From contig NC_018020.1 of NCBI RefSeq assembly GCF_000266885.1, positions 1,922,001 to 1,986,000 of the forward strand: a stretch of 64,000 nt of DNA, in the 5' to 3' direction. The DNA comes from Turneriella parva DSM 21527 (lineage in GTDB: Bacteria > Spirochaetota > Leptospiria > Turneriellales > Turneriellaceae). The translations under genes and the position numbers were made by a program. Under the pieces are notes generated by a model. That model made no database searches. It saw nothing but the letters and a program-made list of their open reading frames with translations, and was not told where the DNA came from. This document shows, in pieces, positions 1 to 64,000 of this stretch (position 1 is its first letter; the number at the start of each line of letters is the position of its first letter).

Positions 1-146
1 TCGTCTGAGTCCCAGTTGAAATACCTACCGCTGCTTTCGGGCAGAAGTTCACGCGCCAGAGTGGTTTTACCGCACTGCCTCGGGCCTCCGAGAAATACCA
101 TCTTCTTCTGCACGTCCCTGAGAATGTGCGGAACTAGATAGCGCAT
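1..146 (-). CDS. AAA-type ATP-binding protein (ATPase with DUF4143 partner domain type), 5' part only
   Basis: The first 48 codons of a gene that runs off the left edge of the window. Translation from ATG at 146 gives MRYLVPHILRDVQKKMVFL, then GGPRQCGKTTLARELLP, a Walker A P-loop (GxxxxGKT) of the AAA_14 family that usually carries a C-terminal DUF4143 domain. These proteins are common in bacteria, and their cellular role is mostly unknown; they are often laterally acquired. An in-frame stop lies just upstream of the ATG, so the start is well bounded. The C-terminal part cannot be seen here. The family call rests on the P-loop context only. Confidence 0.75.
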   Translation of the reverse strand, partial: MRYLVPHILRDVQKKMVFLGGPRQCGKTTLARELLPESSGRYFNWDSD

Positions 147-152
147 ATGGCC

Positions 153-180
153 ATTTTAAAGTGTAGTTATAAATAGACAA
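153..180 (-). promoter_or_regulatory. Candidate promoter of the partial ATPase gene
   Basis: Read on the minus strand there is TTGTCT (175-180), a 16-bp spacer, and TAAAAT (153-158), close to the sigma-70 consensus. The expected transcription start would fall at or next to the ATG at 146, so the transcript would be nearly leaderless. This is a pattern match only. Confidence 0.3.
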
Positions 181-226
181 GGCTATTCTATAGTCTGCTT
201 AAAAATAGCCATCAGCGCTTGTGCCT

Positions 227-2212
227 CTATTTCTGCCTGTCTTTCACCAGAATCTCCACCACCGCAGGGTCAGCAAGGGTCGAGGTGTCGCCCAGCGTGT
301 CGATTTCACCCGCCGCGATCTTGCGCAAAATGCGCCGCATGATCTTGCCGCTGCGCGTTTTCGGTAACCCCGGCGTGAAGTGAATTACATCGGGTTTGGC
401 GATGGGGCTGATTTCTTTCGCGACCTGCGCAATCAGTTCTTTGCGCAAATCGTCGCTCGGTATTCGGCCTTCTTTCAGAATTACATACGCGTAAATGCCC
501 TGGCCCTTGATATCATGCGGAAAGCCGACGACCGCCGCTTCGGCGACATCTTGGTGCAGCACCAGCGCCGATTCAACTTCTGCCGTGCCGAGGCGATGGC
601 CGCTCACATTCATGACGTCGTCAACGCGGCCGGTTATCCAGTAATAGCCGTCTTTGTCGCGGCGGCAGCCGTCACCCGTGAAGTAATAACCTTTGAACGT
701 CGAGAAGTAAGTGTTGTAAAAACGCTCTTTGTCGCCATAAACGCCGCGCATAATCGACGGCCACGGAAACTGAATGCAGAGATTGCCTTCGGTTGCGCCC
801 TTGAGCGGTTTGCCGTCGCTGTCGACCAAAAGCGGCTGCACACCGAAGAACGGCAGCGTTGCCGAACCGGGTTTCGTCGGTGTTGCGCCGGGCAGCGGTG
901 AAATGAGGATTCCCCCCGTTTCTGTCTGCCACCAGGTATCGACTATCGGGCACTTACCCCTACCGACAGTGCGGTGGTACCACAGCCATGCCTCGGGGTT
1001 AATGGGCTCACCGACTGAGCCCAGAAGCCGCAGCGAAGAGAGATCGTGTTTTTTGACTGGCTCGTCGCCGAAACGCATCAGCGCACGAATCGCCGTCGGC
1101 GCCGTGTAGAATATCGAAACCTGATGCTTTTCGATGACCTTCCAGAAGCGGCTCACATCGGGAAATGTCGGTATGCCCTCGAACATGAGCGAAGTTGCCC
1201 CATTGATGAGTGGCCCGTACAAGATGTAGCTGTGGCCGGTTACCCAGCCTAGATCTGCCGTGCACCAATAGGTGTCGTTTTCTTGAATGTCGAAAACAAT
1301 CTTATGGGTAAATGAGGCATAAACACCATAACCACCAGTCGTGTGCAGCACACCTTTGGGTTTGCCGGTTGAGCCCGAGGTATAAAGAAGAAACAGCGGG
1401 TCTTCGCTATCGATCTCGGCGGCTTTGTTGACCCCCGAAACCTTTTCGGCTTCTTCGTGCCACCAGATGTCACGGCCTGCGACGACGTTGACGTGATCGC
1501 CCGTGTGGCGCACAACGAGCACCTTGCGCACATGGCCCGACATCTTTTCGAGCGCCTCGTCGACTTTGGCCTTGATTGGTATCACTTTGCCGCCGCGATA
1601 GCCTGTGTCAGTGGTGATGACAAAATCAGAACCCGCGTCGATGATACGGTCTTTGATAGAGTCGGCAGAAAAACCGCCGAAGATAATCGAGTGCACGGCG
1701 CCGATGCGCGCGCAGGCGAGCGTCGCCATCGCGAGCTCGGGCACCATCGGCATGTAGATCGTGACGCGGTCGCCTTTTTTGACGCCGTTTGCCTGAAGCA
1801 CGTTCGCCATGCGGCAGACTTCGAAATGCAGCTGCTGGTATGTGAACGTGCGCGAAGGTGTGGCGGGGTTGTCGGGCTCCCAGATGATAGCGGCTTTGTT
1901 TTTGCGCGCGGTGGTGAGGTGGCGGTCGAGTGCATTGTAGCAGAGGTTCGTCTTGCCACCGACATACCATTGGTTTTCTGCCTTGGCAAAGTTTGATTTT
2001 AAAACCTGCTTGAAGGGTTTAAACCAGGTAAGCTGTTCTTTGCCGACCTTGCCCCAGAACGCCAATGGATTTTTCACCGACTGGTTATAGAGTTTCTTAT
2101 ACCCTTCCATTCCCTTGACGTGCGCAGTTTTCACGAGCGCGGGCGCGATTTTTTTCGGATCAAAAATCACTTCTGTTTGTTTCTTCTTTACCGTCGGTTT
2201 TTTGGCTGCCAT
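227..2212 (-). CDS. acs: Acetyl-CoA synthetase (AMP-forming)
   Basis: Activates acetate with ATP and CoA to acetyl-CoA via acetyl-AMP in the cytoplasm. The 661-residue length is normal for Acs. The AMP-binding signature [11 protein letters not shown] is at about residues 277-287, [10 protein letters not shown] lies further on, and the C-terminal [13 protein letters not shown] carries the lysine (about Lys623) that is the known reversible acetylation site in the family. The start at 2212 ([11 protein letters not shown]) is preferred over the upstream ATG at 2257 because AAGGA (2218-2222) lies 5 nt in front of it. The N-terminal lysine-rich stretch is somewhat unusual. The gene stands alone, behind a leader with a strong hairpin. 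Identification is very secure. Confidence 0.97.
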
Positions 2213-2227
2213 GGTTATCCTTGTTGG

Positions 2228-2258
2228 TTTGAAACGCCTGCTGTACAGGCGGTTCAAA
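2228..2258 (-). promoter_or_regulatory. Hairpin in the acs leader
   Basis: TTTGAAACGCCTG (2228-2240) pairs with CAGGCGGTTCAAA (2246-2258) around a 5-nt loop: 13 positions with a single A/G mismatch. On the acs transcript it ends about 5 nt before the Shine-Dalgarno sequence. It may be an operator or a leader structure affecting translation. The structure is visible; its function is inferred. Confidence 0.4.
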
Positions 2259-2485
2259 CATGCACCTGTGCAAGACGCGTCAAGAAAAACGGCGGCACCT
2301 CGCGCGAAGCGACAATAATCAGCAACGTGCTGAATCCACCTGGCTTACATTTGACGCAGTGTTCAGGTTTGTACTCTTTTGTTCTCTGTTTTTTTGGCCT
2401 TGCGAATCTTTGGCGGGGTATCATGTAGCAGACGGCCGGCTTTCTGAAAGTAATTACCGACCAGGCCACCGTCGCAGGGGGGCTC

Positions 2486-3373
2486 ATGGCTCTGCAGAAC
2501 GAACTGGTGCAGATTGCACCGAAAGTGTTGTGCTGGTATGGTTTGCCGGTATTGCTATCTGAGGCGCAGCGGTTTCGCCTTTTGCTGCATGACATCTACC
2601 TGCATTCTGCGACCGGCGGTGAAATTGATGCGTTTCCGCAACTGAACGGTCGCACAACCGCATACGTCTATTCATTCGACCACTACGCCCCGACCCTGCG
2701 GGCGCACAGCGAACCGCTGCAGGTTGCAGCCGCGCGCAGGCTTGCTGAATATATCAACACATTCTGTAGCCACAACAGCGTCGTGGTGACGCGTACGCTT
2801 TCACCGCGCGTCGAAGAGGTCTTTCAGCGGGCAGATGTGAGTCTCGTGCAAAAAGATCTGGCCTACGAAAAACCCTTCTTTGAATTTTTACGCGCGCATG
2901 CGCTGCCGCTATTTCACCGTCACGAACGCCCCGAACGGCATTATGTGCGCGTCGTGCCAAAAGAAAGTGGGGAGTTCAGAGTGTTTGTGAAAAATCTTAG
3001 CCGACCTGGCGACTCAGTTCTCACAGCGCGGCTCGTGAATCTCAGCCTCAACGGCATGAATATAAAAATGGAGGGCACCCACTATCGCCATCTCGAACTC
3101 AGAGATGCATTGCAGGTGACCCTGCGCTCGCCCAAGACGGCGATTCGTATTGAATGCGGCTTCATAACGCGCATCGACACAGCTAAAGACGAGATTGCCG
3201 TGAATTTTAATCTCGACGACAAGAGTTTTGCCACCGAGCGCGACGCATTGCAGCTGCAGCGTATCGTGCTCTACACACTCGAGCAAGGCGCAAGGCGTGA
3301 ACTCACGCGAAAAGTCGCGCAACCTTTATTGGCAACTGTGCACGCCGAGCTCGCTGAAAAGGCGGGCGCTTAA
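2486..3373 (+). CDS. PilZ-domain protein, probable cyclic-di-GMP receptor
   Basis: A 295-residue protein without signal peptide or membrane segment. The C-terminal half (about 145-270) carries both halves of the PilZ c-di-GMP site: RHYVR (Arg151 and Arg155, the RxxxR motif) and NLSLNG (Asn185, Ser187, Gly190, the D/NxSxxG motif). The first 140 residues match nothing I recognise and may be a second, YcgR-N-like or lineage-specific domain. An in-frame stop at 2426 bounds the start; AGGGGGG lies just before the ATG. No effector gene is adjacent, so the output (motility, envelope or transcription) cannot be told. Ligand binding is inferred from conserved residues. Confidence 0.8.
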   Translation: MALQNELVQIAPKVLCWYGLPVLLSEAQRFRLLLHDIYLHSATGGEIDAFPQLNGRTTAYVYSFDHYAPTLRAHSEPLQVAAARRLAEYINTFCSHNSVVVTRTLSPRVEEVFQRADVSLVQKDLAYEKPFFEFLRAHALPLFHRHERPERHYVRVVPKESGEFRVFVKNLSRPGDSVLTARLVNLSLNGMNIKMEGTHYRHLELRDALQVTLRSPKTAIRIECGFITRIDTAKDEIAVNFNLDDKSFATERDALQLQRIVLYTLEQGARRELTRKVAQPLLATVHAELAEKAGA

Positions 3374-3388
3374 GCAGCGGTTTGCCCA

Positions 3389-3928
3389 TTACCAGCCCGC
3401 GCTCAGCGCGATGTAATCGGTTACGCCGACATCAACGCCCTGCTGAGAGAGCAAGGTCGTGATCTGGCCGCGGTGGTGCGTCTGGTGGTTGAACAGATGC
3501 GTCAGCACGTCGGCAAATGTGCGCGACATGTCTTCGTTCTTTGCGTTACGATAATGTAATACCTGTTGCAGACGTTCGTCGCTCAATGATTCGCTGACCC
3601 ACGTGAGAAGTTTTGTATCGACAGAGATTCGGTCTTGCTTCAGCGCCACAAAATCAGAATGGATTTCGAAACGGTGTTCTGAAATCTTGTCTTGTATGTT
3701 TTCGTAGATGCCCGCAGTCAGGCGGCCATAACCATGGCCGGCAATGATGAAGCGGCGCAGCCAGTTCTTGTCGGCCCAGAGAATATGGTTGAGAGTCAGG
3801 TGAATCGAACCGAAAAAAGCGCCCGCATCGGCCTTGCGCTTTCCGTCGGTCAGGGTTTCAACGGCTGCGTACAGCGCTCCATTCATCAACTGGTTATACT
3901 TTGCCAGTTTGATGAATGTCGCATGCAC
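3389..3928 (-). CDS. DinB-family (four-helix, metal-binding) protein
   Basis: A 179-residue DinB/YfiT-like protein. The family is a four-helix bundle with a three-histidine metal site; members include thiol-dependent transferases, but most have no known substrate. Here His48 in HLTLNHILWAD and the C-terminal HLFNHQTHHRGQ cluster supply the typical histidines, and the end (GVDVGVTDYIA) fits the family. The gene starts 5 bp after the stop of the RND pump on the same strand, so it is probably the last gene of that transcript. It converges with the PilZ gene, 15 bp away. The specific function is unknown. Confidence 0.8.
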   Translation of the reverse strand: MHATFIKLAKYNQLMNGALYAAVETLTDGKRKADAGAFFGSIHLTLNHILWADKNWLRRFIIAGHGYGRLTAGIYENIQDKISEHRFEIHSDFVALKQDRISVDTKLLTWVSESLSDERLQQVLHYRNAKNEDMSRTFADVLTHLFNHQTHHRGQITTLLSQQGVDVGVTDYIALSAGW

Positions 3929-3933
3929 CGGGG

Positions 3934-6900
3934 TTATTTGCCTTTCGCTTTACGACCTTTCGGCTTCTCTATGGCCGCAGGGGCCTGGTACGCAGGTTGA
4001 GTCGCCGGCTCATGGTCTGGCGCCGGTGCGTGATTGCCGACCAGGGTCATGTCGTAGTCTGGCCTGAAACGGCGTTCAATCGCCTCACGCAGCCTGTCGA
4101 TGTAACCAAAGACTGCAGGCACAAAGAACAGCGTCATAACCGTTGAAAAAATCAATCCGCCGATAATCGCGATACCCATCGCGGTGCGCTGCTTGGCTGC
4201 TTCGCCGAGGCCCAGCGCCAGAGGCAAAGTGCCCGCAATCATCGCGAACGAGGTCATGAGAATCGGCCGCAAGCGCGCTTTACCCGCTTCGAAGATCGCA
4301 TCGTTCAGCGACATGCCGCGGCGCACGTGCTGCAGCGCATAGTCGACGAGTAGAATCGAGTTCTTGGTCACAAGGCCCATGAGCATAATGAGGCCAATCA
4401 TACTGAAGATGTTCAGCTGCTCTCTGAAGATCGCGAGCGAGACGAACGCGCCCGAAATCGCCGGGGGAATCGCCGTGATAATCGTGATCGGCGTGATGAA
4501 AGACTCGTAGAGCGATGCGAGCACGAGGTAGATGAAGAGCAGCGCAAGACCGAATGACAGCACGATGTTCTCCATGAGTTCTTTCAGGTCTTCGGCCTGG
4601 CCCCAGAAAATGTAGCGCACACCGGGCGGCGGTGGAATCTTCGTATCGAGAATTTTTTTCGCTTCGTCGACGGCATTGCCGATCGCGCCGCCCGGCGCGA
4701 GGTTCGCGTGAATTTTGATCACACGGGAGCGGTCTTGGCGCGAAATGTTCGAAGGTCCCGATTTGATCTCACCTTTGCCGAGAATCGAGAGCGGTATCGG
4801 TCTCGGCGGCTGGCTCAGGTTGGGCACATAGCTTGAGGTAAATGCCCCCTTGAGGTCACGCTGCGTTTCTTTGAGGCGCATGCGAATGTCATATTCTAGA
4901 CCGCTGTCATAGAACTTGCCGACGACGCCACCGGCGATGTGCAGACGCAGTTCGTTACCAGCCGCAGCCGGGCCGACGCCCACCTGCTGCATGCGTTCTG
5001 GGTCGAGCTGCACCTGGTACTCTGGTTTGCCCGACTGAAAGTCGGCCGATACATCGCTCAGGTCTTTGATGTTTCTGAGTTCGGCCATGACAACCTGCGA
5101 ATATTTATCGAGCTCTTCGAGGTTTTCGCCGCTGACGTTCAGGTTCAGCGGATATTGCACTCCACCCCCTACCGCACTATAGTCGTTCACCGAGACTTTC
5201 GCATAGGCAAGATCTTTCAGCATTTCGCGGGCAACATCTTTGAGCTGCCAGGTTTCGCGCTTACGCCATTTGCGGTCGACGAGCACGACGCCCAGTTCAC
5301 CCTTGTTGGCAAGACCCGTATAAGAACCCGCGACCGAAGCAATGAGGTGCACTTCGGGCAGTTTGCGCATACGTGTTTCAATTTCTTCAGCCATCTTTTT
5401 CGAACCTTCGAGGCTGGTGCCCGGCGGCATTTCGAAAGTGATTAAGAATTCAGGTTGCGTGTTCGGCGGCAAAAACGTCTTTTTCACCGCGCCGCACGAG
5501 GCGCAGTTGCCGAGCATGACGGCGACAGAGATGCCGACGGTCACGAGCGGTCGGCGCAACGTGAACTTCATGATCGTTGCATACGTTGCCTCGAGCCAGT
5601 CTTGAAAACGATTGAAGTTGCGAATTACCCAGTTTGGTTTATCGTGCACATGCCCGCCGAAATATGCAGAGAGCATCGGTGCAACGGTGATCGCGTCAAA
5701 AAGTGAAATGAGCATCGCGAAGACGACCGTCATGCCCAACTGGCGCAAGAACTGCCCGACCATGCCCGAGAGAAAGCCGACGGGTAAAAATACCGCGATA
5801 ACGGTGGCGGTCGTCGCAATGACCGCGAGCAAGACCTCGGTCGTGCCCGTTTCGGCCGCCTTGACCGGGTGCTCGCCTTCTTCCATTTTTCGAAAGATGT
5901 TCTCACGCACGACAATCGCATCGTCGACCAGAAGGCCGATCGATAGCGAGAGGGCGAGCAGGGTAATCACATTAATCGTGAAGCCCATCGCGAGCATCAG
6001 AATGAACGCACCGAGCAGCGAGTTCGGCAGCGCGAGGCCGGTAATGACAGTCGAGCGAAAGTTGCCCAAAAAGAGGTAAACCACGAGAACCGCGAGCAAG
6101 ATACCGATAATGATCGACTCTTTCACATCGTCGACGTTGATCTTGATCCACTGCGCGGTATTGCGTATCAGTGCAATCTCGGGCGCAGCCGACGCGCGCT
6201 TGATTTCGCTCTTGAGTTCACGAATGGCATCGGCGGTCTCGGTTGCTTTAGGTGATTTGGCCACCTGAGCCTGCAGCGCCGCAAGTTTTTCTGCAACCTT
6301 GGCGTCGCCTTTGGTGAGGGCATCTTCGGCGATGGCTTTGAACAGAGGTTCAATTTTGTCGCCCTTTTCACCTTTGCGCAGTCGGTCTTTAATCTCATTC
6401 AGGTTCTTGAGAGCCGGCGGTCGCAGATCGGCGTTGATTTTTTCGACGAGTTTCAGCGTGCCGTCGGCGACTGCCACCGTGTTGGCATTCGACTGCTTAT
6501 AGACGTCGATCAGCAGTGCGGGTTTGCGGTCGCGCACCATCTTGGTTTGGTCGATCGGTTTACCATTCAGGTCGAGCGGGTCTTCTTCGACCGGCAGGTA
6601 CAAGAACGCTTTTGATTTTGGGTCTTCAACGCCGTCTGAAACTTTTGCAACCCGCTTCAAGAGCAGCGCGCTGCCGGCGTCGCCCCCGAATGACACCACA
6701 GTGTTTTCAATCTGCCTCAGCGTTTCGAAACGGCCGAGAGTTCTAAACGCGATTTCTTTATCGCCGCTTTCTTTTTTACCGACTGGCACGTTCGCACCAT
6801 AAGAGCGCAGGTTGTTCGCAATCCACGTCATGGTCATTTGGTTTGAGTTGAGCAGAGTGCGGTCGACTTCGACCTGAATTTCACGCTTCTGCCCACCCGA

Positions 6901-7425
6901 GATGCGCACTGCGCCAACGCTCGGCACCTGCTCGAAGCGGGGTTTAATGCGCTGCTCGACATAGTCGTAAAGTTTCGCCGCAGGCATATCTGCTGCGATC
7001 GAAAGACGCACGATCGGCTGGTCGGCCGGGTCGAAGCGCTGAATCAGCGGTTCGTCGATGCCTTCGGGCAGGTCACGGCGCGCACGGCCAAGTTTGTTGC
7101 GTACCTGCTGTTCGGCCTCTTTAATATCTTGCCCGAGGTAGAACTCGCACATGACCATCGAAACGCCTTCCATATTGTCAGAGCTGACACGCTTGAGGCC
7201 CGAAATCGACGCGACTTCTTCTTCAATCTTCTTCGAGATGAGCGTTTCAATCTCTTCAGGGCCCGCGCCCCGGTAAGTGGTCATGATCGTAATAAAGGGG
7301 ATATTCACATCGGGAAAAAGATCTACGCCAATGCGTTTCAGTGATATCCACCCAGTGGCGAGCATCAGAATCACGAGACTAGCAATAAAGATCGGGCGCT
7401 TGATCGAAAACGCGGCTATGTTCAT
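3934..7425 (-). CDS. RND-family efflux transporter, inner-membrane pump subunit (AcrB/MexB type)
   Basis: A proton-driven exporter of about 1163 residues, normally working with a membrane-fusion protein and an outer-membrane channel; neither partner is encoded here. The start MNIAAFSIKRPIF fits the family, but there is no clear RBS and a GTG at 7443 is the alternative. TM4 has the proton-relay pair Asp501-Asp502 (LLVDDAIVV), and MGLVTKNSILLVDY holds the TM10 lysine. The protein is longer than AcrB because of a hydrophilic, Lys/Glu/Ala-rich insert at about residues 335-417 before TM2, which moves the Asp pair from 407/408 to 501/502. A CASC motif (641-644) sits near TM7. An operator-like palindrome lies 36 bp upstream and matches one before tetR. 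Confidence 0.93.
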   Translation of the reverse strand: MNIAAFSIKRPIFIASLVILMLATGWISLKRIGVDLFPDVNIPFITIMTTYRGAGPEEIETLISKKIEEEVASISGLKRVSSDNMEGVSMVMCEFYLGQDIKEAEQQVRNKLGRARRDLPEGIDEPLIQRFDPADQPIVRLSIAADMPAAKLYDYVEQRIKPRFEQVPSVGAVRISGGQKREIQVEVDRTLLNSNQMTMTWIANNLRSYGANVPVGKKESGDKEIAFRTLGRFETLRQIENTVVSFGGDAGSALLLKRVAKVSDGVEDPKSKAFLYLPVEEDPLDLNGKPIDQTKMVRDRKPALLIDVYKQSNANTVAVADGTLKLVEKINADLRPPALKNLNEIKDRLRKGEKGDKIEPLFKAIAEDALTKGDAKVAEKLAALQAQVAKSPKATETADAIRELKSEIKRASAAPEIALIRNTAQWIKINVDDVKESIIIGILLAVLVVYLFLGNFRSTVITGLALPNSLLGAFILMLAMGFTINVITLLALSLSIGLLVDDAIVVRENIFRKMEEGEHPVKAAETGTTEVLLAVIATTATVIAVFLPVGFLSGMVGQFLRQLGMTVVFAMLISLFDAITVAPMLSAYFGGHVHDKPNWVIRNFNRFQDWLEATYATIMKFTLRRPLVTVGISVAVMLGNCASCGAVKKTFLPPNTQPEFLITFEMPPGTSLEGSKKMAEEIETRMRKLPEVHLIASVAGSYTGLANKGELGVVLVDRKWRKRETWQLKDVAREMLKDLAYAKVSVNDYSAVGGGVQYPLNLNVSGENLEELDKYSQVVMAELRNIKDLSDVSADFQSGKPEYQVQLDPERMQQVGVGPAAAGNELRLHIAGGVVGKFYDSGLEYDIRMRLKETQRDLKGAFTSSYVPNLSQPPRPIPLSILGKGEIKSGPSNISRQDRSRVIKIHANLAPGGAIGNAVDEAKKILDTKIPPPPGVRYIFWGQAEDLKELMENIVLSFGLALLFIYLVLASLYESFITPITIITAIPPAISGAFVSLAIFREQLNIFSMIGLIMLMGLVTKNSILLVDYALQHVRRGMSLNDAIFEAGKARLRPILMTSFAMIAGTLPLALGLGEAAKQRTAMGIAIIGGLIFSTVMTLFFVPAVFGYIDRLREAIERRFRPDYDMTLVGNHAPAPDHEPATQPAYQAPAAIEKPKGRKAKGK

Positions 7426-7460
7426 AAGAAACAAAATAATCACCGGGGCATTTTTTGCCC

Positions 7461-7490
7461 ATAAAAATTAACCAAACGGTTAATTTTTAT
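7461..7490. promoter_or_regulatory. Predicted TetR operator upstream of the RND pump gene
   Basis: Perfect inverted repeat ATAAAAATTAACC-AAAC-GGTTAATTTTTAT with 13-bp arms and a 4-bp spacer, 36 bp before the pump ATG. The inner 9 bp of each arm (AAATTAACC / GGTTAATTT) and the spacer length are identical to the palindrome in front of the TetR gene at 16592-16613. A smaller hairpin (GGGCA-TTTTT-TGCCC, 7446-7460) lies between it and the gene. Repressor binding is inferred. Confidence 0.65.
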
Positions 7491-7524
7491 TCGTAGGGGT
7501 AGGTTAAAACCTACCCCTACGAAT
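7489..7524. terminator. Long perfect hairpin between the LysM-FecR and RND genes
   Basis: ATTCGTAGGGGTAGGTT pairs perfectly with AACCTACCCCTACGAAT: 17-bp arms around a 2-nt loop, with no T-run. It lies downstream of the LysM-FecR gene on the same strand and touches the operator. A gene-end hairpin or interspersed palindromic element are both possible. Confidence 0.45.
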
Positions 7525-7550
7525 GATTATATATCAGAAGCTTTCATTAG

Positions 7551-7570
7551 CCCCGGACTTAAGTCCGGGG
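7551..7570. repeat. Perfect 20-bp palindrome after the LysM-FecR gene
   Basis: CCCCGGACTT/AAGTCCGGGG, a perfect 20-bp palindrome 20 bp past the LysM-FecR stop. It may be the core of that gene's 3' hairpin. Similar GC-rich palindromes occur as dispersed repeats in other bacteria. No T-run follows. Confidence 0.45.
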
Positions 7571-7589
7571 GTTCGGGGAAATCGAAAGA

Positions 7590-8360
7590 TTAAATATCTG
7601 AAGCGGAGATTTCGGGAGGTTTGGGCAGTGCAAATGGCTTGATGGGCGCCTTGCCCTTCTCGACATAAGTGCCCATGCCTTGCGGCACCTGAACAGTCAC
7701 CTTTTGCGCCGATACATCCACCTGACCTTCATGGCATGCGAGGCCAGATTCTTTCTCAGAGGCGTTCAGCTCGAACACCGTGCCGCGCACAGCGGCAACC
7801 GCTGCCGGGGTTCGCAGCACGAGCTGGCCGCCCGTCTTCTTCATGCTTTCGACCTGCGCCTGCAGGCGACCTTGCTGCAGCGTGAAAATTGTTTCTTTCG
7901 CGTTCTTATCGACCTTGTTCACGATGATGTAGCTTTCGGGTTGCAGGCGCAGAATTGTCATGTTGCTGAGCTGCAGGTGAACGTTCGAGAGCGGCCCAGT
8001 GCGAACCTGGTCTTCAGAGAAAAGACCAAGCTTGATGAAAACTTCTTTCCAGGTATTTTCTTGCGCGCGTGCAAATTGTGCTTTGCCCGATTTGTAGATC
8101 ACCACCGCCGAAGGTTTTTTGCCCAGGTCTGCCGGCACCTTCAGTTTCATGCCCGGTTGAATCAGGTTCGGGTTTGCGATCTTGTTATACTTGAGTAGTG
8201 CCGGCCACTGGCTCGGGTCTTCGAGGTATTTTTTGGAAATCTTCGAAAGCGTATCGCCCTGTTTGACTTCGATGACCTGCAGTTTCTCAGCGTCTTCGGC
8301 GCCAAAAGCCGGGCTGACGCAGAACGCCACCGTTATGATTATTGCAAAACCGAAATTCAT
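7590..8360 (-). CDS. Exported LysM- and FecR-domain protein
   Basis: A 256-residue exported protein with signal peptide (residues 1-20, cleavage near AFGA-ED), one LysM module at about 27-77 (VKQGDTLSKISKKYLEDPSQ ... GMKLKVP) for binding peptidoglycan glycans, and a FecR-like domain at about 90-230 (VRTGPLSNVHLQLSN, TPAAVAAVRGTVFEL). In spirochaetes such LysM-FecR proteins are common periplasmic proteins of unknown role; a FecR domain alone does not mean iron signalling, and no sigma factor or TonB receptor is adjacent. AAGGAGA sits about 5 nt before the ATG. The RND pump lies 165 bp downstream but has its own operator, so it is probably a separate transcript. Confidence 0.85.
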   Translation of the reverse strand: MNFGFAIIITVAFCVSPAFGAEDAEKLQVIEVKQGDTLSKISKKYLEDPSQWPALLKYNKIANPNLIQPGMKLKVPADLGKKPSAVVIYKSGKAQFARAQENTWKEVFIKLGLFSEDQVRTGPLSNVHLQLSNMTILRLQPESYIIVNKVDKNAKETIFTLQQGRLQAQVESMKKTGGQLVLRTPAAVAAVRGTVFELNASEKESGLACHEGQVDVSAQKVTVQVPQGMGTYVEKGKAPIKPFALPKPPEISASDI

Positions 8361-8513
8361 AATTTCTCCTTCAAACTTGCGGATTCAGCAAGGTCATGTC
8401 ACCATCTGCCCAACTGAGACGGATTGTAACGCAATTTTGCGACTGTGTCGGGTAGCATTTTAAGCAGCTTTTTGATTTACAGCGTATAAACTAACCCCAC
8501 GCGTAAAGGCCCG

Positions 8514-9275
8514 ATGTCTGATTTTTTTCGCCGCATGCCGCCGCTGAAGCAGAATGTTCTGCTGGGGCTTCTCGCCGTGGCCGTCGCGATGCCGATGTAC
8601 ACAGCGACCAATATCGTCTACGGCGACCGGCCGGGCATCAGCCTTGCCACGTTCGTCGATGATGCGGTTCCGTTTTTGCCGTTTTCGATTCTGGGTTATG
8701 CGCTCGTGTACGTGTTTATTTTTTTGCCCGTATTCACGATCAGCAACCGGGCCATCTTCACGCGTGTTTTTTATGGCTTCTTGCTGATAAGTTTCATTGC
8801 ACTGCCCTTCTTCATTTTTTTTCCGGTGCGCGTTCCGCGGCCGGGCGTGCCGACGCAAGAGAGTTTTTTTTACTGGGGTGTTGCGTTCAATTACGTTCTC
8901 GACAAACCCGTGAACGCTTTTCCCAGTTTGCACATTGCGAACGCAGTCTTTGCCGCTGCCTGCTGCGTGAAGCTCTCACCGCGTGTTGGGCTGTGGGGCA
9001 TTATCGCTGCAACGCTGATTACGATTTCGACGCTCACGGTGCGCCAGCATTTCTTGGCGGATTTAGTCGCCGCCACGGCCATCGCGCTGGCTGTCTATTT
9101 TGTACTGGTTCATAAGGTTATTCGGCGTGAAATCCAATCGGGCGGTGGTGCTGCTTTGGTTTTTGCGCCGCGCACTGCTTTCTGGGTGCTGTATCTGTAT
9201 GTGATCTTCTTGGGCATCGCGGGCTTGCTCTTTATGGCGGGACTCCGTTTCGCACCGGTGTTACCGACCAATTGA
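8514..9275 (+). CDS. PAP2-superfamily membrane phosphatase
   Basis: A 253-residue integral membrane protein with about six hydrophobic segments. The motifs match lipid phosphate phosphatases and inositolphosphotransferase-like PAP2 enzymes: RVPRPG (motif 1 remnant), FPSLHI (motif 2, Ser-x-His) and VRQHFLADL (motif 3 with catalytic His and Asp). Such proteins dephosphorylate or transfer head groups of membrane lipids or of undecaprenyl and phosphatidylglycerol phosphates at the outer face of the membrane. The substrate cannot be read from sequence. The next plus-strand genes, including a lipid-kinase-like gene, are separated by a hairpin, so joint transcription is uncertain. Confidence 0.85.
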   Translation: MSDFFRRMPPLKQNVLLGLLAVAVAMPMYTATNIVYGDRPGISLATFVDDAVPFLPFSILGYALVYVFIFLPVFTISNRAIFTRVFYGFLLISFIALPFFIFFPVRVPRPGVPTQESFFYWGVAFNYVLDKPVNAFPSLHIANAVFAAACCVKLSPRVGLWGIIAATLITISTLTVRQHFLADLVAATAIALAVYFVLVHKVIRREIQSGGGAALVFAPRTAFWVLYLYVIFLGIAGLLFMAGLRFAPVLPTN

Positions 9276-9280
9276 AATTT

Positions 9281-9334
9281 CTTGGGTAACTTCACTACCA
9301 CTCGCGTTAGTGCGCGGCAGTCAAGCTACCCAAG
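9281..9334 (+). terminator. Hairpin element after the PAP2 gene
   Basis: CTTGGGTA (9281-9288) pairs with TACCCAAG (9327-9334); inside, CACTA and TAGTG can also pair. It starts 5 bp after the PAP2 stop. No T-run. Probably the gene-end structure. Confidence 0.4.
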
Positions 9335-9390
9335 CCTAAACAGCAGATTCTTAATTGACGGATTATCTAAGCCTCGCTCAGCTCGCCAAT

Positions 9391-10146
9391 ATGAAAATGC
9401 AGCGATCGATTCCAGTACTGATTATATCCTCCCTCATGCTTTTTGCGGCATGCGGTAAAAAGAAAACAGAAACACAGCCGGGCCAGCAGGCGCGCATTGC
9501 GTACACGGTATACCAGCTCGGTCTTTACGAAAAGACAGACGCGGCAAAAGCAAGCGAATGGCTCAACCGCGCCGAAATGGTGACCGTGCTCGAAACCGTG
9601 AGCGTACCCGATGCGAAAAACCCGGCGAAAAAAGTTGAATGGGCGAAGATCGAGCGCACAACCGGCAAGCAAGGTTTCGTCGATGCAACGCGCCTTGAGA
9701 GCAAGGCCTTTGTCGTCACCGGCAATCTCGACATCTTCAACGTGAACCAGGTCTCTGGTAAAAAATTGACCTCAGTGCCGCAGGGCCATGTCGGTTTTGT
9801 TGTTGAAGAGCGCGGCGATTGGGCGAAGGTACGCTTCGGCTACAAGGTCTATGAAAAATGGGACCAACCCAAACCAACATTAAAATACGTCGACCAACAA
9901 TGGGCACAGCTGACGGGTGTGAGCTACGACCCGGTGGCGATCGGCGAAGGGGTTGAATTTGAGGCTGCTGCCCGTAAGTTTTTTGACGCCGATGCGGCCA
10001 AAAAGGCGCAGGGTAAAAAAGATCTCGAGACCATCGTGAACGACGGTAAATCGGCTTTCGCAACGCTTGCGAAGAACGTACTGGCGACTGCAATTGAATC
10101 TGCACCTGCAGAGGCTGCGCCCGCAGAAGGCGCGGCGGCACCTTAA
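9391..10146 (+). CDS. Lipoprotein with SH3-like domains
   Basis: The start at 9391 (MKMQRSIPVL) is chosen over the upstream TTG at 9355 because it gives a compact lipoprotein signal peptide ending in the lipobox LFAAC, followed by GKKK. Two SH3b-like segments follow: about residues 30-105 (YTVYQLGLYEKT ... WAKIERTTGKQGFVD) and 110-160 (LDIFNVNQVSGKKLTSVPQG ... WAKVRFG). The C-terminus is a low-complexity Ala/Glu/Pro tail. A membrane-anchored periplasmic protein, possibly binding peptidoglycan; the function is unknown. Its TAA overlaps the ATG of the downstream lipid-kinase gene by one base (TAATG), which indicates co-translation. Confidence 0.75.
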   Translation: MKMQRSIPVLIISSLMLFAACGKKKTETQPGQQARIAYTVYQLGLYEKTDAAKASEWLNRAEMVTVLETVSVPDAKNPAKKVEWAKIERTTGKQGFVDATRLESKAFVVTGNLDIFNVNQVSGKKLTSVPQGHVGFVVEERGDWAKVRFGYKVYEKWDQPKPTLKYVDQQWAQLTGVSYDPVAIGEGVEFEAAARKFFDADAAKKAQGKKDLETIVNDGKSAFATLAKNVLATAIESAPAEAAPAEGAAAP

Positions 10147-11111
10147 TGGCCGCTCGTAAACAACGCAGCGAGCCGGCTGTCTTCATTGTCAATCCTCAGG
10201 CCGGCGGCGGCAAATCTGAAAAGCAGCTGAAACAGTTGCTCGAAGAGATTGCGTCGATTTACGGCAATGCAAAAATTCAATACACCGAGCGCAAAGAGCA
10301 TGCAACTGAACTCTCGCGCGCGGCGGTTAAGGCAGGCGCAGAGCTTGTCGTCGCCGTCGGCGGCGATGGTACTATCAGTGAAGTTGCCGCTGGCTTTTTC
10401 GATGCAAACGGCAAGGCGCTTAAGCCCCTCAAGCAGGCACCGGCACTGGGTATTCTGCCCGCCGGTTCGGGTAGCGACTATGCGAAGACTCTGGGTATTC
10501 CGCGGTCGTCGGCGATTGCGCTGCAGATTCTGCAAACCAAGAAGACGCGCACGGTTGATGCGGGCCTCATTGACTTTGTGGGCAACAACGGCAAAAAAAC
10601 CAAACGCGTCTTTATCAACATCGCCGACGTCGGTATCGGCGGTGAGGTCGTCGAAATTCTCGAGCGCCAGGGAAAAAAAATGGGAGCGTTCTTGTCTTAC
10701 CAGATAGCCACGCTTCGGGGCCTCATCGGCTACAAGAACAAGAACCTCGAAATCGTGCTCGACAAGAAGCAGAAGTTCGACGGCGAATACAACGGAATCG
10801 TCGTCGCGCTAGGCAAATATTTCGGCAGCGGCATGAAGATCGCGCCTGACGCCGAATGCGACGACGGTCTGTTCGACGTGGTGATGCTCGGGCAGATGAG
10901 CAAACTCGAGATGGTCGCCAAAATGCAAAAGCTGCGCAAGGGCACACATATTTACGAGAAGAACATCAATGTCTATCGCGCGAAGCATGTGAGTATACGT
11001 TCGGCATCGCGCGCGCTGATCGATTCAGACGGCGAAATGCCCGGCGAATGCCCCGCTGAATTTACGATTTTACCGGCAGCGATAAAGGTCGTCGTGCCGC
11101 CGACTAACTAG
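10146..11111 (+). CDS. Diacylglycerol kinase catalytic-domain (YegS/BmrU/DgkB-like) lipid kinase
   Basis: A 321-residue soluble lipid kinase. It has the N-terminal FIVNPQAGGGKS motif, the nucleotide-binding VGGDGTISEVAAG at about residues 75-87, and GILPAGSGSDYAKTLGIP, a variant of the family's LPxGTxNDFAR motif (GSGSD for GTxND). The family phosphorylates diacylglycerol or related lipids using ATP. Its start overlaps the stop of the SH3-like lipoprotein, so the two are co-expressed; the PAP2 phosphatase upstream could act on the same lipid pool, which is inference. Substrate is not predictable. Confidence 0.88.
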   Translation: MAARKQRSEPAVFIVNPQAGGGKSEKQLKQLLEEIASIYGNAKIQYTERKEHATELSRAAVKAGAELVVAVGGDGTISEVAAGFFDANGKALKPLKQAPALGILPAGSGSDYAKTLGIPRSSAIALQILQTKKTRTVDAGLIDFVGNNGKKTKRVFINIADVGIGGEVVEILERQGKKMGAFLSYQIATLRGLIGYKNKNLEIVLDKKQKFDGEYNGIVVALGKYFGSGMKIAPDAECDDGLFDVVMLGQMSKLEMVAKMQKLRKGTHIYEKNINVYRAKHVSIRSASRALIDSDGEMPGECPAEFTILPAAIKVVVPPTN

Positions 11112-11134
11112 TCGTGGTTCCCCCGACTAACCAT

Positions 11135-11156
11135 CAGTTTCCCGAGAAGGAAACTG
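11135..11156. terminator. Convergent-gene terminator hairpin
   Basis: CAGTTTCC (11135-11142), 6-nt loop, GGAAACTG (11149-11156), located between the lipid-kinase stop and the stop of the minus-strand gene at 11157. It can serve both genes. Flanking CTAAC/GTTAG could extend the pairing. Confidence 0.5.
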
Positions 11157-11636
11157 TTAGATCATTGGCTTCAAGGGTTTGTTTTTCTCAGGCTTCTTTA
11201 GCGGCTTTGTAGTCTCAGGCGCAGGTGCCTTAACCGGTGGTGCGGAAGTTGGTGACGTGTCTGGTGCAGAACCGGGCTGCCCCTTGATTCTGAGTAAGGC
11301 CATTAATTCGAGGGTTCGCCGGTCGTGCGCTGCAAGCGATGCCGCAGTCTCGCGCCGGCTTTCGTTTGCATGCAAATCAATGAGCGTAACAGCTCCACTC
11401 TTGGCTTTGTTCCATTCGGCTTTCGCGTTTGCGGGCACCGGCGGTGCCTTGACTTCTTTCGGCACAGCCGCTTTCACCTTCTTCTCAGCCTGAACCTGTG
11501 CCTTCTTTACTTCTGGGTTTGCTGCGGTGAATTTTTTCCACTCGGTTTCGATCGTCTTGCCCCAAAAGAGCCAGATTGCGCCGCCGATGAGCGCGGTGAC
11601 GCCAAGGTAGAGTAAAGAAGACCGCAGCCAGAACAC
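11157..11636 (-). CDS. Single-pass membrane protein, unknown
   Basis: About 159 residues from GTG at 11636 (VFWLRSSLLYLG); a GTG at 11669 would add 11 residues but lies inside the perfect hairpin at 11666-11712. One membrane helix near the N-terminus (LLYLGVTALIGGAIWLFW), then a Lys/Ala/Pro-rich region, a short segment with LIDLHANESRRETAASLAAHDRRTLELMALLRIKG, and a Pro/Lys-rich tail. No family recognised. It follows the Omp85-like gene on the same strand with the hairpin between them, so it may be read from the same promoter at lower level. A role at the envelope is possible. Confidence 0.55.
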   Translation of the reverse strand: MFWLRSSLLYLGVTALIGGAIWLFWGKTIETEWKKFTAANPEVKKAQVQAEKKVKAAVPKEVKAPPVPANAKAEWNKAKSGAVTLIDLHANESRRETAASLAAHDRRTLELMALLRIKGQPGSAPDTSPTSAPPVKAPAPETTKPLKKPEKNKPLKPMI

Positions 11637-11665
11637 GGGAAAGGATACCTGTGCGCTACAGGGTG

Positions 11666-11712
11666 TCACGCGTTCTAAGCCTTTCGCGAAGCGAAAGGCT
11701 TAGAACGCGTGA
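11666..11712. terminator. 22-bp perfect hairpin at the 3' end of the Omp85-like gene
   Basis: TCACGCGTTCTAAGCCTTTCGC, GAA loop, then the perfect reverse complement to 11712: a 47-nt inverted repeat. It overlaps the last codons of the Omp85-like gene and the region just before the next gene. No T-run. Likely limits read-through or stabilises the 3' end. Confidence 0.55.
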
Positions 11713-13442
11713 CTCAAACCAAATTGCATTGCGTTGAGAAAACTTAATCCGTCGTCGTTCAGGTTGAAGCCGAAGTCGAGCCTGAAAACGTTATTGTCGA
11801 ATTCGTAGAGCATCGACCTCAGGCCAAGACCGACGATCGGGTGATATGTAAGGTTCTGCAGCGCCGCGCCGACGCCGGCGTAGTCGAAAAAGGCGACGCC
11901 TGCCAGAAGTATATAAGGCAGTTTCACCGAGGGCGAACGGTATTCAAACGAAGTGAGCGAGCCCGCGCTCGGTGAAATTGAGCCGTAGTAAAAACCGCGT
12001 GTGAACTCGCCGGCGATCTGGTTGCGTGCCGCGATGCTGAGATTATTGCCCTCGGTTGTGTATTGGCGCAGCGCGAGCGTACCGAAATTCATGAACCAGA
12101 ACCCCCTCACGTCGCTTTGCCAGCTGTCGTCGCGCGGTATTTCATAGCGGTTCAGCCAGAACGCCGCCGAGCGGCCGATTGTCGCCTCGATGCGCAAGAT
12201 TTTTGCCAGCAGATTTTTCTGGTAGCTCGCCACGAACGCGGGCCGGGTGTAATGGTCGCTCAGGCCGAACGCCGGGTTGGCATGGCTGACTGTGGTCGAA
12301 GTGCGAAAGCCTTCAAACTGGTCTTCGACGAACAGGTAGCGGCGAAAGTCTGTCATCGGTACAAAGTCGCCGTTGCGCGTGTTCACGGTGAAAGAGACCG
12401 CATGCGTCGAAAACTGTTCGACCTGGTAGAACTCCTTCGAGCGTTGTGAAACCTGCAGCTCAGGTGTGTCGCCGACGACGTACTGATCTTGCGGAGCTAT
12501 AAAGTACGACCTGTTCACGAAACGCTGAATACCGGGGCCGAACTCGATACGGTTTTTGGTGCCAATACCGTAAAGATAGTTTGCACTGAAAGTTTCAGTG
12601 CGCGCACGATAGATGAGGCCGAAGGGCTGACCGTTCGCTGTGTTCACACCGTTACGAATGCCCGAACCCAGGTATTCGTAGAGCACGCCCTGCGAATAAC
12701 CGGCACCGATGCTGAACGCATGGCGCTGGCCGTCGACGATGAACGGGTGCGAGATACCGATGCTCTTCGACGAGTAGTTGTGGCGCGAATCAGAGAAGCC
12801 GTCGAGCGTGCTGACGCCGACCTCCCATTTTGTGCCGGCGATGCGCTGTTTGCCGGCGCTGAAGCCGATAAAGTCGCGAAAGTTTTCGCGACTGTAAGCG
12901 GCGCCGACATTGTAGAGTCGGCCGAAAAGGCTCGTTTCGCCGACCTGCATGCCGAAATTTGTATATCCCCCTGTGCCCGAACCGCCGCCGCGCACATAGG
13001 CCGAAAGGCGGTCGCGCGTGACGATGGTAAGGTCAGTTTTGCCGGTCTCAGCATTTTTCTTTTCGATAATTTTAGCCTGTTTCACCGGGTCGAGCATACG
13101 AATGTAACGCTCGGCATCATAGAGTTGCCAGCGCTCGACAGTGCTGCCTTCGGCGAAATTCAGCTGGTCGCGAATTGTGGTTTTGGTGGTTGTGTAATGC
13201 AGGTTGTTGACGAGCGGCGCGAAAAAGTCGTCTTCGGGCAAAACTGTCTGGTTGAGTACCGTGATCGTGCCAATCGTGATCGCCTCGCTGAGTAGTCCGG
13301 GTTTTTGGTCATGGCCGGCGGGCGCGTCAAAGATCGCCTCAATGTCGGCCGGCAGTTGGCGCGCGGCATCGTCGTTGCCGTTGCACGCCGCGAACGTGAA
13401 CGCCGCAGCGGCGCACAGTCCGCGAAAACGCTGAAGCCTCAC
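11700..13442 (-). CDS. Omp85/BamA-like outer-membrane protein with one POTRA-like domain
   Basis: A 580-residue surface-antigen (D15-like) protein. The N-terminus ends in FTFAAC-NGND, a possible lipobox. Residues about 55-115 (TITVLNQTVLPEDDFFAPLV ... DAERYIRML) look like a POTRA domain. From about 145 the sequence alternates aromatic and polar residues as in a 16-strand Omp85 barrel, and ends in LSHAF with a terminal Phe, the usual barrel-assembly signal. Members insert or secrete outer-membrane proteins (BamA, TamA) or have lineage-specific roles. With one POTRA only it is unlikely to be the main BamA. It starts with GTG 6 bp after the HATPase gene, so the two probably form an operon. Confidence 0.75.
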   Translation of the reverse strand: MRLQRFRGLCAAAAFTFAACNGNDDAARQLPADIEAIFDAPAGHDQKPGLLSEAITIGTITVLNQTVLPEDDFFAPLVNNLHYTTTKTTIRDQLNFAEGSTVERWQLYDAERYIRMLDPVKQAKIIEKKNAETGKTDLTIVTRDRLSAYVRGGGSGTGGYTNFGMQVGETSLFGRLYNVGAAYSRENFRDFIGFSAGKQRIAGTKWEVGVSTLDGFSDSRHNYSSKSIGISHPFIVDGQRHAFSIGAGYSQGVLYEYLGSGIRNGVNTANGQPFGLIYRARTETFSANYLYGIGTKNRIEFGPGIQRFVNRSYFIAPQDQYVVGDTPELQVSQRSKEFYQVEQFSTHAVSFTVNTRNGDFVPMTDFRRYLFVEDQFEGFRTSTTVSHANPAFGLSDHYTRPAFVASYQKNLLAKILRIEATIGRSAAFWLNRYEIPRDDSWQSDVRGFWFMNFGTLALRQYTTEGNNLSIAARNQIAGEFTRGFYYGSISPSAGSLTSFEYRSPSVKLPYILLAGVAFFDYAGVGAALQNLTYHPIVGLGLRSMLYEFDNNVFRLDFGFNLNDDGLSFLNAMQFGLSHAF

Positions 13443-13448
13443 GGCAGG

Positions 13449-14126
13449 TTATTTCTTGAAGTCGTTGCGATCACTCTGAAAGTTGGGCGTCATCGGAAAT
13501 GTGATCTTCGCAATTGTTTTGTTCTGGTAGTCGCTATAGATCGTGAAAAAATGCGGATCGACACCTTCAGACTTCAGCATCATGAGAATGAGCGCGATAC
13601 CCATGCCGGCACCCTCTTGGTTGTCTTGCATGTCCATATACAGCTCGCCGATGTTGTCATATTTCAGACCGTCGCGAAACTTGTCGCGAATGCGTTCGTC
13701 TTCCCGTTTTGTGAGCGCGCTGTTGTTCAGAACCTCGACAATCAGCTTGTCGTCGTCGTATTCGAATTTGACGTCGACGAAAAGGCCGCGGTCTTTCGCT
13801 TTTTGCGCGTACTCGTTAATGAACTTGTCTGTCAGTTTGTCGCGAAAAATCTCAAGACCCCGGCGGTAATCTGATTCATTTTCGAGGTCGATCTTCACTT
13901 CGTCGAACAGAATGCGTTTGATGTTCGCTTTGGCCCCGTTGACAGCCAGTTCTTTAATGCACGTATAGAGCGTCGCCGTCATGTCGAGTTTGTTGTATTT
14001 ATTCAAGAGGCGCAGAATGATCAGGTTGAGGTCTTTTTCGGTCTCGGGCAGCAGTGCATAGGCACGAACCTTTATTGACTGGTTCTTCTGAATCGCACTG
14101 TCTATGCGTTCTGCGAGCGAGAGCAT
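13449..14126 (-). CDS. Stand-alone HATPase (histidine-kinase-type ATP-binding) protein
   Basis: About 225 residues from ATG at 14126 (MLSLAERIDSAIQK). It carries a GHKL ATPase fold: N-box KELAVNGAKANIKRI at about 70-85 and G-box EGAGMGIALILMMLKSEG near 185-200. There is no phosphoacceptor helix and no membrane segment, so it resembles RsbW-like or spirochaete-specific ATPases more than a full sensor kinase. It precedes the Omp85-like gene by 6 bp, an unusual pairing. Opposite, the acyltransferase gene starts about 94 bp away in the divergent direction. A regulatory role is probable, the partner unknown. Confidence 0.7.
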   Translation of the reverse strand: MLSLAERIDSAIQKNQSIKVRAYALLPETEKDLNLIILRLLNKYNKLDMTATLYTCIKELAVNGAKANIKRILFDEVKIDLENESDYRRGLEIFRDKLTDKFINEYAQKAKDRGLFVDVKFEYDDDKLIVEVLNNSALTKREDERIRDKFRDGLKYDNIGELYMDMQDNQEGAGMGIALILMMLKSEGVDPHFFTIYSDYQNKTIAKITFPMTPNFQSDRNDFKK

Positions 14127-14219
14127 AGGGTAAATTCGGATAGGCGGCTGAAATAGCAAGTTTAATCTGGCCCGCACCCTGTTTGCCGTTATGGGCAGAA
14201 TCAGGGGCGCAGTCCGCAA

Positions 14220-14966
14220 ATGTTACCCGCAAACCCCGTCAAAAGAACGCTCTACCGCGCCGTCACGAGCCTGCTTGCGGCGCTCGCGTCGGTTCTGGTG
14301 TCAATCTACGAATCGACGCTGCGCCTCGAAATCGAAGGCGAAGACCATCTGCGCATTCTCGTGGCCTCAAAACAGAACCACATCGTGGCAGTCTGGCATA
14401 CATTTGTGACGGCGGCGGTCTTTTCGCTTCACCACAGGCACTTTTGCATTTATTCTGACCACCCGCGCACCGACGCGTACGAACGCAGCGCCACGCATTT
14501 CTTTCGGGAGATTGGTCTAAAGACGCTGCGCTCTCTCGGTTTTGATGTGCTTGATGCCTCGCTCGGTAAACAGTCTGCCGGCGTTCTCAATTTCATAAAG
14601 AAGATTCAGAGTGGCACGCCGGCGATCGTCGCACCCGATGGCCCGCATGGCCCGATCTATGAAGCGAAACCCGGCGTGATTTACATGGCTGCCAAAGCGG
14701 GCAGCGTGGTTGTGCCGATCGGCGCCAGTTTCTCGCGCCGCGTCGTCGGTGCCAATTGGGATGACTTCTCGCTGCCGCTACCGTTCTCGCGCGTCGCGTT
14801 TGTCATTGGCGCACCGATTGACCCCCCGAAAGATCTGAGCGAAGCCGCGCTCGCCGAGCGCAGCAAAGAGGTTGAAGCAGAGCTCGATCGTCTTTGCTTT
14901 CGCGCGAATGAAATAATTCAGGCGCGCGGCGCTATCGTGGCCGCGCCAGAAAAAGACCGAGCATAA
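14220..14966 (+). CDS. DUF374 lysophospholipid/lipid A-type acyltransferase
   Basis: A 248-residue LPLAT-superfamily enzyme of the DUF374 group. It shows the HX4D-type region as IVAVWHTFVTAAVF followed by IYSDHPRTDAY, then ERSATHFFREIGLKTLRSLGF, VAPDGPHGP (the group's hallmark) and PGVIYMAAKAGSVVVPIG. Family members transfer acyl chains onto lipid or LPS precursors at the inner membrane; a single N-terminal hydrophobic segment (LLAALASVLVSI) would anchor it. The gene is divergent from the HATPase gene and its 3' end overlaps the convergent membrane-protein gene by 35 bp. The acceptor is not known. Confidence 0.83.
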   Translation: MLPANPVKRTLYRAVTSLLAALASVLVSIYESTLRLEIEGEDHLRILVASKQNHIVAVWHTFVTAAVFSLHHRHFCIYSDHPRTDAYERSATHFFREIGLKTLRSLGFDVLDASLGKQSAGVLNFIKKIQSGTPAIVAPDGPHGPIYEAKPGVIYMAAKAGSVVVPIGASFSRRVVGANWDDFSLPLPFSRVAFVIGAPIDPPKDLSEAALAERSKEVEAELDRLCFRANEIIQARGAIVAAPEKDRA

Positions 14967-15312
14967 TCAGCGACGCAAGCGCACTGCTCAGCAAGAAGGG
15001 AACTGCGAGCAGCGCGAGAAAATGTGAAGATTTCCAGACCAAAACAAAACCGATGACACTGCCGGCGGCAGCCGCAAGCCACAACACAGTGAACCAATCT
15101 GACAACACACGCTGCTTTCTGCCACGGTTAAATAGACCGCGTTTGCCGGCACGCGCGCCGGTGCGACGGTCGGTTTCGACCGCAGGTACCTCGTCGCGCA
15201 GCTGAACAGGATTCAAAAAGTCAAAGTTGATGTTGCCGCGTCTGAGGCTGCGTTCGACACGCGCCTCGTATTCGACCTGGCTCTCAGGTTTGGGTTTTTC
15301 TTCAGGCTGCAT
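14932..15312 (-). CDS. Small two-helix membrane protein, unknown
   Basis: 126 residues from ATG at 15312 (MQPEEKPKPESQVEYEARVE). The start overlaps the stop of the upstream gene by 11 bp, so the long in-frame extension upstream is rejected. The N-terminal half is charged and cytoplasmic; two hydrophobic segments at about 80-100 and 103-122 (VLWLAAAAGSVIGFVLVW, LLALAVPFLLSSAL) form a hairpin, and the protein ends in RPR. No family recognised. It forms a two-gene unit with the sensor-like membrane protein upstream and converges with the acyltransferase gene, overlapping its last 35 bp. Confidence 0.6.
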   Translation of the reverse strand: MQPEEKPKPESQVEYEARVERSLRRGNINFDFLNPVQLRDEVPAVETDRRTGARAGKRGLFNRGRKQRVLSDWFTVLWLAAAAGSVIGFVLVWKSSHFLALLAVPFLLSSALASLIMLGLFLARPR

Positions 15313-15922
15313 TTTTCTTGAGTGCGCCTGCGAGCAGTTCTTGATATCGTTCGACTTCGCCTCGCAACACTTCGTAGCGTCGCGACAGGTAACCGGTATA
15401 GACGCCGACAAGCCAGAAGCCCGCAATCTTCAGCACCTCTTGGTGAAAACCCGGAATTTCGGTCTGCGGGTAATATTGGTACGCGAGCAGCGCGAGGTAA
15501 AAAATATTCATGATGATGGTGCCCGCGATAGCGACGCTCATGCCATACCGCAGCGCGTTGGAGACAATGATGACGTAGTTCAGCGGGTATAGCAGGCTTT
15601 GGCTGCCGCCGGTGGGTATCAGCACGAGCGCCACGAGCAGAAAGTCGCAGGCCATCGTTGCGTATTTCACCCAGCGGCCAATGCTTTCGCGCGCCGCAGC
15701 GCGGTGCACCTGGAGTGCGACAAGGGCGTTGAAAGCTATCGCGAACGCGAGCACGCTCATGATGTAGGTACCGTTGAAGATTGGGGCGCTGCCAACGGCA
15801 GCGGCCTTGCCGGTCTCAAGCAAGTACGTGAGATATCCGCCGATGGCAAAAACCAGCACCCAGCGCACACTTGCCTTGTTCTTTTCGTTGCGAATTTCCC
15901 ATATTGCCCGGTTACGGTTCAT
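15302..15922 (-). CDS. Polytopic membrane protein resembling a sensor input domain
   Basis: A 206-residue protein with about six hydrophobic segments and a C-terminal amphipathic coil (YLSRRYEVLRGEVERYQELL). The pattern resembles N-terminal membrane input domains of histidine kinases and adenylate cyclases (for example NYVIIVSNALRYGMSVAIAG), but no kinase, cyclase or GGDEF domain follows. The small membrane protein downstream is translationally coupled. The two may form a receptor for an unlinked output protein; this is a guess. There is no recognised Pfam-type motif. Confidence 0.55.
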   Translation of the reverse strand: MNRNRAIWEIRNEKNKASVRWVLVFAIGGYLTYLLETGKAAAVGSAPIFNGTYIMSVLAFAIAFNALVALQVHRAAARESIGRWVKYATMACDFLLVALVLIPTGGSQSLLYPLNYVIIVSNALRYGMSVAIAGTIIMNIFYLALLAYQYYPQTEIPGFHQEVLKIAGFWLVGVYTGYLSRRYEVLRGEVERYQELLAGALKKNAA

Positions 15923-16037
15923 GGCTGATTCAGGCGTTTTCAGGGCCGCCGTCTAGCAGTTTCCTCAAATAGCAAACTGTTTCACTTTTCGAGAAAAAGT
16001 GCTTTAGCCCTCTCGGCTTTTCGCCGAACCCTTTAGT

Positions 16038-16199
16038 ATGAGGATAGGTGGAGACATCTTGCTACAGTCCCAAATGGTCGAATTACCGGCTGATCTGATG
16101 CAATTGCAGCTGCGCTTTACCGAAAAGATGCTCAAGGCGACGATCGCCCAGAAGGCTCTGCAACAGGCTACAGTTGCAAAAATTGACGTAACGGCTTAA
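16038..16199 (+). CDS. Small YjfB-like (putative motility) protein
   Basis: A 53-residue ORF, MRIGGDILLQSQMVELPADL, continuing with an amphipathic helix (LRFTEKMLKATIAQKALQQA) and ending KIDVTA. The size and pattern (short start, then a helix with KxxxxATxxQKALQ) resemble the YjfB putative-motility family of very small proteins. It lies 70 bp upstream of rpmA where rplU would be expected, and may share its transcript. There is no strong Shine-Dalgarno sequence. The minus-strand ORF in the same place looks like a shadow. Whether it is translated is not certain. Confidence 0.45.
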   Translation: MRIGGDILLQSQMVELPADLMQLQLRFTEKMLKATIAQKALQQATVAKIDVTA

Positions 16200-16268
16200 T
16201 CCCAAGAGGTTTCTGGGCCAGAAACCCGTTTGGCCTTTACACCCCATTTCGATCTGAGAGACTGACAC

Positions 16269-16529
16269 ATGGCACACAAGAAAGGTGGCGGTTCATCGAA
16301 GAACGGCCGCGATTCCAATTCACAACGACTCGGCCTTAAGGCTTCGGGCGGCCAGTTTGTTAAGGCTGGTTCAATCATCGTACGCCAGCGTGGCACCGTC
16401 TTTCACCCAGGCACGAACGTGCTGCGCGCGAAAGACGACTCGCTTTTCACAACCGTGCCGGGTGTCGTGAAGTTCGAGCGCGTCGACAAGCACCGCCAGA
16501 AAATTTCGGTTTATCCGGTCGCTGGCTGA
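16269..16529 (+). CDS. rpmA: 50S ribosomal protein bL27
   Basis: An 86-residue bL27 with the conserved N-terminus [20 protein letters not shown], reaching towards the peptidyl-transferase centre in known ribosomes, and the core [20 protein letters not shown] and [13 protein letters not shown]. Length is normal and there is no N-terminal extension needing cleavage. In most bacteria rplU (bL21) is directly upstream; here only a 53-codon ORF is found, so rplU must be elsewhere. A strong terminator follows 25 bp after the stop. Confidence 0.97.
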
Positions 16530-16554
16530 TACCGAATAGCCGTAGCTTCAACAG

Positions 16555-16575
16555 AGGCCCTTCGGGGCCTTTTTT
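16555..16575 (+). terminator. rpmA intrinsic terminator
   Basis: AGGCCC-TTCG-GGGCCT followed by a T-run; a stable tetraloop hairpin of the classic rho-independent kind, 25 bp after the rpmA stop. Confidence 0.85.
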
Positions 16576-16591
16576 ATTTTGCTAATCAAGT

Positions 16592-16613
16592 AAATTAACC
16601 ATTTGGTTAATTT
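16592..16613. promoter_or_regulatory. Predicted TetR operator in front of tetR
   Basis: Perfect inverted repeat AAATTAACC-ATTT-GGTTAATTT (9-bp arms, 4-bp spacer), directly upstream of the promoter at 16617-16645. Same arms and spacer length as the palindrome before the RND pump (7461-7490). Confidence 0.65.
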
Positions 16614-16616
16614 TTT

Positions 16617-16645
16617 TTGGTAGGATTTCAAACCTGCTGTATATT
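16617..16645 (+). promoter_or_regulatory. Probable tetR promoter
   Basis: TTGGTA (16617-16622), a 17-bp spacer, and TATATT (16640-16645), 17 bp before the tetR ATG. The operator abuts the -35 box, as expected for an autorepressed gene. Confidence 0.55.
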
Positions 16646-16661
16646 GAGATTGTAGGTCGAT

Positions 16662-17423
16662 ATGCCCACCCGTACCAAGAAAACGCGCCTGCCAGAAGCC
16701 AAGACACGCGAGGCCATTCTGCTCGCGGCTATCGACGCGTTCGCTGAACATGGTTTTGCAGGTGCGCGCACTGAGAACATCGCCAAGGCCGCGAAGGTCA
16801 ATAAGGCGATGCTGCACTATTACTTTCACGATAAAGAAACACTCTACGCCGCTGTGCTCGACACACTTTACGGCTCGCTGGGCGAAACGGAAAATCTTGT
16901 CAAAGAACTGATGACTGCCCCGCTCAACTCGGTACAGCACGTGCATGTTTTTCTGAAAGTAATTCTCGCGAAACACGGCGACCCGCGCAGCGATTCGTTT
17001 CGCTGCATTCTTGCGTGGGAGCTAGCGGCCGGGCAGAATAATCTCAAGCGCGTCGCACAGAAATATCTTGTGCCGCGCATTGTCGCGATGACCGCGGTGA
17101 TTGAGCGGGGCATCGCCGCGGGCGAGCTGCGCTGCAGCAACCCTACCTTAGCAGTGTGGAGTCTCATTTCACAGGTTGCATTCTATTACATGCACCGCGA
17201 GACTTACGAAGACAGTTCAATCTACCATGACCTCTACAAAAATGTTTCGCAAGAAGACCTGCTGCAATTTTTGCTGAAGAACTTTATTGCCTCTTACGCG
17301 GTCGATCCCAAAATCAAGTCGACTTTACCCGCTGAAATCGACCAGCTGGCGCGTGAGCTCGCGAAGCAGCTCGCGACGCCGGCGATTGAAATTCACCGCG
17401 AAGTTAAGAATACCGCCGGCTGA
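16662..17423 (+). CDS. TetR-family transcriptional repressor
   Basis: 253 residues. The N-terminal HTH (about 15-62: TREAILLAAIDAFAEHGFAG, TENIAKAAKVNKAMLHYYF, HDKETLYAAVLD) is typical of TetR. The rest is the alpha-helical ligand domain. An operator-like palindrome next to a good promoter precedes the gene, which suggests autoregulation; the same palindrome before the RND pump gene at 7425 makes that pump the most likely target. The 3' end overlaps the convergent DUF115 gene by 20 bp. The inducer is unknown; pump-linked TetR proteins often respond to toxic hydrophobic compounds. Confidence 0.93.
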   Translation: MPTRTKKTRLPEAKTREAILLAAIDAFAEHGFAGARTENIAKAAKVNKAMLHYYFHDKETLYAAVLDTLYGSLGETENLVKELMTAPLNSVQHVHVFLKVILAKHGDPRSDSFRCILAWELAAGQNNLKRVAQKYLVPRIVAMTAVIERGIAAGELRCSNPTLAVWSLISQVAFYYMHRETYEDSSIYHDLYKNVSQEDLLQFLLKNFIASYAVDPKIKSTLPAEIDQLARELAKQLATPAIEIHREVKNTAG

Positions 17424-18480
17424 GGCGTAACATATAGGTTTCGATGTTCGCGATGCGCGTTTGTCTGCCGTAGACACGCCTGAAATACGCGGTGCCCCGG
17501 GCATGCGTGACGCGCCGCCTGTGCCCGCGGTCATAGCCATAAATCGAAACTGGCAGCTCACCAAAGAGGTCTTGGTGTATCGCTAGCATCAGCGAGCCGA
17601 CATTGCCTTCGGCATTTGTGATTGCTGTCAGATCGGGCCTTTCAACCAGACAGAATTGCTGAACCAAAGGGTGCGAGCTGGCGTACGTGCAGATTGCGGC
17701 AAACGGCAGTCTTGCAACACCTGGGTTCACCAGCATATCGCACACAAGTGTCGCTTTTGTGGTATTTACGCCGACGAAGTGCTCACGGCTGGCAAAACCC
17801 GCGTCGGCTGAAAAAACGGCGCGGGCTTCGATACCGTGCGCGCTGAGAACGGGCAGCGCAGTATCTGCGGCCCAAATATTTTGTTTTGATTGCAATTCGC
17901 GCAGGCTTTGGTCGAGAGTCGGGCCTGCCATGACGATTGCATCGGGGGCGCCGCCAGCCGCTAACGTGCGGATATCTCGCCAGCGACGCGCAGACGGGGC
18001 ATTCGCGGTGAAGTTGATTGGCCATAATCTGCCGAAATGCCGCAGAGTTTTCAGACGCGCAGCCGCCTGCCTCAGAATTTCGACGGTGACGGTGCGCACG
18101 GCGGCCTGAAATCCCTGCCATTGGGGCGGTATAACAATTTCAAAATTGTCGTCGGTTTCAACACTGTTGATAAACTCTTGCAAATTTGCATCGGAACAAA
18201 TGAGCCTTGCGTCACCGGGTAGATTTTTTGAAAAGCAAACGGGTGCGAGCCATACAAAACGCCTTGCGTCTTTCAGAAGCGGAGCGAGTGAAGTTGAGTA
18301 GGGCGCCACCAGCAGGGGTATCATGCTCGGTGAAACGGCAGCAAGTTGTTCGCGAAAGTGCCTAAGGTCACGCTCGCCCGAACGCGCTGTGTAGAATGTA
18401 ATCGTCTGTTCGGCAAAACGAATCTGCTGCCGTTCTGCAGAGACAACAGCCTCGAATGCGCTGAACGGGCTTAGGCTCAT
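17404..18480 (-). CDS. DUF115 / MptE-like (motility accessory factor type) protein
   Basis: 358 residues with the DUF115 core at about 175-310: AGPTLDQSLRELQ, then IWAADTALPVLSAHGIE and AVFSADAG, ending YGYDRGHRRRVTHARGTAYF. The family includes archaeal 6-hydroxymethylpterin diphosphokinase and bacterial motility accessory factors (Maf) that attach nonulosonic sugars to flagellin; in spirochaetes the role is not established. It has no signal peptide. It is the last gene of a coupled set: its ATG overlaps the stop of the preceding gene (ATGA). The 3' end overlaps tetR convergently. Confidence 0.75.
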   Translation of the reverse strand: MSLSPFSAFEAVVSAERQQIRFAEQTITFYTARSGERDLRHFREQLAAVSPSMIPLLVAPYSTSLAPLLKDARRFVWLAPVCFSKNLPGDARLICSDANLQEFINSVETDDNFEIVIPPQWQGFQAAVRTVTVEILRQAAARLKTLRHFGRLWPINFTANAPSARRWRDIRTLAAGGAPDAIVMAGPTLDQSLRELQSKQNIWAADTALPVLSAHGIEARAVFSADAGFASREHFVGVNTTKATLVCDMLVNPGVARLPFAAICTYASSHPLVQQFCLVERPDLTAITNAEGNVGSLMLAIHQDLFGELPVSIYGYDRGHRRRVTHARGTAYFRRVYGRQTRIANIETYMLRLSRRYS

Positions 18481-18977
18481 TTGATTTCAACCAATATAGA
18501 GCGCTTCACGAGCGGGTCTTTGCCGCAGAAAATTTCATACGTGACTTGAAATGCGGGCAGCGGCTGAAACCGCTGGCCTCTCTTGGGGCCGACCAGCTTT
18601 TCGATCATGCTCCCGAGCATTACGAGGCCATAGACGTTTTTATCACGCAGCTCGATATATTCGAGCTCAAAACGTTCGGCCGCAGATTCGCCGAAAGAGT
18701 ACCTGCCGTGAAGACAATCGAAATCCACAGCTTTGCGTGAGTCGGCGTTCTTGAGCTCAAATGCAAGGCGGTCACCGCGAAAATAGACGGAGTTATAAAA
18801 CTCTCTGAGTGTTTTGTTCTGAATCGTCTTCGCCAGGTTGAATGAAGCCTTATCGGTGAAAACTTCAGTGCAGCCGTCTGCGGTAAAATCGCGGCAAAAA
18901 GAAAAAATATTCGTTTCTTTTCTGCATTCGGCGAAACTGGCGCAAAAAAGTAAAAAAGCGAGAGCCGATTGCTTCAC
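18477..18977 (-). CDS. Exported or lipid-anchored protein, unknown
   Basis: 166 residues from GTG at 18977 (VKQSALAFLLFCASFAEC). This start overlaps the TGA of the upstream membrane gene (GTGA), which argues against the longer in-frame reading to 19145. The N-terminus is a signal peptide with a lipobox-like FAEC. The mature part has four or so cysteines (CRKET, CRDFTADGC, CLHGRYSF, CGKDPL) and a central beta-rich region. No family recognised. The ATGA overlap with DUF115 downstream suggests a common function for the group. Confidence 0.6.
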   Translation of the reverse strand: MKQSALAFLLFCASFAECRKETNIFSFCRDFTADGCTEVFTDKASFNLAKTIQNKTLREFYNSVYFRGDRLAFELKNADSRKAVDFDCLHGRYSFGESAAERFELEYIELRDKNVYGLVMLGSMIEKLVGPKRGQRFQPLPAFQVTYEIFCGKDPLVKRSILVEIK

Positions 18978-19441
18978 AGGTACTTGAGGCTGAAACCCAG
19001 AACGAAGATCAAGAACAAAAGGCCGAGCGGTAGCCACATCGGTGGGGCGATTTGCGGCAGGCCCATCGCGTCGCGGCCCGGTACATTGTTTTCGGCAATG
19101 AAGGGTCGCAGGTATTGCTGCGACAGGTATAGCTGCACCAACCACAATGCCAGCTTCGCTGAGAACGCCAGGCCATAGAGGCCTGCGACGGGCGACCGGC
19201 CCCTCAGGCCCGCAAGCGCCGCGCCACTGACGACGATCAGCAGAAAAGTGCCGTTCAAGAGCTTCCAGTAGTTGGAGATTATTTCTGCGCGAAAGTTATC
19301 GATGTAGGTGTATTGCCGGTATTTTTCGTAAACCGGGTGAACGATGATCAGCAAAAAGGCGAAAGACCCGATATAAAGTATCAGGCCCAGCCAGTGGGTG
19401 GCTGCAACGAATGCGTGAAAAAGATCAGTCTTCGCGGTAAT
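18974..19441 (-). CDS. Small polytopic membrane protein with unclear start
   Basis: About 155 residues if begun at ATT 19441. The only common start codon in frame, TTG at 19354, falls inside the first membrane helix and would delete the segment FHAFVAATHWLGLILYIGSF, which reads as the genuine first helix, so the coding region must begin upstream, overlapping the 3' end of the VOC gene. Four hydrophobic segments are visible, with conserved-looking HW and HPVYEKY near helix 1. It slightly resembles CopD or related four-helix families. Stop TGA overlaps the GTG of the next gene. Confidence 0.5.
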   Translation of the reverse strand: MTAKTDLFHAFVAATHWLGLILYIGSFAFLLIIVHPVYEKYRQYTYIDNFRAEIISNYWKLLNGTFLLIVVSGAALAGLRGRSPVAGLYGLAFSAKLALWLVQLYLSQQYLRPFIAENNVPGRDAMGLPQIAPPMWLPLGLLFLIFVLGFSLKYL

Positions 19442-19778
19442 ACAGTTCTACCAGGTTGCCGTTTGGGTCGACCACGTGAACGCTTTCGCCGCCTTCAACC
19501 TCGAATGGGCCTTTGGCAATTGCAACCTCGTTCTGTTCGACTTCTTGCAGTGCTTCTGTGAAATCGTCGACGTCGAGCAAAAATGAGAGTACGGGCACTT
19601 TTGCATAGGGTTCGAGTGTCGTATCGAGCCGTAGCTGCAGGTTATCGAACGAAACGACCGCAAAGTTTGCGCTCTCTTCGACGACTTCGAAGTCGAGAAA
19701 CTGCGTATAAAACTCAACCGCCTTCTGCAAATTCTTTGCCGGTATGTTGATATGACTGAGCGTTTCGATGATGACCAT
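19425..19778 (-). CDS. VOC-family (glyoxalase/bleomycin-resistance-like) protein
   Basis: 117 residues from ATG at 19778 (MVIIETLSHINIPAKNLQKA); a GTG at 19796 is the alternative. One glyoxalase-fold module: VEFYTQFLDFEVVEE, then LSFLLDVDDFTEALQEVEQ and HVVDPNGNLVELYYRED. The family includes metal-dependent isomerases, dioxygenases and resistance proteins. His at the start (SHINI) and the final Glu (LVELYY) fit metal ligands, but substrate is not predictable. It is the first of four tightly packed minus-strand genes (VOC, membrane protein, exported protein, DUF115). Confidence 0.8.
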   Translation of the reverse strand: MVIIETLSHINIPAKNLQKAVEFYTQFLDFEVVEESANFAVVSFDNLQLRLDTTLEPYAKVPVLSFLLDVDDFTEALQEVEQNEVAIAKGPFEVEGGESVHVVDPNGNLVELYYRED

Positions 19779-20097
19779 GTGCTTGGCAAAAAACACGGGA
19801 AAAACAGGTCATCAAGCATATTTTAAAACCCAGTCTGGGGCTGCGCGGCAGGTCGCCGCAATTGAAACTTCAGCGTGCTGGCAAAGCGGCGAAATTCAGG
19901 AAAAGCGGGCCCAAGCCCGTTCATAGAGCGATTTTCGCCGCGAAAATCGCGGAACTTTTCATGAATTTCGGCGTTTTGCGACCTGGCGCGCAGCCCGATT
20001 TCAGCCCGTTCGATCGGGTAAACAGTCGACGATTAAAACTAGCTTTACGCACTCATTTACCCGCTCGCCGTACCCCTGTCTGAAAACGCGCGCTCTC
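19779..20097. other. Intergenic region between divergent VOC and hybrid kinase genes
   Basis: About 320 bp with no convincing gene; the ORF on the plus strand at 19862-20083 is basic, lacks an RBS and matches nothing. It holds a hairpin GCGATTTTCG-CCG-CGAAAATCGC (19928-19950) and should contain promoters for both flanking genes, but none stands out. Confidence 0.6.
19928..19950. repeat. 10-bp hairpin in the divergent intergenic region
   Basis: GCGATTTTCG, loop CCG, CGAAAATCGC, perfect. It could be an operator or a small structured element; no T-run. Confidence 0.4.
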
Positions 20098-22596
20098 ATG
20101 TCGAAATTGCTGCTGGCGCTCAGCTGCGTTGGTTTTCTGACAGCCTGCGGCGACAAACGCCGTGCACCTATCGAAGCACACCTGGGTGTGCTCGACCTGC
20201 GTGAGAGATCCCAGCCGCAACAAACCCCGTGGGATTTCGAACGTGACGGAATACTCGAAATCAAAGGAGACTGGGAGTTCTACTGGAGCCAGCTACTCGA
20301 CCCGACAGATTTTCAGACCGCGCAGAAGCCGCAACCTTCTGCTTTGGTGCGCATACCGGGCCGCTGGAATGGCCTCAAGCTGGGCGACGATACGCTTTCG
20401 GGCTCAGGCTTCGCGACTTACCGGCTGAAAATCATGCTGCCGGGAAAAAATTTTCTGCACGATGAGCTGCTGGCGTTGCGTTGCCGCTACCAGCAGACGG
20501 CGTACCGCATTTTCTGGAATGGAACATCGGTTGCATCAAACGGCATGGTCGCTGCAACGAAAGCCGCTTACAAACCTGAGTATCGCCCACTGACAGCGAA
20601 GCTGCCGCTCACGACCACAAGCGAAGCCGAAATTATTGTACAGATCGCCAACTTCGAGCACCGCAACGGCGGTTTTTCGATTCCGCTTGAGCTCGGCCTT
20701 GCACCGCAGCTCACGGCCTATACCCGCTCACGGCAACTGACTGAAGCGTTCTTGCTCGGGGCATTGATCTTGCTTGCAGCATATTTCGTCGGTCTGTATA
20801 CTTTTCGCAACCAGGATTACACACCCGCCTGGTTTGCCATTACCTGCATTGCGATAGTCTTTCGTACCCTCGTCACGGGCGACAGGCTCGTGATGATTCT
20901 AGTACCCAATGCAAACTGGGAGCTGCTGCTGCGTATCGAGTATCTTTCTTTCATGTTAGCGAATTTCGCGGGCATCATGTACCTCGAGAAACTTTTTGTC
21001 GATGAGACATCGCGCCTCATGCGCAAGATTCTGCTCACGGGTATTGTGCTGACAGCACTGCCCGTGGTATTTTCGCCGCCGGCTATTTTTACGCACACGC
21101 TATTGCCGTCGCAAATTGTAATCATCGTCAGTCTGCTCTATGCGTTTATCGTTGCATTGCGGGCCGTCAGTCGCCGCCGGCCTGGCAGCGTCGCCATCTT
21201 CATCGGTTTTGGCGTGCTGGCAGCTGTTACCATCAACGACATCATATACAACCAACTGTTGATCGGCTTCGGTTATCTCGCGCCATACGGCGTTTTTGCT
21301 CTGGTTTTGACGCATGCCGTGGCGCTTTCGAGCCGTTTGGCGGCAGCATTTTCACAAACAGAAAACTTAAAAGAAAATCTCGAGGTACAGGTTGATATGC
21401 GCACCGCCGAGCTGCGGCAGGCGATTAAGGTGGCAGAAGAAGCGAACGAGGCGAAGGCGGCGTTCTTCGCGATGATGACCCATGAACTGCGAACTCCTCT
21501 CAACGGCATTATCGGAGTCTCGAATATTCTGGGCAACATGAACCTCACCGCCGAACAGACCAAATACCTGAATATTGTCAAAGACAGCAGCGCGAACCTC
21601 ATGTCGGTCATCAACGACATTCTCGATTTTTCGCTCATCGACGCCGGCAAGCTGGGACTCAACAAAACCGAATTTGCACTCGCTGAAACGCTCGAAGAGG
21701 TTGTATTGCTCGGCCGAACCCTGATCAAAGACAAATCGCTTGATCTCACCCTCGCGCCTTTACCGCCCGAACTACCGCAGCGCATAGTCACTGATCAGGG
21801 ACGACTTAAACAGGTCATCATCAACCTCATTAGTAACGCGGTCAAGTTCACACCGAGCGGTTCTGTCGTCGTGATCTGCGGTCTGCTCGCGCACAGAGGC
21901 GAAACTTATGAAATTGAGATATCCGTCGAAGACACGGGAATCGGCATTTCAGAGCAAGACCAGAAAAAACTTTTCAAACCCTATTCGCAGGCAGATCAAT
22001 CGATCTCGCGCCGCTATGGCGGTACCGGCCTTGGGCTCGTGATCAGCTCGCGTATCGTCGAAGCGCTCGGCGGCAAGATGCGGCTTACCAGCGTCGAAGG
22101 CAAAGGCAGTTGTTTTTCTTTCAGTTTCGAAGCGCAGGTGCCTGGTGCTGCGGTGGCCAAAGAAAATGACGCACCGACAGACTCTGCTGCGGGGGCAGAA
22201 TTCGCTGCCCGGTACCCGCTGCGCATTCTCGCCGTTGAAGACGATGCCGTCAACCAGGTCGTGATCACCGAAACGCTGCGCTCGCTGGGGTACGAGATCA
22301 GCCTGGCCGAAAATGGCAGAGAGGCGGTGGCTCTCGCCGAGAACAAGATATTCGATCTCATCTTTATGGATGTGCAAATGCCCGAAATGTCGGGCATCGA
22401 GGCAACCGAACGCATTCGGGCCCTTACCGATGGCGACCGTGTCGCCATCGTCGCGCTGACCGCCGATTCGTCGGCAGAAAATCGCCATAAATGTTTCGCA
22501 GCGGGTATCGACGACTTTCTCACGAAACCCTTCAGCCCGCAGAATCTGCAGGCGGCTTTAGTCAAGTGGTCAAAAGGCCGCAGCGGCAACGCTTGA
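20098..22596 (+). CDS. Hybrid sensor histidine kinase with 7TM input and receiver domain
   Basis: 832 residues. The N-terminus MSKLLLALSCVGFLTAC-GDK looks like a lipoprotein signal. A periplasmic carbohydrate-binding-like (7TMR-DISM extracellular type) domain at about 30-200 (LEIKGDWEFYW, IRIPGRWNG) is followed by seven hydrophobic segments (about 210-415). The kinase core has HisKA with His462 in MMTHELRTPLNG, N-box NLISNAVKFTPSG, and G-boxes DTGIGIS and GGTGLGL. A C-terminal receiver at about 705-825 has ILAVEDDAVN, Asp758 in FMDVQMPEMSG and LTKPFSP. The protein would phosphorylate its own receiver and pass the signal to an unlinked partner. Stimulus unknown. Confidence 0.92.
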   Translation: MSKLLLALSCVGFLTACGDKRRAPIEAHLGVLDLRERSQPQQTPWDFERDGILEIKGDWEFYWSQLLDPTDFQTAQKPQPSALVRIPGRWNGLKLGDDTLSGSGFATYRLKIMLPGKNFLHDELLALRCRYQQTAYRIFWNGTSVASNGMVAATKAAYKPEYRPLTAKLPLTTTSEAEIIVQIANFEHRNGGFSIPLELGLAPQLTAYTRSRQLTEAFLLGALILLAAYFVGLYTFRNQDYTPAWFAITCIAIVFRTLVTGDRLVMILVPNANWELLLRIEYLSFMLANFAGIMYLEKLFVDETSRLMRKILLTGIVLTALPVVFSPPAIFTHTLLPSQIVIIVSLLYAFIVALRAVSRRRPGSVAIFIGFGVLAAVTINDIIYNQLLIGFGYLAPYGVFALVLTHAVALSSRLAAAFSQTENLKENLEVQVDMRTAELRQAIKVAEEANEAKAAFFAMMTHELRTPLNGIIGVSNILGNMNLTAEQTKYLNIVKDSSANLMSVINDILDFSLIDAGKLGLNKTEFALAETLEEVVLLGRTLIKDKSLDLTLAPLPPELPQRIVTDQGRLKQVIINLISNAVKFTPSGSVVVICGLLAHRGETYEIEISVEDTGIGISEQDQKKLFKPYSQADQSISRRYGGTGLGLVISSRIVEALGGKMRLTSVEGKGSCFSFSFEAQVPGAAVAKENDAPTDSAAGAEFAARYPLRILAVEDDAVNQVVITETLRSLGYEISLAENGREAVALAENKIFDLIFMDVQMPEMSGIEATERIRALTDGDRVAIVALTADSSAENRHKCFAAGIDDFLTKPFSPQNLQAALVKWSKGRSGNA

Positions 22597-22626
22597 CACG
22601 CTGCTCCACGGCAGTAAGTTCGCGGC

Positions 22627-22896
22627 ATGAAAGGTAAACCCGCAGGCAATACGTTCGTCGAGGTTGAACTCGAACCTGGGAAAAACTATTTCTGGTGCGC
22701 CTGCGGCCACTCGAAGACGCAGCCGTTTTGCGACGGCACGCATCAAGAGGTAAACTATTCGTTGGTCGATGCCATGACGCAGGGCAAATACAAACCCGTG
22801 AGAGTGAAATCTGAAAAGGCCGAAAAGGTAAAATTTTGCCTCTGCAAGCAGACCAAGACCCCGCCCTATTGCGACGATTCGCACGAGAACCTGTAG
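22627..22896 (+). CDS. Dual CDGSH iron-sulfur domain protein
   Basis: 89 residues with two CDGSH-type [2Fe-2S] motifs: CACGHSKTQPFCDGTH at about 24-39 and CLCKQTKTPPYCDDSH at about 71-86. Each gives three Cys and one His, the mitoNEET-family cluster ligands. The second has Asp for the usual Gly (CDDSH). Bacterial two-motif members are small soluble proteins, possibly in redox or iron-sulfur handling; there is no direct evidence for the role. It starts 30 bp after the hybrid kinase gene and may be co-transcribed. Confidence 0.9.
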   Translation: MKGKPAGNTFVEVELEPGKNYFWCACGHSKTQPFCDGTHQEVNYSLVDAMTQGKYKPVRVKSEKAEKVKFCLCKQTKTPPYCDDSHENL

Positions 22897-23190
22897 ACAG
22901 CTCCGAAAAGCACTCGGTACGTGCGACCGAGCTTGCTGATTTCTATCGCGTTCACTCCTTAATATTGAGGGCAAGACGGCTGCCAGTATTCGATATTGGC
23001 CGCCGTAATCTCTACCTTTTTTGGTAGTAGGATCTTCCGCGCCCACGAGCCTGCCGACATCTCAAAACTAAAGCGGTGATTCCATAGGTTGTTTTTCCCA
23101 TTTTTCGGTACCTCCCTCTCTATACTTTGGCACAGACTTTGCTAAGAGGCCGTTAAGAGAACCAAATTCTCTAACTAAAAGGAGTTAACA
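22897..23190 (+). other. Leader and promoter region of the porin gene
   Basis: About 290 bp without a gene. A -10-like TATACT occurs near 23121-23126 without a clear -35 box. The stretch ends in AAAAGGAGTTAACA, a very strong Shine-Dalgarno sequence before the porin ATG, fitting a highly expressed outer-membrane protein. Confidence 0.45.
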
Positions 23191-24576
23191 ATGAAATTGA
23201 AAATTTCAGCCATTTTGGCAACTTTAGCTATCTTCAACCTGTCGCTCAGCGCACAGGCAAAGAAAAAAGCACCCGCGAAGCCAGCAGCGCCCGCGGTAGC
23301 AGCACCGGCAGCCCCCGCGGCACCGGCGGTAACAGCAGCCCCTGCAGCGGCAGCCGAAGAAGCCCCAGCACCTATGGAAGGCTTTTTCGTTAAAAAAGTG
23401 AAAGGTCCAGCTGACGGCAAAGAGATCACTCTGAAGCTCGGGGGTTATGTTGATGCGTATTATGCGCACCATACACGCGGCCAGAATGATTTTCGCGCGA
23501 CCAACCATCCAAATGGTTTTGACGGCGCAGATATCGGTGCGGGCGGAGCAACAAACGGACGTATCTTCGAAACACCGGGTAATCAGTTTTCACTCGGTCT
23601 GATTCAGACAAAGTTTGAAGCGGGCAACGAAGACTTTCAAGTTGTAGCTGACCTGATTCATGGACCCAACGCCGAGTTGACGAACTTCAACAACCTCCGT
23701 GGAAACACGACTGGTTCGGCTTCGTCGACAACCTCAACCGCGATCAAGCAGGCTTACGTTGCTGCAACGCTCGTAAAAGACCTGAAGTTGACTGTCGGTC
23801 AGTTCGGTACGCACATCGGCTACGAAGTCGTTGAGTCATACCAGAACGCCAACTACATGCTCGGTTACCTATTTGGGTTTGGGCCATTCTACCACACTGG
23901 CGCAAAACTCGACTATTCCCTGCTCGACGGCAAAGTTGGTGTAATGGCAGGTGTTGTGAACGGCTGGGACCTTCAGGCAGATAACAACAAAGACAAGACT
24001 GTGATCGGCCAGATTTCACTCAAGCCTACTTCAGCGCTATCGATCTTCTTGAACTACGCTGGCGGCAATGAGACCCGCACCAGCGATAGCACTACGTTTC
24101 CATCAACTACTGTAGGTTACACAAACGTTGGTGGTATGCGCCACGTCGGAGACCTTGTTGTGCAGTACCAAGTCACCAAGATGATCAAGGTAGGCGCCAA
24201 CTTCGTTTACGGGCAGAACAAGATAAATACTGATACAGCGGCCCAAACATGGGGCGGTGCAGCAGGTTATCTGAGCGTCACCCCGGTCGATGGGTTTACA
24301 CTAAGCTACCGCTTTGACTATCTTGACGACAGACAGCGTAGCCGCGGTCTTTTCGGGTACACTTCCAATACTGGTTTAGGCTCAGGCGCTGTAAACACCA
24401 GCGGCGCGAAGGTCATGGGTCATACACTTACTGGAACATTTTCCATGTACGGCGGTCATTTCTTAATTCGCCCAGAAGTGAAATATGACGAAGCGAACCT
24501 CGAAGTATTCGGCCTCGCTGGCGAGAAAAAGAAGGATAACATCACTGCTCTGATCGCTTTCACAGGCGTTTACTAA
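23191..24576 (+). CDS. Outer-membrane beta-barrel porin (OmpL/BBP2-like)
   Basis: 461 residues. Signal peptide 1-23 (cut after SAQA), then a Lys/Pro/Ala low-complexity linker (about 24-65), then a beta-barrel from about 75: LKLGGYVDAYYAHHTRGQND, FSLGLIQTKFEAG, ATLVKDLKLTVGQFGTHIGYEVVES, VQYQVTKMIKVGANFVYGQN and so on, ending ALIAFTGVY with a terminal aromatic. The pattern fits the BBP2/OmpL-like porin family, with alternate short strands. Probably a general or anion porin; specificity is not readable. It has the strongest Shine-Dalgarno sequence in the window. An IS element sits 10 bp after its stop codon. Confidence 0.85.
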   Translation: MKLKISAILATLAIFNLSLSAQAKKKAPAKPAAPAVAAPAAPAAPAVTAAPAAAAEEAPAPMEGFFVKKVKGPADGKEITLKLGGYVDAYYAHHTRGQNDFRATNHPNGFDGADIGAGGATNGRIFETPGNQFSLGLIQTKFEAGNEDFQVVADLIHGPNAELTNFNNLRGNTTGSASSTTSTAIKQAYVAATLVKDLKLTVGQFGTHIGYEVVESYQNANYMLGYLFGFGPFYHTGAKLDYSLLDGKVGVMAGVVNGWDLQADNNKDKTVIGQISLKPTSALSIFLNYAGGNETRTSDSTTFPSTTVGYTNVGGMRHVGDLVVQYQVTKMIKVGANFVYGQNKINTDTAAQTWGGAAGYLSVTPVDGFTLSYRFDYLDDRQRSRGLFGYTSNTGLGSGAVNTSGAKVMGHTLTGTFSMYGGHFLIRPEVKYDEANLEVFGLAGEKKKDNITALIAFTGVY

Positions 24577-24580
24577 GCAG

Positions 24581-24585
24581 ATGTG
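24581..24585. repeat. Target-site duplication of the IS element, left copy
   Basis: ATGTG, repeated directly after the right end at 25888-25892. Five bp is typical of the IS2 group. Confidence 0.75.
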
Positions 24586-24614
24586 TGCAGTGACCCCCGA
24601 AAACCGGACAGCTT
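24586..24614. repeat. Left terminal inverted repeat of the IS element
   Basis: TGCAGTGACCCCCGAAAA then CCGGACAGCTT; it aligns with the right end with two missing bases and a few mismatches. This end lies downstream of orfB. Confidence 0.75.
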
Positions 24615-25434
24615 AACCTGCTGCCATTAGGTTCCTGTATTCAACCGGCGAACGCATCTTCAAGCCTTTATGGGGCGCATGATGGTTGTAGTCATGCATC
24701 CAGTCTGAAATCTGCGGCATTACTTTCCACGCGGATTCAAGGCGATTTATGTAAACGTAATCGCGCTTGAATGTTTTCACAAATGCTTCGGCCATACCGT
24801 TGCTTTCAGGGCTATAGGCAGGCGTCGTGCAGACTTGAAAGCCGATGGAAGATGCAAAATGAACCGTTTCACGGCTCGTGAATTGTGGGCCATTATCACT
24901 GAGCAGTTGAATGGTGTGTGGGCATTCAGCCTTGCCAAAGCGCTCTTCGACTGCACCGAGCAGCATGTCGCGAATGTTCAGACCGTCGATGCCGACGGTG
25001 CTGCTAAAGTGATTGATGACTTGCCGATCGTGGCAATCCAGAACAAACGCCACCCAGACGTGAGTGCCATCCCAGGTAAGCACGCCAAATATATCCATGC
25101 ACCAGCGCACGTCACTTTTCGCCGTGATGATTCTGCCATCATGCACAAGGGTGCGACGGCTTGCAACTTTTTGCAGCAGCAACTGGTGCACCTTCATCAA
25201 TCGGTAGACGCGCTTCTTATTCACGCGTGAAAAGCCTTGTTTTTCAAGGGTTTTGTTGAGCATTGCTGTCACGCGTCTATACCCGTAAGTCGGTCTTTCA
25301 TCACAGATGCGTCGGATTTCCGGCAGTACTCGTTCATCTACCGTCTGGTCGGTTTTATTTCCGCGTCGTGAGGATTTCAAGCTTTCATAGAGGTTGGATC
25401 GAGATACGCGCAATACATCCGCTACCTGATTCAC
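24613..25434 (-). CDS. IS2-group transposase OrfB (DDE integrase core)
   Basis: 273 residues from GTG at 25434, overlapping the OrfA stop (GTGA). It has the HTH_21-like PTYGYRRVTAMLNK segment and an rve integrase core: first Asp in DVRWCMDIFG, second in LLSDNGPQFTS, and Glu in SNGMAEAFVKTFKRDY, so the DDE triad is complete. The frame stays open upstream of the GTG back to the A8 slip site, giving TDLAQAIARHRGFR, which matches the IS2 OrfB N-terminus; the active enzyme is therefore probably an OrfAB fusion made by -1 frameshifting. No damage seen. Confidence 0.93.
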   Translation of the reverse strand: MNQVADVLRVSRSNLYESLKSSRRGNKTDQTVDERVLPEIRRICDERPTYGYRRVTAMLNKTLEKQGFSRVNKKRVYRLMKVHQLLLQKVASRRTLVHDGRIITAKSDVRWCMDIFGVLTWDGTHVWVAFVLDCHDRQVINHFSSTVGIDGLNIRDMLLGAVEERFGKAECPHTIQLLSDNGPQFTSRETVHFASSIGFQVCTTPAYSPESNGMAEAFVKTFKRDYVYINRLESAWKVMPQISDWMHDYNHHAPHKGLKMRSPVEYRNLMAAG

Positions 25435-25826
25435 TCGAAACCCTCGATGCCGCGCAATGGCTTGTGCGAGATCAGTTTTTTTTCGCGTCCAATACGCACG
25501 GCTTCCTTGAGGATTTCAACTTCTTCCGTCTTACGACCCAAAATGCTCTCCAGCCGACGGATGCGCTCTTGGAGCTGCCTGACCTGCGATACGGGCAATA
25601 CTTCCTCTTCGCTGCCAACAGCCGTCAGAGCGCCAGCCTCTTTCAGCTTTTTCCATTTGAAAATCTGCGTCGCTGCGATTCCATGTTTTCGGGCCACATA
25701 CGACATGCTCATACCGGGCTGTTCGGCCTCTACCAGAATCTCCAGTTTCTCCGCGACCGACCATCTGCGCCGCCGCTGGACGGTTGTGACTAACTCTACC
25801 TTAGCCTTAGTACTATCATTATTCAT
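25431..25826 (-). CDS. IS2-group OrfA (HTH DNA-binding protein)
   Basis: 131 residues. An N-terminal HTH_Tnp_1-like domain at about 15-60 (RRWSVAEKLEILVEA, SYVARKHGIAATQIFKWKK) binds the IS ends, followed by a leucine-zipper-like coil (VRQLQERIRRLESILGRKTEEVEIL) used for multimerisation. AGGAG lies 8 nt before the ATG. Near its end, REKKLISHK is encoded across eight A residues, the likely -1 frameshift site joining it to OrfB. A small inverted repeat CTCCTA/TAGGAG lies just upstream of the gene at the IS end. Confidence 0.9.
   Translation of the reverse strand: MNNDSTKAKVELVTTVQRRRRWSVAEKLEILVEAEQPGMSMSYVARKHGIAATQIFKWKKLKEAGALTAVGSEEEVLPVSQVRQLQERIRRLESILGRKTEEVEILKEAVRIGREKKLISHKPLRGIEGFE
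25476..25483 (-). other. Putative -1 programmed frameshift site (A8)
   Basis: Eight A residues on the coding strand, about 45 nt before the OrfA stop, in a region where the OrfB frame is open. IS3-family elements make the OrfAB transposase by slippage at such runs. Confidence 0.6.
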
Positions 25827-25856
25827 ATCACTACTCCTATGTCTTAGGAGCAGGAT

Positions 25857-25887
25857 AAGGTGTCCGGTGATTTAGGGGGTCGCTACA
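25857..25887. repeat. Right terminal inverted repeat of the IS element
   Basis: Read inward from 25887: TGTAGCGACCCCCTAAAT then CACCGGACACCTT, matching the left end over most positions. This end lies upstream of orfA. Confidence 0.75.
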
Positions 25888-25892
25888 ATGTG
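25888..25892. repeat. Target-site duplication of the IS element, right copy
   Basis: ATGTG, pairing with 24581-24585. Confidence 0.75.
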
Positions 25893-25922
25893 AAACTACC
25901 GGCATCGCCGGCAAGTTCACCA

Positions 25923-25947
25923 AAAGGGCCGCAAGGCCCTTTTTTTT
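25923..25947 (+). terminator. Terminator, probably the original porin terminator
   Basis: AAAGGGCC-GCAA-GGCCCTTT followed by a T-run to 25947. No plus-strand gene lies between the IS element and this hairpin, so it most likely ended the porin transcript before the insertion. Confidence 0.8.
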
Positions 25948-25950
25948 GTC

Positions 25951-25987
25951 GAATTTACCGCATACGCGAAGCGTAGGCGGTAAATTC
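25951..25987. promoter_or_regulatory. Long hairpin upstream of the NarX-like kinase gene
   Basis: GAATTTACCGC (25951-25961) pairs with GCGGTAAATTC (25977-25987); within the loop ACGC-GAA-GCGT also pairs. It ends 35 bp before the kinase GTG, so it may lie in the leader or be a second terminator. Confidence 0.4.
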
Positions 25988-26022
25988 GGTTTACCCTCAA
26001 TCTCGGTCAGATAGCCAAACCT

Positions 26023-27687
26023 GTGTCTGAAAGCCAGCGCCTGCGGTACGTCGTTTCGATTCTGGTAATTGTGGCGTCGCTCATCGGTGGTTTTTCCACC
26101 TACCGGCAATACGAAGCCGGGCTGCATGAAAAAAAGCAGCTGCTCTATGCGCAGGTGCGCAGTCTTGCCTCGCTGATTGAGGCGGTTGCGAGATTTGACC
26201 GCGGTACTTTCAAACAGCAAGACAAAGCGACCGCCGCAACGCTGAGCCAGCTATTTGACGCGTTTGCCGATCGCGTCGATTTTGAAACCGCGCAAGAGAT
26301 TCAGTTTGTGCGCAATACCGAGCGAGGTACAGAGATTTTTTTGCGCTACTTCGGGCGCAACAAGAACCAGAACGTTATAATTCCGCATGAGAATTTTTTG
26401 CCCGAACATGTGCGCCGCGCCGCGTCGGGTGAGTCGGGAACCGGATTTTTTGTCGGCCTGCACGGCGAGGGCATACTTGCCGCGTATACCTATATTGAGC
26501 CCCTAAAGATTGGCATGGTAGTCGACGTCGATCTTTGGGGGTTGCAAAAACCCTACCTTATATCGGGTGCAACATCTGCGCTCTTTGCAGCAATTTTGCT
26601 GATCGTTGCCGCGTGGGCGATTATCCGACTGACAAACCCGATTATTGCGCGCATTCGCGAAAAAGAACTCTTGAATGCAACGATTGTCGAGACGGCGCAC
26701 GACGCATTGGTGATTCTCGACAGCGCGGGCAGCATTCGCCTCGCTAACCCGGCCTGCAATGCAATGTTTCTTTGGTCGCCGAAAGAGCTGCAGGGCCGTC
26801 ACGTGAGTGTGTTGCTGCCGCCCGAAGCGAAGGCCAACAAGAAAATTACTGAATTCATGCGCAGCACAGAGCCCGGTGGCCTCAACCTGAACGAAGCAGA
26901 GGGCCTTCGCAGAGATGGCACGACTGTTCCTGTGAGGATATCCGCAAGCAAGCAGGAGTACGGTGAGGGTGAATGGTGCACGCTGACGATACAAGACCTG
27001 TCGCGTGAAAAGCAGGCTGAATTTACGATACGCGATCTCTCTCGCCGTCTTCTCGAAATTCAAGATCTGGAGCGCGAAGAAATTTCGCGCGACCTGCACG
27101 ACGGCCTGGGTTCGACGCTCGTGGGCATGAAGCTACAGGTGCAGCAGCTCTGCCAGGCATCCGATGCGAACGCAGACCTCAAGCAGCAGGTGCTGCAGAA
27201 CTTCAACGATGTGATCAACCAGACACGCAATATCTCAAATCTGCTGTCGCCGTTCGCGTTGAGGCATCTTGATATTGCGCAGGCGCTTAGAAAGCTGGTC
27301 ACATTTTATGACGCAAGGTCTGAAGGGCGGCAGGGTCATGTCGAAAAAGGTGAGCAAATGCCATGGGCAGCGGTAAATGCTGAAATAGATGACGGTGATT
27401 ACCGTTTTTCAGAAACTGCCACTATGCAGATTTACCGCATTGCGCAAGAGGCGATTCAAAACGCGGTCAAACATTCGCAGGCCAAGAATATCTGGGTGCA
27501 GTTTAAAAAAGAAGCAGGTGCCATGTGCCTTGTCGTGCGTGACGACGGTCGCGGTTTCGACGCCAACAGCGTAAAGCAGGGGCAGGGCATGCAGATTTTG
27601 CAAGAGCGGGCAGCAATTATTCCCGGGCGCTTGACCGTGACCTCGCGGCCCGGTAACGGAACAGAGGTGCGACTTGCCATCGACTGA
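26023..27687 (+). CDS. NarX/DegS-type sensor histidine kinase with PAS domain
   Basis: 554 residues starting with GTG. Two membrane helices (about 9-25 and 183-205) flank a periplasmic sensor of about 155 residues; then a PAS domain at about 225-335 (VETAHDALVILDSAGSIRLA), a HisKA_3 helix with His359 in EEISRDLHDGLGSTL, and a HATPase domain (IAQEAIQNAVKHSQAKN, VVRDDGRGFD). The downstream response-regulator gene overlaps it by 14 bp, so the two form a cognate pair. The stimulus is unknown; the extracytoplasmic domain has no recognised fold. Confidence 0.92.
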   Translation: MSESQRLRYVVSILVIVASLIGGFSTYRQYEAGLHEKKQLLYAQVRSLASLIEAVARFDRGTFKQQDKATAATLSQLFDAFADRVDFETAQEIQFVRNTERGTEIFLRYFGRNKNQNVIIPHENFLPEHVRRAASGESGTGFFVGLHGEGILAAYTYIEPLKIGMVVDVDLWGLQKPYLISGATSALFAAILLIVAAWAIIRLTNPIIARIREKELLNATIVETAHDALVILDSAGSIRLANPACNAMFLWSPKELQGRHVSVLLPPEAKANKKITEFMRSTEPGGLNLNEAEGLRRDGTTVPVRISASKQEYGEGEWCTLTIQDLSREKQAEFTIRDLSRRLLEIQDLEREEISRDLHDGLGSTLVGMKLQVQQLCQASDANADLKQQVLQNFNDVINQTRNISNLLSPFALRHLDIAQALRKLVTFYDARSEGRQGHVEKGEQMPWAAVNAEIDDGDYRFSETATMQIYRIAQEAIQNAVKHSQAKNIWVQFKKEAGAMCLVVRDDGRGFDANSVKQGQGMQILQERAAIIPGRLTVTSRPGNGTEVRLAID

Positions 27688-28348
27688 AAAGAGCGGCGAA
27701 ATTTTTCGCATTATTACAGCGGACGACCACCCGATTATTTTGCAGGGGCTGCGGCGTTTGCTCGAAGAAGATGGCAGGTACAATATTATAGCAGAATGTG
27801 ATAACGGGCAGAAACTCGTCGACACTGTGAAACAGCGTGAGGCTGACCTGATTATCTGCGACCTCTCGATGCCGAAGCTGAACGGCCTCGATGCAATTCG
27901 CGAAATACGCAAACTACGCCCTGAAATAAAAATCCTCATTCTATCGATGCATAAAGATGCGCAGATATTCGAAAAGGCGATGGCGCTCGGCGTCGACGGT
28001 TTCGTTTTGAAAGAAGATATCTACGACCAGCTGCAATTTGCGATTCAGACCGTGCTCAAGGGGGGCAAAAGCTATTCGCCCCGCATTACCGAGAGTCTGG
28101 CGAAAGAAAAGAGCGACAAGGGCGACCTCGCCTCTGAAATTCTCACCCGCCGCGAGCGCGAAATTCTGCGCCTTGCGGCGCTCGGCAAGTCAAACCGCGA
28201 TATCGGCGACGAACTCGACATCAGTGTGCGCACCGTCGAATCGCACCGCTCAAACCTGATGCGTAAACTCGACCTGCAGAATGTGCAAGAGTTGGTTGCT
28301 TTCGCCGTGAAGCAGGGCATCGTGTCGGTCGATGAAATAGAGTCCTGA
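27674..28348 (+). CDS. NarL/FixJ-type response regulator
   Basis: 224 residues. The receiver domain (about 12-130) has TADDHP, the phosphoacceptor Asp in LIICDLSMPKLNG and the Lys in VLKED. A LuxR-type HTH follows at about 155-215 (LTRREREILRLAALGKSNRD, ISVRTVESHRSNLMRKLDL). The start is a TTG at 27674 within the last codons of the kinase gene; no better start is present in frame. It would regulate transcription after phosphorylation by the upstream kinase. Targets are not visible; the following small gene has its own structured leader. Confidence 0.92.
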   Translation: MPSTEKSGEIFRIITADDHPIILQGLRRLLEEDGRYNIIAECDNGQKLVDTVKQREADLIICDLSMPKLNGLDAIREIRKLRPEIKILILSMHKDAQIFEKAMALGVDGFVLKEDIYDQLQFAIQTVLKGGKSYSPRITESLAKEKSDKGDLASEILTRREREILRLAALGKSNRDIGDELDISVRTVESHRSNLMRKLDLQNVQELVAFAVKQGIVSVDEIES

Positions 28349-28425
28349 CAGGTTTCTTGGATTAAACTCCGTAGTAATACTGAGTTAACTGCGCGCTCAC
28401 CCCGAAGCCGCTTTGGCCAGAATTG

Positions 28426-28490
28426 CCGTTATTACCCGTTAGAGAGAATAACGGAGTCGGCATGAAACCGCGTCCATGCGGGCCGACTCC
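28426..28490 (+). promoter_or_regulatory. Structured 5' leader with two hairpins
   Basis: Hairpin 1: CCGTTATT (28426-28433) with AATAACGG (28447-28454). Hairpin 2: GGAGTCGGC (28453-28461) with GCCGACTCC (28482-28490), and an inner CCGC/GCGG stem. The two share GG at 28453-28454, so they compete slightly. The element sits 30-95 nt before the TTG start of the small secreted protein. No known riboswitch class recognised. Confidence 0.45.
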
Positions 28491-28519
28491 AAGACCATCC
28501 GTGGTCAAAGGAGGATAAC

Positions 28520-28810
28520 TTGAAACCATCAAAAATTGTAATATCACTGGCTCTGGCCGCTTCAACGGCGCTGGGCGCAGTCGAGGTCTTGACGACCGCA
28601 GATAAGCCCGCTGGCTGTGAGCAAATGGCACGTATTCAGGTGGGCGACATGTTCAACCGCCACTCACGCGATGTCGCATGGCAGGGTGTAATCGACGAAG
28701 CGGAAAAAATGGGGGCCCAAAAGGTCTACATTGAGCTGACTTCACAGAACCACCAGAAGCTCGGCCGCTCATACGCAGCGACCGGCACAGCGTATAAGTG
28801 CGCCAAGTAA
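28520..28810 (+). CDS. Small secreted protein (DUF4156-like)
   Basis: 96 residues from TTG at 28520, with AAAGGAGGATAAC directly before it, a near-perfect Shine-Dalgarno. Signal peptide about 1-19 (ISLALAASTALGA). The mature part has two cysteines (KPAGCEQMARIQVGD and the final TAYKCAK), and EKMGAQKVYIELTS resembles the DUF4156 pattern of periplasmic proteins with a central Gly-Ala-Asn/Gln segment and a C-terminal Tyr-x-Cys. Function unknown. The structured leader and strong RBS suggest regulated, sometimes high, expression. Confidence 0.6.
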   Translation: MKPSKIVISLALAASTALGAVEVLTTADKPAGCEQMARIQVGDMFNRHSRDVAWQGVIDEAEKMGAQKVYIELTSQNHQKLGRSYAATGTAYKCAK

Positions 28811-28822
28811 CAACAGTGCATC

Positions 28823-28858
28823 GCCAGAAGTGAAAGGCCCTGGCCTTTCACTTCTGGC
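28823..28858. terminator. 17-bp perfect hairpin after the small secreted protein gene
   Basis: GCCAGAAGTGAAAGGCC, 2-nt loop, GGCCTTTCACTTCTGGC. No T-run. Same architecture (17-bp arms, 2-nt loop) as the hairpin at 7489-7524 with unrelated sequence. Confidence 0.55.
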
Positions 28859-28897
28859 AAATTCTTGACGAGGTCAACGATTCGGGTAGTCATACCC

Positions 28898-29545
28898 ATG
28901 GAATTTTTCATCGATACGGCCGACGTTGCCGAAATCAAAGCCGCCCACGAACTGGGCATTCTCGACGGTGTCACGACTAACCCTTCGCTGATAGCGAAGA
29001 CAGGCAAACCCTTCAAGGCAGTTGTCAAAGAAATTTGCGCCATAGTTGACGGGCCCGTTTCGGCAGAGGTTGTCGCGACCGAAAAAGATGCTATTCTCAA
29101 AGAAGGCCGTGAACTCGCGAAACTCGCCAAGAACGTGGTCGTGAAGGTGCCTCTGATCGCCGAGGGCCTCAAAGCCGTGAAAGTATTTTCAGCCGAAGGC
29201 ATTAAGACAAATGTGACGCTCTGCTTTTCGACGAACCAGGCGTTGCTCGCCGCAAAGGCCGGCGCGACCTACATCTCGCCCTTCGTGGGCCGCCTCGACG
29301 ACATCAGCCAAGATGGCATGGAACTCATCGACGAAATCAAGACAGTTTATGATAACTATGATTTTGCGACGAAGATTCTGGTTGCGAGCATTCGCCACCC
29401 CATTCACCTGAAGCAGGCGGCGCTCATCGGTGCCCATGTCGCGACGATTCCGTTCAGCGTGTTCGGGCAGCTCGTCAAACATCCGCTGACTGACAGCGGT
29501 CTTGAAAAGTTTCTCGCCGACGCGAAAAAATTTAATTGGGATTAA
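28898..29545 (+). CDS. Transaldolase / fructose-6-phosphate aldolase (TalC/FSA subfamily)
   Basis: 215 residues, the short TalC form. [20 protein letters not shown] and [11 protein letters not shown] are typical, the Schiff-base lysine is probably Lys83 in [15 protein letters not shown], and [19 protein letters not shown] with [10 protein letters not shown] follow. The enzyme moves a dihydroxyacetone unit between sugar phosphates in the pentose phosphate pathway, or cleaves fructose 6-phosphate; sequence alone does not separate the two. The ATG at 28898 is preferred to an in-frame start at 28865 because the family begins with MxFFIDTA. It stands as a single gene between two strong hairpins. 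Confidence 0.93.
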
Positions 29546-29552
29546 TAACGAG

Positions 29553-29587
29553 CCGCGCGTTGGCTTGCTCAGCAAGCCAACGCGCGG
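29553..29587. terminator. 17-bp perfect hairpin after the transaldolase gene
   Basis: CCGCGCGTTGGCTTGCT, central C, AGCAAGCCAACGCGCGG. No T-run. It lies 8 bp after the stop and 13 bp before the ParA-like ATG, so it could also act in the leader of the long downstream operon. Confidence 0.55.
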
Positions 29588-29600
29588 TGAATAGTGTTCC

Positions 29601-30380
29601 ATGGCGGTAGTACTTTCTATAACGAACCAGAAAGGCGGGGTGGCAAAGACGACCACTGCACTTGCGCTCGCGCATTCGTTTGCCCGGCGGCATTCGGGCA
29701 AGAAAATTCTGCTCATTGATCTTGATTCACAGCGAAACGCAACCTCGATCTTGCTCGGCACCCATGAAATTCAACCTGCAGATTCCGTCTATGCGCTCTT
29801 TCAGAAAGACAAGCCGACGAGTTCAGTGCTGCACACGACGGCGCTCGCAAATCTTTTTGTGATTCCCTCGAATTTGCACCTGGTTGAAGTCGAATCGCAG
29901 CTGACCGGCGCTCTTGACGGGTTTTTCAGATTGAACGACGCGCTGCAGTCGCTGAGGCACGAATTCGACTATATTCTTCTCGACTGCCCGCCATCGTTGT
30001 CGGTGCTCACAATCAATGCAATGGTCGCTGCTGACTTTTTGCTGGTGCCGTTGCAGATTTCAAAGTTCTCTATCGACGGTATTCAGAACATTCGCGATGC
30101 AGTGACGACGGTCAACAAGCGGTACAATGCCCATATCAAGATTGCGGGCGGCTGCCTTACACTGCACGATGGCCGCACGACACTTTCACAGGCGATGATT
30201 CCTGAAGTTGAAAAAATTCTGCCGATTTTGAAATCCACAATACCCCGGTCGGTTGCTGTTGAAGAGGCGCACCTGCTGCGCAAAGATATCTTCGAATATG
30301 CCCCGCAAAATAAGGTAGCGGCAGCGTATGAGCAGCTCGCCGCCGAATTAGAAGCGATCTTCGCAGGTGCTGCCGCGTGA
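29601..30380 (+). CDS. ParA/MinD-family ATPase, without a ParB neighbour
   Basis: 259 residues. Deviant Walker A KGGVAKTTTALALA at about 11-24 with the signature lysine, Walker A' LLIDLDSQRNAT, Walker B YILLDCPPSLS. This matches the Soj/ParA group that forms ATP-dependent dimers on DNA or membranes to position cargo. No parB or gidB gene is nearby, so this is not the usual chromosome-partition locus; cargo here may be the membrane or envelope proteins encoded downstream. The stop overlaps the GTG of the next gene (GTGA). It heads a long plus-strand gene run. Confidence 0.88.
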   Translation: MAVVLSITNQKGGVAKTTTALALAHSFARRHSGKKILLIDLDSQRNATSILLGTHEIQPADSVYALFQKDKPTSSVLHTTALANLFVIPSNLHLVEVESQLTGALDGFFRLNDALQSLRHEFDYILLDCPPSLSVLTINAMVAADFLLVPLQISKFSIDGIQNIRDAVTTVNKRYNAHIKIAGGCLTLHDGRTTLSQAMIPEVEKILPILKSTIPRSVAVEEAHLLRKDIFEYAPQNKVAAAYEQLAAELEAIFAGAAA

Positions 30381-31102
30381 AAAAGAACCGCAAAGACATT
30401 TTCAGAAAGGCGATTGCCGACAACCTCAGCCAAAAGGCTGAAGAGGCCTCAGAGCTCGGCGATTTCGTCAGCGACATGAAAAACGCGAGGGCGGCCGAAG
30501 ATGCGGCGGCAAACCAGACAGAGCGCGACGACAAGAAAGAAGATAAAAAGGGCTTGCCGGAGCAAAAAGAAGAAAAAAAAACTATGGCAGCTATGGAAAG
30601 CCGACTGAAAAGACTCACTGCGGGGCCGAGCCAGCCGGCCGCTTTCGCAGACGACGAAGAACCGCCCCGTTGGCGAAAATTCGTGGTGTTCGGCGTTTTG
30701 GGCGTCCTCATCGCAACGCTGCTCTATTGGGCCATTTTTTCGCCTGGTAATCGCCCCACCATCTACCTGGCGAATACGGCGCTTGAAGAGAGCACCGCGC
30801 GCAACCTTAACACGGTCAATCTCGTGTTTCCGAAAAATAAGACTATTTACCTGTTGTTTTCGAGCGGCGGGCGTCTGGGGCAAGATAAAATTATTACCCG
30901 CCTGACCGAAGTCTATGCCGATTCGAGCAACATGATGAAAGAAGAAACGGTCTCGCAAATTGAAGGTAGCGTTAAGGCAAGTTGGCGCTATTTCACCGCG
31001 CAGTTTCAAAAAGAGAATTTCGACCATGCCGGCAGGTTTCGCATTCACGTGCTGGCCCCAAACGGTGAAATAGTTGCAACGCAAGAGTTTCGCATTCAAT
31101 AG
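30377..31102 (+). CDS. Single-pass membrane protein with charged cytoplasmic region
   Basis: 241 residues from GTG at 30377, overlapping the ParA-like stop. The first about 95 residues are hydrophilic and strongly charged (Lys/Glu/Asp-rich, likely coiled or disordered), followed by one membrane helix (FVVFGVLGVLIATLLYWAIF, about 104-123) and an extracytoplasmic domain of about 115 residues rich in predicted beta strands (TIYLLFSSGGRLGQDK ... FRIHVLAPNGEIVATQEFRI). No family recognised. The layout suits a link between the cytoplasmic ATPase and the large exported protein encoded next. The next ATG follows its stop without a gap. Confidence 0.65.
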   Translation: MKKNRKDIFRKAIADNLSQKAEEASELGDFVSDMKNARAAEDAAANQTERDDKKEDKKGLPEQKEEKKTMAAMESRLKRLTAGPSQPAAFADDEEPPRWRKFVVFGVLGVLIATLLYWAIFSPGNRPTIYLANTALEESTARNLNTVNLVFPKNKTIYLLFSSGGRLGQDKIITRLTEVYADSSNMMKEETVSQIEGSVKASWRYFTAQFQKENFDHAGRFRIHVLAPNGEIVATQEFRIQ

Positions 31103-34100
31103 ATGGTTGCTCGCGGGGTAATGTCGGCTGTTTCAGCAAAGGCGTTCGCCACAAGGCTCGTTGTTGGTTTTGCAGCCATCGTGCTTTCGGCGCACTGTGG
31201 TTCGACACCCGTGCGCGACGATGCTAAGTTCAGCTACGAAAATTTATATCAGGATAAATATAAGCGGGGTAACGGTGGTATTATACCGATTACGATCGAG
31301 CGCGGCGAATCGTACAGCGGCAGCATCACTGCAGACCAGCGTTACCTTTACTTTGCTTCGAATACCTCGGGCAATTATGACATATACCTCAGAGACCTTG
31401 AAGATGTATTTTCGATTCCCGTAGTCTCGACAGTCACGAACCAGCGCGAACCTTCGATAAGCCCTAACGGCAAATATCTCGTGTATGTTGACGACGAGCT
31501 TGACCCCGACGGCGATATAATCTTGCTCAAGGTAAATCCTAAAAAGCTGATTGAACTTTTTCGCGAACGTCGCCAGCCCGATGACGAATGGTTTGCCGCA
31601 CGCGCGGTTAACCTGACAAACAGCGAAAAGAACCGCATTCGCGCGCGCGACGCAAACCCAGTATGGTCGGCCGATGGAAATTTCATCGCGTACAGTTCTG
31701 ACCTTGTGGCAAAAGAGGCAGACGACCTTGGCGCCGGCGCCGGTGCGATTCAAAATATCTGGGTAATGCCTGTGGATAATCCCGAGCAGAAACGGCAGGT
31801 CACTACCAAAGGCGGCGTGATGCCGGCGTTTTCACCCGACGGTACCAAAATTGTCTACATCTCTTATGAAGACGAAAACTCATTCGGCGCAGTTTACGAG
31901 CTCGAGCTCGCGACAGGCAAAACACGCCGCATCACTTCAGGGCAAACACTTGATTTTTACCCGACCTATTTGCCCGACGGACAAGGTTTTGTTCTCACGC
32001 GCATTGCCGCAGATACCAACGGTGACGGGCAGGTTGATCGCAAAGATGCGGGGCAGATTATCAAGATTTATCCCGATGAAGATTCTCCGCTCGACAGCGA
32101 CGATTTTATTCCGCTGACGTCGCCGAGCGATCACGTGTTCGATTCGCGCGTGAGCGGCTTCGTGGGCGGCAGCGTGATTCTCGCGCAGCTTAAAGGCGAG
32201 GATGTCAATGTCGGGTTTATGCCGCTCACGGGGGCAATACCGGCGAAACCCGATGTCAGGCAGCAGCAAAAATATCTCGCTGACGTAGCAAAGCGTAGCA
32301 AGAACAAAGCGCGCACCTGTATGGGTTTGCAGCAACTGCCCGCCGCGTATGAAAATTCGCCGGATGTCGTGGTTTACGATGCAATCAGCAGCATGCGCCG
32401 CACGCAATGTGACCCCACTGCCGCAAAAGATTTGCGCGAATATATCGCAACGTCTGAACCCGGAGAGGTTGCGATCTATCGTTTGCTGAACGACCTTGCG
32501 GTCATGAGTCCCGATTACGCTGATCTAAAAGGAGTGCTGGCTCTCGAGCCTTTGGCCTCGCTCGCACAGCCCGAAGTCTATTTCGAAGAGATCTTGCGCA
32601 ACAAGAAGATCTGGCAGTTTTACCGCGACCAGGATGACAATGTCGAGTATCTTGCAGTATTATCTTTTATTCGGCACGAGCAGACTCTCTTTTATCTGCG
32701 CCAGGGCAAGACACCGCAGGCCCGCGAAACATTGCGCAAGGTCATGCGCGAAAACCCGGCATACCTGGCGCTCGACGAGCTGCTTCTAGAAACGGGCAAG
32801 CTCGACTCGTCGACGCTGCCTGCGCCAGAACTCGTCTATCTTGTGGCAGAAACCCCAGACCTGAAGTTGCTCGAGAAATATGAACTACCCGCCAAAACCG
32901 CGCCGCCCGCGGTAAGGCCGCACATACGCCGCGAAAGCGAGCGTTTTTTGCTGACCTTCTTCGACCGCCAGTACACGCTCGGCAACGAGAAGGCGCAGAA
33001 GCAATATCTGCTGGCGTTTCCCGAGAAGAATCATAAGAAATTGCATGCGCTCTTCGCACTGTCAACCGCGCGCGACGATGCCGCAAACGAACTTTACGAT
33101 GAATCTGATGCCGCTGCAAACCGAGCGCGTCAACTCGTGCCTGCAGGTTCGCTCTACCATTTCTATGCTTCTGTCGTGACAGCTGAAAACGCGGGTGTGC
33201 GCGCAGGTCTTGATGCCTCTGTAAAAACATATTCTGAAGCAATTACTGCGTACCGCGATGAAGAACCGCCCGAAAACGTGCGCGACATTGTTGAAAAGAT
33301 TTCAATATATTATAAAGAACGGGCCGAACAGCACCGCGCTGCTGGTGAATACCGGGCGGCAGTGAGTGAATATGAAGCACTACTTGATCTCTACCTTTCG
33401 GCGCACGCGAACCGCATGACCAAAGAACTCGCGCGCGGCGAGCTGCTCGACTTCGCGTTGAATCTCGACCAGATTGCGCTGCGTGTTGCGCGGGACGACG
33501 AAGACCTGCTCGAAGATGTACTGAAGTTTTACGATTCGCGTATTGATACCGCCCGGCGCTATCTGGTCACCGAATTCATCTTTGGCCGCGGGTTCTTGCG
33601 TTCGCAGCTTGGTATTCAGCTTCATCTCGATGCGGAGCGCGACGGCCTCGGCCGGTCAGAGAAAAAACAGGTATTTGAATACTTTCGCAAAGCGGAAATT
33701 GACATGAACTGGTGTTTCTTCACGAATGCACGTTTCGCCGACGCCTACATCATGCTCGGTTGGATGTACCAGTTCATCGACGAAAAGCGTGAGCTGGTGC
33801 TCGACATCGGGTCGGGCAAGCGCGATCGTGAGGTTTTTGAATCACTCTACCGCGCCTACTTTCCCGATTATCTGTTCGAAAAAAATATTCGATTATACCA
33901 GAAGACGCTTTCGCTTTTCGCCGGCAGCGGTTCGCCGCGCATTCGCAATAGTTTTCACCTCAATATTGCCAATAATTACTTCTTGCTGAACAACTACAGT
34001 CAGGCCGAAGAGCATTACACGGCCATACTGAATAAAAAGGGAAATCCTGATTATCAGTTTGAGAACCCCGAACAGGAGATGATGTTCTTTTATCACCTGG

Positions 34101-37100
34101 GTCGAACGCTCTATTTTACCGGCAAGTACGAGTCGGCTTCGCGTTACCTGAGGTACGTCGAAAACAATCTGAATTCCCGGTACCCGCTTTCGGGCATTGC
34201 GGCCGAAGCCCAGAGGCTTAACCAGGGCCGCCGAGAGACTGCCTACAAGACTTTTGCCCTCAATGCCGAATATTCGCAGAATATTGGCGCCGCGATTCAG
34301 TACCACCAGACGATAATCGCTGAGCGGGCAGCCGTCGGCGCAGAATCACCGGTTTCGATGTCGCATCTTGAGCTCGCGCGCCTGCACCTTGCGCAAGGTG
34401 ATCTGACCGCTTCATTGCAGGCAACCCAGAGTGCAGAGGCTGCGCTCGGCAAAGAAAAAGAAATCGCCATACCGAAATTCAAAATTCGTATCAAGTGGTT
34501 TTGGGTCTACGAGCCGTGGACCTGGCTGGTCGGTTTCATCTACAAGCTGCCGTACGACAGCGTCTATATTGGCGAGAACCATCTGGCGTTCGAGCTGCCA
34601 ACTGTGAACCGCTACCAATTGCTCTACTCGATCAGGGCAGAAATATACCGCAGCAAAGGGCTGCTGCAAGAAGCCTCGAACTCGCTGGCCAAATTGGTTG
34701 AATATGCTGAAAAAGACAATACCAAGCACGGTGCTGAAACGCTGAGCTCGGCAGTCAGTCGCCGTGCAGAGCTCGAGTTTTCATTGCGCAGCTGGGATAC
34801 CGCAGAGCAACTCTATGGCGCTGCGCTCAAACAGGCCGAAAAGAATGGCAATAGCGCCGCTGCGCTGACCTTCAGAAAGAATATCGAACTCTGCAAGCTC
34901 AGACGCATAGAAACGCGCGAGCAGCCAGTTGCCGAAAAAGTTAAAACAGTCAGGTCGTACATTCGCGAAATTGAAGAGTATGAAAACGCGGTTGCGGCAG
35001 AGCGCATTAAAGCTGCCCGCAAGGTGGTTAAAGAAAAAGACGACCCCAATCGCCCAGACCTGACCGAAGCCGATATCAAGAAGATTAAAGAGGCTGTTGC
35101 GTCAGACCTGCAGCCGCTGCTGTTCTTCAAAGGTTTGTATGCTGCGCATGATTCAGACATGAGCGATTTTGCCGAGAGACTCGTCGATCGCGAAGAGACG
35201 TTCGATGCCTTTTTGGCGCGCAAACAAGAATCTTATAATCGCCACACAGCTGCACTCAAATACTTTCGCGGCTATTCGCGCGAAGCCTTTGAAGAGGTTC
35301 TGCCTGATTTCGAACCTGATCTGAAGAACAATTCGCTGCGCATGAAGCTCGCCATGAACCGCGCGAAAATTCTGCAAGACATGTCGCTCTTCAATGAATC
35401 GGCAGTCGAGTTCAAAGAAATTCAAGAACGCAGCCAGGAATTCAGAGCACAGCTCGAATACGCCATTGCGCTCTACCGGGCCTTTCGGGTGCAAGAAGAA
35501 GCGGGGCTGGCCGATAAAGTCAATCTTGCCCCCTACCGCCAGCTCGTAACGTATTTCAGGGAAAATCCCGGATTCTTGCGCCCGAATACTGACCTGTTTG
35601 ACAGGCTGGTCAGTATTCTGATCGAGCGGGCGCTGCTACAGAAAAACTTTGCAGAAGCCCTGCAACTCGAAGACGCCAAACGGCAGGCGCTTGCTCTGCC
35701 GCTCTATTTTGACGACCTGAGATTTCTGGGCGCGAAAGACGAGCGCTTCAATGAACTGCTGATTATCGAGCAGAAACGCACGATGCTTTCAGCGCAGATC
35801 AAAGCGGCGCGGCTCGCCCGCCAGGCGGTGCAGATTCCCGAAAAGCAACTGGCAAAACTCGATGCGGATGCAGCACGATTGCGCAGCATCTTGCTGCAAC
35901 GAGACCGGCTCGACTATCGTTACGAGACATTTTTTTCATCAGGTTTTTCTCAGCCAGAAATGCAGGTGCTGGCAGCCCAGGGGCTCGTGTATGTGATGAA
36001 GCCGCGCGAAGACCTTATCTTTCTGTACGCAAAATCTGACGCAACCAAGAAAGGATCTTCTGTGCGCTATGAACAGACGATACCTGAAAAAGATGCCGAT
36101 TTGACAGAAGAACTCGAGAAATTCGTCGCTGCACGCAAGCCGCGTGTGCTCATCTTATCGCCTCAAATCTTGAATGCCGCGCTCAAAAGCGAGAAACTGG
36201 CATCTCTTTCGCTGCAAACAACGATCATTTCGGCAGTCAATTTTCGCCGCAATACCGACCCTGCGCGACGCAACCTGCTGCAGATAAACCGAAACGCTTC
36301 GTTCTTTAGTCTAGGCGGCGGCAACGAAGTCGACTACAAGGTCAGCCTTGCACAAAAACGGGTTTATACGAGCGCAGAAGTTGAAAAATATACAATCCAT
36401 AAGAATGTCGTCGATTATGAAGCAGAGCTGGCACGCAAGACAATCGTCATCGACAATGCCTTGCTGAATCCAGCCGGCCTCTTTGCGCTTAAGGGAAACC
36501 CCAATTTTGCCATTGCTTCGATGCAATCGCGGGATAAACTTTCAGTCGCTGATGAATTCTTGTACGCAACGGCTGCAGACCTTTACTTTTCGGCAATGGG
36601 TGCGGGCAGAGTCTTACACACGCGCACCTCGCGCAAACAGGCTCAGCCGGTGATTGAGACCTTTCTGGCAAAAGGCGAAACTGCCCGCGGTACTTTGGTC
36701 ACCGGCAATATTGAAGCTTCAGACGAGCGCGAGCGCGACATCGCGTCGCTTGAGCAAAAGCGATTATACGTGAAGAAAATCGGCGCAGCCCGTGCGCTGC
36801 GCGAATACGAAGAAGCAATCAGTTACGCCGAAGACGCACTTTCTCTGCGACCTGACGACATCGACCTGCGCCTGACGGCCGCCGAGCTTCTGCTGATTCA
36901 GCATGAATACGACGCAGCGAATAAGCATATCGCGCAGGTGCGCATCAACGCGAAATCACCGCTCAGCGACCGCAGGGCATATGCCCGTATTCTGATGCGG
37001 GCAGGCATGGAAAGTGAGCTCATTCGTTTTCTGGGGGCCGATGGCGAAACCACCGCGAGCGTGCTGAAAAATGCACCTGAATTTCGCGGCGTCTCGCAGC

Positions 37101-38638
37101 TGACCGCTTTCAATACGGGCAATCTTGAGCCGCTGACCCGGGTGCTGCCGTGGCAACCCCGTACTGCAAGACCCAACGAAGATTCGTTGCGCACTATATC
37201 CGCATCTCTAAAAGATGCAGAGCTTAGAAATGAAATCTGCCTCGCAGCTACCGATGCGCTCGAGTTCAGGCTGATTCTGAATTCATGCCTCAACAATTCC
37301 CGGGCAGACGCGGGTGAACAGGCTGACCGTGCGCGCATACGCGCTTTCTTTGCTGGCGCAGCGCCCGACACGCGCATCAATGTCAGGCCCGAAGATCTCG
37401 ACTTTAACCATGCACTTTCGCTCTTGCAAAGTGGTTACGCTGCTGACGCTGTGTTCTACGCGCGGCGTGTGCTCGTCGCGCAGAAGCTGAACAATTCAGA
37501 GCACCTGCTGGCGTATGCGCTGCTCAGGGTGCTGGCGATGCGCAAACTGAACAATGAAGACAGTGAAGCGATAACGCAGCTGCTTGCTGAATACGGTGAG
37601 AAGGCGCTACCCAAAGCGGCTAATCTGCAGGCGGCAAGGTTTTACAGAATTCTGAGTCTGCTCGAAAAGCTCCGGGCAGGCAAATCTGACGTGGCCGAGT
37701 CGCTGACGCCGCTCGAGACGCGTACTTCGGGAGTTGTTTCGGCAGAAAACCTTCTGCATTTATATAACCTGAGCGTTTCAGGCGCTCTCGCCAAAAATGC
37801 AAACGTGCAAGATTCTTCATTCGAAGCAGACCGCCGCGTTGAAGCCGATCTGGCCTTTTATGCGAAAGAAAACGTAAATCTGTCTGCAGAGGCCGACTGC
37901 AAAAACGACAACTGCGCGTTGCTTATCAAGTCGGCGATCGTGAAGAAGAAGAATGCCGAGGCGCTAAAACTGCTGTTGGCGCACCATGGAGTGACAGGTA
38001 CAGAAAAGCTACCAGACGGAGCTTTCGGTTATACAGAGCTGTTTACCGACGAATATTATTTGTGGCATCAGGTAGGTTCTGAAATTCGAATCGATAAGAT
38101 AGATTCATTCGATGAAAAGACCGTGGCGAAACTCAAGTCGGGCAGGCGGTACCTGGTGCATCTACCGCAACGGAATCTGTTCTTGCAGCGCAAGATTAAC
38201 CCACCGCGCGAGGCGATACTTGTCGATGCCCGCGCTGACCTGAAGGCGCCCGCCACCGAGAAGCCCGCTGTAAAAATCGCCGCACCGGCGCCCGCGACGC
38301 TGCATTCGGCGCTGCAGGCACGTTGGGGAGGTAAGAATAAAGGCAAGAGCCGTATCACCGTGCAGATCAAGCCTCCCTTCGACGGAGCTCCCGGCGACCT
38401 GCATATCTATACACAGCCGGTTGCTCTCGATGCATTTGGCCAACTTAAACCCGATGGCTATCACCTCGTTTGCGCCAACGGCGAATCGTATAATAATTTC
38501 GCCATCTTTGCGCTAACGATGGTCGAAAATATGGCTGACAGGGGCCAGGGCGTCGAGGCGGCATATGAATCAGCCCTGAAATCTCAAAAAGGCAAGCAAG
38601 CCTCGACAAGACCGCTGTATTTTCTGTACCGGAACTAG
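31103..38638 (+). CDS. Giant exported protein: TolB-like propeller, TPR-rich body, possible degenerate CHAT-like region
   Basis: 2511 residues, the largest gene here. The N-terminal hydrophobic segment ends in LSAHC-GSTP, a possible spirochaetal lipobox. Residues about 60-370 hold PD40/TolB-like propeller repeats (SGSITADQRYLYFASN, EPSISPNGKYLVYVDDE, PVWSADGNFIAYSSD, PAFSPDGTKIVYIS). Helical TPR-like repeats fill about 400-1600 (for example NSFHLNIANNYFLLNNYSQA). About 1605-1890 (VLILSPQILNAAL, FFSLGGGNEVDYKVS, LYFSAMGAGRVLHTR) faintly resembles a CHAT peptidase domain, but no convincing His-Gly and Cys pair is seen. More TPRs follow, then a C-terminal segment (IFALTMVENMADRGQGVEA). Directly upstream of an RsbU-like gene, so it may act as sensor or scaffold. 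Confidence 0.7.
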   Translation: MVARGVMSAVSAKAFATRLVVGFAAIVLSAHCGSTPVRDDAKFSYENLYQDKYKRGNGGIIPITIERGESYSGSITADQRYLYFASNTSGNYDIYLRDLEDVFSIPVVSTVTNQREPSISPNGKYLVYVDDELDPDGDIILLKVNPKKLIELFRERRQPDDEWFAARAVNLTNSEKNRIRARDANPVWSADGNFIAYSSDLVAKEADDLGAGAGAIQNIWVMPVDNPEQKRQVTTKGGVMPAFSPDGTKIVYISYEDENSFGAVYELELATGKTRRITSGQTLDFYPTYLPDGQGFVLTRIAADTNGDGQVDRKDAGQIIKIYPDEDSPLDSDDFIPLTSPSDHVFDSRVSGFVGGSVILAQLKGEDVNVGFMPLTGAIPAKPDVRQQQKYLADVAKRSKNKARTCMGLQQLPAAYENSPDVVVYDAISSMRRTQCDPTAAKDLREYIATSEPGEVAIYRLLNDLAVMSPDYADLKGVLALEPLASLAQPEVYFEEILRNKKIWQFYRDQDDNVEYLAVLSFIRHEQTLFYLRQGKTPQARETLRKVMRENPAYLALDELLLETGKLDSSTLPAPELVYLVAETPDLKLLEKYELPAKTAPPAVRPHIRRESERFLLTFFDRQYTLGNEKAQKQYLLAFPEKNHKKLHALFALSTARDDAANELYDESDAAANRARQLVPAGSLYHFYASVVTAENAGVRAGLDASVKTYSEAITAYRDEEPPENVRDIVEKISIYYKERAEQHRAAGEYRAAVSEYEALLDLYLSAHANRMTKELARGELLDFALNLDQIALRVARDDEDLLEDVLKFYDSRIDTARRYLVTEFIFGRGFLRSQLGIQLHLDAERDGLGRSEKKQVFEYFRKAEIDMNWCFFTNARFADAYIMLGWMYQFIDEKRELVLDIGSGKRDREVFESLYRAYFPDYLFEKNIRLYQKTLSLFAGSGSPRIRNSFHLNIANNYFLLNNYSQAEEHYTAILNKKGNPDYQFENPEQEMMFFYHLGRTLYFTGKYESASRYLRYVENNLNSRYPLSGIAAEAQRLNQGRRETAYKTFALNAEYSQNIGAAIQYHQTIIAERAAVGAESPVSMSHLELARLHLAQGDLTASLQATQSAEAALGKEKEIAIPKFKIRIKWFWVYEPWTWLVGFIYKLPYDSVYIGENHLAFELPTVNRYQLLYSIRAEIYRSKGLLQEASNSLAKLVEYAEKDNTKHGAETLSSAVSRRAELEFSLRSWDTAEQLYGAALKQAEKNGNSAAALTFRKNIELCKLRRIETREQPVAEKVKTVRSYIREIEEYENAVAAERIKAARKVVKEKDDPNRPDLTEADIKKIKEAVASDLQPLLFFKGLYAAHDSDMSDFAERLVDREETFDAFLARKQESYNRHTAALKYFRGYSREAFEEVLPDFEPDLKNNSLRMKLAMNRAKILQDMSLFNESAVEFKEIQERSQEFRAQLEYAIALYRAFRVQEEAGLADKVNLAPYRQLVTYFRENPGFLRPNTDLFDRLVSILIERALLQKNFAEALQLEDAKRQALALPLYFDDLRFLGAKDERFNELLIIEQKRTMLSAQIKAARLARQAVQIPEKQLAKLDADAARLRSILLQRDRLDYRYETFFSSGFSQPEMQVLAAQGLVYVMKPREDLIFLYAKSDATKKGSSVRYEQTIPEKDADLTEELEKFVAARKPRVLILSPQILNAALKSEKLASLSLQTTIISAVNFRRNTDPARRNLLQINRNASFFSLGGGNEVDYKVSLAQKRVYTSAEVEKYTIHKNVVDYEAELARKTIVIDNALLNPAGLFALKGNPNFAIASMQSRDKLSVADEFLYATAADLYFSAMGAGRVLHTRTSRKQAQPVIETFLAKGETARGTLVTGNIEASDERERDIASLEQKRLYVKKIGAARALREYEEAISYAEDALSLRPDDIDLRLTAAELLLIQHEYDAANKHIAQVRINAKSPLSDRRAYARILMRAGMESELIRFLGADGETTASVLKNAPEFRGVSQLTAFNTGNLEPLTRVLPWQPRTARPNEDSLRTISASLKDAELRNEICLAATDALEFRLILNSCLNNSRADAGEQADRARIRAFFAGAAPDTRINVRPEDLDFNHALSLLQSGYAADAVFYARRVLVAQKLNNSEHLLAYALLRVLAMRKLNNEDSEAITQLLAEYGEKALPKAANLQAARFYRILSLLEKLRAGKSDVAESLTPLETRTSGVVSAENLLHLYNLSVSGALAKNANVQDSSFEADRRVEADLAFYAKENVNLSAEADCKNDNCALLIKSAIVKKKNAEALKLLLAHHGVTGTEKLPDGAFGYTELFTDEYYLWHQVGSEIRIDKIDSFDEKTVAKLKSGRRYLVHLPQRNLFLQRKINPPREAILVDARADLKAPATEKPAVKIAAPAPATLHSALQARWGGKNKGKSRITVQIKPPFDGAPGDLHIYTQPVALDAFGQLKPDGYHLVCANGESYNNFAIFALTMVENMADRGQGVEAAYESALKSQKGKQASTRPLYFLYRN

Positions 38639-38640
38639 AA

Positions 38641-41007
38641 ATGCAGCTGACGCCAACTCCAGAGGCCGGTGCGGGTAAGCACTTATTGCGCAAAAGCGGC
38701 GATCGCCTTTTCGTTGAAACGACGCCTGAACTGAATAAGGCGGCCCTTTATATTCTCAAAGCTGCATGCGGCTTGATGCATGCAGAAACCTGTTTTCTCA
38801 CTCTGCGAACCGGCGATGGTGTGAAAACCTATCGCATGTCATCCCGCGCGCTGACGGCTCTCGAGAAGAATATTATGCAGAAAAGTCTCGTCGAGTGCGA
38901 GACCATTGCCATTGAATCGCGCCAGAAAATCTTCAACCAGGCACAGGTTTCCATAGGTGAGGCTGAAACATCTTACATTGCCTCGCCGCTGATAACCGAA
39001 GGTAAAGGTGCTCTTGGCGGTTTGCTGTGGGTGACTAAACTTGGTGAAGAGGCCTTCAACGAAGAAGATGTGAGCCTGGCAGCGACGTTTGCGCGCACCT
39101 TTGCGCGCATGCTGGCCAATTGTATTGCGTCGCCCGACAACACCACGCTTCTCGTTAAATTCAGCAGCAATCTGGTTACGATTTTCGAGAATCTTTACCT
39201 CTACAGGCGCAACATCGAGAATAACTTTTTACTCTCAGAAATGATCAAAGTGTCGAAGATGATCAACTCGACGCTCGACCTCAATAGTCTGCTCGAATCG
39301 ATTATGGATTCGGCGAAAATCGTCTTGAAAGCCGAAGCATCTTCTCTGATGCTGATCGACCGCAAGACCAACGAACTTTTCTTCAACATCATATCGGGCG
39401 AAAAGGAGCGCGATCTCAAAGAAATCAGAATACCCATCGGGGTGGGCATTGCAGGCATCGTCGCCGAAACCTGCAAGCCGCTGGTCGTCAACGACGCGCA
39501 GAACGATGAACGCGTCTACAAACAGGCAGACGAAAAGATCAATTTTGTCACCAAAAACCTGATCGCCACACCCCTCATGGTACGTAACCGCATCATCGGC
39601 GTCATCGAAGTTATCAATTCGGTCGGGCGTAGCGAATTTACGGAGAAAGATCTCGAACTCTTTAACACGTTTTCTGAACAGGCTGCTCTCGCGATACACA
39701 ATCGCGAGTTGATTGACTCGCTCAAAGATATTAACCGCGAACTGAAGAAGAAGGTGCATGAGCTTTCGAGTCTGCACGAAATCGGCAAAGTGCTGATGTC
39801 GACGCTGAACGAAAAAGACCTGTTTGATTCAATCGTGCGCATTATCGCCGACGAAATGCTGGCCGACCGCGTTTCGATCATGATATATGCCGCCGACCAC
39901 GACGCTCTCGAAATTGTATCGCATCACGGTCTCGAACTTTCGCCATTCGAGCGCACCTTTATTGCTCTCGACAGGTCGCTTGCGGGCAAGGCATACAAAG
40001 AGCGAAAGCTCATCTACACAAACTCACTGGAAAAATCGCCATACGCTACCTTCAGAGATGTCGAACGTTACCACACCGGTGGGTGTATTATTCAGCCCCT
40101 GATGCATGGCCAGGAGATTTACGGAGTACTGAATATCTCAGACCGCCAGTCGCCAACCGGTAGCGAATTTACCGACGACGACCTGAGGCTCGTGGCGACC
40201 ATCGCGAGCCAGATCACGCGAAGCATTCAGAATTTTCGCCTGCTCAATGAAATGCTGCAGAAGCGTTCTTATGAAAAAGAACTCGAAATCACTTCGAGTA
40301 TTCAAAAATCGATTCTGCCGAGCCATTTTCAGAAATCAGCCTGGTTCGACCTCGGGGTTATTTCTGAACCGGCGAAGCTCATGGGCGGCGACTTCTATGA
40401 CTATCTCGCTTTCGACGGTGACCAGTTCGTTTTTTCTGTAGCCGATGTCAGTGGCAAGAGTCTGCCTGCGGCCCTCTTTATGGCGGTCACGAGCTCGATT
40501 ATTCGCACCTATGGCCGCGAGGTGCGCTCGCCAGCCGATGTACTCTACAAGGCGAACGACCTCATCTATCAAGACAGCCAGTCGGGAATGTTTGTCACGT
40601 TGTTCTATGCGCTCTTCAATGCACCCGAACACGAACTGCATTTTGCCTCTGCAGGCCATAACGAGCAGCTGATTTTTCGCCACGATACCCGGCGCTTCGA
40701 GAAGCTTGGCACCCGTGGTCGTCCGCTCGGTGTTGTCGATTCTGCAACGCACGGCGTCTTCGGCGAAGGGCGTGCCTTCTTAAACGAAGGCGATTTGCTG
40801 ATTCTTTATACCGATGGCGTTGTCGAAGCAATCAACGAGCGCAAAGAAGAATTCGGGTTTGAGCGTTTCTGCCGGCTGATCAGCGACAATATGCTGCTTT
40901 CGTCTGATCAATTGGTGAAAAAGATTTTTCGCGAAGTGAAAAATTTTGCGGGTTCTGAAGCGCAATACGACGACTTCACTCTTATGGTGATCAAGGTCTT
41001 GAAGTGA
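38641..41007 (+). CDS. GAF-domain PP2C-type serine phosphatase (RsbU/SpoIIE-like)
   Basis: 788 residues, soluble. Three GAF-like sensory segments at about 20-180, 200-350 and 375-525, joined by helices, then a SpoIIE/PP2C phosphatase at about 555-788 with the metal-binding Asp residues: LMGGDFYDYLAF, VADVSGKSLPAALFMA, ASAGHNEQLIF, LLILYTDGVVEA and YDDFTLMVI. Such enzymes dephosphorylate STAS antagonists and so release a partner from RsbW-type kinases; the kinase and STAS genes follow directly. It begins 3 bp after the giant protein's stop. The ligand of the GAF domains is unknown. Confidence 0.93.
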   Translation: MQLTPTPEAGAGKHLLRKSGDRLFVETTPELNKAALYILKAACGLMHAETCFLTLRTGDGVKTYRMSSRALTALEKNIMQKSLVECETIAIESRQKIFNQAQVSIGEAETSYIASPLITEGKGALGGLLWVTKLGEEAFNEEDVSLAATFARTFARMLANCIASPDNTTLLVKFSSNLVTIFENLYLYRRNIENNFLLSEMIKVSKMINSTLDLNSLLESIMDSAKIVLKAEASSLMLIDRKTNELFFNIISGEKERDLKEIRIPIGVGIAGIVAETCKPLVVNDAQNDERVYKQADEKINFVTKNLIATPLMVRNRIIGVIEVINSVGRSEFTEKDLELFNTFSEQAALAIHNRELIDSLKDINRELKKKVHELSSLHEIGKVLMSTLNEKDLFDSIVRIIADEMLADRVSIMIYAADHDALEIVSHHGLELSPFERTFIALDRSLAGKAYKERKLIYTNSLEKSPYATFRDVERYHTGGCIIQPLMHGQEIYGVLNISDRQSPTGSEFTDDDLRLVATIASQITRSIQNFRLLNEMLQKRSYEKELEITSSIQKSILPSHFQKSAWFDLGVISEPAKLMGGDFYDYLAFDGDQFVFSVADVSGKSLPAALFMAVTSSIIRTYGREVRSPADVLYKANDLIYQDSQSGMFVTLFYALFNAPEHELHFASAGHNEQLIFRHDTRRFEKLGTRGRPLGVVDSATHGVFGEGRAFLNEGDLLILYTDGVVEAINERKEEFGFERFCRLISDNMLLSSDQLVKKIFREVKNFAGSEAQYDDFTLMVIKVLK

Positions 41008-41438
41008 TGTGTCGTGTGCGCAAAGAGTTTCGGGCTGAAAAGGCGGCGATACCGCAGGTACATGATTTTGTGCGCTCGACACTTGAGGCCAACGGCGTGC
41101 AGGGTGTTTCGCGGGACGATCTGGTGCTCGCCTGCGACGAGGCAGCGACGAACATCGTTGAGCACGGCTTTACGGGGAAAAGCGGCATGACCAATGGAGA
41201 TCCTCATTTTATTCTGGCTTTGAATTGCCGCCAAAACCGCGTAACTGCGACTTTCTTTGATTCTGGGGCGAAATTTGACCCACGCACTGCTGCATTGCCT
41301 GATTTTCGCAAGAATCTTGCAGGCGAGCGCCGGGGTGGCTATGGCGTCTATATGATACGGCGGCTTGTCGATAAAATAGTTTACAGCGCACGGCGACGCC
41401 TGAACATTACAAGGTTAGTAAAAGAGGTATCAGGCTAG
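41007..41438 (+). CDS. RsbW-like anti-sigma serine/threonine kinase
   Basis: 143 residues from ATG at 41007, overlapping the phosphatase stop (TGATG). One HATPase_c_2 domain with N-box LACDEAATNIVEHGF and G-boxes DSGAKFDPRTA and GGYGVYMIRRLVDKI. In partner switching this kinase phosphorylates the STAS protein and sequesters a target, classically a sigma factor, but no sigma gene is adjacent, so the target may be something else. The STAS gene starts 1 bp after its stop. Confidence 0.9.
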   Translation: MCRVRKEFRAEKAAIPQVHDFVRSTLEANGVQGVSRDDLVLACDEAATNIVEHGFTGKSGMTNGDPHFILALNCRQNRVTATFFDSGAKFDPRTAALPDFRKNLAGERRGGYGVYMIRRLVDKIVYSARRRLNITRLVKEVSG

Positions 41439-41439
41439 A

Positions 41440-41766
41440 ATGCTCAGAACAAAAGAAGTTGGCAACTACATCGTCGCATACCTCAAGGGCAGGCTCGACG
41501 TTCACATCAGCGGTGAAATCGAAAAAGATCTCATGGCGCTGAGTGAAAAAAATACCGAAGCAGATTTTATTCTGAATCTTGAAGGTATCGAATACATGTC
41601 TTCGAGCGGCCTGCGTGTGCTTGTTGCCCTCATGCGCCACCTGCGCGGTAAAAACCGCAAAATGAAACTCTGCAACATGAACGTTGCTGTGAAAAAAATC
41701 TTTGAAGTCGTCGAACTGATGGACATGTTCGACATCTACCCCACCGAAGAAGACGCGCTGAAATAA
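41440..41766 (+). CDS. STAS-domain anti-sigma factor antagonist (RsbV/SpoIIAA-like)
   Basis: 108 residues. The phosphorylation loop reads EYMSSSGLRVL; Ser55 aligns with SpoIIAA Ser58, and Ser54 replaces the usual Asp before it. The rest (VAYLKGRLDVHISGEIEKDL, FILNLEGIEYM, MKLCNMNVAVKKIFEVVELM) is typical. It would be phosphorylated by the kinase encoded upstream and dephosphorylated by the GAF-PP2C protein. A FliG-like gene follows 5 bp later, an unusual partner. Confidence 0.93.
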   Translation: MLRTKEVGNYIVAYLKGRLDVHISGEIEKDLMALSEKNTEADFILNLEGIEYMSSSGLRVLVALMRHLRGKNRKMKLCNMNVAVKKIFEVVELMDMFDIYPTEEDALK

Positions 41767-41771
41767 GCGAT

Positions 41772-42791
41772 ATGAAGTTCTTTCTTTCGTCTCTTGCCAA
41801 TCTTTTCAAGGGCGACAAGATGAGACATAATTCTGCTCCGCCGTTGGTGCAGGGGCGCGGGCTATCGCGTGAGGATTTCATGCGAATCTACGAGAGCATG
41901 CCTGATTCGGCCCGCGCGCAACTGTTCGCCGGGCTCGATTTTAAACAGAAAACGCGGCTGCTTGAGCTGCTGACACCAGGGTTCAAGAAAGAAGAGGCGG
42001 CCGTCACAGCTGCCGAGCCAGAATGGCAAGCCGAAGATTTTCTGCCCGAACAAGACGAGCGCAAAATTGCGCGACTGCGGCACGTGCGCGAAGTGAAGCA
42101 GGTGCGTGAGCTCTATGCAAGCCTTGCCGAATACCCGGCGAGGTCGCTCGCCGATGTGCTCGAACCAGAGAGCGCATCGGTGGCCGCGGTGGTGTTGCTG
42201 CAGCTGGCGCATAAGCAGGCTTCAAAGGTGTTGAGTCTCATGCCAGATTTGCGTCGCGGCGAGGTTGTGCGCGCAATGGCTACAGAACGGCAGATCAGCA
42301 GCGAGGCGCTTGTCGCGCTCGGCAAAAAAATCGGTGAACGCCTGCAGAGCCTGCCGCAGGCCGAAGAGCCTCGCCTCGACGGTGTGAAGCATGTGAACGA
42401 AATTCTGAAGCTATTGGGTGTTGAAGACGCCGACCGCATTACCCGCGAAGTCAGCACTGCAGACGCGGCGCTCGGCAAAACTCTCGAAAAGAGTCGTTAT
42501 ACCTTTGAAGACCTGACGCAGCTCAGCGCGAAAGATTTTCGTCACCTTTTCAGTTCAATGCCCGATGAGAAGCTGTGGGCCCGGGCGTTGAAGGCGATCG
42601 ATCAGGGCCAGCGCAAGGCGATGCTGAGCAAATTGCCGGTCAAGCGTGCGGGCCTCATCGCCGAAGCCATGGCAGATATCAAAACGACGAGGCTCGACAG
42701 CATCGATAAAGCACGCCGCGAGATTCTGGGCCGTGCACTGCAATTGGCGGCGCGGCACGAGATACGTTTCGCCGGGAACGGATTGCACTGA
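41772..42791 (+). CDS. FliG-like protein (flagellar motor switch paralog)
   Basis: 339 residues resembling the middle and C-terminal domains of FliG: VLEPESASVAAVVLLQLAHK (in place of the EHPQ-motif segment LxxEHPQxxALIL), LDGVKHVNEILKLLG (cf. GGVKHVVEILN), FEDLTQLSAKDFRHLFSSM and KLWARALKAIDQGQRKAMLSKLP (cf. the C-terminal charged-helix region). The EHPQ motif is replaced by EPES, so it is probably not the main rotor protein. The N-terminal 110 residues are divergent. In a partner-switch operon it may be the target that links the module to motility or polar organisation; this is inference. Confidence 0.75.
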   Translation: MKFFLSSLANLFKGDKMRHNSAPPLVQGRGLSREDFMRIYESMPDSARAQLFAGLDFKQKTRLLELLTPGFKKEEAAVTAAEPEWQAEDFLPEQDERKIARLRHVREVKQVRELYASLAEYPARSLADVLEPESASVAAVVLLQLAHKQASKVLSLMPDLRRGEVVRAMATERQISSEALVALGKKIGERLQSLPQAEEPRLDGVKHVNEILKLLGVEDADRITREVSTADAALGKTLEKSRYTFEDLTQLSAKDFRHLFSSMPDEKLWARALKAIDQGQRKAMLSKLPVKRAGLIAEAMADIKTTRLDSIDKARREILGRALQLAARHEIRFAGNGLH

Positions 42792-43063
42792 AGCGCAGAC
42801 GCTACCTCATCTCTGGCCGCGTTCAGGGCGTCGGCTACCGGCAGTTTGCCTGCGACACGGCACGGCTCATGAAAATTGCCGGCTGGGTTCGCAACCTGCC
42901 GACCGGCGAAGTTGAGGCCGAGGCACAGGCCGATGAAGTGACGCTGCAGGCCTACGAAGCGAAACTGCAAAAAGGGCCTGCGCTCGCGAGGGTGCAACAG
43001 GTCGCGATTCAAGATCTGCCTGTGAACCCATCGGAAAACAAAGCATTCGAGATTCGGCGCTGA
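42788..43063 (+). CDS. acyP: Acylphosphatase with an apparent non-AUG start
   Basis: 91 residues if begun at CTG 42788 (CTG AAG CGC AGA CGC TAC), which overlaps the FliG-like TGA as CTGA; an ATT at 42782 is the other option. The first ATG in frame (42869) would remove the catalytic loop, so it cannot be right. The motif SGRVQGVGYRQF gives the phosphate-binding Arg18, and GWVRNLPTGEVE the catalytic Asn36; both are present and the total length is normal for the family. The enzyme hydrolyses acyl phosphates such as acetyl or carbamoyl phosphate. The stop overlaps the waaA ATG by one base. Confidence 0.8.
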   Translation: MKRRRYLISGRVQGVGYRQFACDTARLMKIAGWVRNLPTGEVEAEAQADEVTLQAYEAKLQKGPALARVQQVAIQDLPVNPSENKAFEIRR

Positions 43064-44319
43064 TGTGGTTCTACAACCTGCTTCTTTATACGGCATACCC
43101 GCTGTTGTGGTTAGTCTCGCGCTGGCATAAGCGCCTCGGCAAAAATTTTGATCTGAGAAAAAAACTGCCTGACTTTTCAGCAGCGCGCGGCAAACGCCAT
43201 ATCTGGTTTCACGCATCGTCTGCCGGCGAATTTGAACAGGTCAGGGCGCTCGCGATTGAGATGCGAAAAGTACATAAGGATTTCTTTTTTTCATTCAGCT
43301 TTTTCTCTGACAGCGCATGGCGCGCCCGCAAGAATGACCCGGTACCCGATGCTTTTTTCGCGTTACCTTTTGATTTTCGTCGCCGCATGCAGAGTTTGGT
43401 GGTCGCCATGAAACCCGATGCGCTCGTGATCGGTAAATACGACGCGTGGCCCAACCAGGTGAAGGCCTGTTTCGCCGCAGGCGTGCCTGTCTATGTGATC
43501 AGTGCAACGCTGCCAGAAAAATCTTCAAGGCATCGCTTTCCGTTGCGCGTTTTTTTGGCAGGCATCTACCGACCCATGCGCGCGATCTTTGCGATCAACG
43601 GCGATCACGCAGCGCGCCTCAAAAAAATTTCGCCGCACAACGTGACGGTCGCCGGAGACACTCGCTTTGATGCGATTTCGTATCGGCTGAAAGAAGGCGC
43701 GAAGCACGCGAAAGCGGTGCAGGCGCTCAGGCGGCAGCTCGGCAATAGGCATGTGATCGTCGGGGGGTCGAGTTACGCAACCTCGGAAAAACTGATTCTG
43801 CAATTCGTGCGTGCTGTGAATCAAACTGGTAATAAGAAGTTCGCCGCGGTTATAGCTCCTCACCATGTTCAGCCGCAACGTATTGCTGCGATTGAACAGC
43901 AGTGTCTCGATTCAGGTCTCACTACAGCGAAATGGAGCGACGCAAAACGCGCGCAATTTGATGTGCTGATAGTCGATGCGCTCGGCGTTTTGCCTTACCT
44001 CTACGATCTGGCGACAGTCGCTTATGTCGGGGGCGGGTTTGAGGGGTCAGTGCATTCCGTGATCGAAGCGGCGATTGCGGGAGCGCCGATTGTTACCGGG
44101 CCGCATCTCGCCAATTCGGCCGAAGCGATTGAGCTGCAGGGCCTCGGGCTCTTGACCAGCCTCGAGGCACCCGAGGCTCCGGCCTTTTATGCTGCTGTGG
44201 AAAACCTGTGCAAAACCCGCGCCGCAACCTCGAAGCAGCTGAAAGCCTACTTCAGACAAAGAGTGGGCGTGAGCAGGCGAATTTTGCATACTGTGATGGA
44301 CGACCTGTACAAACAGTAA
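43063..44319 (+). CDS. waaA: 3-deoxy-D-manno-octulosonic acid (Kdo) transferase
   Basis: 418 residues. A membrane-anchored GT-B enzyme (N-terminal hydrophobic [20 protein letters not shown]) that attaches Kdo to lipid A precursor. The N-terminal [14 protein letters not shown] carries the catalytic Glu seen in all WaaA proteins, [13 protein letters not shown] replaces the usual E(T/L)E(L/I)WPN, and [21 protein letters not shown] and [17 protein letters not shown] follow. The KYDAWPN variant is somewhat unusual. The gene is translationally coupled to acyP (TGATG) and is followed 11 bp later by clpP. Identification is good; the number of Kdo residues added is not predictable. Confidence 0.88.
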
Positions 44320-44330
44320 GAAGGGGAATT

Positions 44331-44942
44331 ATGGCATACGCACCAATTGTGATCGAACAGACGAACCGTGGCGAGCGCCACTACGATATATACTCGCGCC
44401 TGCTCAAAGACAGAATCATTTTTCTGGGCTTTCAGCTCGACGACGCCTATGCAAACGTGATCATTGCACAGCTGCTTTTTCTCGAATCTGAAGACCCAGA
44501 GAAAGACATCTATCTTTATATCAACTCACCGGGCGGCTACGTTTCGGCGGGCCTCGCCATCTATGACACCATTCAGCTGATTCGCCCCGAAGTGCGCACG
44601 GTATGCACCGGGCAGGCCTCGAATATCGCGGCGCTGATACTCGCGGCAGGGGCAAAAGGCAAGCGTTCTGCGCTGCCACACTCACGTATTTTGCTGCACC
44701 AGCCAATGGGCGGTGCATCAGGCCAGGCCTCTGATATTGAAATTCAGGCGCGCGAGGTGTTGCGTATTCGTGACACCCTGAACGGCCTTTACCAGCAGCA
44801 CACGGGGCAGACGCTCGAGAAAATCGAACAAGAGACAGAACGCGACCTCTATATGGATGCCGCCGAAGCGGTCAAATGGGGTCTCATCGACTATGTCATT
44901 TCGGCTCGCCCCGAAAATACCTCGAAAGAAATCGCGAGTTAA
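44331..44942 (+). CDS. clpP: ClpP-family protein with the nucleophile Ser replaced by Asn
   Basis: 203 residues from ATG at 44331, with AAGGGGAA before it. It is collinear with ClpP over the full length: [57 protein letters not shown]. Where active ClpP has GQAAS(M/I), this has GQASNIAAL: the usual Ser98 is Asn98, with Ser at 97. His123 and Asp172 are kept. It is therefore either inactive, acting like cyanobacterial ClpR in a mixed ring with another ClpP, or uses Ser97. It lies 19 bp before clpX, whose LGF loop for ClpP docking is present. Confidence 0.88.
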
Positions 44943-44961
44943 ACGATAATAAAGAGATAAG

Positions 44962-46329
44962 ATGGCTGAGCGTCGTAGTTATGATTCGGGCAACCATTGC
45001 TCATTTTGCGGTAAAGAACAGGCAAAAGTAAACCGCCTGATAGCAGGCCCCGGTGTGCATATCTGCGACGAATGCGTGCAGCTGTGTAACGGTATCTTGG
45101 CCGATGATCTTGAAAAGCAGGCGGCGCCGGCAACCGTACAGAAGTTGCCCAAACCTGCAGAAATCAAGAAGACCCTCGATGAGTACGTTATTGGGCAAGA
45201 CGCGGCAAAACGTGCGCTTTCGGTAGCTGTCTACAATCATTACAAGCGGCTGCAGTACGAGAAAGACGTTAACTCGAAAAATGGCGGTAAGTTCTTGCGC
45301 AAGCACGCTGCCGGTGAAACCGCCAATGTCGAAATTGACAAATCGAATATTCTGCTGATCGGCCCCACGGGTTCGGGTAAAACATTTCTTGCGCAGACGC
45401 TCGCGCGCATTCTGCAGGTGCCCTGCGCTCTGGTCGATGCGACTGCACTCACCGAAGCCGGTTATGTCGGTGAAGACGTTGAGAACATTTTGCTGCGTCT
45501 CTACCAGAACTCAGACGCAAATGTCGAAAAGGCGCAGACGGGTATCATATACATCGACGAAATCGACAAGATCGCACGCAAATCAGATAACCCGTCGATT
45601 ACCCGTGACGTTTCGGGCGAAGGCGTGCAGCAGGCGCTGCTCAAAATCATCGAAGGCACGGTCGCGAGCGTACCCCCGGTAGGCGGTCGCAAGCACCCCC
45701 ATCAGGATTTTATCCAGATGGATACCCGCAATATTCTGTTTATCTGCGGTGGCGCGTTTGAAGGCCTTGACAGGGTCGTTTCGCGCCGCGTTGAGAAGTC
45801 GACGCTCGGTTTCGATTTTCAGGCTCCCAAGCGCAAAGACCAGTCGGGCGAATACCTGCGCCAGGTAACACCCGATGACCTGATGAAATACGGATTGATT
45901 CCTGAATTTATTGGCCGTTTGCCTATCATTCGCTCGCTCGACAACCTTGACGAAGCCTCGATGGTAAAGATACTCACCGAACCGCGTAATGCGCTCATTA
46001 AGCAGTACAAAAAAATATTTGAGCTCGAAGGCATTAAGCTGACATTCGAAGACGCCGCCATACAGGCGATCGCGGCTAAAGCGCTCACGCGCGAAACCGG
46101 CGCGCGGGGTCTGCGCGCGATCGTCGAAGACGCGATGATGGACCTCATGTTTGAAATACCAACGATGATCGGTGTCGATGAAGTCATTATCACACGCGAG
46201 ATGATCGAATCGGGAGAGAAGGCGCGCATTATCACGCGTGCTGAAACCGATAAAGAGCGCAGCCGCAAAGGCAAAGCGGCAGAGAACGCCGCCGAGAGTT
46301 ACGAAATTCCGCCGGAGAAAATGGCTTAA
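44962..46329 (+). CDS. clpX: ATP-dependent protease ATPase subunit ClpX
   Basis: 455 residues. N-terminal zinc-binding domain with CSFC and CDEC (about 13-41), Walker [13 protein letters not shown], Walker [10 protein letters not shown], sensor/arginine-finger region ([10 protein letters not shown]) and C-terminal [12 protein letters not shown]. The ClpP-docking loop reads STLGFDF, so LGF in place of IGF, a conservative change. It unfolds tagged proteins for ClpP. The stop overlaps the lon ATG (TAATG), so clpP, clpX and lon are co-transcribed. Confidence 0.97.
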
Positions 46330-48785
46330 TGGGCCAAGAGACCACAACGAATTCTGCCGAAGCGATTCGTTATCCGCTGCTGCCGCTGCGCGATATGGTG
46401 ATATTTCCCGGCAGCGTCACCTCGATCTTCGTCGGGCGCGAAAAATCGATGGAAGCCACGCGCCGCGCGATGGACTCAGACCGCCGCATTCTGCTGGCGA
46501 CGCAGCGAAACGCCGAAATCACAATACCTGGCCTCAGCGATCTTTACGAGACAGCGGTTGCCGGTGAAATTCTGCAATTGCTCAAGATGCCCGACAATAC
46601 CTATAAGGTATTAATCGAAGGCCTGTCGCGGGTCAAGCTCGTCGATGTCGACAGCAGCGATGAAACCTGCCCGTACGCGGTCGCCGTTTTCGCCAGGTCG
46701 GCTGAGCCCGAAGGTGAAAAAGAACAGCATTTATATGAGAAATCCGTCATTAAGCTGATTGACGCGTTTGAACGGCTGAATGAACAGCAGACTTTTCTTT
46801 CGGTCGAAGCGTGGCGCGAACTCAGGGCGAAGAACCAGCCCGAGCGCCTGATCTTCGCGGTGGCTGAAAGCCTGCGCATACCGTTCGTCGAACTGCAAGA
46901 TATTCTCGGCACCGACAGCCTGTGGGAAAGAGCTGAAAAAGTCAAAGCGGCGATGGAAAACCAACTCGAACTCTCGCGGCTCGAGGGACAGATACACGAC
47001 AAAGTGCGCGCGCAGCTCGATAAGATGCAGCGCCAGTATTATCTGCAAGAACAGATCAAGGCGATTCGCGACGAAATGGGTGAAACCGAGCCCGACGAAT
47101 TTGAAACGCTGCGCAAGCGCGCGAAGGCCAAGACCTGGCCCGACGACATCAGGCAAAAGGCCGAGTCTGAAATTCGCAAGCTCGAGAAGATGCCGCCGAT
47201 GTCGGCCGAATCGGGTGTGATTCGCAATTATCTCGACTGGCTGCTCGACCTGCCTTTCAGCGAAGCGACGACCGACAATGCCGACATCGCGCAGGCAGAA
47301 AAGATTCTCGAAGAGAGCCATTATGGGCTCGAAAAGATCAAAGACCGCATTCTTGAATTCATCGCCGTGCGCCAGCTTTCGCCCGAACCGCGCGGCCCGA
47401 TTCTTTGCCTGTCGGGCCCGCCGGGTGTGGGCAAAACGAGTCTTGCGCGTTCGCTCGCCGACAGCCTTGGCCGCAAATTCGTACGCATTGCATTAGGTGG
47501 GGTTCGCGACGAAGCTGAAATTCGCGGCCACCGCCGAACCTACATCGGCTCGATGCCGGGGCGTATTATCGCAGCTCTCAAGAAAGCTAAAGTCAATAAT
47601 CCCGTCATTTTGCTCGATGAAATCGACAAGATCTCGTCTGACTTTCGCGGCAATCCGGCGGCGGCGCTGCTTGAAGTGCTAGACCCTGAGCAAAACAAAG
47701 AATTTACCGACCACTATCTCGACCTGCCGTTCGATCTGTCGAAGGCGCTTTTTGTCGCAACCGCAAACGTCACGCACTCGATACCCGAGCCGCTGCTCGA
47801 TCGCCTTGAAATTATTCAACTTTCGGGTTATACCGAGATGGAAAAAATTCAGATCGCGAACAAGTACCTGATACCGCGCCAGATTGATGAAAACGGCATC
47901 AAGGGTGTCGAGCTCGAATACACGAACAAATCGCTCGCATACATCATTCGCCACTACACCAAAGAAGCTGGCGTGAGGCAATTTGAGCGCGAACTCGCAC
48001 AGATCGGCCGCAAGATTGCGCGCGAAGTCGTTGAGAAGAAGAACGATACTGCGACCTTCGCGCTCGACAAACAAAAAATAATCCAGTATCTCGGCCCCGC
48101 GAAATATCTCTACACGCGCAAAGAATCAGAAAACCCTGTGGGCAAAGTCAGCGGTCTCGCCTGGACTTCAGCAGGGGGGGATATCCTCAATATCGAAGTT
48201 GCTTTCGCGCACGGCAAAGGCAACCTGAGTCTCACGGGAAATCTCGGCGACGTGATGAAAGAATCGGCGAGCACTGCGCTCGGTTTTGTGCGGTCGCAGG
48301 CGCATTTTCTGGGCCTCAGTCCCGACTTTTTCGAGAAGAACGACATCTTTATTCACGTTCCCGAAGGTGCGATACCCAAAGACGGGCCTTCAGCGGGCAT
48401 TACGCTTGTGACAGCGATCATTTCAGCGCTCACGCAGCGCGGAGTTCTAAGCCACATCGCGATGACCGGTGAGGTAACGTTGCGCGGCAACGTGCTGCCG
48501 ATTGGCGGACTCAAAGAAAAGGTGCTCGCGGCCTTTCGCGGCGGCATCACGCATGTGATTTGCCCGAAAGATAACCAGAAAGACTTCGAAGAGATTCCCG
48601 CGAGCATTCGCCAGCAGATGCAGTTCTCATTTGTTTCTCACGTGCGCGAGGTGATTGTGCTCGCGCTCGTGCAGGGCAGCAGCATCTTTCAGGAAAAATC
48701 GGGGCTGGCTTTCTACGCGACACACCTTACCGGCGCCGCAGCAGCACCGATAGCCACCGGCCCCACGACGACGCAGCCCATGTAA
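46329..48785 (+). CDS. lon: ATP-dependent protease Lon (LonA)
   Basis: 818 residues. N-terminal LAN domain (YPLLPLRDMVIFPGSVTSIF), coiled-coil region with QRQYYLQEQIKAIRDEMGE, AAA+ with Walker A GPPGVGKTSLARSLA and Walker B VILLDEIDK, and a C-terminal protease domain with Ser688 in KDGPSAGITL and Lys731 in GGLKEKVLAAFRGG as the catalytic dyad, 43 residues apart as in E. coli. It degrades misfolded and short-lived regulatory proteins. Last gene of the clp operon; its ATG overlaps the clpX stop. Confidence 0.97.
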   Translation: MGQETTTNSAEAIRYPLLPLRDMVIFPGSVTSIFVGREKSMEATRRAMDSDRRILLATQRNAEITIPGLSDLYETAVAGEILQLLKMPDNTYKVLIEGLSRVKLVDVDSSDETCPYAVAVFARSAEPEGEKEQHLYEKSVIKLIDAFERLNEQQTFLSVEAWRELRAKNQPERLIFAVAESLRIPFVELQDILGTDSLWERAEKVKAAMENQLELSRLEGQIHDKVRAQLDKMQRQYYLQEQIKAIRDEMGETEPDEFETLRKRAKAKTWPDDIRQKAESEIRKLEKMPPMSAESGVIRNYLDWLLDLPFSEATTDNADIAQAEKILEESHYGLEKIKDRILEFIAVRQLSPEPRGPILCLSGPPGVGKTSLARSLADSLGRKFVRIALGGVRDEAEIRGHRRTYIGSMPGRIIAALKKAKVNNPVILLDEIDKISSDFRGNPAAALLEVLDPEQNKEFTDHYLDLPFDLSKALFVATANVTHSIPEPLLDRLEIIQLSGYTEMEKIQIANKYLIPRQIDENGIKGVELEYTNKSLAYIIRHYTKEAGVRQFERELAQIGRKIAREVVEKKNDTATFALDKQKIIQYLGPAKYLYTRKESENPVGKVSGLAWTSAGGDILNIEVAFAHGKGNLSLTGNLGDVMKESASTALGFVRSQAHFLGLSPDFFEKNDIFIHVPEGAIPKDGPSAGITLVTAIISALTQRGVLSHIAMTGEVTLRGNVLPIGGLKEKVLAAFRGGITHVICPKDNQKDFEEIPASIRQQMQFSFVSHVREVIVLALVQGSSIFQEKSGLAFYATHLTGAAAAPIATGPTTTQPM

Positions 48786-48868
48786 ACCGGGTTCACCCGC
48801 GCCCATTTGCGACGGCAGCGAAAGCCGCCTGTGCTTGACCCTCTGAACGACCGACCGAAGTCACCCCG

Positions 48869-49705
48869 ATGACACCTTGGCAGGCCGCAACTCTCGGCAT
48901 CATCGAAGGCCTTACCGAATTTTTGCCTGTCTCTTCGACAGGCCACATGATTCTCGCGAGCGCGCTGATGGAGATCAAAGGCGACTTCGTCAAAACTTTT
49001 GAAATCGCGATTCAGCTCGGCGCCATCGCGGCGGTGTTCGCGCTCTACGTGCGCCGGTTTCTAAAAGAACCGCGACTCTATTTCATTCTCGCCGTCGCAT
49101 TCATACCGACAGGCATAGCCGGCCTCGCAGTTTACAAATACATCAAGGCTCTGCTCTTTAACCCGGTTTCGGTCTCTGTCGCGCTCATCGCCGGTGGCGT
49201 CGTGCTGCTGTTCTTCGATCGCCTTATCGCACGACGCCATGCACTGCAACCGGCTCACGACCATGGTTCGACTAAGCACCAAAATCGGAGACCCGAAACG
49301 GGTCACACCACAGGTGATGTCGGTATCACACCCAAGACTGCATTCGTCATCGGCATCTTTCAAACGCTGTCGCTTGTGCCTGGCGTCTCGCGCGCGGCGG
49401 CGACAATCGGCGGTGGCCTCGTGATGGGCCTCAACCGTGTGCGCGCCGTCGAATTTTCTTTCTTGCTCGCGGTGCCGACCATGGTCGTCGCGACCGCCTA
49501 CGATCTTTTCAAACAGCGCGAAACGCTCAACGCAGCGCACCTCGACCTGTTGGCTATCGGCGCAGTTGTAGCGTTTGCTTTCGCCCTGCTGGCGGTGCGT
49601 TTTTTTGTCGGATTTATTTCGAAACGTGGCTTTTTCGTGTTTGGGGTTTACCGCATAATTGCCGGGGTTATTTTTCTGATTTATTTCTGGGGGCGGAGCT
49701 TTTAG
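48869..49705 (+). CDS. uppP: Undecaprenyl-diphosphatase (BacA/UppP)
   Basis: 278 residues, membrane protein with about eight helices. GIIEGLTEFLPVSSTGH at about residues 10-26 and VPGVSRAAATIGGGL carry the catalytic Glu/Ser/Arg signatures of UppP. It recycles undecaprenyl pyrophosphate for peptidoglycan and O-antigen synthesis, and gives bacitracin tolerance. A hydrophilic insertion of about 30 residues (ARRHALQPAHDHG ... GHTTGDV) lies in the central loop. It starts 83 bp after lon and probably has its own promoter. Confidence 0.95.
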   Translation: MTPWQAATLGIIEGLTEFLPVSSTGHMILASALMEIKGDFVKTFEIAIQLGAIAAVFALYVRRFLKEPRLYFILAVAFIPTGIAGLAVYKYIKALLFNPVSVSVALIAGGVVLLFFDRLIARRHALQPAHDHGSTKHQNRRPETGHTTGDVGITPKTAFVIGIFQTLSLVPGVSRAAATIGGGLVMGLNRVRAVEFSFLLAVPTMVVATAYDLFKQRETLNAAHLDLLAIGAVVAFAFALLAVRFFVGFISKRGFFVFGVYRIIAGVIFLIYFWGRSF

Positions 49706-49711
49706 GCCACT

Positions 49712-52700
49712 TCAAGGGCAGGTTTTTGTTTCGGTCGCCGACGCCGCGTTCTGCGGGTTCATCGTCGTTCTGAGAATCCAGTCTCCCGCGCTGGTGCCTG
49801 CTTTTTCGCTGTTGCCCTGGGTTTCATGCCCGCCGGTCGCCAGCATGCCGGTTGTGACGTTCGTGTCGTTTGTTGAGTTATAGCAGGCCTTGCGTTCATA
49901 ACTCTGCCCCTGGGCTGGGCTTGTTGAATATGACGGTAGCTGCAGAAAGGTGGCCGTATCTGTGATCGTACCATAACTCAGAGTATCTACGACATTCGAC
50001 GACCCGGTACATGAGCCAGAGCTAGAAATGAGTACGACACTCTCGCTCGTACCTGTAAGAGAAGTCCCGGTGGGACTAGAATAGTCGGGCGTAAGGCCGC
50101 CATAGTTTGAGGCTAGGTATCCGGGACCCGCAATGAGAAAATAACCCCGCGCGGAGATGCTGGTGGCAGCAGGCAGAGTCGCCCAACATGATGTCCCACC
50201 TGCAGCCGCACGGCGCTGAACGAACCAACCACTGATGTCGATTGCCGCACCGGTGGGGTTATAAAGTTCAACGTATTCATCGTTGTTTCGGGCCGCGTTG
50301 GCGTTGCAATCTGCACCCGATGTGCTGGAGAACCTGCAACCACCGACTTCGCTGATTACCACTGTAGTCGCCGGTGTGCTCGCGGGAGCAGCTGTTGTGA
50401 AGGTAAACGAGACACCCGATGCCAACGCAGTCAAACCGGCCGACCTGAGGCCCGTTGACGCGGTGACGCAGTAGGTAGTGGAATAGCTCAGAGCCGAGTT
50501 ATTAAAAAGGGCGATCGATGTGCCGCTGGCGGTTATGCCACCCAAAGCAATTTCACTGCTGGTGCAATCGCTATTGGCATAGAGCTTTAATATGGCGTTG
50601 GTGAAGTCTGATCCTGTATTCATGGCCATATTAAATTGCAGACTCACGTTCGTTGAAATAGGAACATTCGTCGCCCCGCTGGCCGGCGTGCCCGCGTTTG
50701 TGCCGCTCACCAGTATTTTGGGTATCGCGGCCGTGGCAGCTACGCCGGGCGACCAGAGAATACCAGCGTTGCCCGAGGCGGTTGTGTGATCGACGAAGCT
50801 GCCTGTGCCCTCGGGGCTTCTTACCTTTGAAGCTCCACCCGCGAGAAAAGTGACACCGGGTGTCGTGCCGTAATAGAGCTGATTGACCTGCGTACCCATC
50901 GATGTTTCGAGAGTCACGTAATACGTTGGGGGAGTATCGGTCAATGAAAGGCTGGATGCCGTGAAGGTGGCCGCGCCGCCAAAACTTCCGGTGGCTGTGC
51001 CGCCGCCGAAGACAACGGCTCTCGCGCCCGCAGCAAGTGATGTCGACGCGGGAAACGTATAGCGTAAGGTACCGGGCGAAGTCGTACCAGTTTTGATTGT
51101 CCAATTGCTGATGTCGACAGAACTTGCTTCGTTATTTATAATCTCGATAAATTCATCATCGCCGCTGCTTCTGCTGCCGTCACCGTTCGCGTCGCCGGCT
51201 GCCCCGGCTGCGACCACAGCAACAACTTCGTTGATGGTGACATTCGGCGGTGCAGAATAACCCGTGAAATTCGCCGTGTTTGTTGCAAGCGGCGCCGAAG
51301 TGGCGTTGAGCGTTACCCCCGTGACATAAACTGTATATGCAGTTGAAGCGGTCTGGGCTGAGGTCGTAAGCGTCACGACCGAGCCTGCAAGTACGGCTGC
51401 ACTGACGCTTAGATCAGGCGTGCTGCAATTGCCGTCGGCTGTAAGGGCGATACAATAGTTTGTAGGGGTCTGTGCCTGTGCCAGATTCGGCGCCCCGTCA
51501 AACGTTACGGTCAATGTCGTTGAATTTGTCGTGGCCGCGGCCGAAACAACATTGAGCGAACCGTTTAGCCCGCCCGGTGTTGCACTTATCAGCTGAAAAT
51601 CCGATGAATTCGAGTTTGTGTCGGTGCCGTTTGGCATACGCGATATGGCACCATTGGCATCCGTGTCTGGCGCGCGAACGCCACCTTCTGCTTCGCCGCT
51701 ACCGGCGATGGTGACCCAGTCGATGACATTGGTCGATGTGGCTGAAGTGATCGGCGTATTGTTGGTGGTCAAAACAACGCAATAGCCAGAATCAATATTA
51801 CCCAGCGTCGCAGAGTTAACATTGGGGAGTGAATGACCTGACCGTGCCACGACGAAATAGCCACCTGCGGGCACCGTGCCCGAAAGTGCAAGAATTTCTG
51901 TTACCTCGCCCGTGCTAACAGTGCAACCCGCGTCGCGCTGAAGGTATAAGCCGGTTAAACTGATTGCCGAGCCCGTAGGGTTGTAGATTTCAACGAAATC
52001 GTTGCTCGCCGATGAGACGCCGATTTCGTTTATCTTGAGGTTGGGTATTGCCGCAGCCCCGGTAAAGTTAGCTGTGTTCGTGAGCAATCCCCCACCTGTT
52101 GCCGCCAGTGTCACACCCGTCACGTAAACCGTGTAAGCCGTTGAGACATTCTGCGCGCTCGTCGTCAGCCTGACGGTGTTGCCGGTCAGCACGGCTGCGC
52201 TGATGGTCAGCAGAGACGATGAACAACTGCCGCTGCCTGCGAGCGCAACGCAATAGTTGCTAACGGTCTGCGCCTGCACCGTATTCGGCGCGCCGTTAAA
52301 CGTGACTTCAAGCGCGGTGCCGTTACCCGTGGCGGCGCTCACGACATTCAGGCTGCCGTTTGCACCGCGGGGCGAGCACGGTACAGTTGCCTGTGTTACA
52401 AAATCGGCGCTGTTGACGTTGGTGTCAGTGCCATTGGGGTTGCGTGAGATACACTCATTATTGCCACCGGCGTTGTCGGGCGCGACTGCACCACCTTCGC
52501 GCGGGTTTGACGCATTGCCATAGCCCACAAAATCAACGACCTCGTCGTCTGTCGATGTCGCCGGCCCCGCGCCGCTCATGACGAGAGCGAAACAATCTGA
52601 TGCATCGATCGTCACAGCCCCCGACGCGACAAAATCGAGCGCAGGGCATGCGCCACCTGAAGTATAGGTGCTGCCACCGGCCAACAGATAAGAATTCGCA

Positions 52701-54988
52701 GCCAAGGTGCCCGTGAGCGCGATGTTCGAGGTATAGTTGCCAGCTCCGATTGTACAAGCCGTTCCCGAGCTGCCGGCATCGCGGTAGAGCGTCATACCTT
52801 CGAGACTCACCGGAATAGAATTGGGATTCAGCACCTCGACATAGTCGTTCGCCGTTACACCCCCGCAGTTCGAGCCTATTTCATTGATCACCAGGTTCTG
52901 CGTGTACCACCTGGCCGTTGCCGTGTATGTGCTGCCCGATTGAGTGAGTGTAATCGTTACAGTATCGCCCGATGCGACCTGCAGTTGGTTGCCTGTGCTT
53001 GCTGCGGCAGTGAAATTGAGATTCGTGCCGAAGGTGTTCGAGCTGAAGATTCCCGTATTCGTGCCCGTTTCTCTGAGCGTCAGCGTGATGCCAGTGGCGT
53101 CGCTGGTTGAACTGGCAATCACGGTAATGTCTTGCAGCGTCGAGATGTTTGTATTCGCCGCAGTGTTCACAGCAGTGATTTTCGCAATTCCATTCGGGTG
53201 GGTCGCTGAGGTTGTGAAATAGAGATTACGGTTGAGTGCGACTGACGGCACAGGTACCGAAGTGGCTGCCCCAGGCGTACCGAATGTGCGCTGGTTGAAC
53301 TGCGAGTCGATCTGCGTGTTTTGGGCCAGCGCGTTGAAGTTGGATTGCCAACTTGTCAGCACATTTCCCGCCGCGATCGGAAACTTTCTCTCCATGCTGC
53401 GGCGAATTTTTCCCGTGCTGTCGTTGGTGCCCATGATGTTGCCAGACCCGCTGAATGGGGTCGCAGCGTCACCAGCCGTATCGATAACCGTGCCGGGAAG
53501 CGAGGCATAGTCAGCCGGGGTCGAACCGGGTGTCGCAGGGCCGTTGGTGATTTTGCATTGAACTGAGGAGTTCGTGATTCCCGAGCTGCCGAACGATGTG
53601 AAATACGTCGATTGAGGAAAAGCTCCGCTGTTTTTGCGTGCAATCGTGAAGTAACCGCCTGCGGGAATCACAGCGCCGGCTGGCATCACAAAATATCCGT
53701 TAACCAAGGTGCCGTTGGTGGTGCAGATAAAACCCCAGCCGCTGATATTGATCGGCGAGGTCGTTGTGTTATAAAGTTCAACGAATTCATCGTCATCGTC
53801 AGACGATTGCGAATTGGAAAATGAACCCGCCCAGTTAATCTCGTTGATCACAACCGCCCCGGCAACCGAAGTGTCGCCGGTATTGCTCGCCACCACCGAG
53901 ACTGCGCCGATGCGATCGAGATACGATGCCACCAAATCTGCCACTTTTCGGCCACGCAGCTCAATTAGAACGCTGTCGTCAGACGAGTTGCCTTGCGAGC
54001 GCAGCGCGCCGGTGTAAATGAAGGCTTTGGCAGAGGTTGATCCTCTGTCGACGACGAAGATGTTCGCGCCAACGCGCACGTTGCTGTTTACGTATTGCGC
54101 CGGGTTGGTGAGCGTATAAGCCTGCGATGACGAATCGAACAGAGCCTGGCTTGAGAAATATTTACCGAGCGGCAGACCTTTCGCCTCTTCGAGGCGATCA
54201 AGGGTTTTGGGCACGTCAAGGTTCGCGTTGCTCGAATTAGTCGTTAAGAAGGCAGTAGAGTAGAAATCCACACGCAACGTTGCTTCGGATAGTTCTACAG
54301 CCAGCACGTTGAGCGGGCTTTCTTGCGGGCCCCAGAACGCGCCGATCACCTGATCGCGCGCGGTAAACTTTGTCGTGAAGTCGGTTTTCGCCTTGCCATT
54401 GCCAAAGAGCAGTTGAGAGAACATATTCGACTCGCGCAAGAAATCACGAGCAAGACCGAACTGCGGCGTACCGACTTTGATCGCCACATTGGGCGTTGTG
54501 GTCATTTGCGTCGCGTCGGGCGGCGCGGTTGAAAGGTAGATATAGCGCTCGTCAGCGAGGCAATAGTTGTGGCGCATGACGCCAGCGCCGGTGTTGCCGT
54601 AGAGCAACTGGCTCTGCGTGCCGTCGAGTGGTACGGTAATGATAGTGAACGCCCCGCTGGCTTGTAGGGCGAGTGAACCCGGGTCGTTGCTGCGAACGTC
54701 GCCATCGAATGCCACCTTCACCTGAACCCCACCCCGTGCCCGGTCAATCAGAGCGCTCGTGACGTCACTCAGCGTCAACGCAGAGAATGCACAGTTGAGC
54801 GTGACCCGCGAGCCGCCGATCACGTCTAAGAGCGCGGCTTTCATGCCGCCGTCGTTCTGTGCCGCGAAATCAGTCGTGTAGAGGTTGAACTCTTCGATTG
54901 TCTTATCGGTGTCGCCAAACGGGTTCGATCGGCACGAAACAAGCACCGAAATCAAGAAAACGAAAATAATTCGGCGCAGGCGCTGCAC
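49712..54988 (-). CDS. Giant lipoprotein with degenerate PLD-like domain and five lamin-tail domains
   Basis: 1758 residues from GTG at 54988; lipobox VLVSC-RSN. Residues about 45-375 resemble a phospholipase D-like module (VTLNCAFSALTLSDVTSALI, MRHNYCLADERYIYLST), but both HxKxxxxD motifs are broken, so it is probably not enzymatic. Then five lamin-tail domains begin near VVINEINWAGS, LVINEIGSN, LKINEIGVS, VTINEVVAV and VVISEVGGC, each followed by DEFVELYN-type strands. Two near-identical linker units (GSLNVVSAA ... NTANFTG) and a Big_5-like Ig domain (SGATNVPISTNVSLQF) lie between them. Surface-attached adhesion or scaffold role is likely but unproven; DNA binding by the PLD part is another option. 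Confidence 0.8.
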   Translation of the reverse strand: MQRLRRIIFVFLISVLVSCRSNPFGDTDKTIEEFNLYTTDFAAQNDGGMKAALLDVIGGSRVTLNCAFSALTLSDVTSALIDRARGGVQVKVAFDGDVRSNDPGSLALQASGAFTIITVPLDGTQSQLLYGNTGAGVMRHNYCLADERYIYLSTAPPDATQMTTTPNVAIKVGTPQFGLARDFLRESNMFSQLLFGNGKAKTDFTTKFTARDQVIGAFWGPQESPLNVLAVELSEATLRVDFYSTAFLTTNSSNANLDVPKTLDRLEEAKGLPLGKYFSSQALFDSSSQAYTLTNPAQYVNSNVRVGANIFVVDRGSTSAKAFIYTGALRSQGNSSDDSVLIELRGRKVADLVASYLDRIGAVSVVASNTGDTSVAGAVVINEINWAGSFSNSQSSDDDDEFVELYNTTTSPINISGWGFICTTNGTLVNGYFVMPAGAVIPAGGYFTIARKNSGAFPQSTYFTSFGSSGITNSSVQCKITNGPATPGSTPADYASLPGTVIDTAGDAATPFSGSGNIMGTNDSTGKIRRSMERKFPIAAGNVLTSWQSNFNALAQNTQIDSQFNQRTFGTPGAATSVPVPSVALNRNLYFTTSATHPNGIAKITAVNTAANTNISTLQDITVIASSTSDATGITLTLRETGTNTGIFSSNTFGTNLNFTAAASTGNQLQVASGDTVTITLTQSGSTYTATARWYTQNLVINEIGSNCGGVTANDYVEVLNPNSIPVSLEGMTLYRDAGSSGTACTIGAGNYTSNIALTGTLAANSYLLAGGSTYTSGGACPALDFVASGAVTIDASDCFALVMSGAGPATSTDDEVVDFVGYGNASNPREGGAVAPDNAGGNNECISRNPNGTDTNVNSADFVTQATVPCSPRGANGSLNVVSAATGNGTALEVTFNGAPNTVQAQTVSNYCVALAGSGSCSSSLLTISAAVLTGNTVRLTTSAQNVSTAYTVYVTGVTLAATGGGLLTNTANFTGAAAIPNLKINEIGVSSASNDFVEIYNPTGSAISLTGLYLQRDAGCTVSTGEVTEILALSGTVPAGGYFVVARSGHSLPNVNSATLGNIDSGYCVVLTTNNTPITSATSTNVIDWVTIAGSGEAEGGVRAPDTDANGAISRMPNGTDTNSNSSDFQLISATPGGLNGSLNVVSAAATTNSTTLTVTFDGAPNLAQAQTPTNYCIALTADGNCSTPDLSVSAAVLAGSVVTLTTSAQTASTAYTVYVTGVTLNATSAPLATNTANFTGYSAPPNVTINEVVAVVAAGAAGDANGDGSRSSGDDEFIEIINNEASSVDISNWTIKTGTTSPGTLRYTFPASTSLAAGARAVVFGGGTATGSFGGAATFTASSLSLTDTPPTYYVTLETSMGTQVNQLYYGTTPGVTFLAGGASKVRSPEGTGSFVDHTTASGNAGILWSPGVAATAAIPKILVSGTNAGTPASGATNVPISTNVSLQFNMAMNTGSDFTNAILKLYANSDCTSSEIALGGITASGTSIALFNNSALSYSTTYCVTASTGLRSAGLTALASGVSFTFTTAAPASTPATTVVISEVGGCRFSSTSGADCNANAARNNDEYVELYNPTGAAIDISGWFVQRRAAAGGTSCWATLPAATSISARGYFLIAGPGYLASNYGGLTPDYSSPTGTSLTGTSESVVLISSSGSCTGSSNVVDTLSYGTITDTATFLQLPSYSTSPAQGQSYERKACYNSTNDTNVTTGMLATGGHETQGNSEKAGTSAGDWILRTTMNPQNAASATETKTCP
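51240..51560 (-). repeat. Intragenic repeat unit, copy 2 of the linker module
   Basis: Encodes GSLNVVSAAATTNSTTLTV through NTANFTGYSAPP, closely matching the unit at about 52036-52365 (YCIAL, STAYTVYVTGVTL, NTANFTG are shared). A tandem-type duplication within the lamin-tail lipoprotein gene. Boundaries are approximate. Confidence 0.6.
52036..52365 (-). repeat. Intragenic repeat unit, copy 1 of the linker module
   Basis: Encodes GSLNVVSAATGNGTALEV through NTANFTGAAAIP. The closest relative is the unit at about 51240-51560. Boundaries are approximate. Confidence 0.6.
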
Positions 54989-55034
54989 AACCCAGCGGGC
55001 TGCCCTGACTCAAAGAAGCAAGGTTTTTTTGTTT

Positions 55035-56261
55035 CTACCCTGCGGCGAATGCCAACATATAGAACATTTGCCCGAGGCCTACAATCGCTCCCAAAACGGC
55101 ACCCAGAATAATCAAGATCCATTCGTCTTCTTGAAATGCCGACCGCAGTAGCGACTCAAAGTCTTCGCCCGGCAGATCTTTCATGCGGTTGTAGATCGTC
55201 TGTTTTACGTTCATCGAGCGGTTGATGAGTTTTTCCATTGTCTCTGAGGCCTCAGACAGCCGGTTCGCAAGCTCTGCCGCAACTTCTTTGCGGCTGCCGT
55301 CGCTCGCTTTCTCAAAAGCCGCAATCGCGCCCGCGTCTGCACCGTCGGCCTTAAGCTCTTGTACGATGTCATCGTTCATCGTCTCAACAACCGTTCGGCT
55401 GATGCGGCGATAGAGAACCTCATCGAGAATATTTTTGCCATTCAAAACGTGCTCAGCGAACATCGTCGAGAACTTATCAGACACTTCGACCTGGCGGCGG
55501 TGAAAAAGACCCTGGTATTTAAAAAAGTACAAATAGCGCGTTTCAACCATCGGTCTGAAGATCATGATGAGCGCGAGCCAGTTCGTGACGTAACCCACGA
55601 TAATGCCCTGCACAGGCAAAGTCCATGCACCTGGGTAAAGCCACCAGATCAGCATCTGTGCGAGACCAAAAAGCGTGCCAAAATACCAGCCAGAGGCTCC
55701 GATAAATTTGAACTCCTTCTTGCCTATTTCTTGAAACAGATCGACGAGCAGGTGCGTGTTCTCGCCTGTAAGGTTGCGCAGCACCATGTTCTTGAAGCTG
55801 AAGACTTTGCCGACGTCTTCTTTGAGGTGCCCTGTAATCTGGTCGAGACGCTGCTCAGATTCGGCGAGCGCCTTCGCGACAATTTTGCCCTCGTTTGCAG
55901 AAACCTTCGCCTTCAGTTCAGCAGGTACGGCTTCAAGCACGCGGTGCATCATGTTGGGGATGTTTTCTTTCAATAAGGGTTTGTATGAATCGGCGAGTTT
56001 ATCTGTGGGAATCTTGGCGAAGAAATCATCGATTTTGATAAGCTTTTCACTTAGAATGTTCACTACTTTGAGTGCGAGCCCCGTCGACTTGCGCGGCACA
56101 ATGCCTTGCCAGCCCAGATACGGCGGCTTCAGGCCGACAAAATTCAGCGGGTAAAACATCATCTTCAGCGCCATGACATTCGTCAGCCAACCAATGAAGC
56201 CATACGTCACCGGCATGAACAGTATGCCGATTAACTCCGCATTTTTCGCGAGCCATTCCAT
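55035..56261 (-). CDS. DUF445-family membrane protein
   Basis: 408 residues from ATG at 56261 (MEWLAKNAELIGILFMPVTY); a TTG at 56270 is an alternative. N-terminal membrane helix and the DUF445 signature YGFIGWLTNVMALKMMFYPL, repeated in the middle as GIIVGYVTNWLALIMIFRP, a long helical soluble region between and after them, and a C-terminal helix (WILIILGAVLGAIVGLGQMF). The family is widespread (YheB-like) and of unknown function, probably at the inner membrane. It is separated from the lamin-tail gene by 46 bp on the same strand. Confidence 0.85.
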   Translation of the reverse strand: MEWLAKNAELIGILFMPVTYGFIGWLTNVMALKMMFYPLNFVGLKPPYLGWQGIVPRKSTGLALKVVNILSEKLIKIDDFFAKIPTDKLADSYKPLLKENIPNMMHRVLEAVPAELKAKVSANEGKIVAKALAESEQRLDQITGHLKEDVGKVFSFKNMVLRNLTGENTHLLVDLFQEIGKKEFKFIGASGWYFGTLFGLAQMLIWWLYPGAWTLPVQGIIVGYVTNWLALIMIFRPMVETRYLYFFKYQGLFHRRQVEVSDKFSTMFAEHVLNGKNILDEVLYRRISRTVVETMNDDIVQELKADGADAGAIAAFEKASDGSRKEVAAELANRLSEASETMEKLINRSMNVKQTIYNRMKDLPGEDFESLLRSAFQEDEWILIILGAVLGAIVGLGQMFYMLAFAAG

Positions 56262-56319
56262 GGGGTGCAAATACGAACCGGCGACATTGCGAAAAGTGAA
56301 TCTTTGTTCACAGAAAAAA

Positions 56320-56335
56320 TCTCATTGGAATGAGA
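56320..56335. promoter_or_regulatory. Operator-like palindrome between divergent genes
   Basis: TCTCATT-GG-AATGAGA, perfect 7-bp arms, midway between the DUF445 gene (minus) and the unknown basic protein gene (plus). A candidate site for a regulator; no supporting second copy found in the window. Confidence 0.3.
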
Positions 56336-56369
56336 AAATTCGGCCGTTTCTTGGTAGTTAATAAGTAGG

Positions 56370-56957
56370 ATGCAAAAAATAGATGCCTTAGAGCACCACC
56401 ATACGTCTTTATCATTGCGCGTTAAATCATGCCGCAGCGTCACTGCCGCCCGCAAGATTCTCAGGCGCAACGGCTTGACGCTGTCGGAGTCTGAAATTCT
56501 GACCAGTCTTGCCAAAGAATGCCTCAAGCGCTGGCGCGGTGAGGGCAAAAAATCAGCAACCCCCAGACGCTACAATGTCGAGGCGGCCGCGTACCGTATT
56601 CGTCCGTGGTACGTTAACCGCGTGCTCTACTCGGCACTCTGGGAGCGCGGCATTCATTCGGGTGAATCGGTCTCACGAATGGTTGATTTTGCCGTGCGGT
56701 TTTATCTCCCCAGATTGCTTGAAGTGTTGTTGCGTGTTAGGCGCGCGGGGGTAAGGCAATCGCCGTCCAACATCGCCTATTGGGCCCGCAGGTCAATGGC
56801 ACGTAAGCGGGCGTACAAAGAGGTATTTATTAACTACCAATGCAAAACATACTTGAATCATGCAGGCGACCTGATTTACATGCAAGTTTGTACGCAAGTG
56901 CCCAAAAAAGGCCTTAGCCCGGACGAAATTCAGCATTGGAACACGCGCGCAGCCTGA
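56370..56957 (+). CDS. Basic protein of unknown function
   Basis: 195 residues, strongly basic, no signal peptide. The central part (SGESVSRMVDFAVRFYLPRLLEVLLR) reads like a helix-rich or ribbon-helix-helix-type DNA-binding domain, and LRRNGLTLSESEILTSLAKEC ahead of it could be a second helical unit. The C-terminal part has three Cys (YQCKTYL and MQVCTQV among them). I cannot name the family; it may belong to a Leptospiraceae-specific group. It stands alone, divergent from DUF445, with a palindrome in the shared promoter region. Confidence 0.5.
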   Translation: MQKIDALEHHHTSLSLRVKSCRSVTAARKILRRNGLTLSESEILTSLAKECLKRWRGEGKKSATPRRYNVEAAAYRIRPWYVNRVLYSALWERGIHSGESVSRMVDFAVRFYLPRLLEVLLRVRRAGVRQSPSNIAYWARRSMARKRAYKEVFINYQCKTYLNHAGDLIYMQVCTQVPKKGLSPDEIQHWNTRAA

Positions 56958-57116
56958 ATAGAACCACTTTACAACTGCCGGGCATTTTTTCCTTTACCCC
57001 CTGATTTTTGCGAACAGGCTAACCGCTCATGATACAAGACGTATCTGGAAAGCCAGTCAAACTTGCGTTCAGGCTGGCTGCTAGCACTTTAGCATGAAAC
57101 AATCCAGGAGATTTCT

Positions 57117-59576
57117 ATGTACAAATTTCGCTCAATAGCTGGTCTTTTTACGAGCCTGCTTGCGGTTTCAGTTTCGCCACTTATGGCGAGCGAAGCCGAT
57201 CTTAAAATTCCCGACCTGGCTAGCAAGACCTTCTTAGGTGGGCTTGATGGCCGCACACTGCTGATACTAGGCCTTGCAACCTGCGTTCTCGGGCTTGTCT
57301 TCGGTCTCATTGAATTTGTCCGAGTCAAAAAATTGCCCGTACATAAAGTCATGCTAGAAGTTTCAGAACTCATCTACGAAACCTGCAAGACATATATGCT
57401 CACCCAGGGACGCTTTCTGGGCATTCTGTGGATTTTTATCGCGGCGATTATGATCTACTATTTTGGCTTTCTGGCGCAAGGTGGCAAAGACGCAACTGGC
57501 GCTGTTGTTCACGGCTACGGTGTTTCAAAGGTTCTGGCAATTCTCGCCTGCTCCATCGTGGGTATTGCGGGCAGCTATGGTGTCGCGTGGTTTGGTATTC
57601 GCATAAATACTTTTGCTAACTCGCGCACTGCATTCGCCTCGCTTACCGGCAAACCATTCGACGTGCATGCAATACCACTGCGGGCCGGCATGTCAATCGG
57701 CGTTCTGCTGATTTCGGTTGAGCTGCTACTCTTACTCGGTATTCTGCTGTTTATTCCCCCTGACTTTGCTGGCCCGTGCTTTATCGGCTTTGCAATCGGC
57801 GAATCGCTCGGTGCTTCAGCGCTGCGGATCGCAGGCGGTATCTTCACAAAAATTGCCGACATCGGTTCTGACCTCATGAAAATTGTTTTCAAAATCAAAG
57901 AAGATGATGCGCGCAACCCTGGGGTAATTGCTGACTGTGCTGGCGACAATGCGGGCGATTCAGTCGGCCCGACAGCTGATGGTTTTGAAACCTATGGCGT
58001 CACCGCTGTAGCTCTTATCTCACTCATTCTGCTTGCTGTGTTCCCTGATTTTCAGGTGCAATTGCTCGTTTGGATTTTCTCAATCAGCGTTGTCATGATT
58101 TTCGCTTCTCTGGGCTCATATTACATTAACGCGCTGATCTCTAACATGAAGTACAAGAAAGCAGAGAACTTCAATTTTGAACGTCCCCTTTCGACACTTG
58201 TCTGGCTGACTTCAATCATTTCAGTTGGTTGCACGTACCTCGTTTCATACCTGATAATTCCTGATCTTGGCGGCGGCACTCTCTGGTACAAGTTGGCAAG
58301 TATCATTTCATGCGGTACCCTCGCTGGCGCGGTAATCCCCGAAGTGGTAAAAGCTTTTACCTCGACTGAGTCAGGGCACGTGCGCGAAGTGGTGACTGCC
58401 TCTAAAGAAGGCGGCGCGTCGCTGAACGTGCTCGCCGGTCTTACAGCGGGTAACTTCTCTGCCTATTGGATGGGTATCACGATCGTCGCGCTTATGGGGC
58501 TGTCATATTACGTGTCGCTTCAGGGGCTTGGCCAGCTGATGAACCCCTATGCTGTTGTAGTCTTTGCATTCGGCCTCGTGGCTTTCGGCTTTCTCAGCAT
58601 GGGCCCGGTTACAATTGCCGTCGATTCTTACGGCCCGGTAACTGACAACGCTCAATCTGTTTATGAGCTCTCATTGATAGAAAACGTGCCCAACATAAAG
58701 GCAGAAATCAAAAAAGACTACGGATTCGACCTCAATTTTGACAAAGCCAAATACTTTCTCGAAGCCAACGATGGCGCCGGTAACACGTTCAAAGCAACAT
58801 CGAAGCCCGTGCTCATTGGTACGGCTGTCGTAGGCGCTACGGCCATGATCTTCTCGATTATCATGATGCTGACCAATAACTTCAACGACCAGGGCGCAAT
58901 TGCAAAACTCTCGCTACTGCACGCACCGTTCTTGCTGGGTCTCATCACCGGTGGTGCGATTATTTATTGGTTCACAGGCGCTTCGATTCAAGCCGTATCC
59001 ACCGGCGCGTACCGTGCTGTGGAGTTTATTAAAGCCAACATCAAGCTTGAAGGTGTCGAAAAAGCTTCGACAAAAGACAGCAAAGCGGTGGTTGAGATTT
59101 GCACAAAGTACGCACAGAAAGGTATGTTTAACATCTTTCTTGGGGTATTCTTCAGTACGCTGGGCTTTGCCTTTCTGAACGAATACTTCTTCATCGGGTA
59201 CCTCATCTCGATCGCGATCTTCGGTCTTTACCAGGCAATCTTCATGGCCAACGCCGGTGGCGCTTGGGATAACGCCAAGAAACTTGTCGAAGTCGAGCTG
59301 AAGCAGAAGGGTACACCCCTGCACGATGCCTGCGTTGTGGGCGATACAGTCGGCGACCCGTTCAAAGACACTTCATCAGTGGCAATGAACCCGATCATTA
59401 AGTTCACGACTCTCTTTGGCCTGCTCGCGGTTGAACTTGCCGTTGAGCTGAAAAACCCCGATGGTTCAGCTGCTGCTATTCGCGGTATTCTCGCAGTTGC
59501 GTTTTTCGCTGCGAGCACTTTCTTTGTCTGGCGCTCATTCTACGGAATGCGCATCAAATCAGAAGCCGCAAAATAA
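57117..59576 (+). CDS. hppA: Membrane-bound (H+/Na+-translocating) pyrophosphatase, atypical type
   Basis: 819 residues, about 16 membrane helices. It hydrolyses pyrophosphate to pump ions. Active-site motifs: ADCAGDNAGDSVGPTADGFE (a divergent form of DNVGDNVGDCAGMAADLFE), GGAWDNAKKLVE and GDTVGDPFKDTSSVAMNPII. GNTFKAT has Lys where potassium-dependent enzymes have Ala, so it should be potassium-independent, typical of proton pumps. The N-terminal signal-like segment (SLLAVSVSPLMASEA) and a longer first cytosolic region make it differ from standard forms. The gene has CAGGAGA before its ATG and stands alone; a strong bidirectional terminator follows. Confidence 0.93.
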   Translation: MYKFRSIAGLFTSLLAVSVSPLMASEADLKIPDLASKTFLGGLDGRTLLILGLATCVLGLVFGLIEFVRVKKLPVHKVMLEVSELIYETCKTYMLTQGRFLGILWIFIAAIMIYYFGFLAQGGKDATGAVVHGYGVSKVLAILACSIVGIAGSYGVAWFGIRINTFANSRTAFASLTGKPFDVHAIPLRAGMSIGVLLISVELLLLLGILLFIPPDFAGPCFIGFAIGESLGASALRIAGGIFTKIADIGSDLMKIVFKIKEDDARNPGVIADCAGDNAGDSVGPTADGFETYGVTAVALISLILLAVFPDFQVQLLVWIFSISVVMIFASLGSYYINALISNMKYKKAENFNFERPLSTLVWLTSIISVGCTYLVSYLIIPDLGGGTLWYKLASIISCGTLAGAVIPEVVKAFTSTESGHVREVVTASKEGGASLNVLAGLTAGNFSAYWMGITIVALMGLSYYVSLQGLGQLMNPYAVVVFAFGLVAFGFLSMGPVTIAVDSYGPVTDNAQSVYELSLIENVPNIKAEIKKDYGFDLNFDKAKYFLEANDGAGNTFKATSKPVLIGTAVVGATAMIFSIIMMLTNNFNDQGAIAKLSLLHAPFLLGLITGGAIIYWFTGASIQAVSTGAYRAVEFIKANIKLEGVEKASTKDSKAVVEICTKYAQKGMFNIFLGVFFSTLGFAFLNEYFFIGYLISIAIFGLYQAIFMANAGGAWDNAKKLVEVELKQKGTPLHDACVVGDTVGDPFKDTSSVAMNPIIKFTTLFGLLAVELAVELKNPDGSAAAIRGILAVAFFAASTFFVWRSFYGMRIKSEAAK

Positions 59577-59622
59577 GAGTTGTTCAGCCGGCGGTCTAAT
59601 CGCCGGCAGAGAATCACTAAGG

Positions 59623-59644
59623 GCCCGCGCGCGCGGGCTTTTTT
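59623..59644. terminator. Bidirectional terminator between hppA and the anti-sigma gene
   Basis: GCCCGCGC directly against GCGCGGGC (59623-59638), then TTTTTT on the plus strand. Ahead of it, GCCGGCGG and CGCCGGC (59587-59607) form a second hairpin. The minus-strand gene ends at 59643. Confidence 0.75.
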
Positions 59645-60548
59645 ATTGCGCTAGTTCAGTTTTCAGCCGCCGCGCGCGCGCCTTCGTGTCATGCCGGGCG
59701 AGCAGGGTTCTGAGTCGGGCGCTGCGCTTTGCATCTTGGTGAAACGCCTTCGGGTCTTTTTCAAACTCTTTCCAGAGTTTCTCCATTTCGGCTTTTTCTT
59801 CTTCGGCTATACGTTCTTGCTTTAACTTAAACTGGGCATCGGGTATCGGTGCCGATCGGCTCGCCACATTTGCAGACTTCTTTTCTTCTGCCTTGTCGGC
59901 CATTGCGGGTGCTGCCGGTGCAACCGGCACTGCGCGCGGGCTTTCTTCTCGAGGCGCTCGTTCGCCTACAGACGCCAGTGCGCGGCCCTTCGCTATCGGT
60001 GCAGCCTCGGCGGCCGCCATCACGTCTTCAGGTATTTCGCGTTTTGCCATACCGCCAGCAGCGTCTTTCTGCTCGCGCAGGTCTGCTGCTTCTTTCGTTG
60101 GTGTAGGCTTGCTGGCTGCCAATTTCGGTGCTGTGGATTTCTTGCGTGCTACCGATGGCCGGCTCTCGTCGGCCTCTTCGCGCTCGACGTGATCCGTCTC
60201 TGGGATTACAGTGCCTGTCGGCCGATCGGGCTTGTTTTCAGCTGCTTTTTCAGTCATCGGACTCGTGGCCTGAACGACTGCGCTACGCTGCTCACGATTC
60301 ATTTGAATCACGGTCGGCACGGCTACAGCGAGCAACACAGATGCCGCAATGCCATAACGCCATGAATCCACTTTTTTCCAGAAAGTCGAACCCGCTGCCT
60401 TCGATTGCGGCAGCTGCAGCAGTTTACCGTCTACGCCGTTGCGTGTAGGTTCGAATTTGTCGAGTTCTGCGCGCAGCTGCTTAAACTGTTCTTGCAGAAA
60501 TTCTTCAAAGCGGGCATCGCTTGCTGTTGATTTTCGCGCCTTAGCCAA
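59643..60548 (-). CDS. Probable membrane-bound anti-sigma factor
   Basis: 301 residues. Its ATG overlaps the stop of the ECF sigma gene by 8 bp, the usual arrangement of a sigma factor and its antagonist. About 65 cytoplasmic residues are followed by a single membrane helix (YGIAASVLLAVAVPTVIQM, about 65-84) and a long Ala/Pro/Lys/Glu-rich extracytoplasmic region ending in a helix with many charged residues (EEEKAEMEKLWKEFEKDPKA). No zinc-binding HxxxCxxC motif is present, so it is not a ZAS-type factor. Function is inferred from position. Confidence 0.6.
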   Translation of the reverse strand: MAKARKSTASDARFEEFLQEQFKQLRAELDKFEPTRNGVDGKLLQLPQSKAAGSTFWKKVDSWRYGIAASVLLAVAVPTVIQMNREQRSAVVQATSPMTEKAAENKPDRPTGTVIPETDHVEREEADESRPSVARKKSTAPKLAASKPTPTKEAADLREQKDAAGGMAKREIPEDVMAAAEAAPIAKGRALASVGERAPREESPRAVPVAPAAPAMADKAEEKKSANVASRSAPIPDAQFKLKQERIAEEEKAEMEKLWKEFEKDPKAFHQDAKRSARLRTLLARHDTKARARRLKTELAQ

Positions 60549-61119
60549 AGTAGTCTTCTCCGATACCGAGCTTTTCGAGTTTGGCCCTGAGCAGCGCCTT
60601 GGCCTGATTCATTCGCGACTTGACTGTACCCGTGTTCAGGCCCAGCGCTTCAGCAATGTCTTCGTAGCTCATGCTCTCAAAATAGCGCATCAAAATCAGT
60701 GGCTTATAGTTTTGGCCCAATTCATTCACCGCATCCATTAGATGCTGCGACATCTCAGAAAGTTCGATATTTTGTTCGGTGCTGGCCCGCGTGTCGGCAA
60801 TCGTTGCGCCCTTGGCTTCGCTGATTTCGCCCGAAACCTCGCGCTTTTGCCGTCGCGTCACCTTGCGCTGCACATCATGGCAGTGATTAATGAGAATGCG
60901 CACGACCCAGGTATATTCGCTCGATTCGCTGCGAAATTGCTGCGCATTGCGCCCCGCCTTGATCAGGGCTTCTTGAACCGCATCTTCGGCGTCGCTGGTA
61001 TTACGCAGCTGCGCGAGGGCAAGCCGAAACAGGCGGTCGCGGTAGGGCATGAGACGCGCCATGAAGTCTGCTGAGGCAATCGCAGCGAAAGCAATGGTGA
61101 CAAGCTTAAGCAGGTACAT
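60541..61119 (-). CDS. ECF-type RNA polymerase sigma factor
   Basis: 192 residues from ATG at 61119. Region 2: RLFRLALAQLRNTSDAEDAV, QEALIKAGRNAQQF, TWVVRILINHCHDVQRK. Region 4: LMRYFESMSYEDIAEALGLN and GTVKSRMNQAKALLRAKL. A start at 61062 (MARLMPYRDRLF) would give the usual N-terminus; the longer form adds a hydrophobic stretch (LLKLVTIAFAAIASADF) that is unusual for a sigma factor, so the shorter may be correct. Regulates an unknown envelope-stress regulon together with the anti-sigma gene. Divergent from the lipoprotein gene at 61217. Confidence 0.88.
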   Translation of the reverse strand: MYLLKLVTIAFAAIASADFMARLMPYRDRLFRLALAQLRNTSDAEDAVQEALIKAGRNAQQFRSESSEYTWVVRILINHCHDVQRKVTRRQKREVSGEISEAKGATIADTRASTEQNIELSEMSQHLMDAVNELGQNYKPLILMRYFESMSYEDIAEALGLNTGTVKSRMNQAKALLRAKLEKLGIGEDYFG

Positions 61120-61216
61120 CGGCTATTGCGTAGCGCGGGTCTTTGGCGCGCCCTGTCAAATCAAAATGCGGCCACAAAACGCGTTGACATCCGCCGTCGC
61201 TGGTTAAGCCGTTGGT

Positions 61217-61543
61217 ATGCTGAAGCATTTGCATGGCCTTGGGTTATCTTGCCTTTTCTTAGGATTTATAACCCTGCTGGTTTCGTGCCGCAATGAAAAG
61301 CAGCTCGCCACTGCTAAGGCAAACGCCGTAGCCTATGGCCTCGCGCGCTGCGACTGTGAAAAGCAGCGCCGCAAAGAGCCCCAGGGCGACACGCGCGAGT
61401 GTACCGAGGCGATGGCCCGTGCGACGCGCTACCTGAACATCAACGTCGAATTCGGCAAATTCAACTCCGCCGCGACGGCCGAAATCGAAAAAGCAGGCAA
61501 TGATGCATATGAAAAATGCCTGCAATCGGCAGCTCAAAAATAG
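61217..61543 (+). CDS. Small lipoprotein, unknown
   Basis: 108 residues. Lipoprotein signal peptide with lipobox LLVSC-RNEK. The mature part contains four more cysteines (ARCDCEKQ, RECTEA, YEKCLQS) and is mostly helical. No family recognised. It is divergent from the sigma gene, which could regulate it; a promoter was not identified in the 97-bp gap. A membrane TPR-like gene follows 33 bp after the stop. Confidence 0.65.
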   Translation: MLKHLHGLGLSCLFLGFITLLVSCRNEKQLATAKANAVAYGLARCDCEKQRRKEPQGDTRECTEAMARATRYLNINVEFGKFNSAATAEIEKAGNDAYEKCLQSAAQK

Positions 61544-61576
61544 GCTCCGAGAGGCCGATAATCTAAGGGTAGAGCC

Positions 61577-63058
61577 ATGCCCGAAGCAGTCGTCAAATTT
61601 GTTCAGCAGAACCAACCATGGGTGGTTGCAGCAGGCATCGGTCTGCTGCTCTTTGTCGCGGCCATCGTTATACTCGTCGTGGCGCTCAAGCGGGCCCGTG
61701 GGCCCCGACCCGAACAAGCTGTGAAGGTGGCCGCAAGCGCCCCGGCAACCACCCAGACTCCGCCAGAGGTGGCTCAGCCCCGTGTCAGGCGCGCGCGGCT
61801 TTCGGTCGGTGATACCCCAAGCCCGTGGACTCAAGGCGTTTACGAACGCCATTCACCCGAGGCAAAGCTCGCGCGCATTCTGCCCGCCTTCGGTTTTGAC
61901 ATCGCAGGCACCATACACCGTTCGCAGAATGCTGAATTTGTCGATGCCACTGAACTTGCGGCGACTCTGCGCTATTGCAATACTGCCGTGGGGGTAGGTG
62001 TGCACGGTGCGTACGCGACGCTGCTCTTGTGGCACGTTGGTGATCCTCATTATGCGACGATGGTACTCAAAGTTGTCAGCCATGCGCAACTCGCCCATCA
62101 AGAAAAGGCTCTGATTCGCTTTCTGTTTCAAGACATCACCGGACACCCTTTCGCACCTCAAGACCTGCCGAAGCCGACGGGACGACAGAACCCGGCTTTT
62201 CAGGCATCCATAAGTCTCTATACCGAACCGCATATTTCGACACAGCGATGGTTAGAGTTGCAGCAACAATTACCCGCTGAGCTGCGACCGTACCACCAGA
62301 TTGAAGTCTCACGCAAATCGCCTGCTCGGGTCATGTACCGTGAGTCGCCGACTAATCCCCTTTTCGCCGATGCGCTCTTTCACCAGAATCTTTCGACGCT
62401 GAGCCGTTACATGAGTACGAAACGCTGGCAGCGTCTCATGCAGTCGGGCAAAGCGGAGCAGTTTCGCAACTGGCTGGGCGCGCAGAAAATAGACTCGGTG
62501 TGCAAGGCTCTGCTCTTTATTGCTGACCCGGAAGTCTACGAAAAAGAAGACCTGAGCCCCGAACTCCGCCGCGAGATCGTGACGCTGCTCGACGAGCAAA
62601 ACGTGCGCGAGTGGTTGTTTCAGGGGGGGCGTATGCCGCCGCTGGCCGAAAGGCGCCAGTACTTCAAATTCTTTTGCCTCTTTGGCCGCCACGGAGAGGC
62701 CGTACGCTGCTTCGCAACTCTCGGCGCGTTTCGCCGCGACCGCGCGCTGAGGCTCTACTACGCCCGCGCACTTTTTTCCGGCGAAATGCTGCACGAAGCA
62801 TGGGCAGAGATGAGTTCGCTGCTCGCCGACTATCCGCGCGACGCAGCGGTCTTGAACGAGGCCGGCATCTATGCGCACCGGCTGGGCCGCTATGAAGAAG
62901 CAGCGCAGATCTTCGCAACAGCGCGTGGTATGTTTCCCGACGATGCGACGATTGCCTACAACGAAGCGGTCTTCACTGAACAGTACAGTAAATTGCAGGT
63001 AGAAGCGAAATGGTCTGCTGTACAGAAGTTGACAGCGCCCCCGGTCATCGAAGCATGA
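61577..63058 (+). CDS. Single-pass membrane protein with TPR-like C-terminus
   Basis: 493 residues. Short N-terminus, one membrane helix at about 15-40 (VVAAGIGLLLFVAAIVILVV), a Pro/Ala-rich linker, a central unrecognised domain of about 250 residues, and a C-terminal helical repeat section (HEAWAEMSSLLADYPRDAAVLNEAGIYAHRLGRYEEAAQIFATA), typical of TPR units. TPR proteins assemble complexes; here the membrane anchor suggests an envelope scaffold. No neighbour gives a firm hint. It ends 109 bp before the monooxygenase gene. Confidence 0.6.
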   Translation: MPEAVVKFVQQNQPWVVAAGIGLLLFVAAIVILVVALKRARGPRPEQAVKVAASAPATTQTPPEVAQPRVRRARLSVGDTPSPWTQGVYERHSPEAKLARILPAFGFDIAGTIHRSQNAEFVDATELAATLRYCNTAVGVGVHGAYATLLLWHVGDPHYATMVLKVVSHAQLAHQEKALIRFLFQDITGHPFAPQDLPKPTGRQNPAFQASISLYTEPHISTQRWLELQQQLPAELRPYHQIEVSRKSPARVMYRESPTNPLFADALFHQNLSTLSRYMSTKRWQRLMQSGKAEQFRNWLGAQKIDSVCKALLFIADPEVYEKEDLSPELRREIVTLLDEQNVREWLFQGGRMPPLAERRQYFKFFCLFGRHGEAVRCFATLGAFRRDRALRLYYARALFSGEMLHEAWAEMSSLLADYPRDAAVLNEAGIYAHRLGRYEEAAQIFATARGMFPDDATIAYNEAVFTEQYSKLQVEAKWSAVQKLTAPPVIEA

Positions 63059-63084
63059 AGGTGAACAAATGTTTATTATTGTCC

Positions 63085-63112
63085 TTGACGGCCTGATGCG
63101 CGCCCATATTTA
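63085..63112 (+). promoter_or_regulatory. Candidate promoter of the monooxygenase gene
   Basis: TTGACG (63085-63090), a 16-bp spacer, TATTTA (63107-63112), 55 bp before the ATG. A good sigma-70-like pair. Confidence 0.45.
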
Positions 63113-63167
63113 GCGCGCAGCCTCAGCCCTGTTCTCGTTTCATAACAGGCGTGGCCAGGGAGGATTT

Positions 63168-64000
63168 ATGAAAGACACGGTTCTCGACGTACTCGTCATC
63201 GGCTCGGGTTTCAGCGGCATCGGTACTGCCATCAACCTCAAAAACAAAGGCATCACCAACTTCAAGATTGTCGACAAGGGCAAAGATTTCGGTGGCACCT
63301 GGCGCGATAATAAATATCCCGGCGCGGCCTGCGACGTGCCTTCGCACCTCTATTCATTCTCTTTCGAGCCTAATCCGAACTGGTCGCGCATGTTCGCAAC
63401 TTCTGACGAGATCGAAGCCTACATGCTGGGCGTTGTCGCAAAGCACGGTTTGCGTGAAAAAGCCGAATTCGGCGTTACCGTCGAAGGCATGAAATTCGAC
63501 GAAGCCAGCGGCGTCTGGAACGTCACCTGCAAAGGCGGCAAGACGATCGCCGCGCGCGTCGTCGTGTCAGCGATGGGGGCCCTGTCGAACCCATCGATAC
63601 CGAAGATCGAAGGTTCTGATTCTTTCAAAGGCGAAATTCTGCACACCGCGCGCTGGCGAAAAGATGTAAACATTAAGGGCAAGAAAGTTGCGGTCGTCGG
63701 CGGTGGCGCAAGCGCGATTCAGCTCGTGCCGGCAATTGCCCCTGAGGTCAAAGAACTCACGGTGTTTCAGCGCACCCCTTCGTGGATTATCCCCAAACCC
63801 GATTACGACATCGCCGAATGGGAAAAGACTATCTACCGGGCACTACCCTTTGTGCAGTCGATTCGCCGCAACACAATCTATGCGATCACCGAAATGTTCG
63901 GTGCAGGCATTGTCTTCAACACACCGATGACGACGGCGCTCGAGCGCCTGGCGCGCTTCAATATCGAGCGCACGATTAAAGACCCGGCGCTGCGGGCGAA
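63168..64000 (+). CDS. Flavin-dependent monooxygenase (Baeyer-Villiger type), 5' part
   Basis: The first 277 codons; the gene runs off the right edge. Start ATG at 63168 has GGGAGGA in front. N-terminal FAD-binding Rossmann motif VIGSGFSGIGTA at about 9-20, then GGTWRDNKYPGAACDVPSHL, a typical BVMO pattern, the BVMO fingerprint FKGEILHTARW, and the second, NADPH-binding Rossmann motif VAVVGGGASAIQLV. Such enzymes insert oxygen next to a ketone (cyclohexanone-, steroid- or phenylacetone-monooxygenase types) in an NADPH-dependent reaction. Substrate unknown. No neighbouring catabolic genes are visible. Confidence 0.9.
   Translation, partial: MKDTVLDVLVIGSGFSGIGTAINLKNKGITNFKIVDKGKDFGGTWRDNKYPGAACDVPSHLYSFSFEPNPNWSRMFATSDEIEAYMLGVVAKHGLREKAEFGVTVEGMKFDEASGVWNVTCKGGKTIAARVVVSAMGALSNPSIPKIEGSDSFKGEILHTARWRKDVNIKGKKVAVVGGGASAIQLVPAIAPEVKELTVFQRTPSWIIPKPDYDIAEWEKTIYRALPFVQSIRRNTIYAITEMFGAGIVFNTPMTTALERLARFNIERTIKDPALRA

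Follow-up and report, generated by a model that had tools for sequence, protein, structure and literature searches.

A putative genus-specific transcription unit of Turneriella, very probably assembled from three separable modules, with a candidate partner switch beside a FliG1-type rotor paralogue

The stretch of Turneriella parva DSM 21527 DNA analysed here (64,000 nucleotides, hereafter the window) belongs to a genome of 4,409,302 bp in two contigs, and the organism is described as having one chromosome and one plasmid (PMC3746428). Seven genes follow one another on the same strand of the window, encoding a ParA-family ATPase, a single-pass membrane linker, a giant lipoprotein, a GAF-containing PP2C phosphatase, an RsbW-like kinase, a STAS protein and a FliG-like protein. 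This arrangement, with gaps of 0–5 bp or overlaps of 4 bp (in order -4, 0, 2, -4, 1 and 5), had been described in a sequence-only reading of the DNA and was confirmed by open reading frame analysis and domain searches (Table 1). The remark made there that neither a chemotaxis gene nor a sigma factor is present holds for the seven genes themselves.

Table 1. Features of the locus and its flanks; positions are those of the window
Feature	Position	Strand	Evidence and remarks
TAL, fructose-6-phosphate aldolase/transaldolase	28865..29545	+	TIGR00875 4.6e-94; ancestral neighbour of ParA in the order
Perfect inverted repeat between TAL and ParA	29553..29587	.	Sequence; 17-bp arms
ParA-family ATPase (module A)	29601..30380	+	AAA_31 4.8e-50; deviant Walker A KGGVAKTT
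Single-pass membrane linker (module A)	30377..31102	+	TM at residues ~100-122; directly 3' of ParA
Giant lipoprotein, 2511 aa (module B)	31103..38638	+	TolB-like PD40 propeller and TPR solenoid; at the C-terminus, a helical solenoid between alpha/beta domains
GAF-containing SpoIIE-type PP2C phosphatase (module C)	38641..41007	+	SpoIIE 1.9e-46 and GAF; metal-site motifs intact
RsbW-like Ser kinase (module C)	41004..41438	+	HATPase_c_2 3.3e-19
STAS antagonist (module C)	41440..41766	+	STAS 1.4e-19; Ser-containing YMSSSGLR intact
FliG1-type paralogue (module C)	41772..42791	+	FliG_C 5.2e-18, FliG_M 3.1e-15
Acylphosphatase reading frame	~42782..43063	+	Overlaps the end of the FliG1-type gene; orthologue L147:3700-3972 matches PF00708 at 2.1e-24
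KdtA (Kdo transferase)	43063..44319	+	Start overlaps the stop codon of the acylphosphatase frame
ClpP, ClpX, Lon	44208-48785	+	Same strand, 3' of KdtA
1758-aa protein	49712-54988	-	Five Lamin Tail Domain matches and one Big_5 domain

The putative transcription unit is longer than the seven genes, with TAL at its 5' side and the acylphosphatase frame, KdtA, ClpP, ClpX and Lon at its 3' side, all on the same strand. TAL stands ahead of ParA throughout the order, and the adjacency was also seen in seven loci from other genera (L137–L143). The inverted repeat occupies most of the 55-nt gap between TAL and ParA; the same 55-nt gap of the sister genome L033 holds a palindrome of unrelated sequence with 19-bp arms, which suggests that a hairpin has been kept without its sequence, and no comparably long TAL-ParA palindrome was found in five more distant loci of the genus. 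The acylphosphatase frame of the window genome has no ATG, GTG or TTG start, and translation apparently begins at ATT or CTG, coupled to the stop codon of the FliG1-type gene; in the relative L147, the acylphosphatase gene starts with ATG.

The giant protein, the FliG-like protein, the linker and the PP2C phosphatase were profiled in 48 genomes of the class, ParA and a YdbH-like gene were searched in 18 genomes of the order, and gene neighbourhoods were inspected at approximately 100 loci; Leptospira proper is not among the genomes and loci surveyed. The seven-gene order is repeated in five contiguous genomes of the genus (the window genome, L033, L035, L037 and L039) and is followed up to contig ends in L034/L147, L036 and L038; the whole cluster is also common to the relative L156 (Turneriella sp.). 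This genus-wide recurrence indicates that the arrangement is more than chance. Conservation of the order beyond a single strain, which the sequence-only reading had made a test of its proposal, extends across the genus and to one neighbouring partial genome (G011), and ends there. Across the 48 genomes, the cluster splits into three units that differ in gains, losses and locations, and these units lie at separate places in all genera except g1 and g6.

Judged from these sequence comparisons, the locus is very probably a genus-specific transcription unit assembled from three older, separable modules. Module A consists of ParA and the single-pass linker; module B of the giant lipoprotein, whose gene ancestrally stood third in line behind a YdbH/AsmA-like gene and one for a YdbL(DUF1318)-like lipoprotein; and module C of the GAF-PP2C phosphatase, the RsbW-like kinase, the STAS protein and the FliG1-type protein. 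As the gene spacing suggests, the three modules would be co-expressed in this genus, an arrangement that requires no physical link among them. The best overall explanation, which we hold to be evenly balanced between right and wrong, is a sigma-less partner switch that acts on FliG1 and is co-expressed in the genus with two envelope modules.

A single ancestral seven-gene system was ruled out by the phyletic patterns and the neighbourhood survey. The switch and FliG1 are present in G005, where the giant protein is absent, and the giant protein and the switch are present in G006, G007 and G008, where ParA and the linker are absent. The proposal of the sequence-only reading, that envelope sensing by the giant protein is passed through the phospho-switch to the motor, is therefore unsupported as an ancestral system, since the modules are separate outside the genus and G011 and phyletically independent. 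One integrated apparatus, in which the giant protein and the linker sense the envelope, the phospho-switch relays to the FliG-like protein and ParA positions the assembly, would have to contend with modules that are unlinked and independently lost outside g1 and g6, with a giant lipoprotein that has no cytosolic part, with a PP2C sensor (GAF) that is cytosolic, and with the lack of any evident transmembrane transmitter to PP2C among the seven proteins. We consider it improbable, although the order and spacing are tight and conserved throughout the genus, the giant gene lies exactly between modules A and C wherever the contig of a genus genome is contiguous, and the stem branch of the genus FliG1 is very long (2.3 substitutions per site), as if partners had changed when the modules met.

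Within module A, a TAL-linked ParA orthologue was found in 15 of the 18 genomes of the order, and ParA and the linker are jointly missing from G006–G008, two of which are 98–100% complete and all of which retain modules B and C. The ParA-linker pair is class-wide, with the linker directly 3' of ParA in the loci read; in the other orders it is kept without the transaldolase gene, and a gene for a MORN-repeat protein comes next in the loci checked (L257–L264 and L272). No ParB was found among the neighbouring genes scanned by domain search. The linker spans the membrane once; its N-terminus is basic and conserved, and its C-terminal beta-rich domain, presumably periplasmic, has a weak likeness to DUF2914 that lies below the cut-off and is only suggestive. 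ParA partners are expected to stimulate ParA through a basic cytosolic tail. ParA dimers would position or cluster the linker via its basic cytosolic N-terminus, and the periplasmic domain would thereby be placed; that ParA acts on the linker is, on this evidence, probable.

The giant protein of module B had been described as an exported propeller/TPR protein. A PD40/TolB-like propeller was indeed recognised and the TPR matches fell below the cut-off, while "exported" requires amendment: all 20 homologues in the alignment have Cys32 where the signal peptide ends, which identifies the protein as a lipoprotein. Assignment as TolB was rejected, the match to TIGR02800 (6e-22) reaching 78.2 bits against a cut-off of 343. 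The C-terminal 922 residues were modelled (pLDDT 80, pTM 0.73) as alpha/beta domains around a helical solenoid, for which the fold search returned weak hits only (best PDB match DdvA, E 7.6e-5, TM ~0.22); a CHAT domain, suspected from the alignment tail, had no Pfam match in 12 giant-protein C-termini.

In most loci of the other orders, the giant gene is the last of a trio, preceded by an AsmA-like (YdbH/AsmA-like) gene (DUF748 1.2e-5, below the cut-off) and a lipoprotein gene (DUF1318 3.7e-6, at the cut-off). The trio also occurs in spirochaete genomes apparently outside the class (L169, L173, L175, L176, L180 and L187); trio loci from several spirochaete lineages were noted in all (L050, L054–L071 and L166–L190). 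It is broken up in the order of the window, where the YdbH-like gene of the window genome lies at C1:2218637-2221651 with no DUF1318 gene detected beside it. Of the 18 genomes of the order, 16 have both the giant protein and the YdbH-like gene, and G004 and G005 have neither. In E. coli, ydbH shares one locus with ynbE and ydbL, and YdbH acts redundantly with TamB and YhdP in the lipid homeostasis of the outer membrane (PMC8593681). No description of a trio of AsmA/YdbH-like protein, DUF1318 protein and giant lipoprotein was found in the literature searched. The trio elsewhere, together with the joint presence with the YdbH-like gene, suggests that envelope lipid traffic is the most likely setting of the giant protein and that its gene was a later addition to the cluster. 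It would form a periplasmic or outer-membrane scaffold working with a YdbH-like intermembrane bridge, and for this partnership with YdbH we see equal chances on either side. We know of no E. coli counterpart of the giant propeller/TPR lipoprotein, and the trio suggests this protein as a third, so far unstudied, partner in intermembrane lipid transport.

The last gene of the cluster, whose product the sequence-only reading called FliG-like, encodes not an unknown component but a FliG1-type paralogue. When the tree was rooted with FliG proteins from outside the spirochaetes (E. coli, Pseudomonas, Priestia, Acetoanaerobium and Thermomicrobium), one clade with 99% ultrafast bootstrap support, apart from canonical FliG, united the FliG-like proteins with the second FliG of genomes presumed to be of Borrelia and Treponema type; long branches are a caveat. 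It is not the only FliG of the genome; the canonical copy lies in fliF-fliG-fliH at C1:4,211,793. Within the genus the protein has lost the EHPQ motif, and FliG_N was not recognisable by domain search at the N-terminus of the window and L035 proteins; FliG_N is retained in the other genera tested and in Spirochaetia FliG1. The model of the window protein is still FliG-folded (best PDB match 3hjl, E 1.9e-9), at only moderate model confidence, and the comparison of torque residues is ambiguous by one residue in the R281 region. In Borrelia, FliG1 is asymmetrically localised and dispensable for flagellar synthesis (PMC7225975); Leptospira interrogans has three FliG copies (PMC11800159), and a Leptospira FliG1 has been named (PMC4758666). 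The loss of recognisable FliF- and FliM-binding features and the very long stem branch would be expected if this duplicate rotor protein had left the motor in the genus, to form with the phospho-switch, ParA and linker and the giant periplasmic lipoprotein an envelope-positioning or -sensing apparatus, an idea to which we give little credence.

The functional motifs of module C are preserved. PP2C carries the metal-binding motifs GGDFYD, DVSGK, YTDG and DDFT, the N and G box motifs CDEAATNI and GGYGV are conserved in the RsbW-like kinase, and YMSSSGLR is found in all 14 orthologues of the STAS protein, which is among the most conserved members of the cluster (57–69% identity across genera). 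Module C synteny holds in four families, f1 to f4 (L117–L125). Wherever a genome of the order has both PP2C and FliG1, across these four families, the two are neighbours; the PP2C orthologue occurs together with the second FliG in 16 of the 18 genomes, and G004 and G011 (the latter 54% complete) have neither. With order-wide linkage, joint absence and intact motifs behind it, action of the module C switch on FliG1 is the best supported of the functional proposals. The functional tie between partner switch and FliG-like protein that had been proposed earlier is in this respect upheld by order-wide synteny and joint presence and absence, with a putative STAS-to-FliG1 step.

Two observations count against a switch acting on FliG1: the linkage fails in other orders, and STAS is gone from the cluster of family f3. 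In the other orders, PP2C is a protein of ~910 residues with the RsbW domain fused at its C-terminus (in L274, SpoIIE at 576–768 and HATPase_c_2 at 781–910), a fusion indicating that those two act as one. STAS usually adjoins this fusion and the FliG-like gene lies elsewhere; what follows STAS is the gene for an 811-aa protein that has no Pfam assignment, or else carboxylase genes, which counts against a STAS-FliG1 link. In f3 (L123 and L125), RsbW and the FliG-like gene are separated by a gap of 0 or overlap by 4 bp, with no STAS gene between them, and STAS proteins of 49% identity are encoded elsewhere in the genome. The window genome has 11 further STAS proteins, so cross-talk is possible. 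As a separate observation, the loci of family f5 in other orders (L273–L287) carry a gene of ~450–510 codons directly upstream of the PP2C-RsbW fusion, whose product in L274 is a TPR protein ending in an Mrr_cat nuclease-like domain.

These neighbourhoods would also be expected under pure juxtaposition, that is, a shared promoter without shared function, with the FliG-like gene as a passenger and module C controlling something else, such as an unlinked sigma factor or a diguanylate cyclase. STAS is not beside FliG1 in other orders, it has gone from f3 while RsbW-FliG1 stays, and the FliG-like protein diverges fast, with 23–28% identity across genera, far below that of STAS. However, the constant PP2C-FliG1 neighbourhood in four families and the joint absence described above argue against a passenger, as does purifying selection on the FliG-like gene (dN/dS ~0.05 between the window and its sister genome, with dS near saturation), and we regard juxtaposition as rather unlikely. 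The f3 arrangement could alternatively reflect direct phosphorylation of the FliG1-type protein by RsbW, with STAS only titrating the kinase; the strong conservation of STAS where present speaks against this, as does the fact that RsbW-type kinases phosphorylate Ser/Thr residues of STAS proteins, and we consider this reading very unlikely.

Under the preferred reading, a sigma-less partner switch acting on FliG1, the GAF domains would sense a cytoplasmic signal and thereby activate PP2C, which would dephosphorylate the conserved Ser of the STAS protein, and the RsbW-like kinase would re-phosphorylate it. In one phosphorylation state, STAS would bind the FliG1-type protein, tuning motor engagement instead of releasing a sigma factor. 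We infer a direct STAS-FliG1 contact, which way the signal runs and what it does to the motor; direct action of STAS on FliG1 is put forward as a tentative proposal, somewhat more likely to fail than to hold. No sigma factor adjoins module C. STAS partner switches on non-sigma targets are documented for SiaC/SiaD, HsbA/HsbD and BgrV/BgrR (PMC8457831), so a sigma-less switch is of a known kind and the novelty would lie in a FliG1 target; no partner switch paired with a FliG1-type effector was found in the literature searched. FliG1 is a candidate for explaining how spirochaetes drive the motors at either cell end differently, and a conserved phospho-switch beside FliG1 offers a direct genetic handle on motor asymmetry through one STAS Ser.

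Compared with known systems, module A resembles the ParA-type positioning ATPases in its ParA fold, deviant Walker A motif and dedicated partner gene, and differs in that the partner crosses the membrane once and has a presumed periplasmic domain, and that no ParB is adjacent. The giant protein shares the N-terminal PD40 beta-propeller with TolB of the Tol-Pal system, but differs from it in its length of ~2500 residues, its lipid anchor and its long TPR part. The YdbH-YnbE-YdbL system of E. coli, an AsmA-like intermembrane lipid transport system, is matched by a DUF748/AsmA-like gene beside a DUF1318 lipoprotein gene, a pair that in most spirochaete loci immediately precedes the giant gene, whereas in the order of the window the YdbH-like gene sits away from the giant gene. 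The FliG-like protein agrees with the FliG1 of Borrelia burgdorferi and Leptospira in having FliG_M and FliG_C, in its place in the FliG1 clade and in being a second copy in addition to the canonical one of a fliF-fliG-fliH operon; unlike these, the genus members have no recognisable FliG_N or EHPQ, and, unlike in the other orders of the class, the protein is encoded with a phospho-switch. Finally, module C resembles RsbU-RsbW-RsbV-type switches with non-sigma targets (SiaABC-SiaD, HptB-HsbR-HsbA-HsbD and BgrSTUWV-BgrR) in combining a PP2C phosphatase, a HATPase Ser kinase and a STAS-type protein, with key residues intact, with an adjacent candidate effector, which here is a FliG1-type rotor paralogue rather than a sigma factor, an anti-sigma factor or a diguanylate cyclase.
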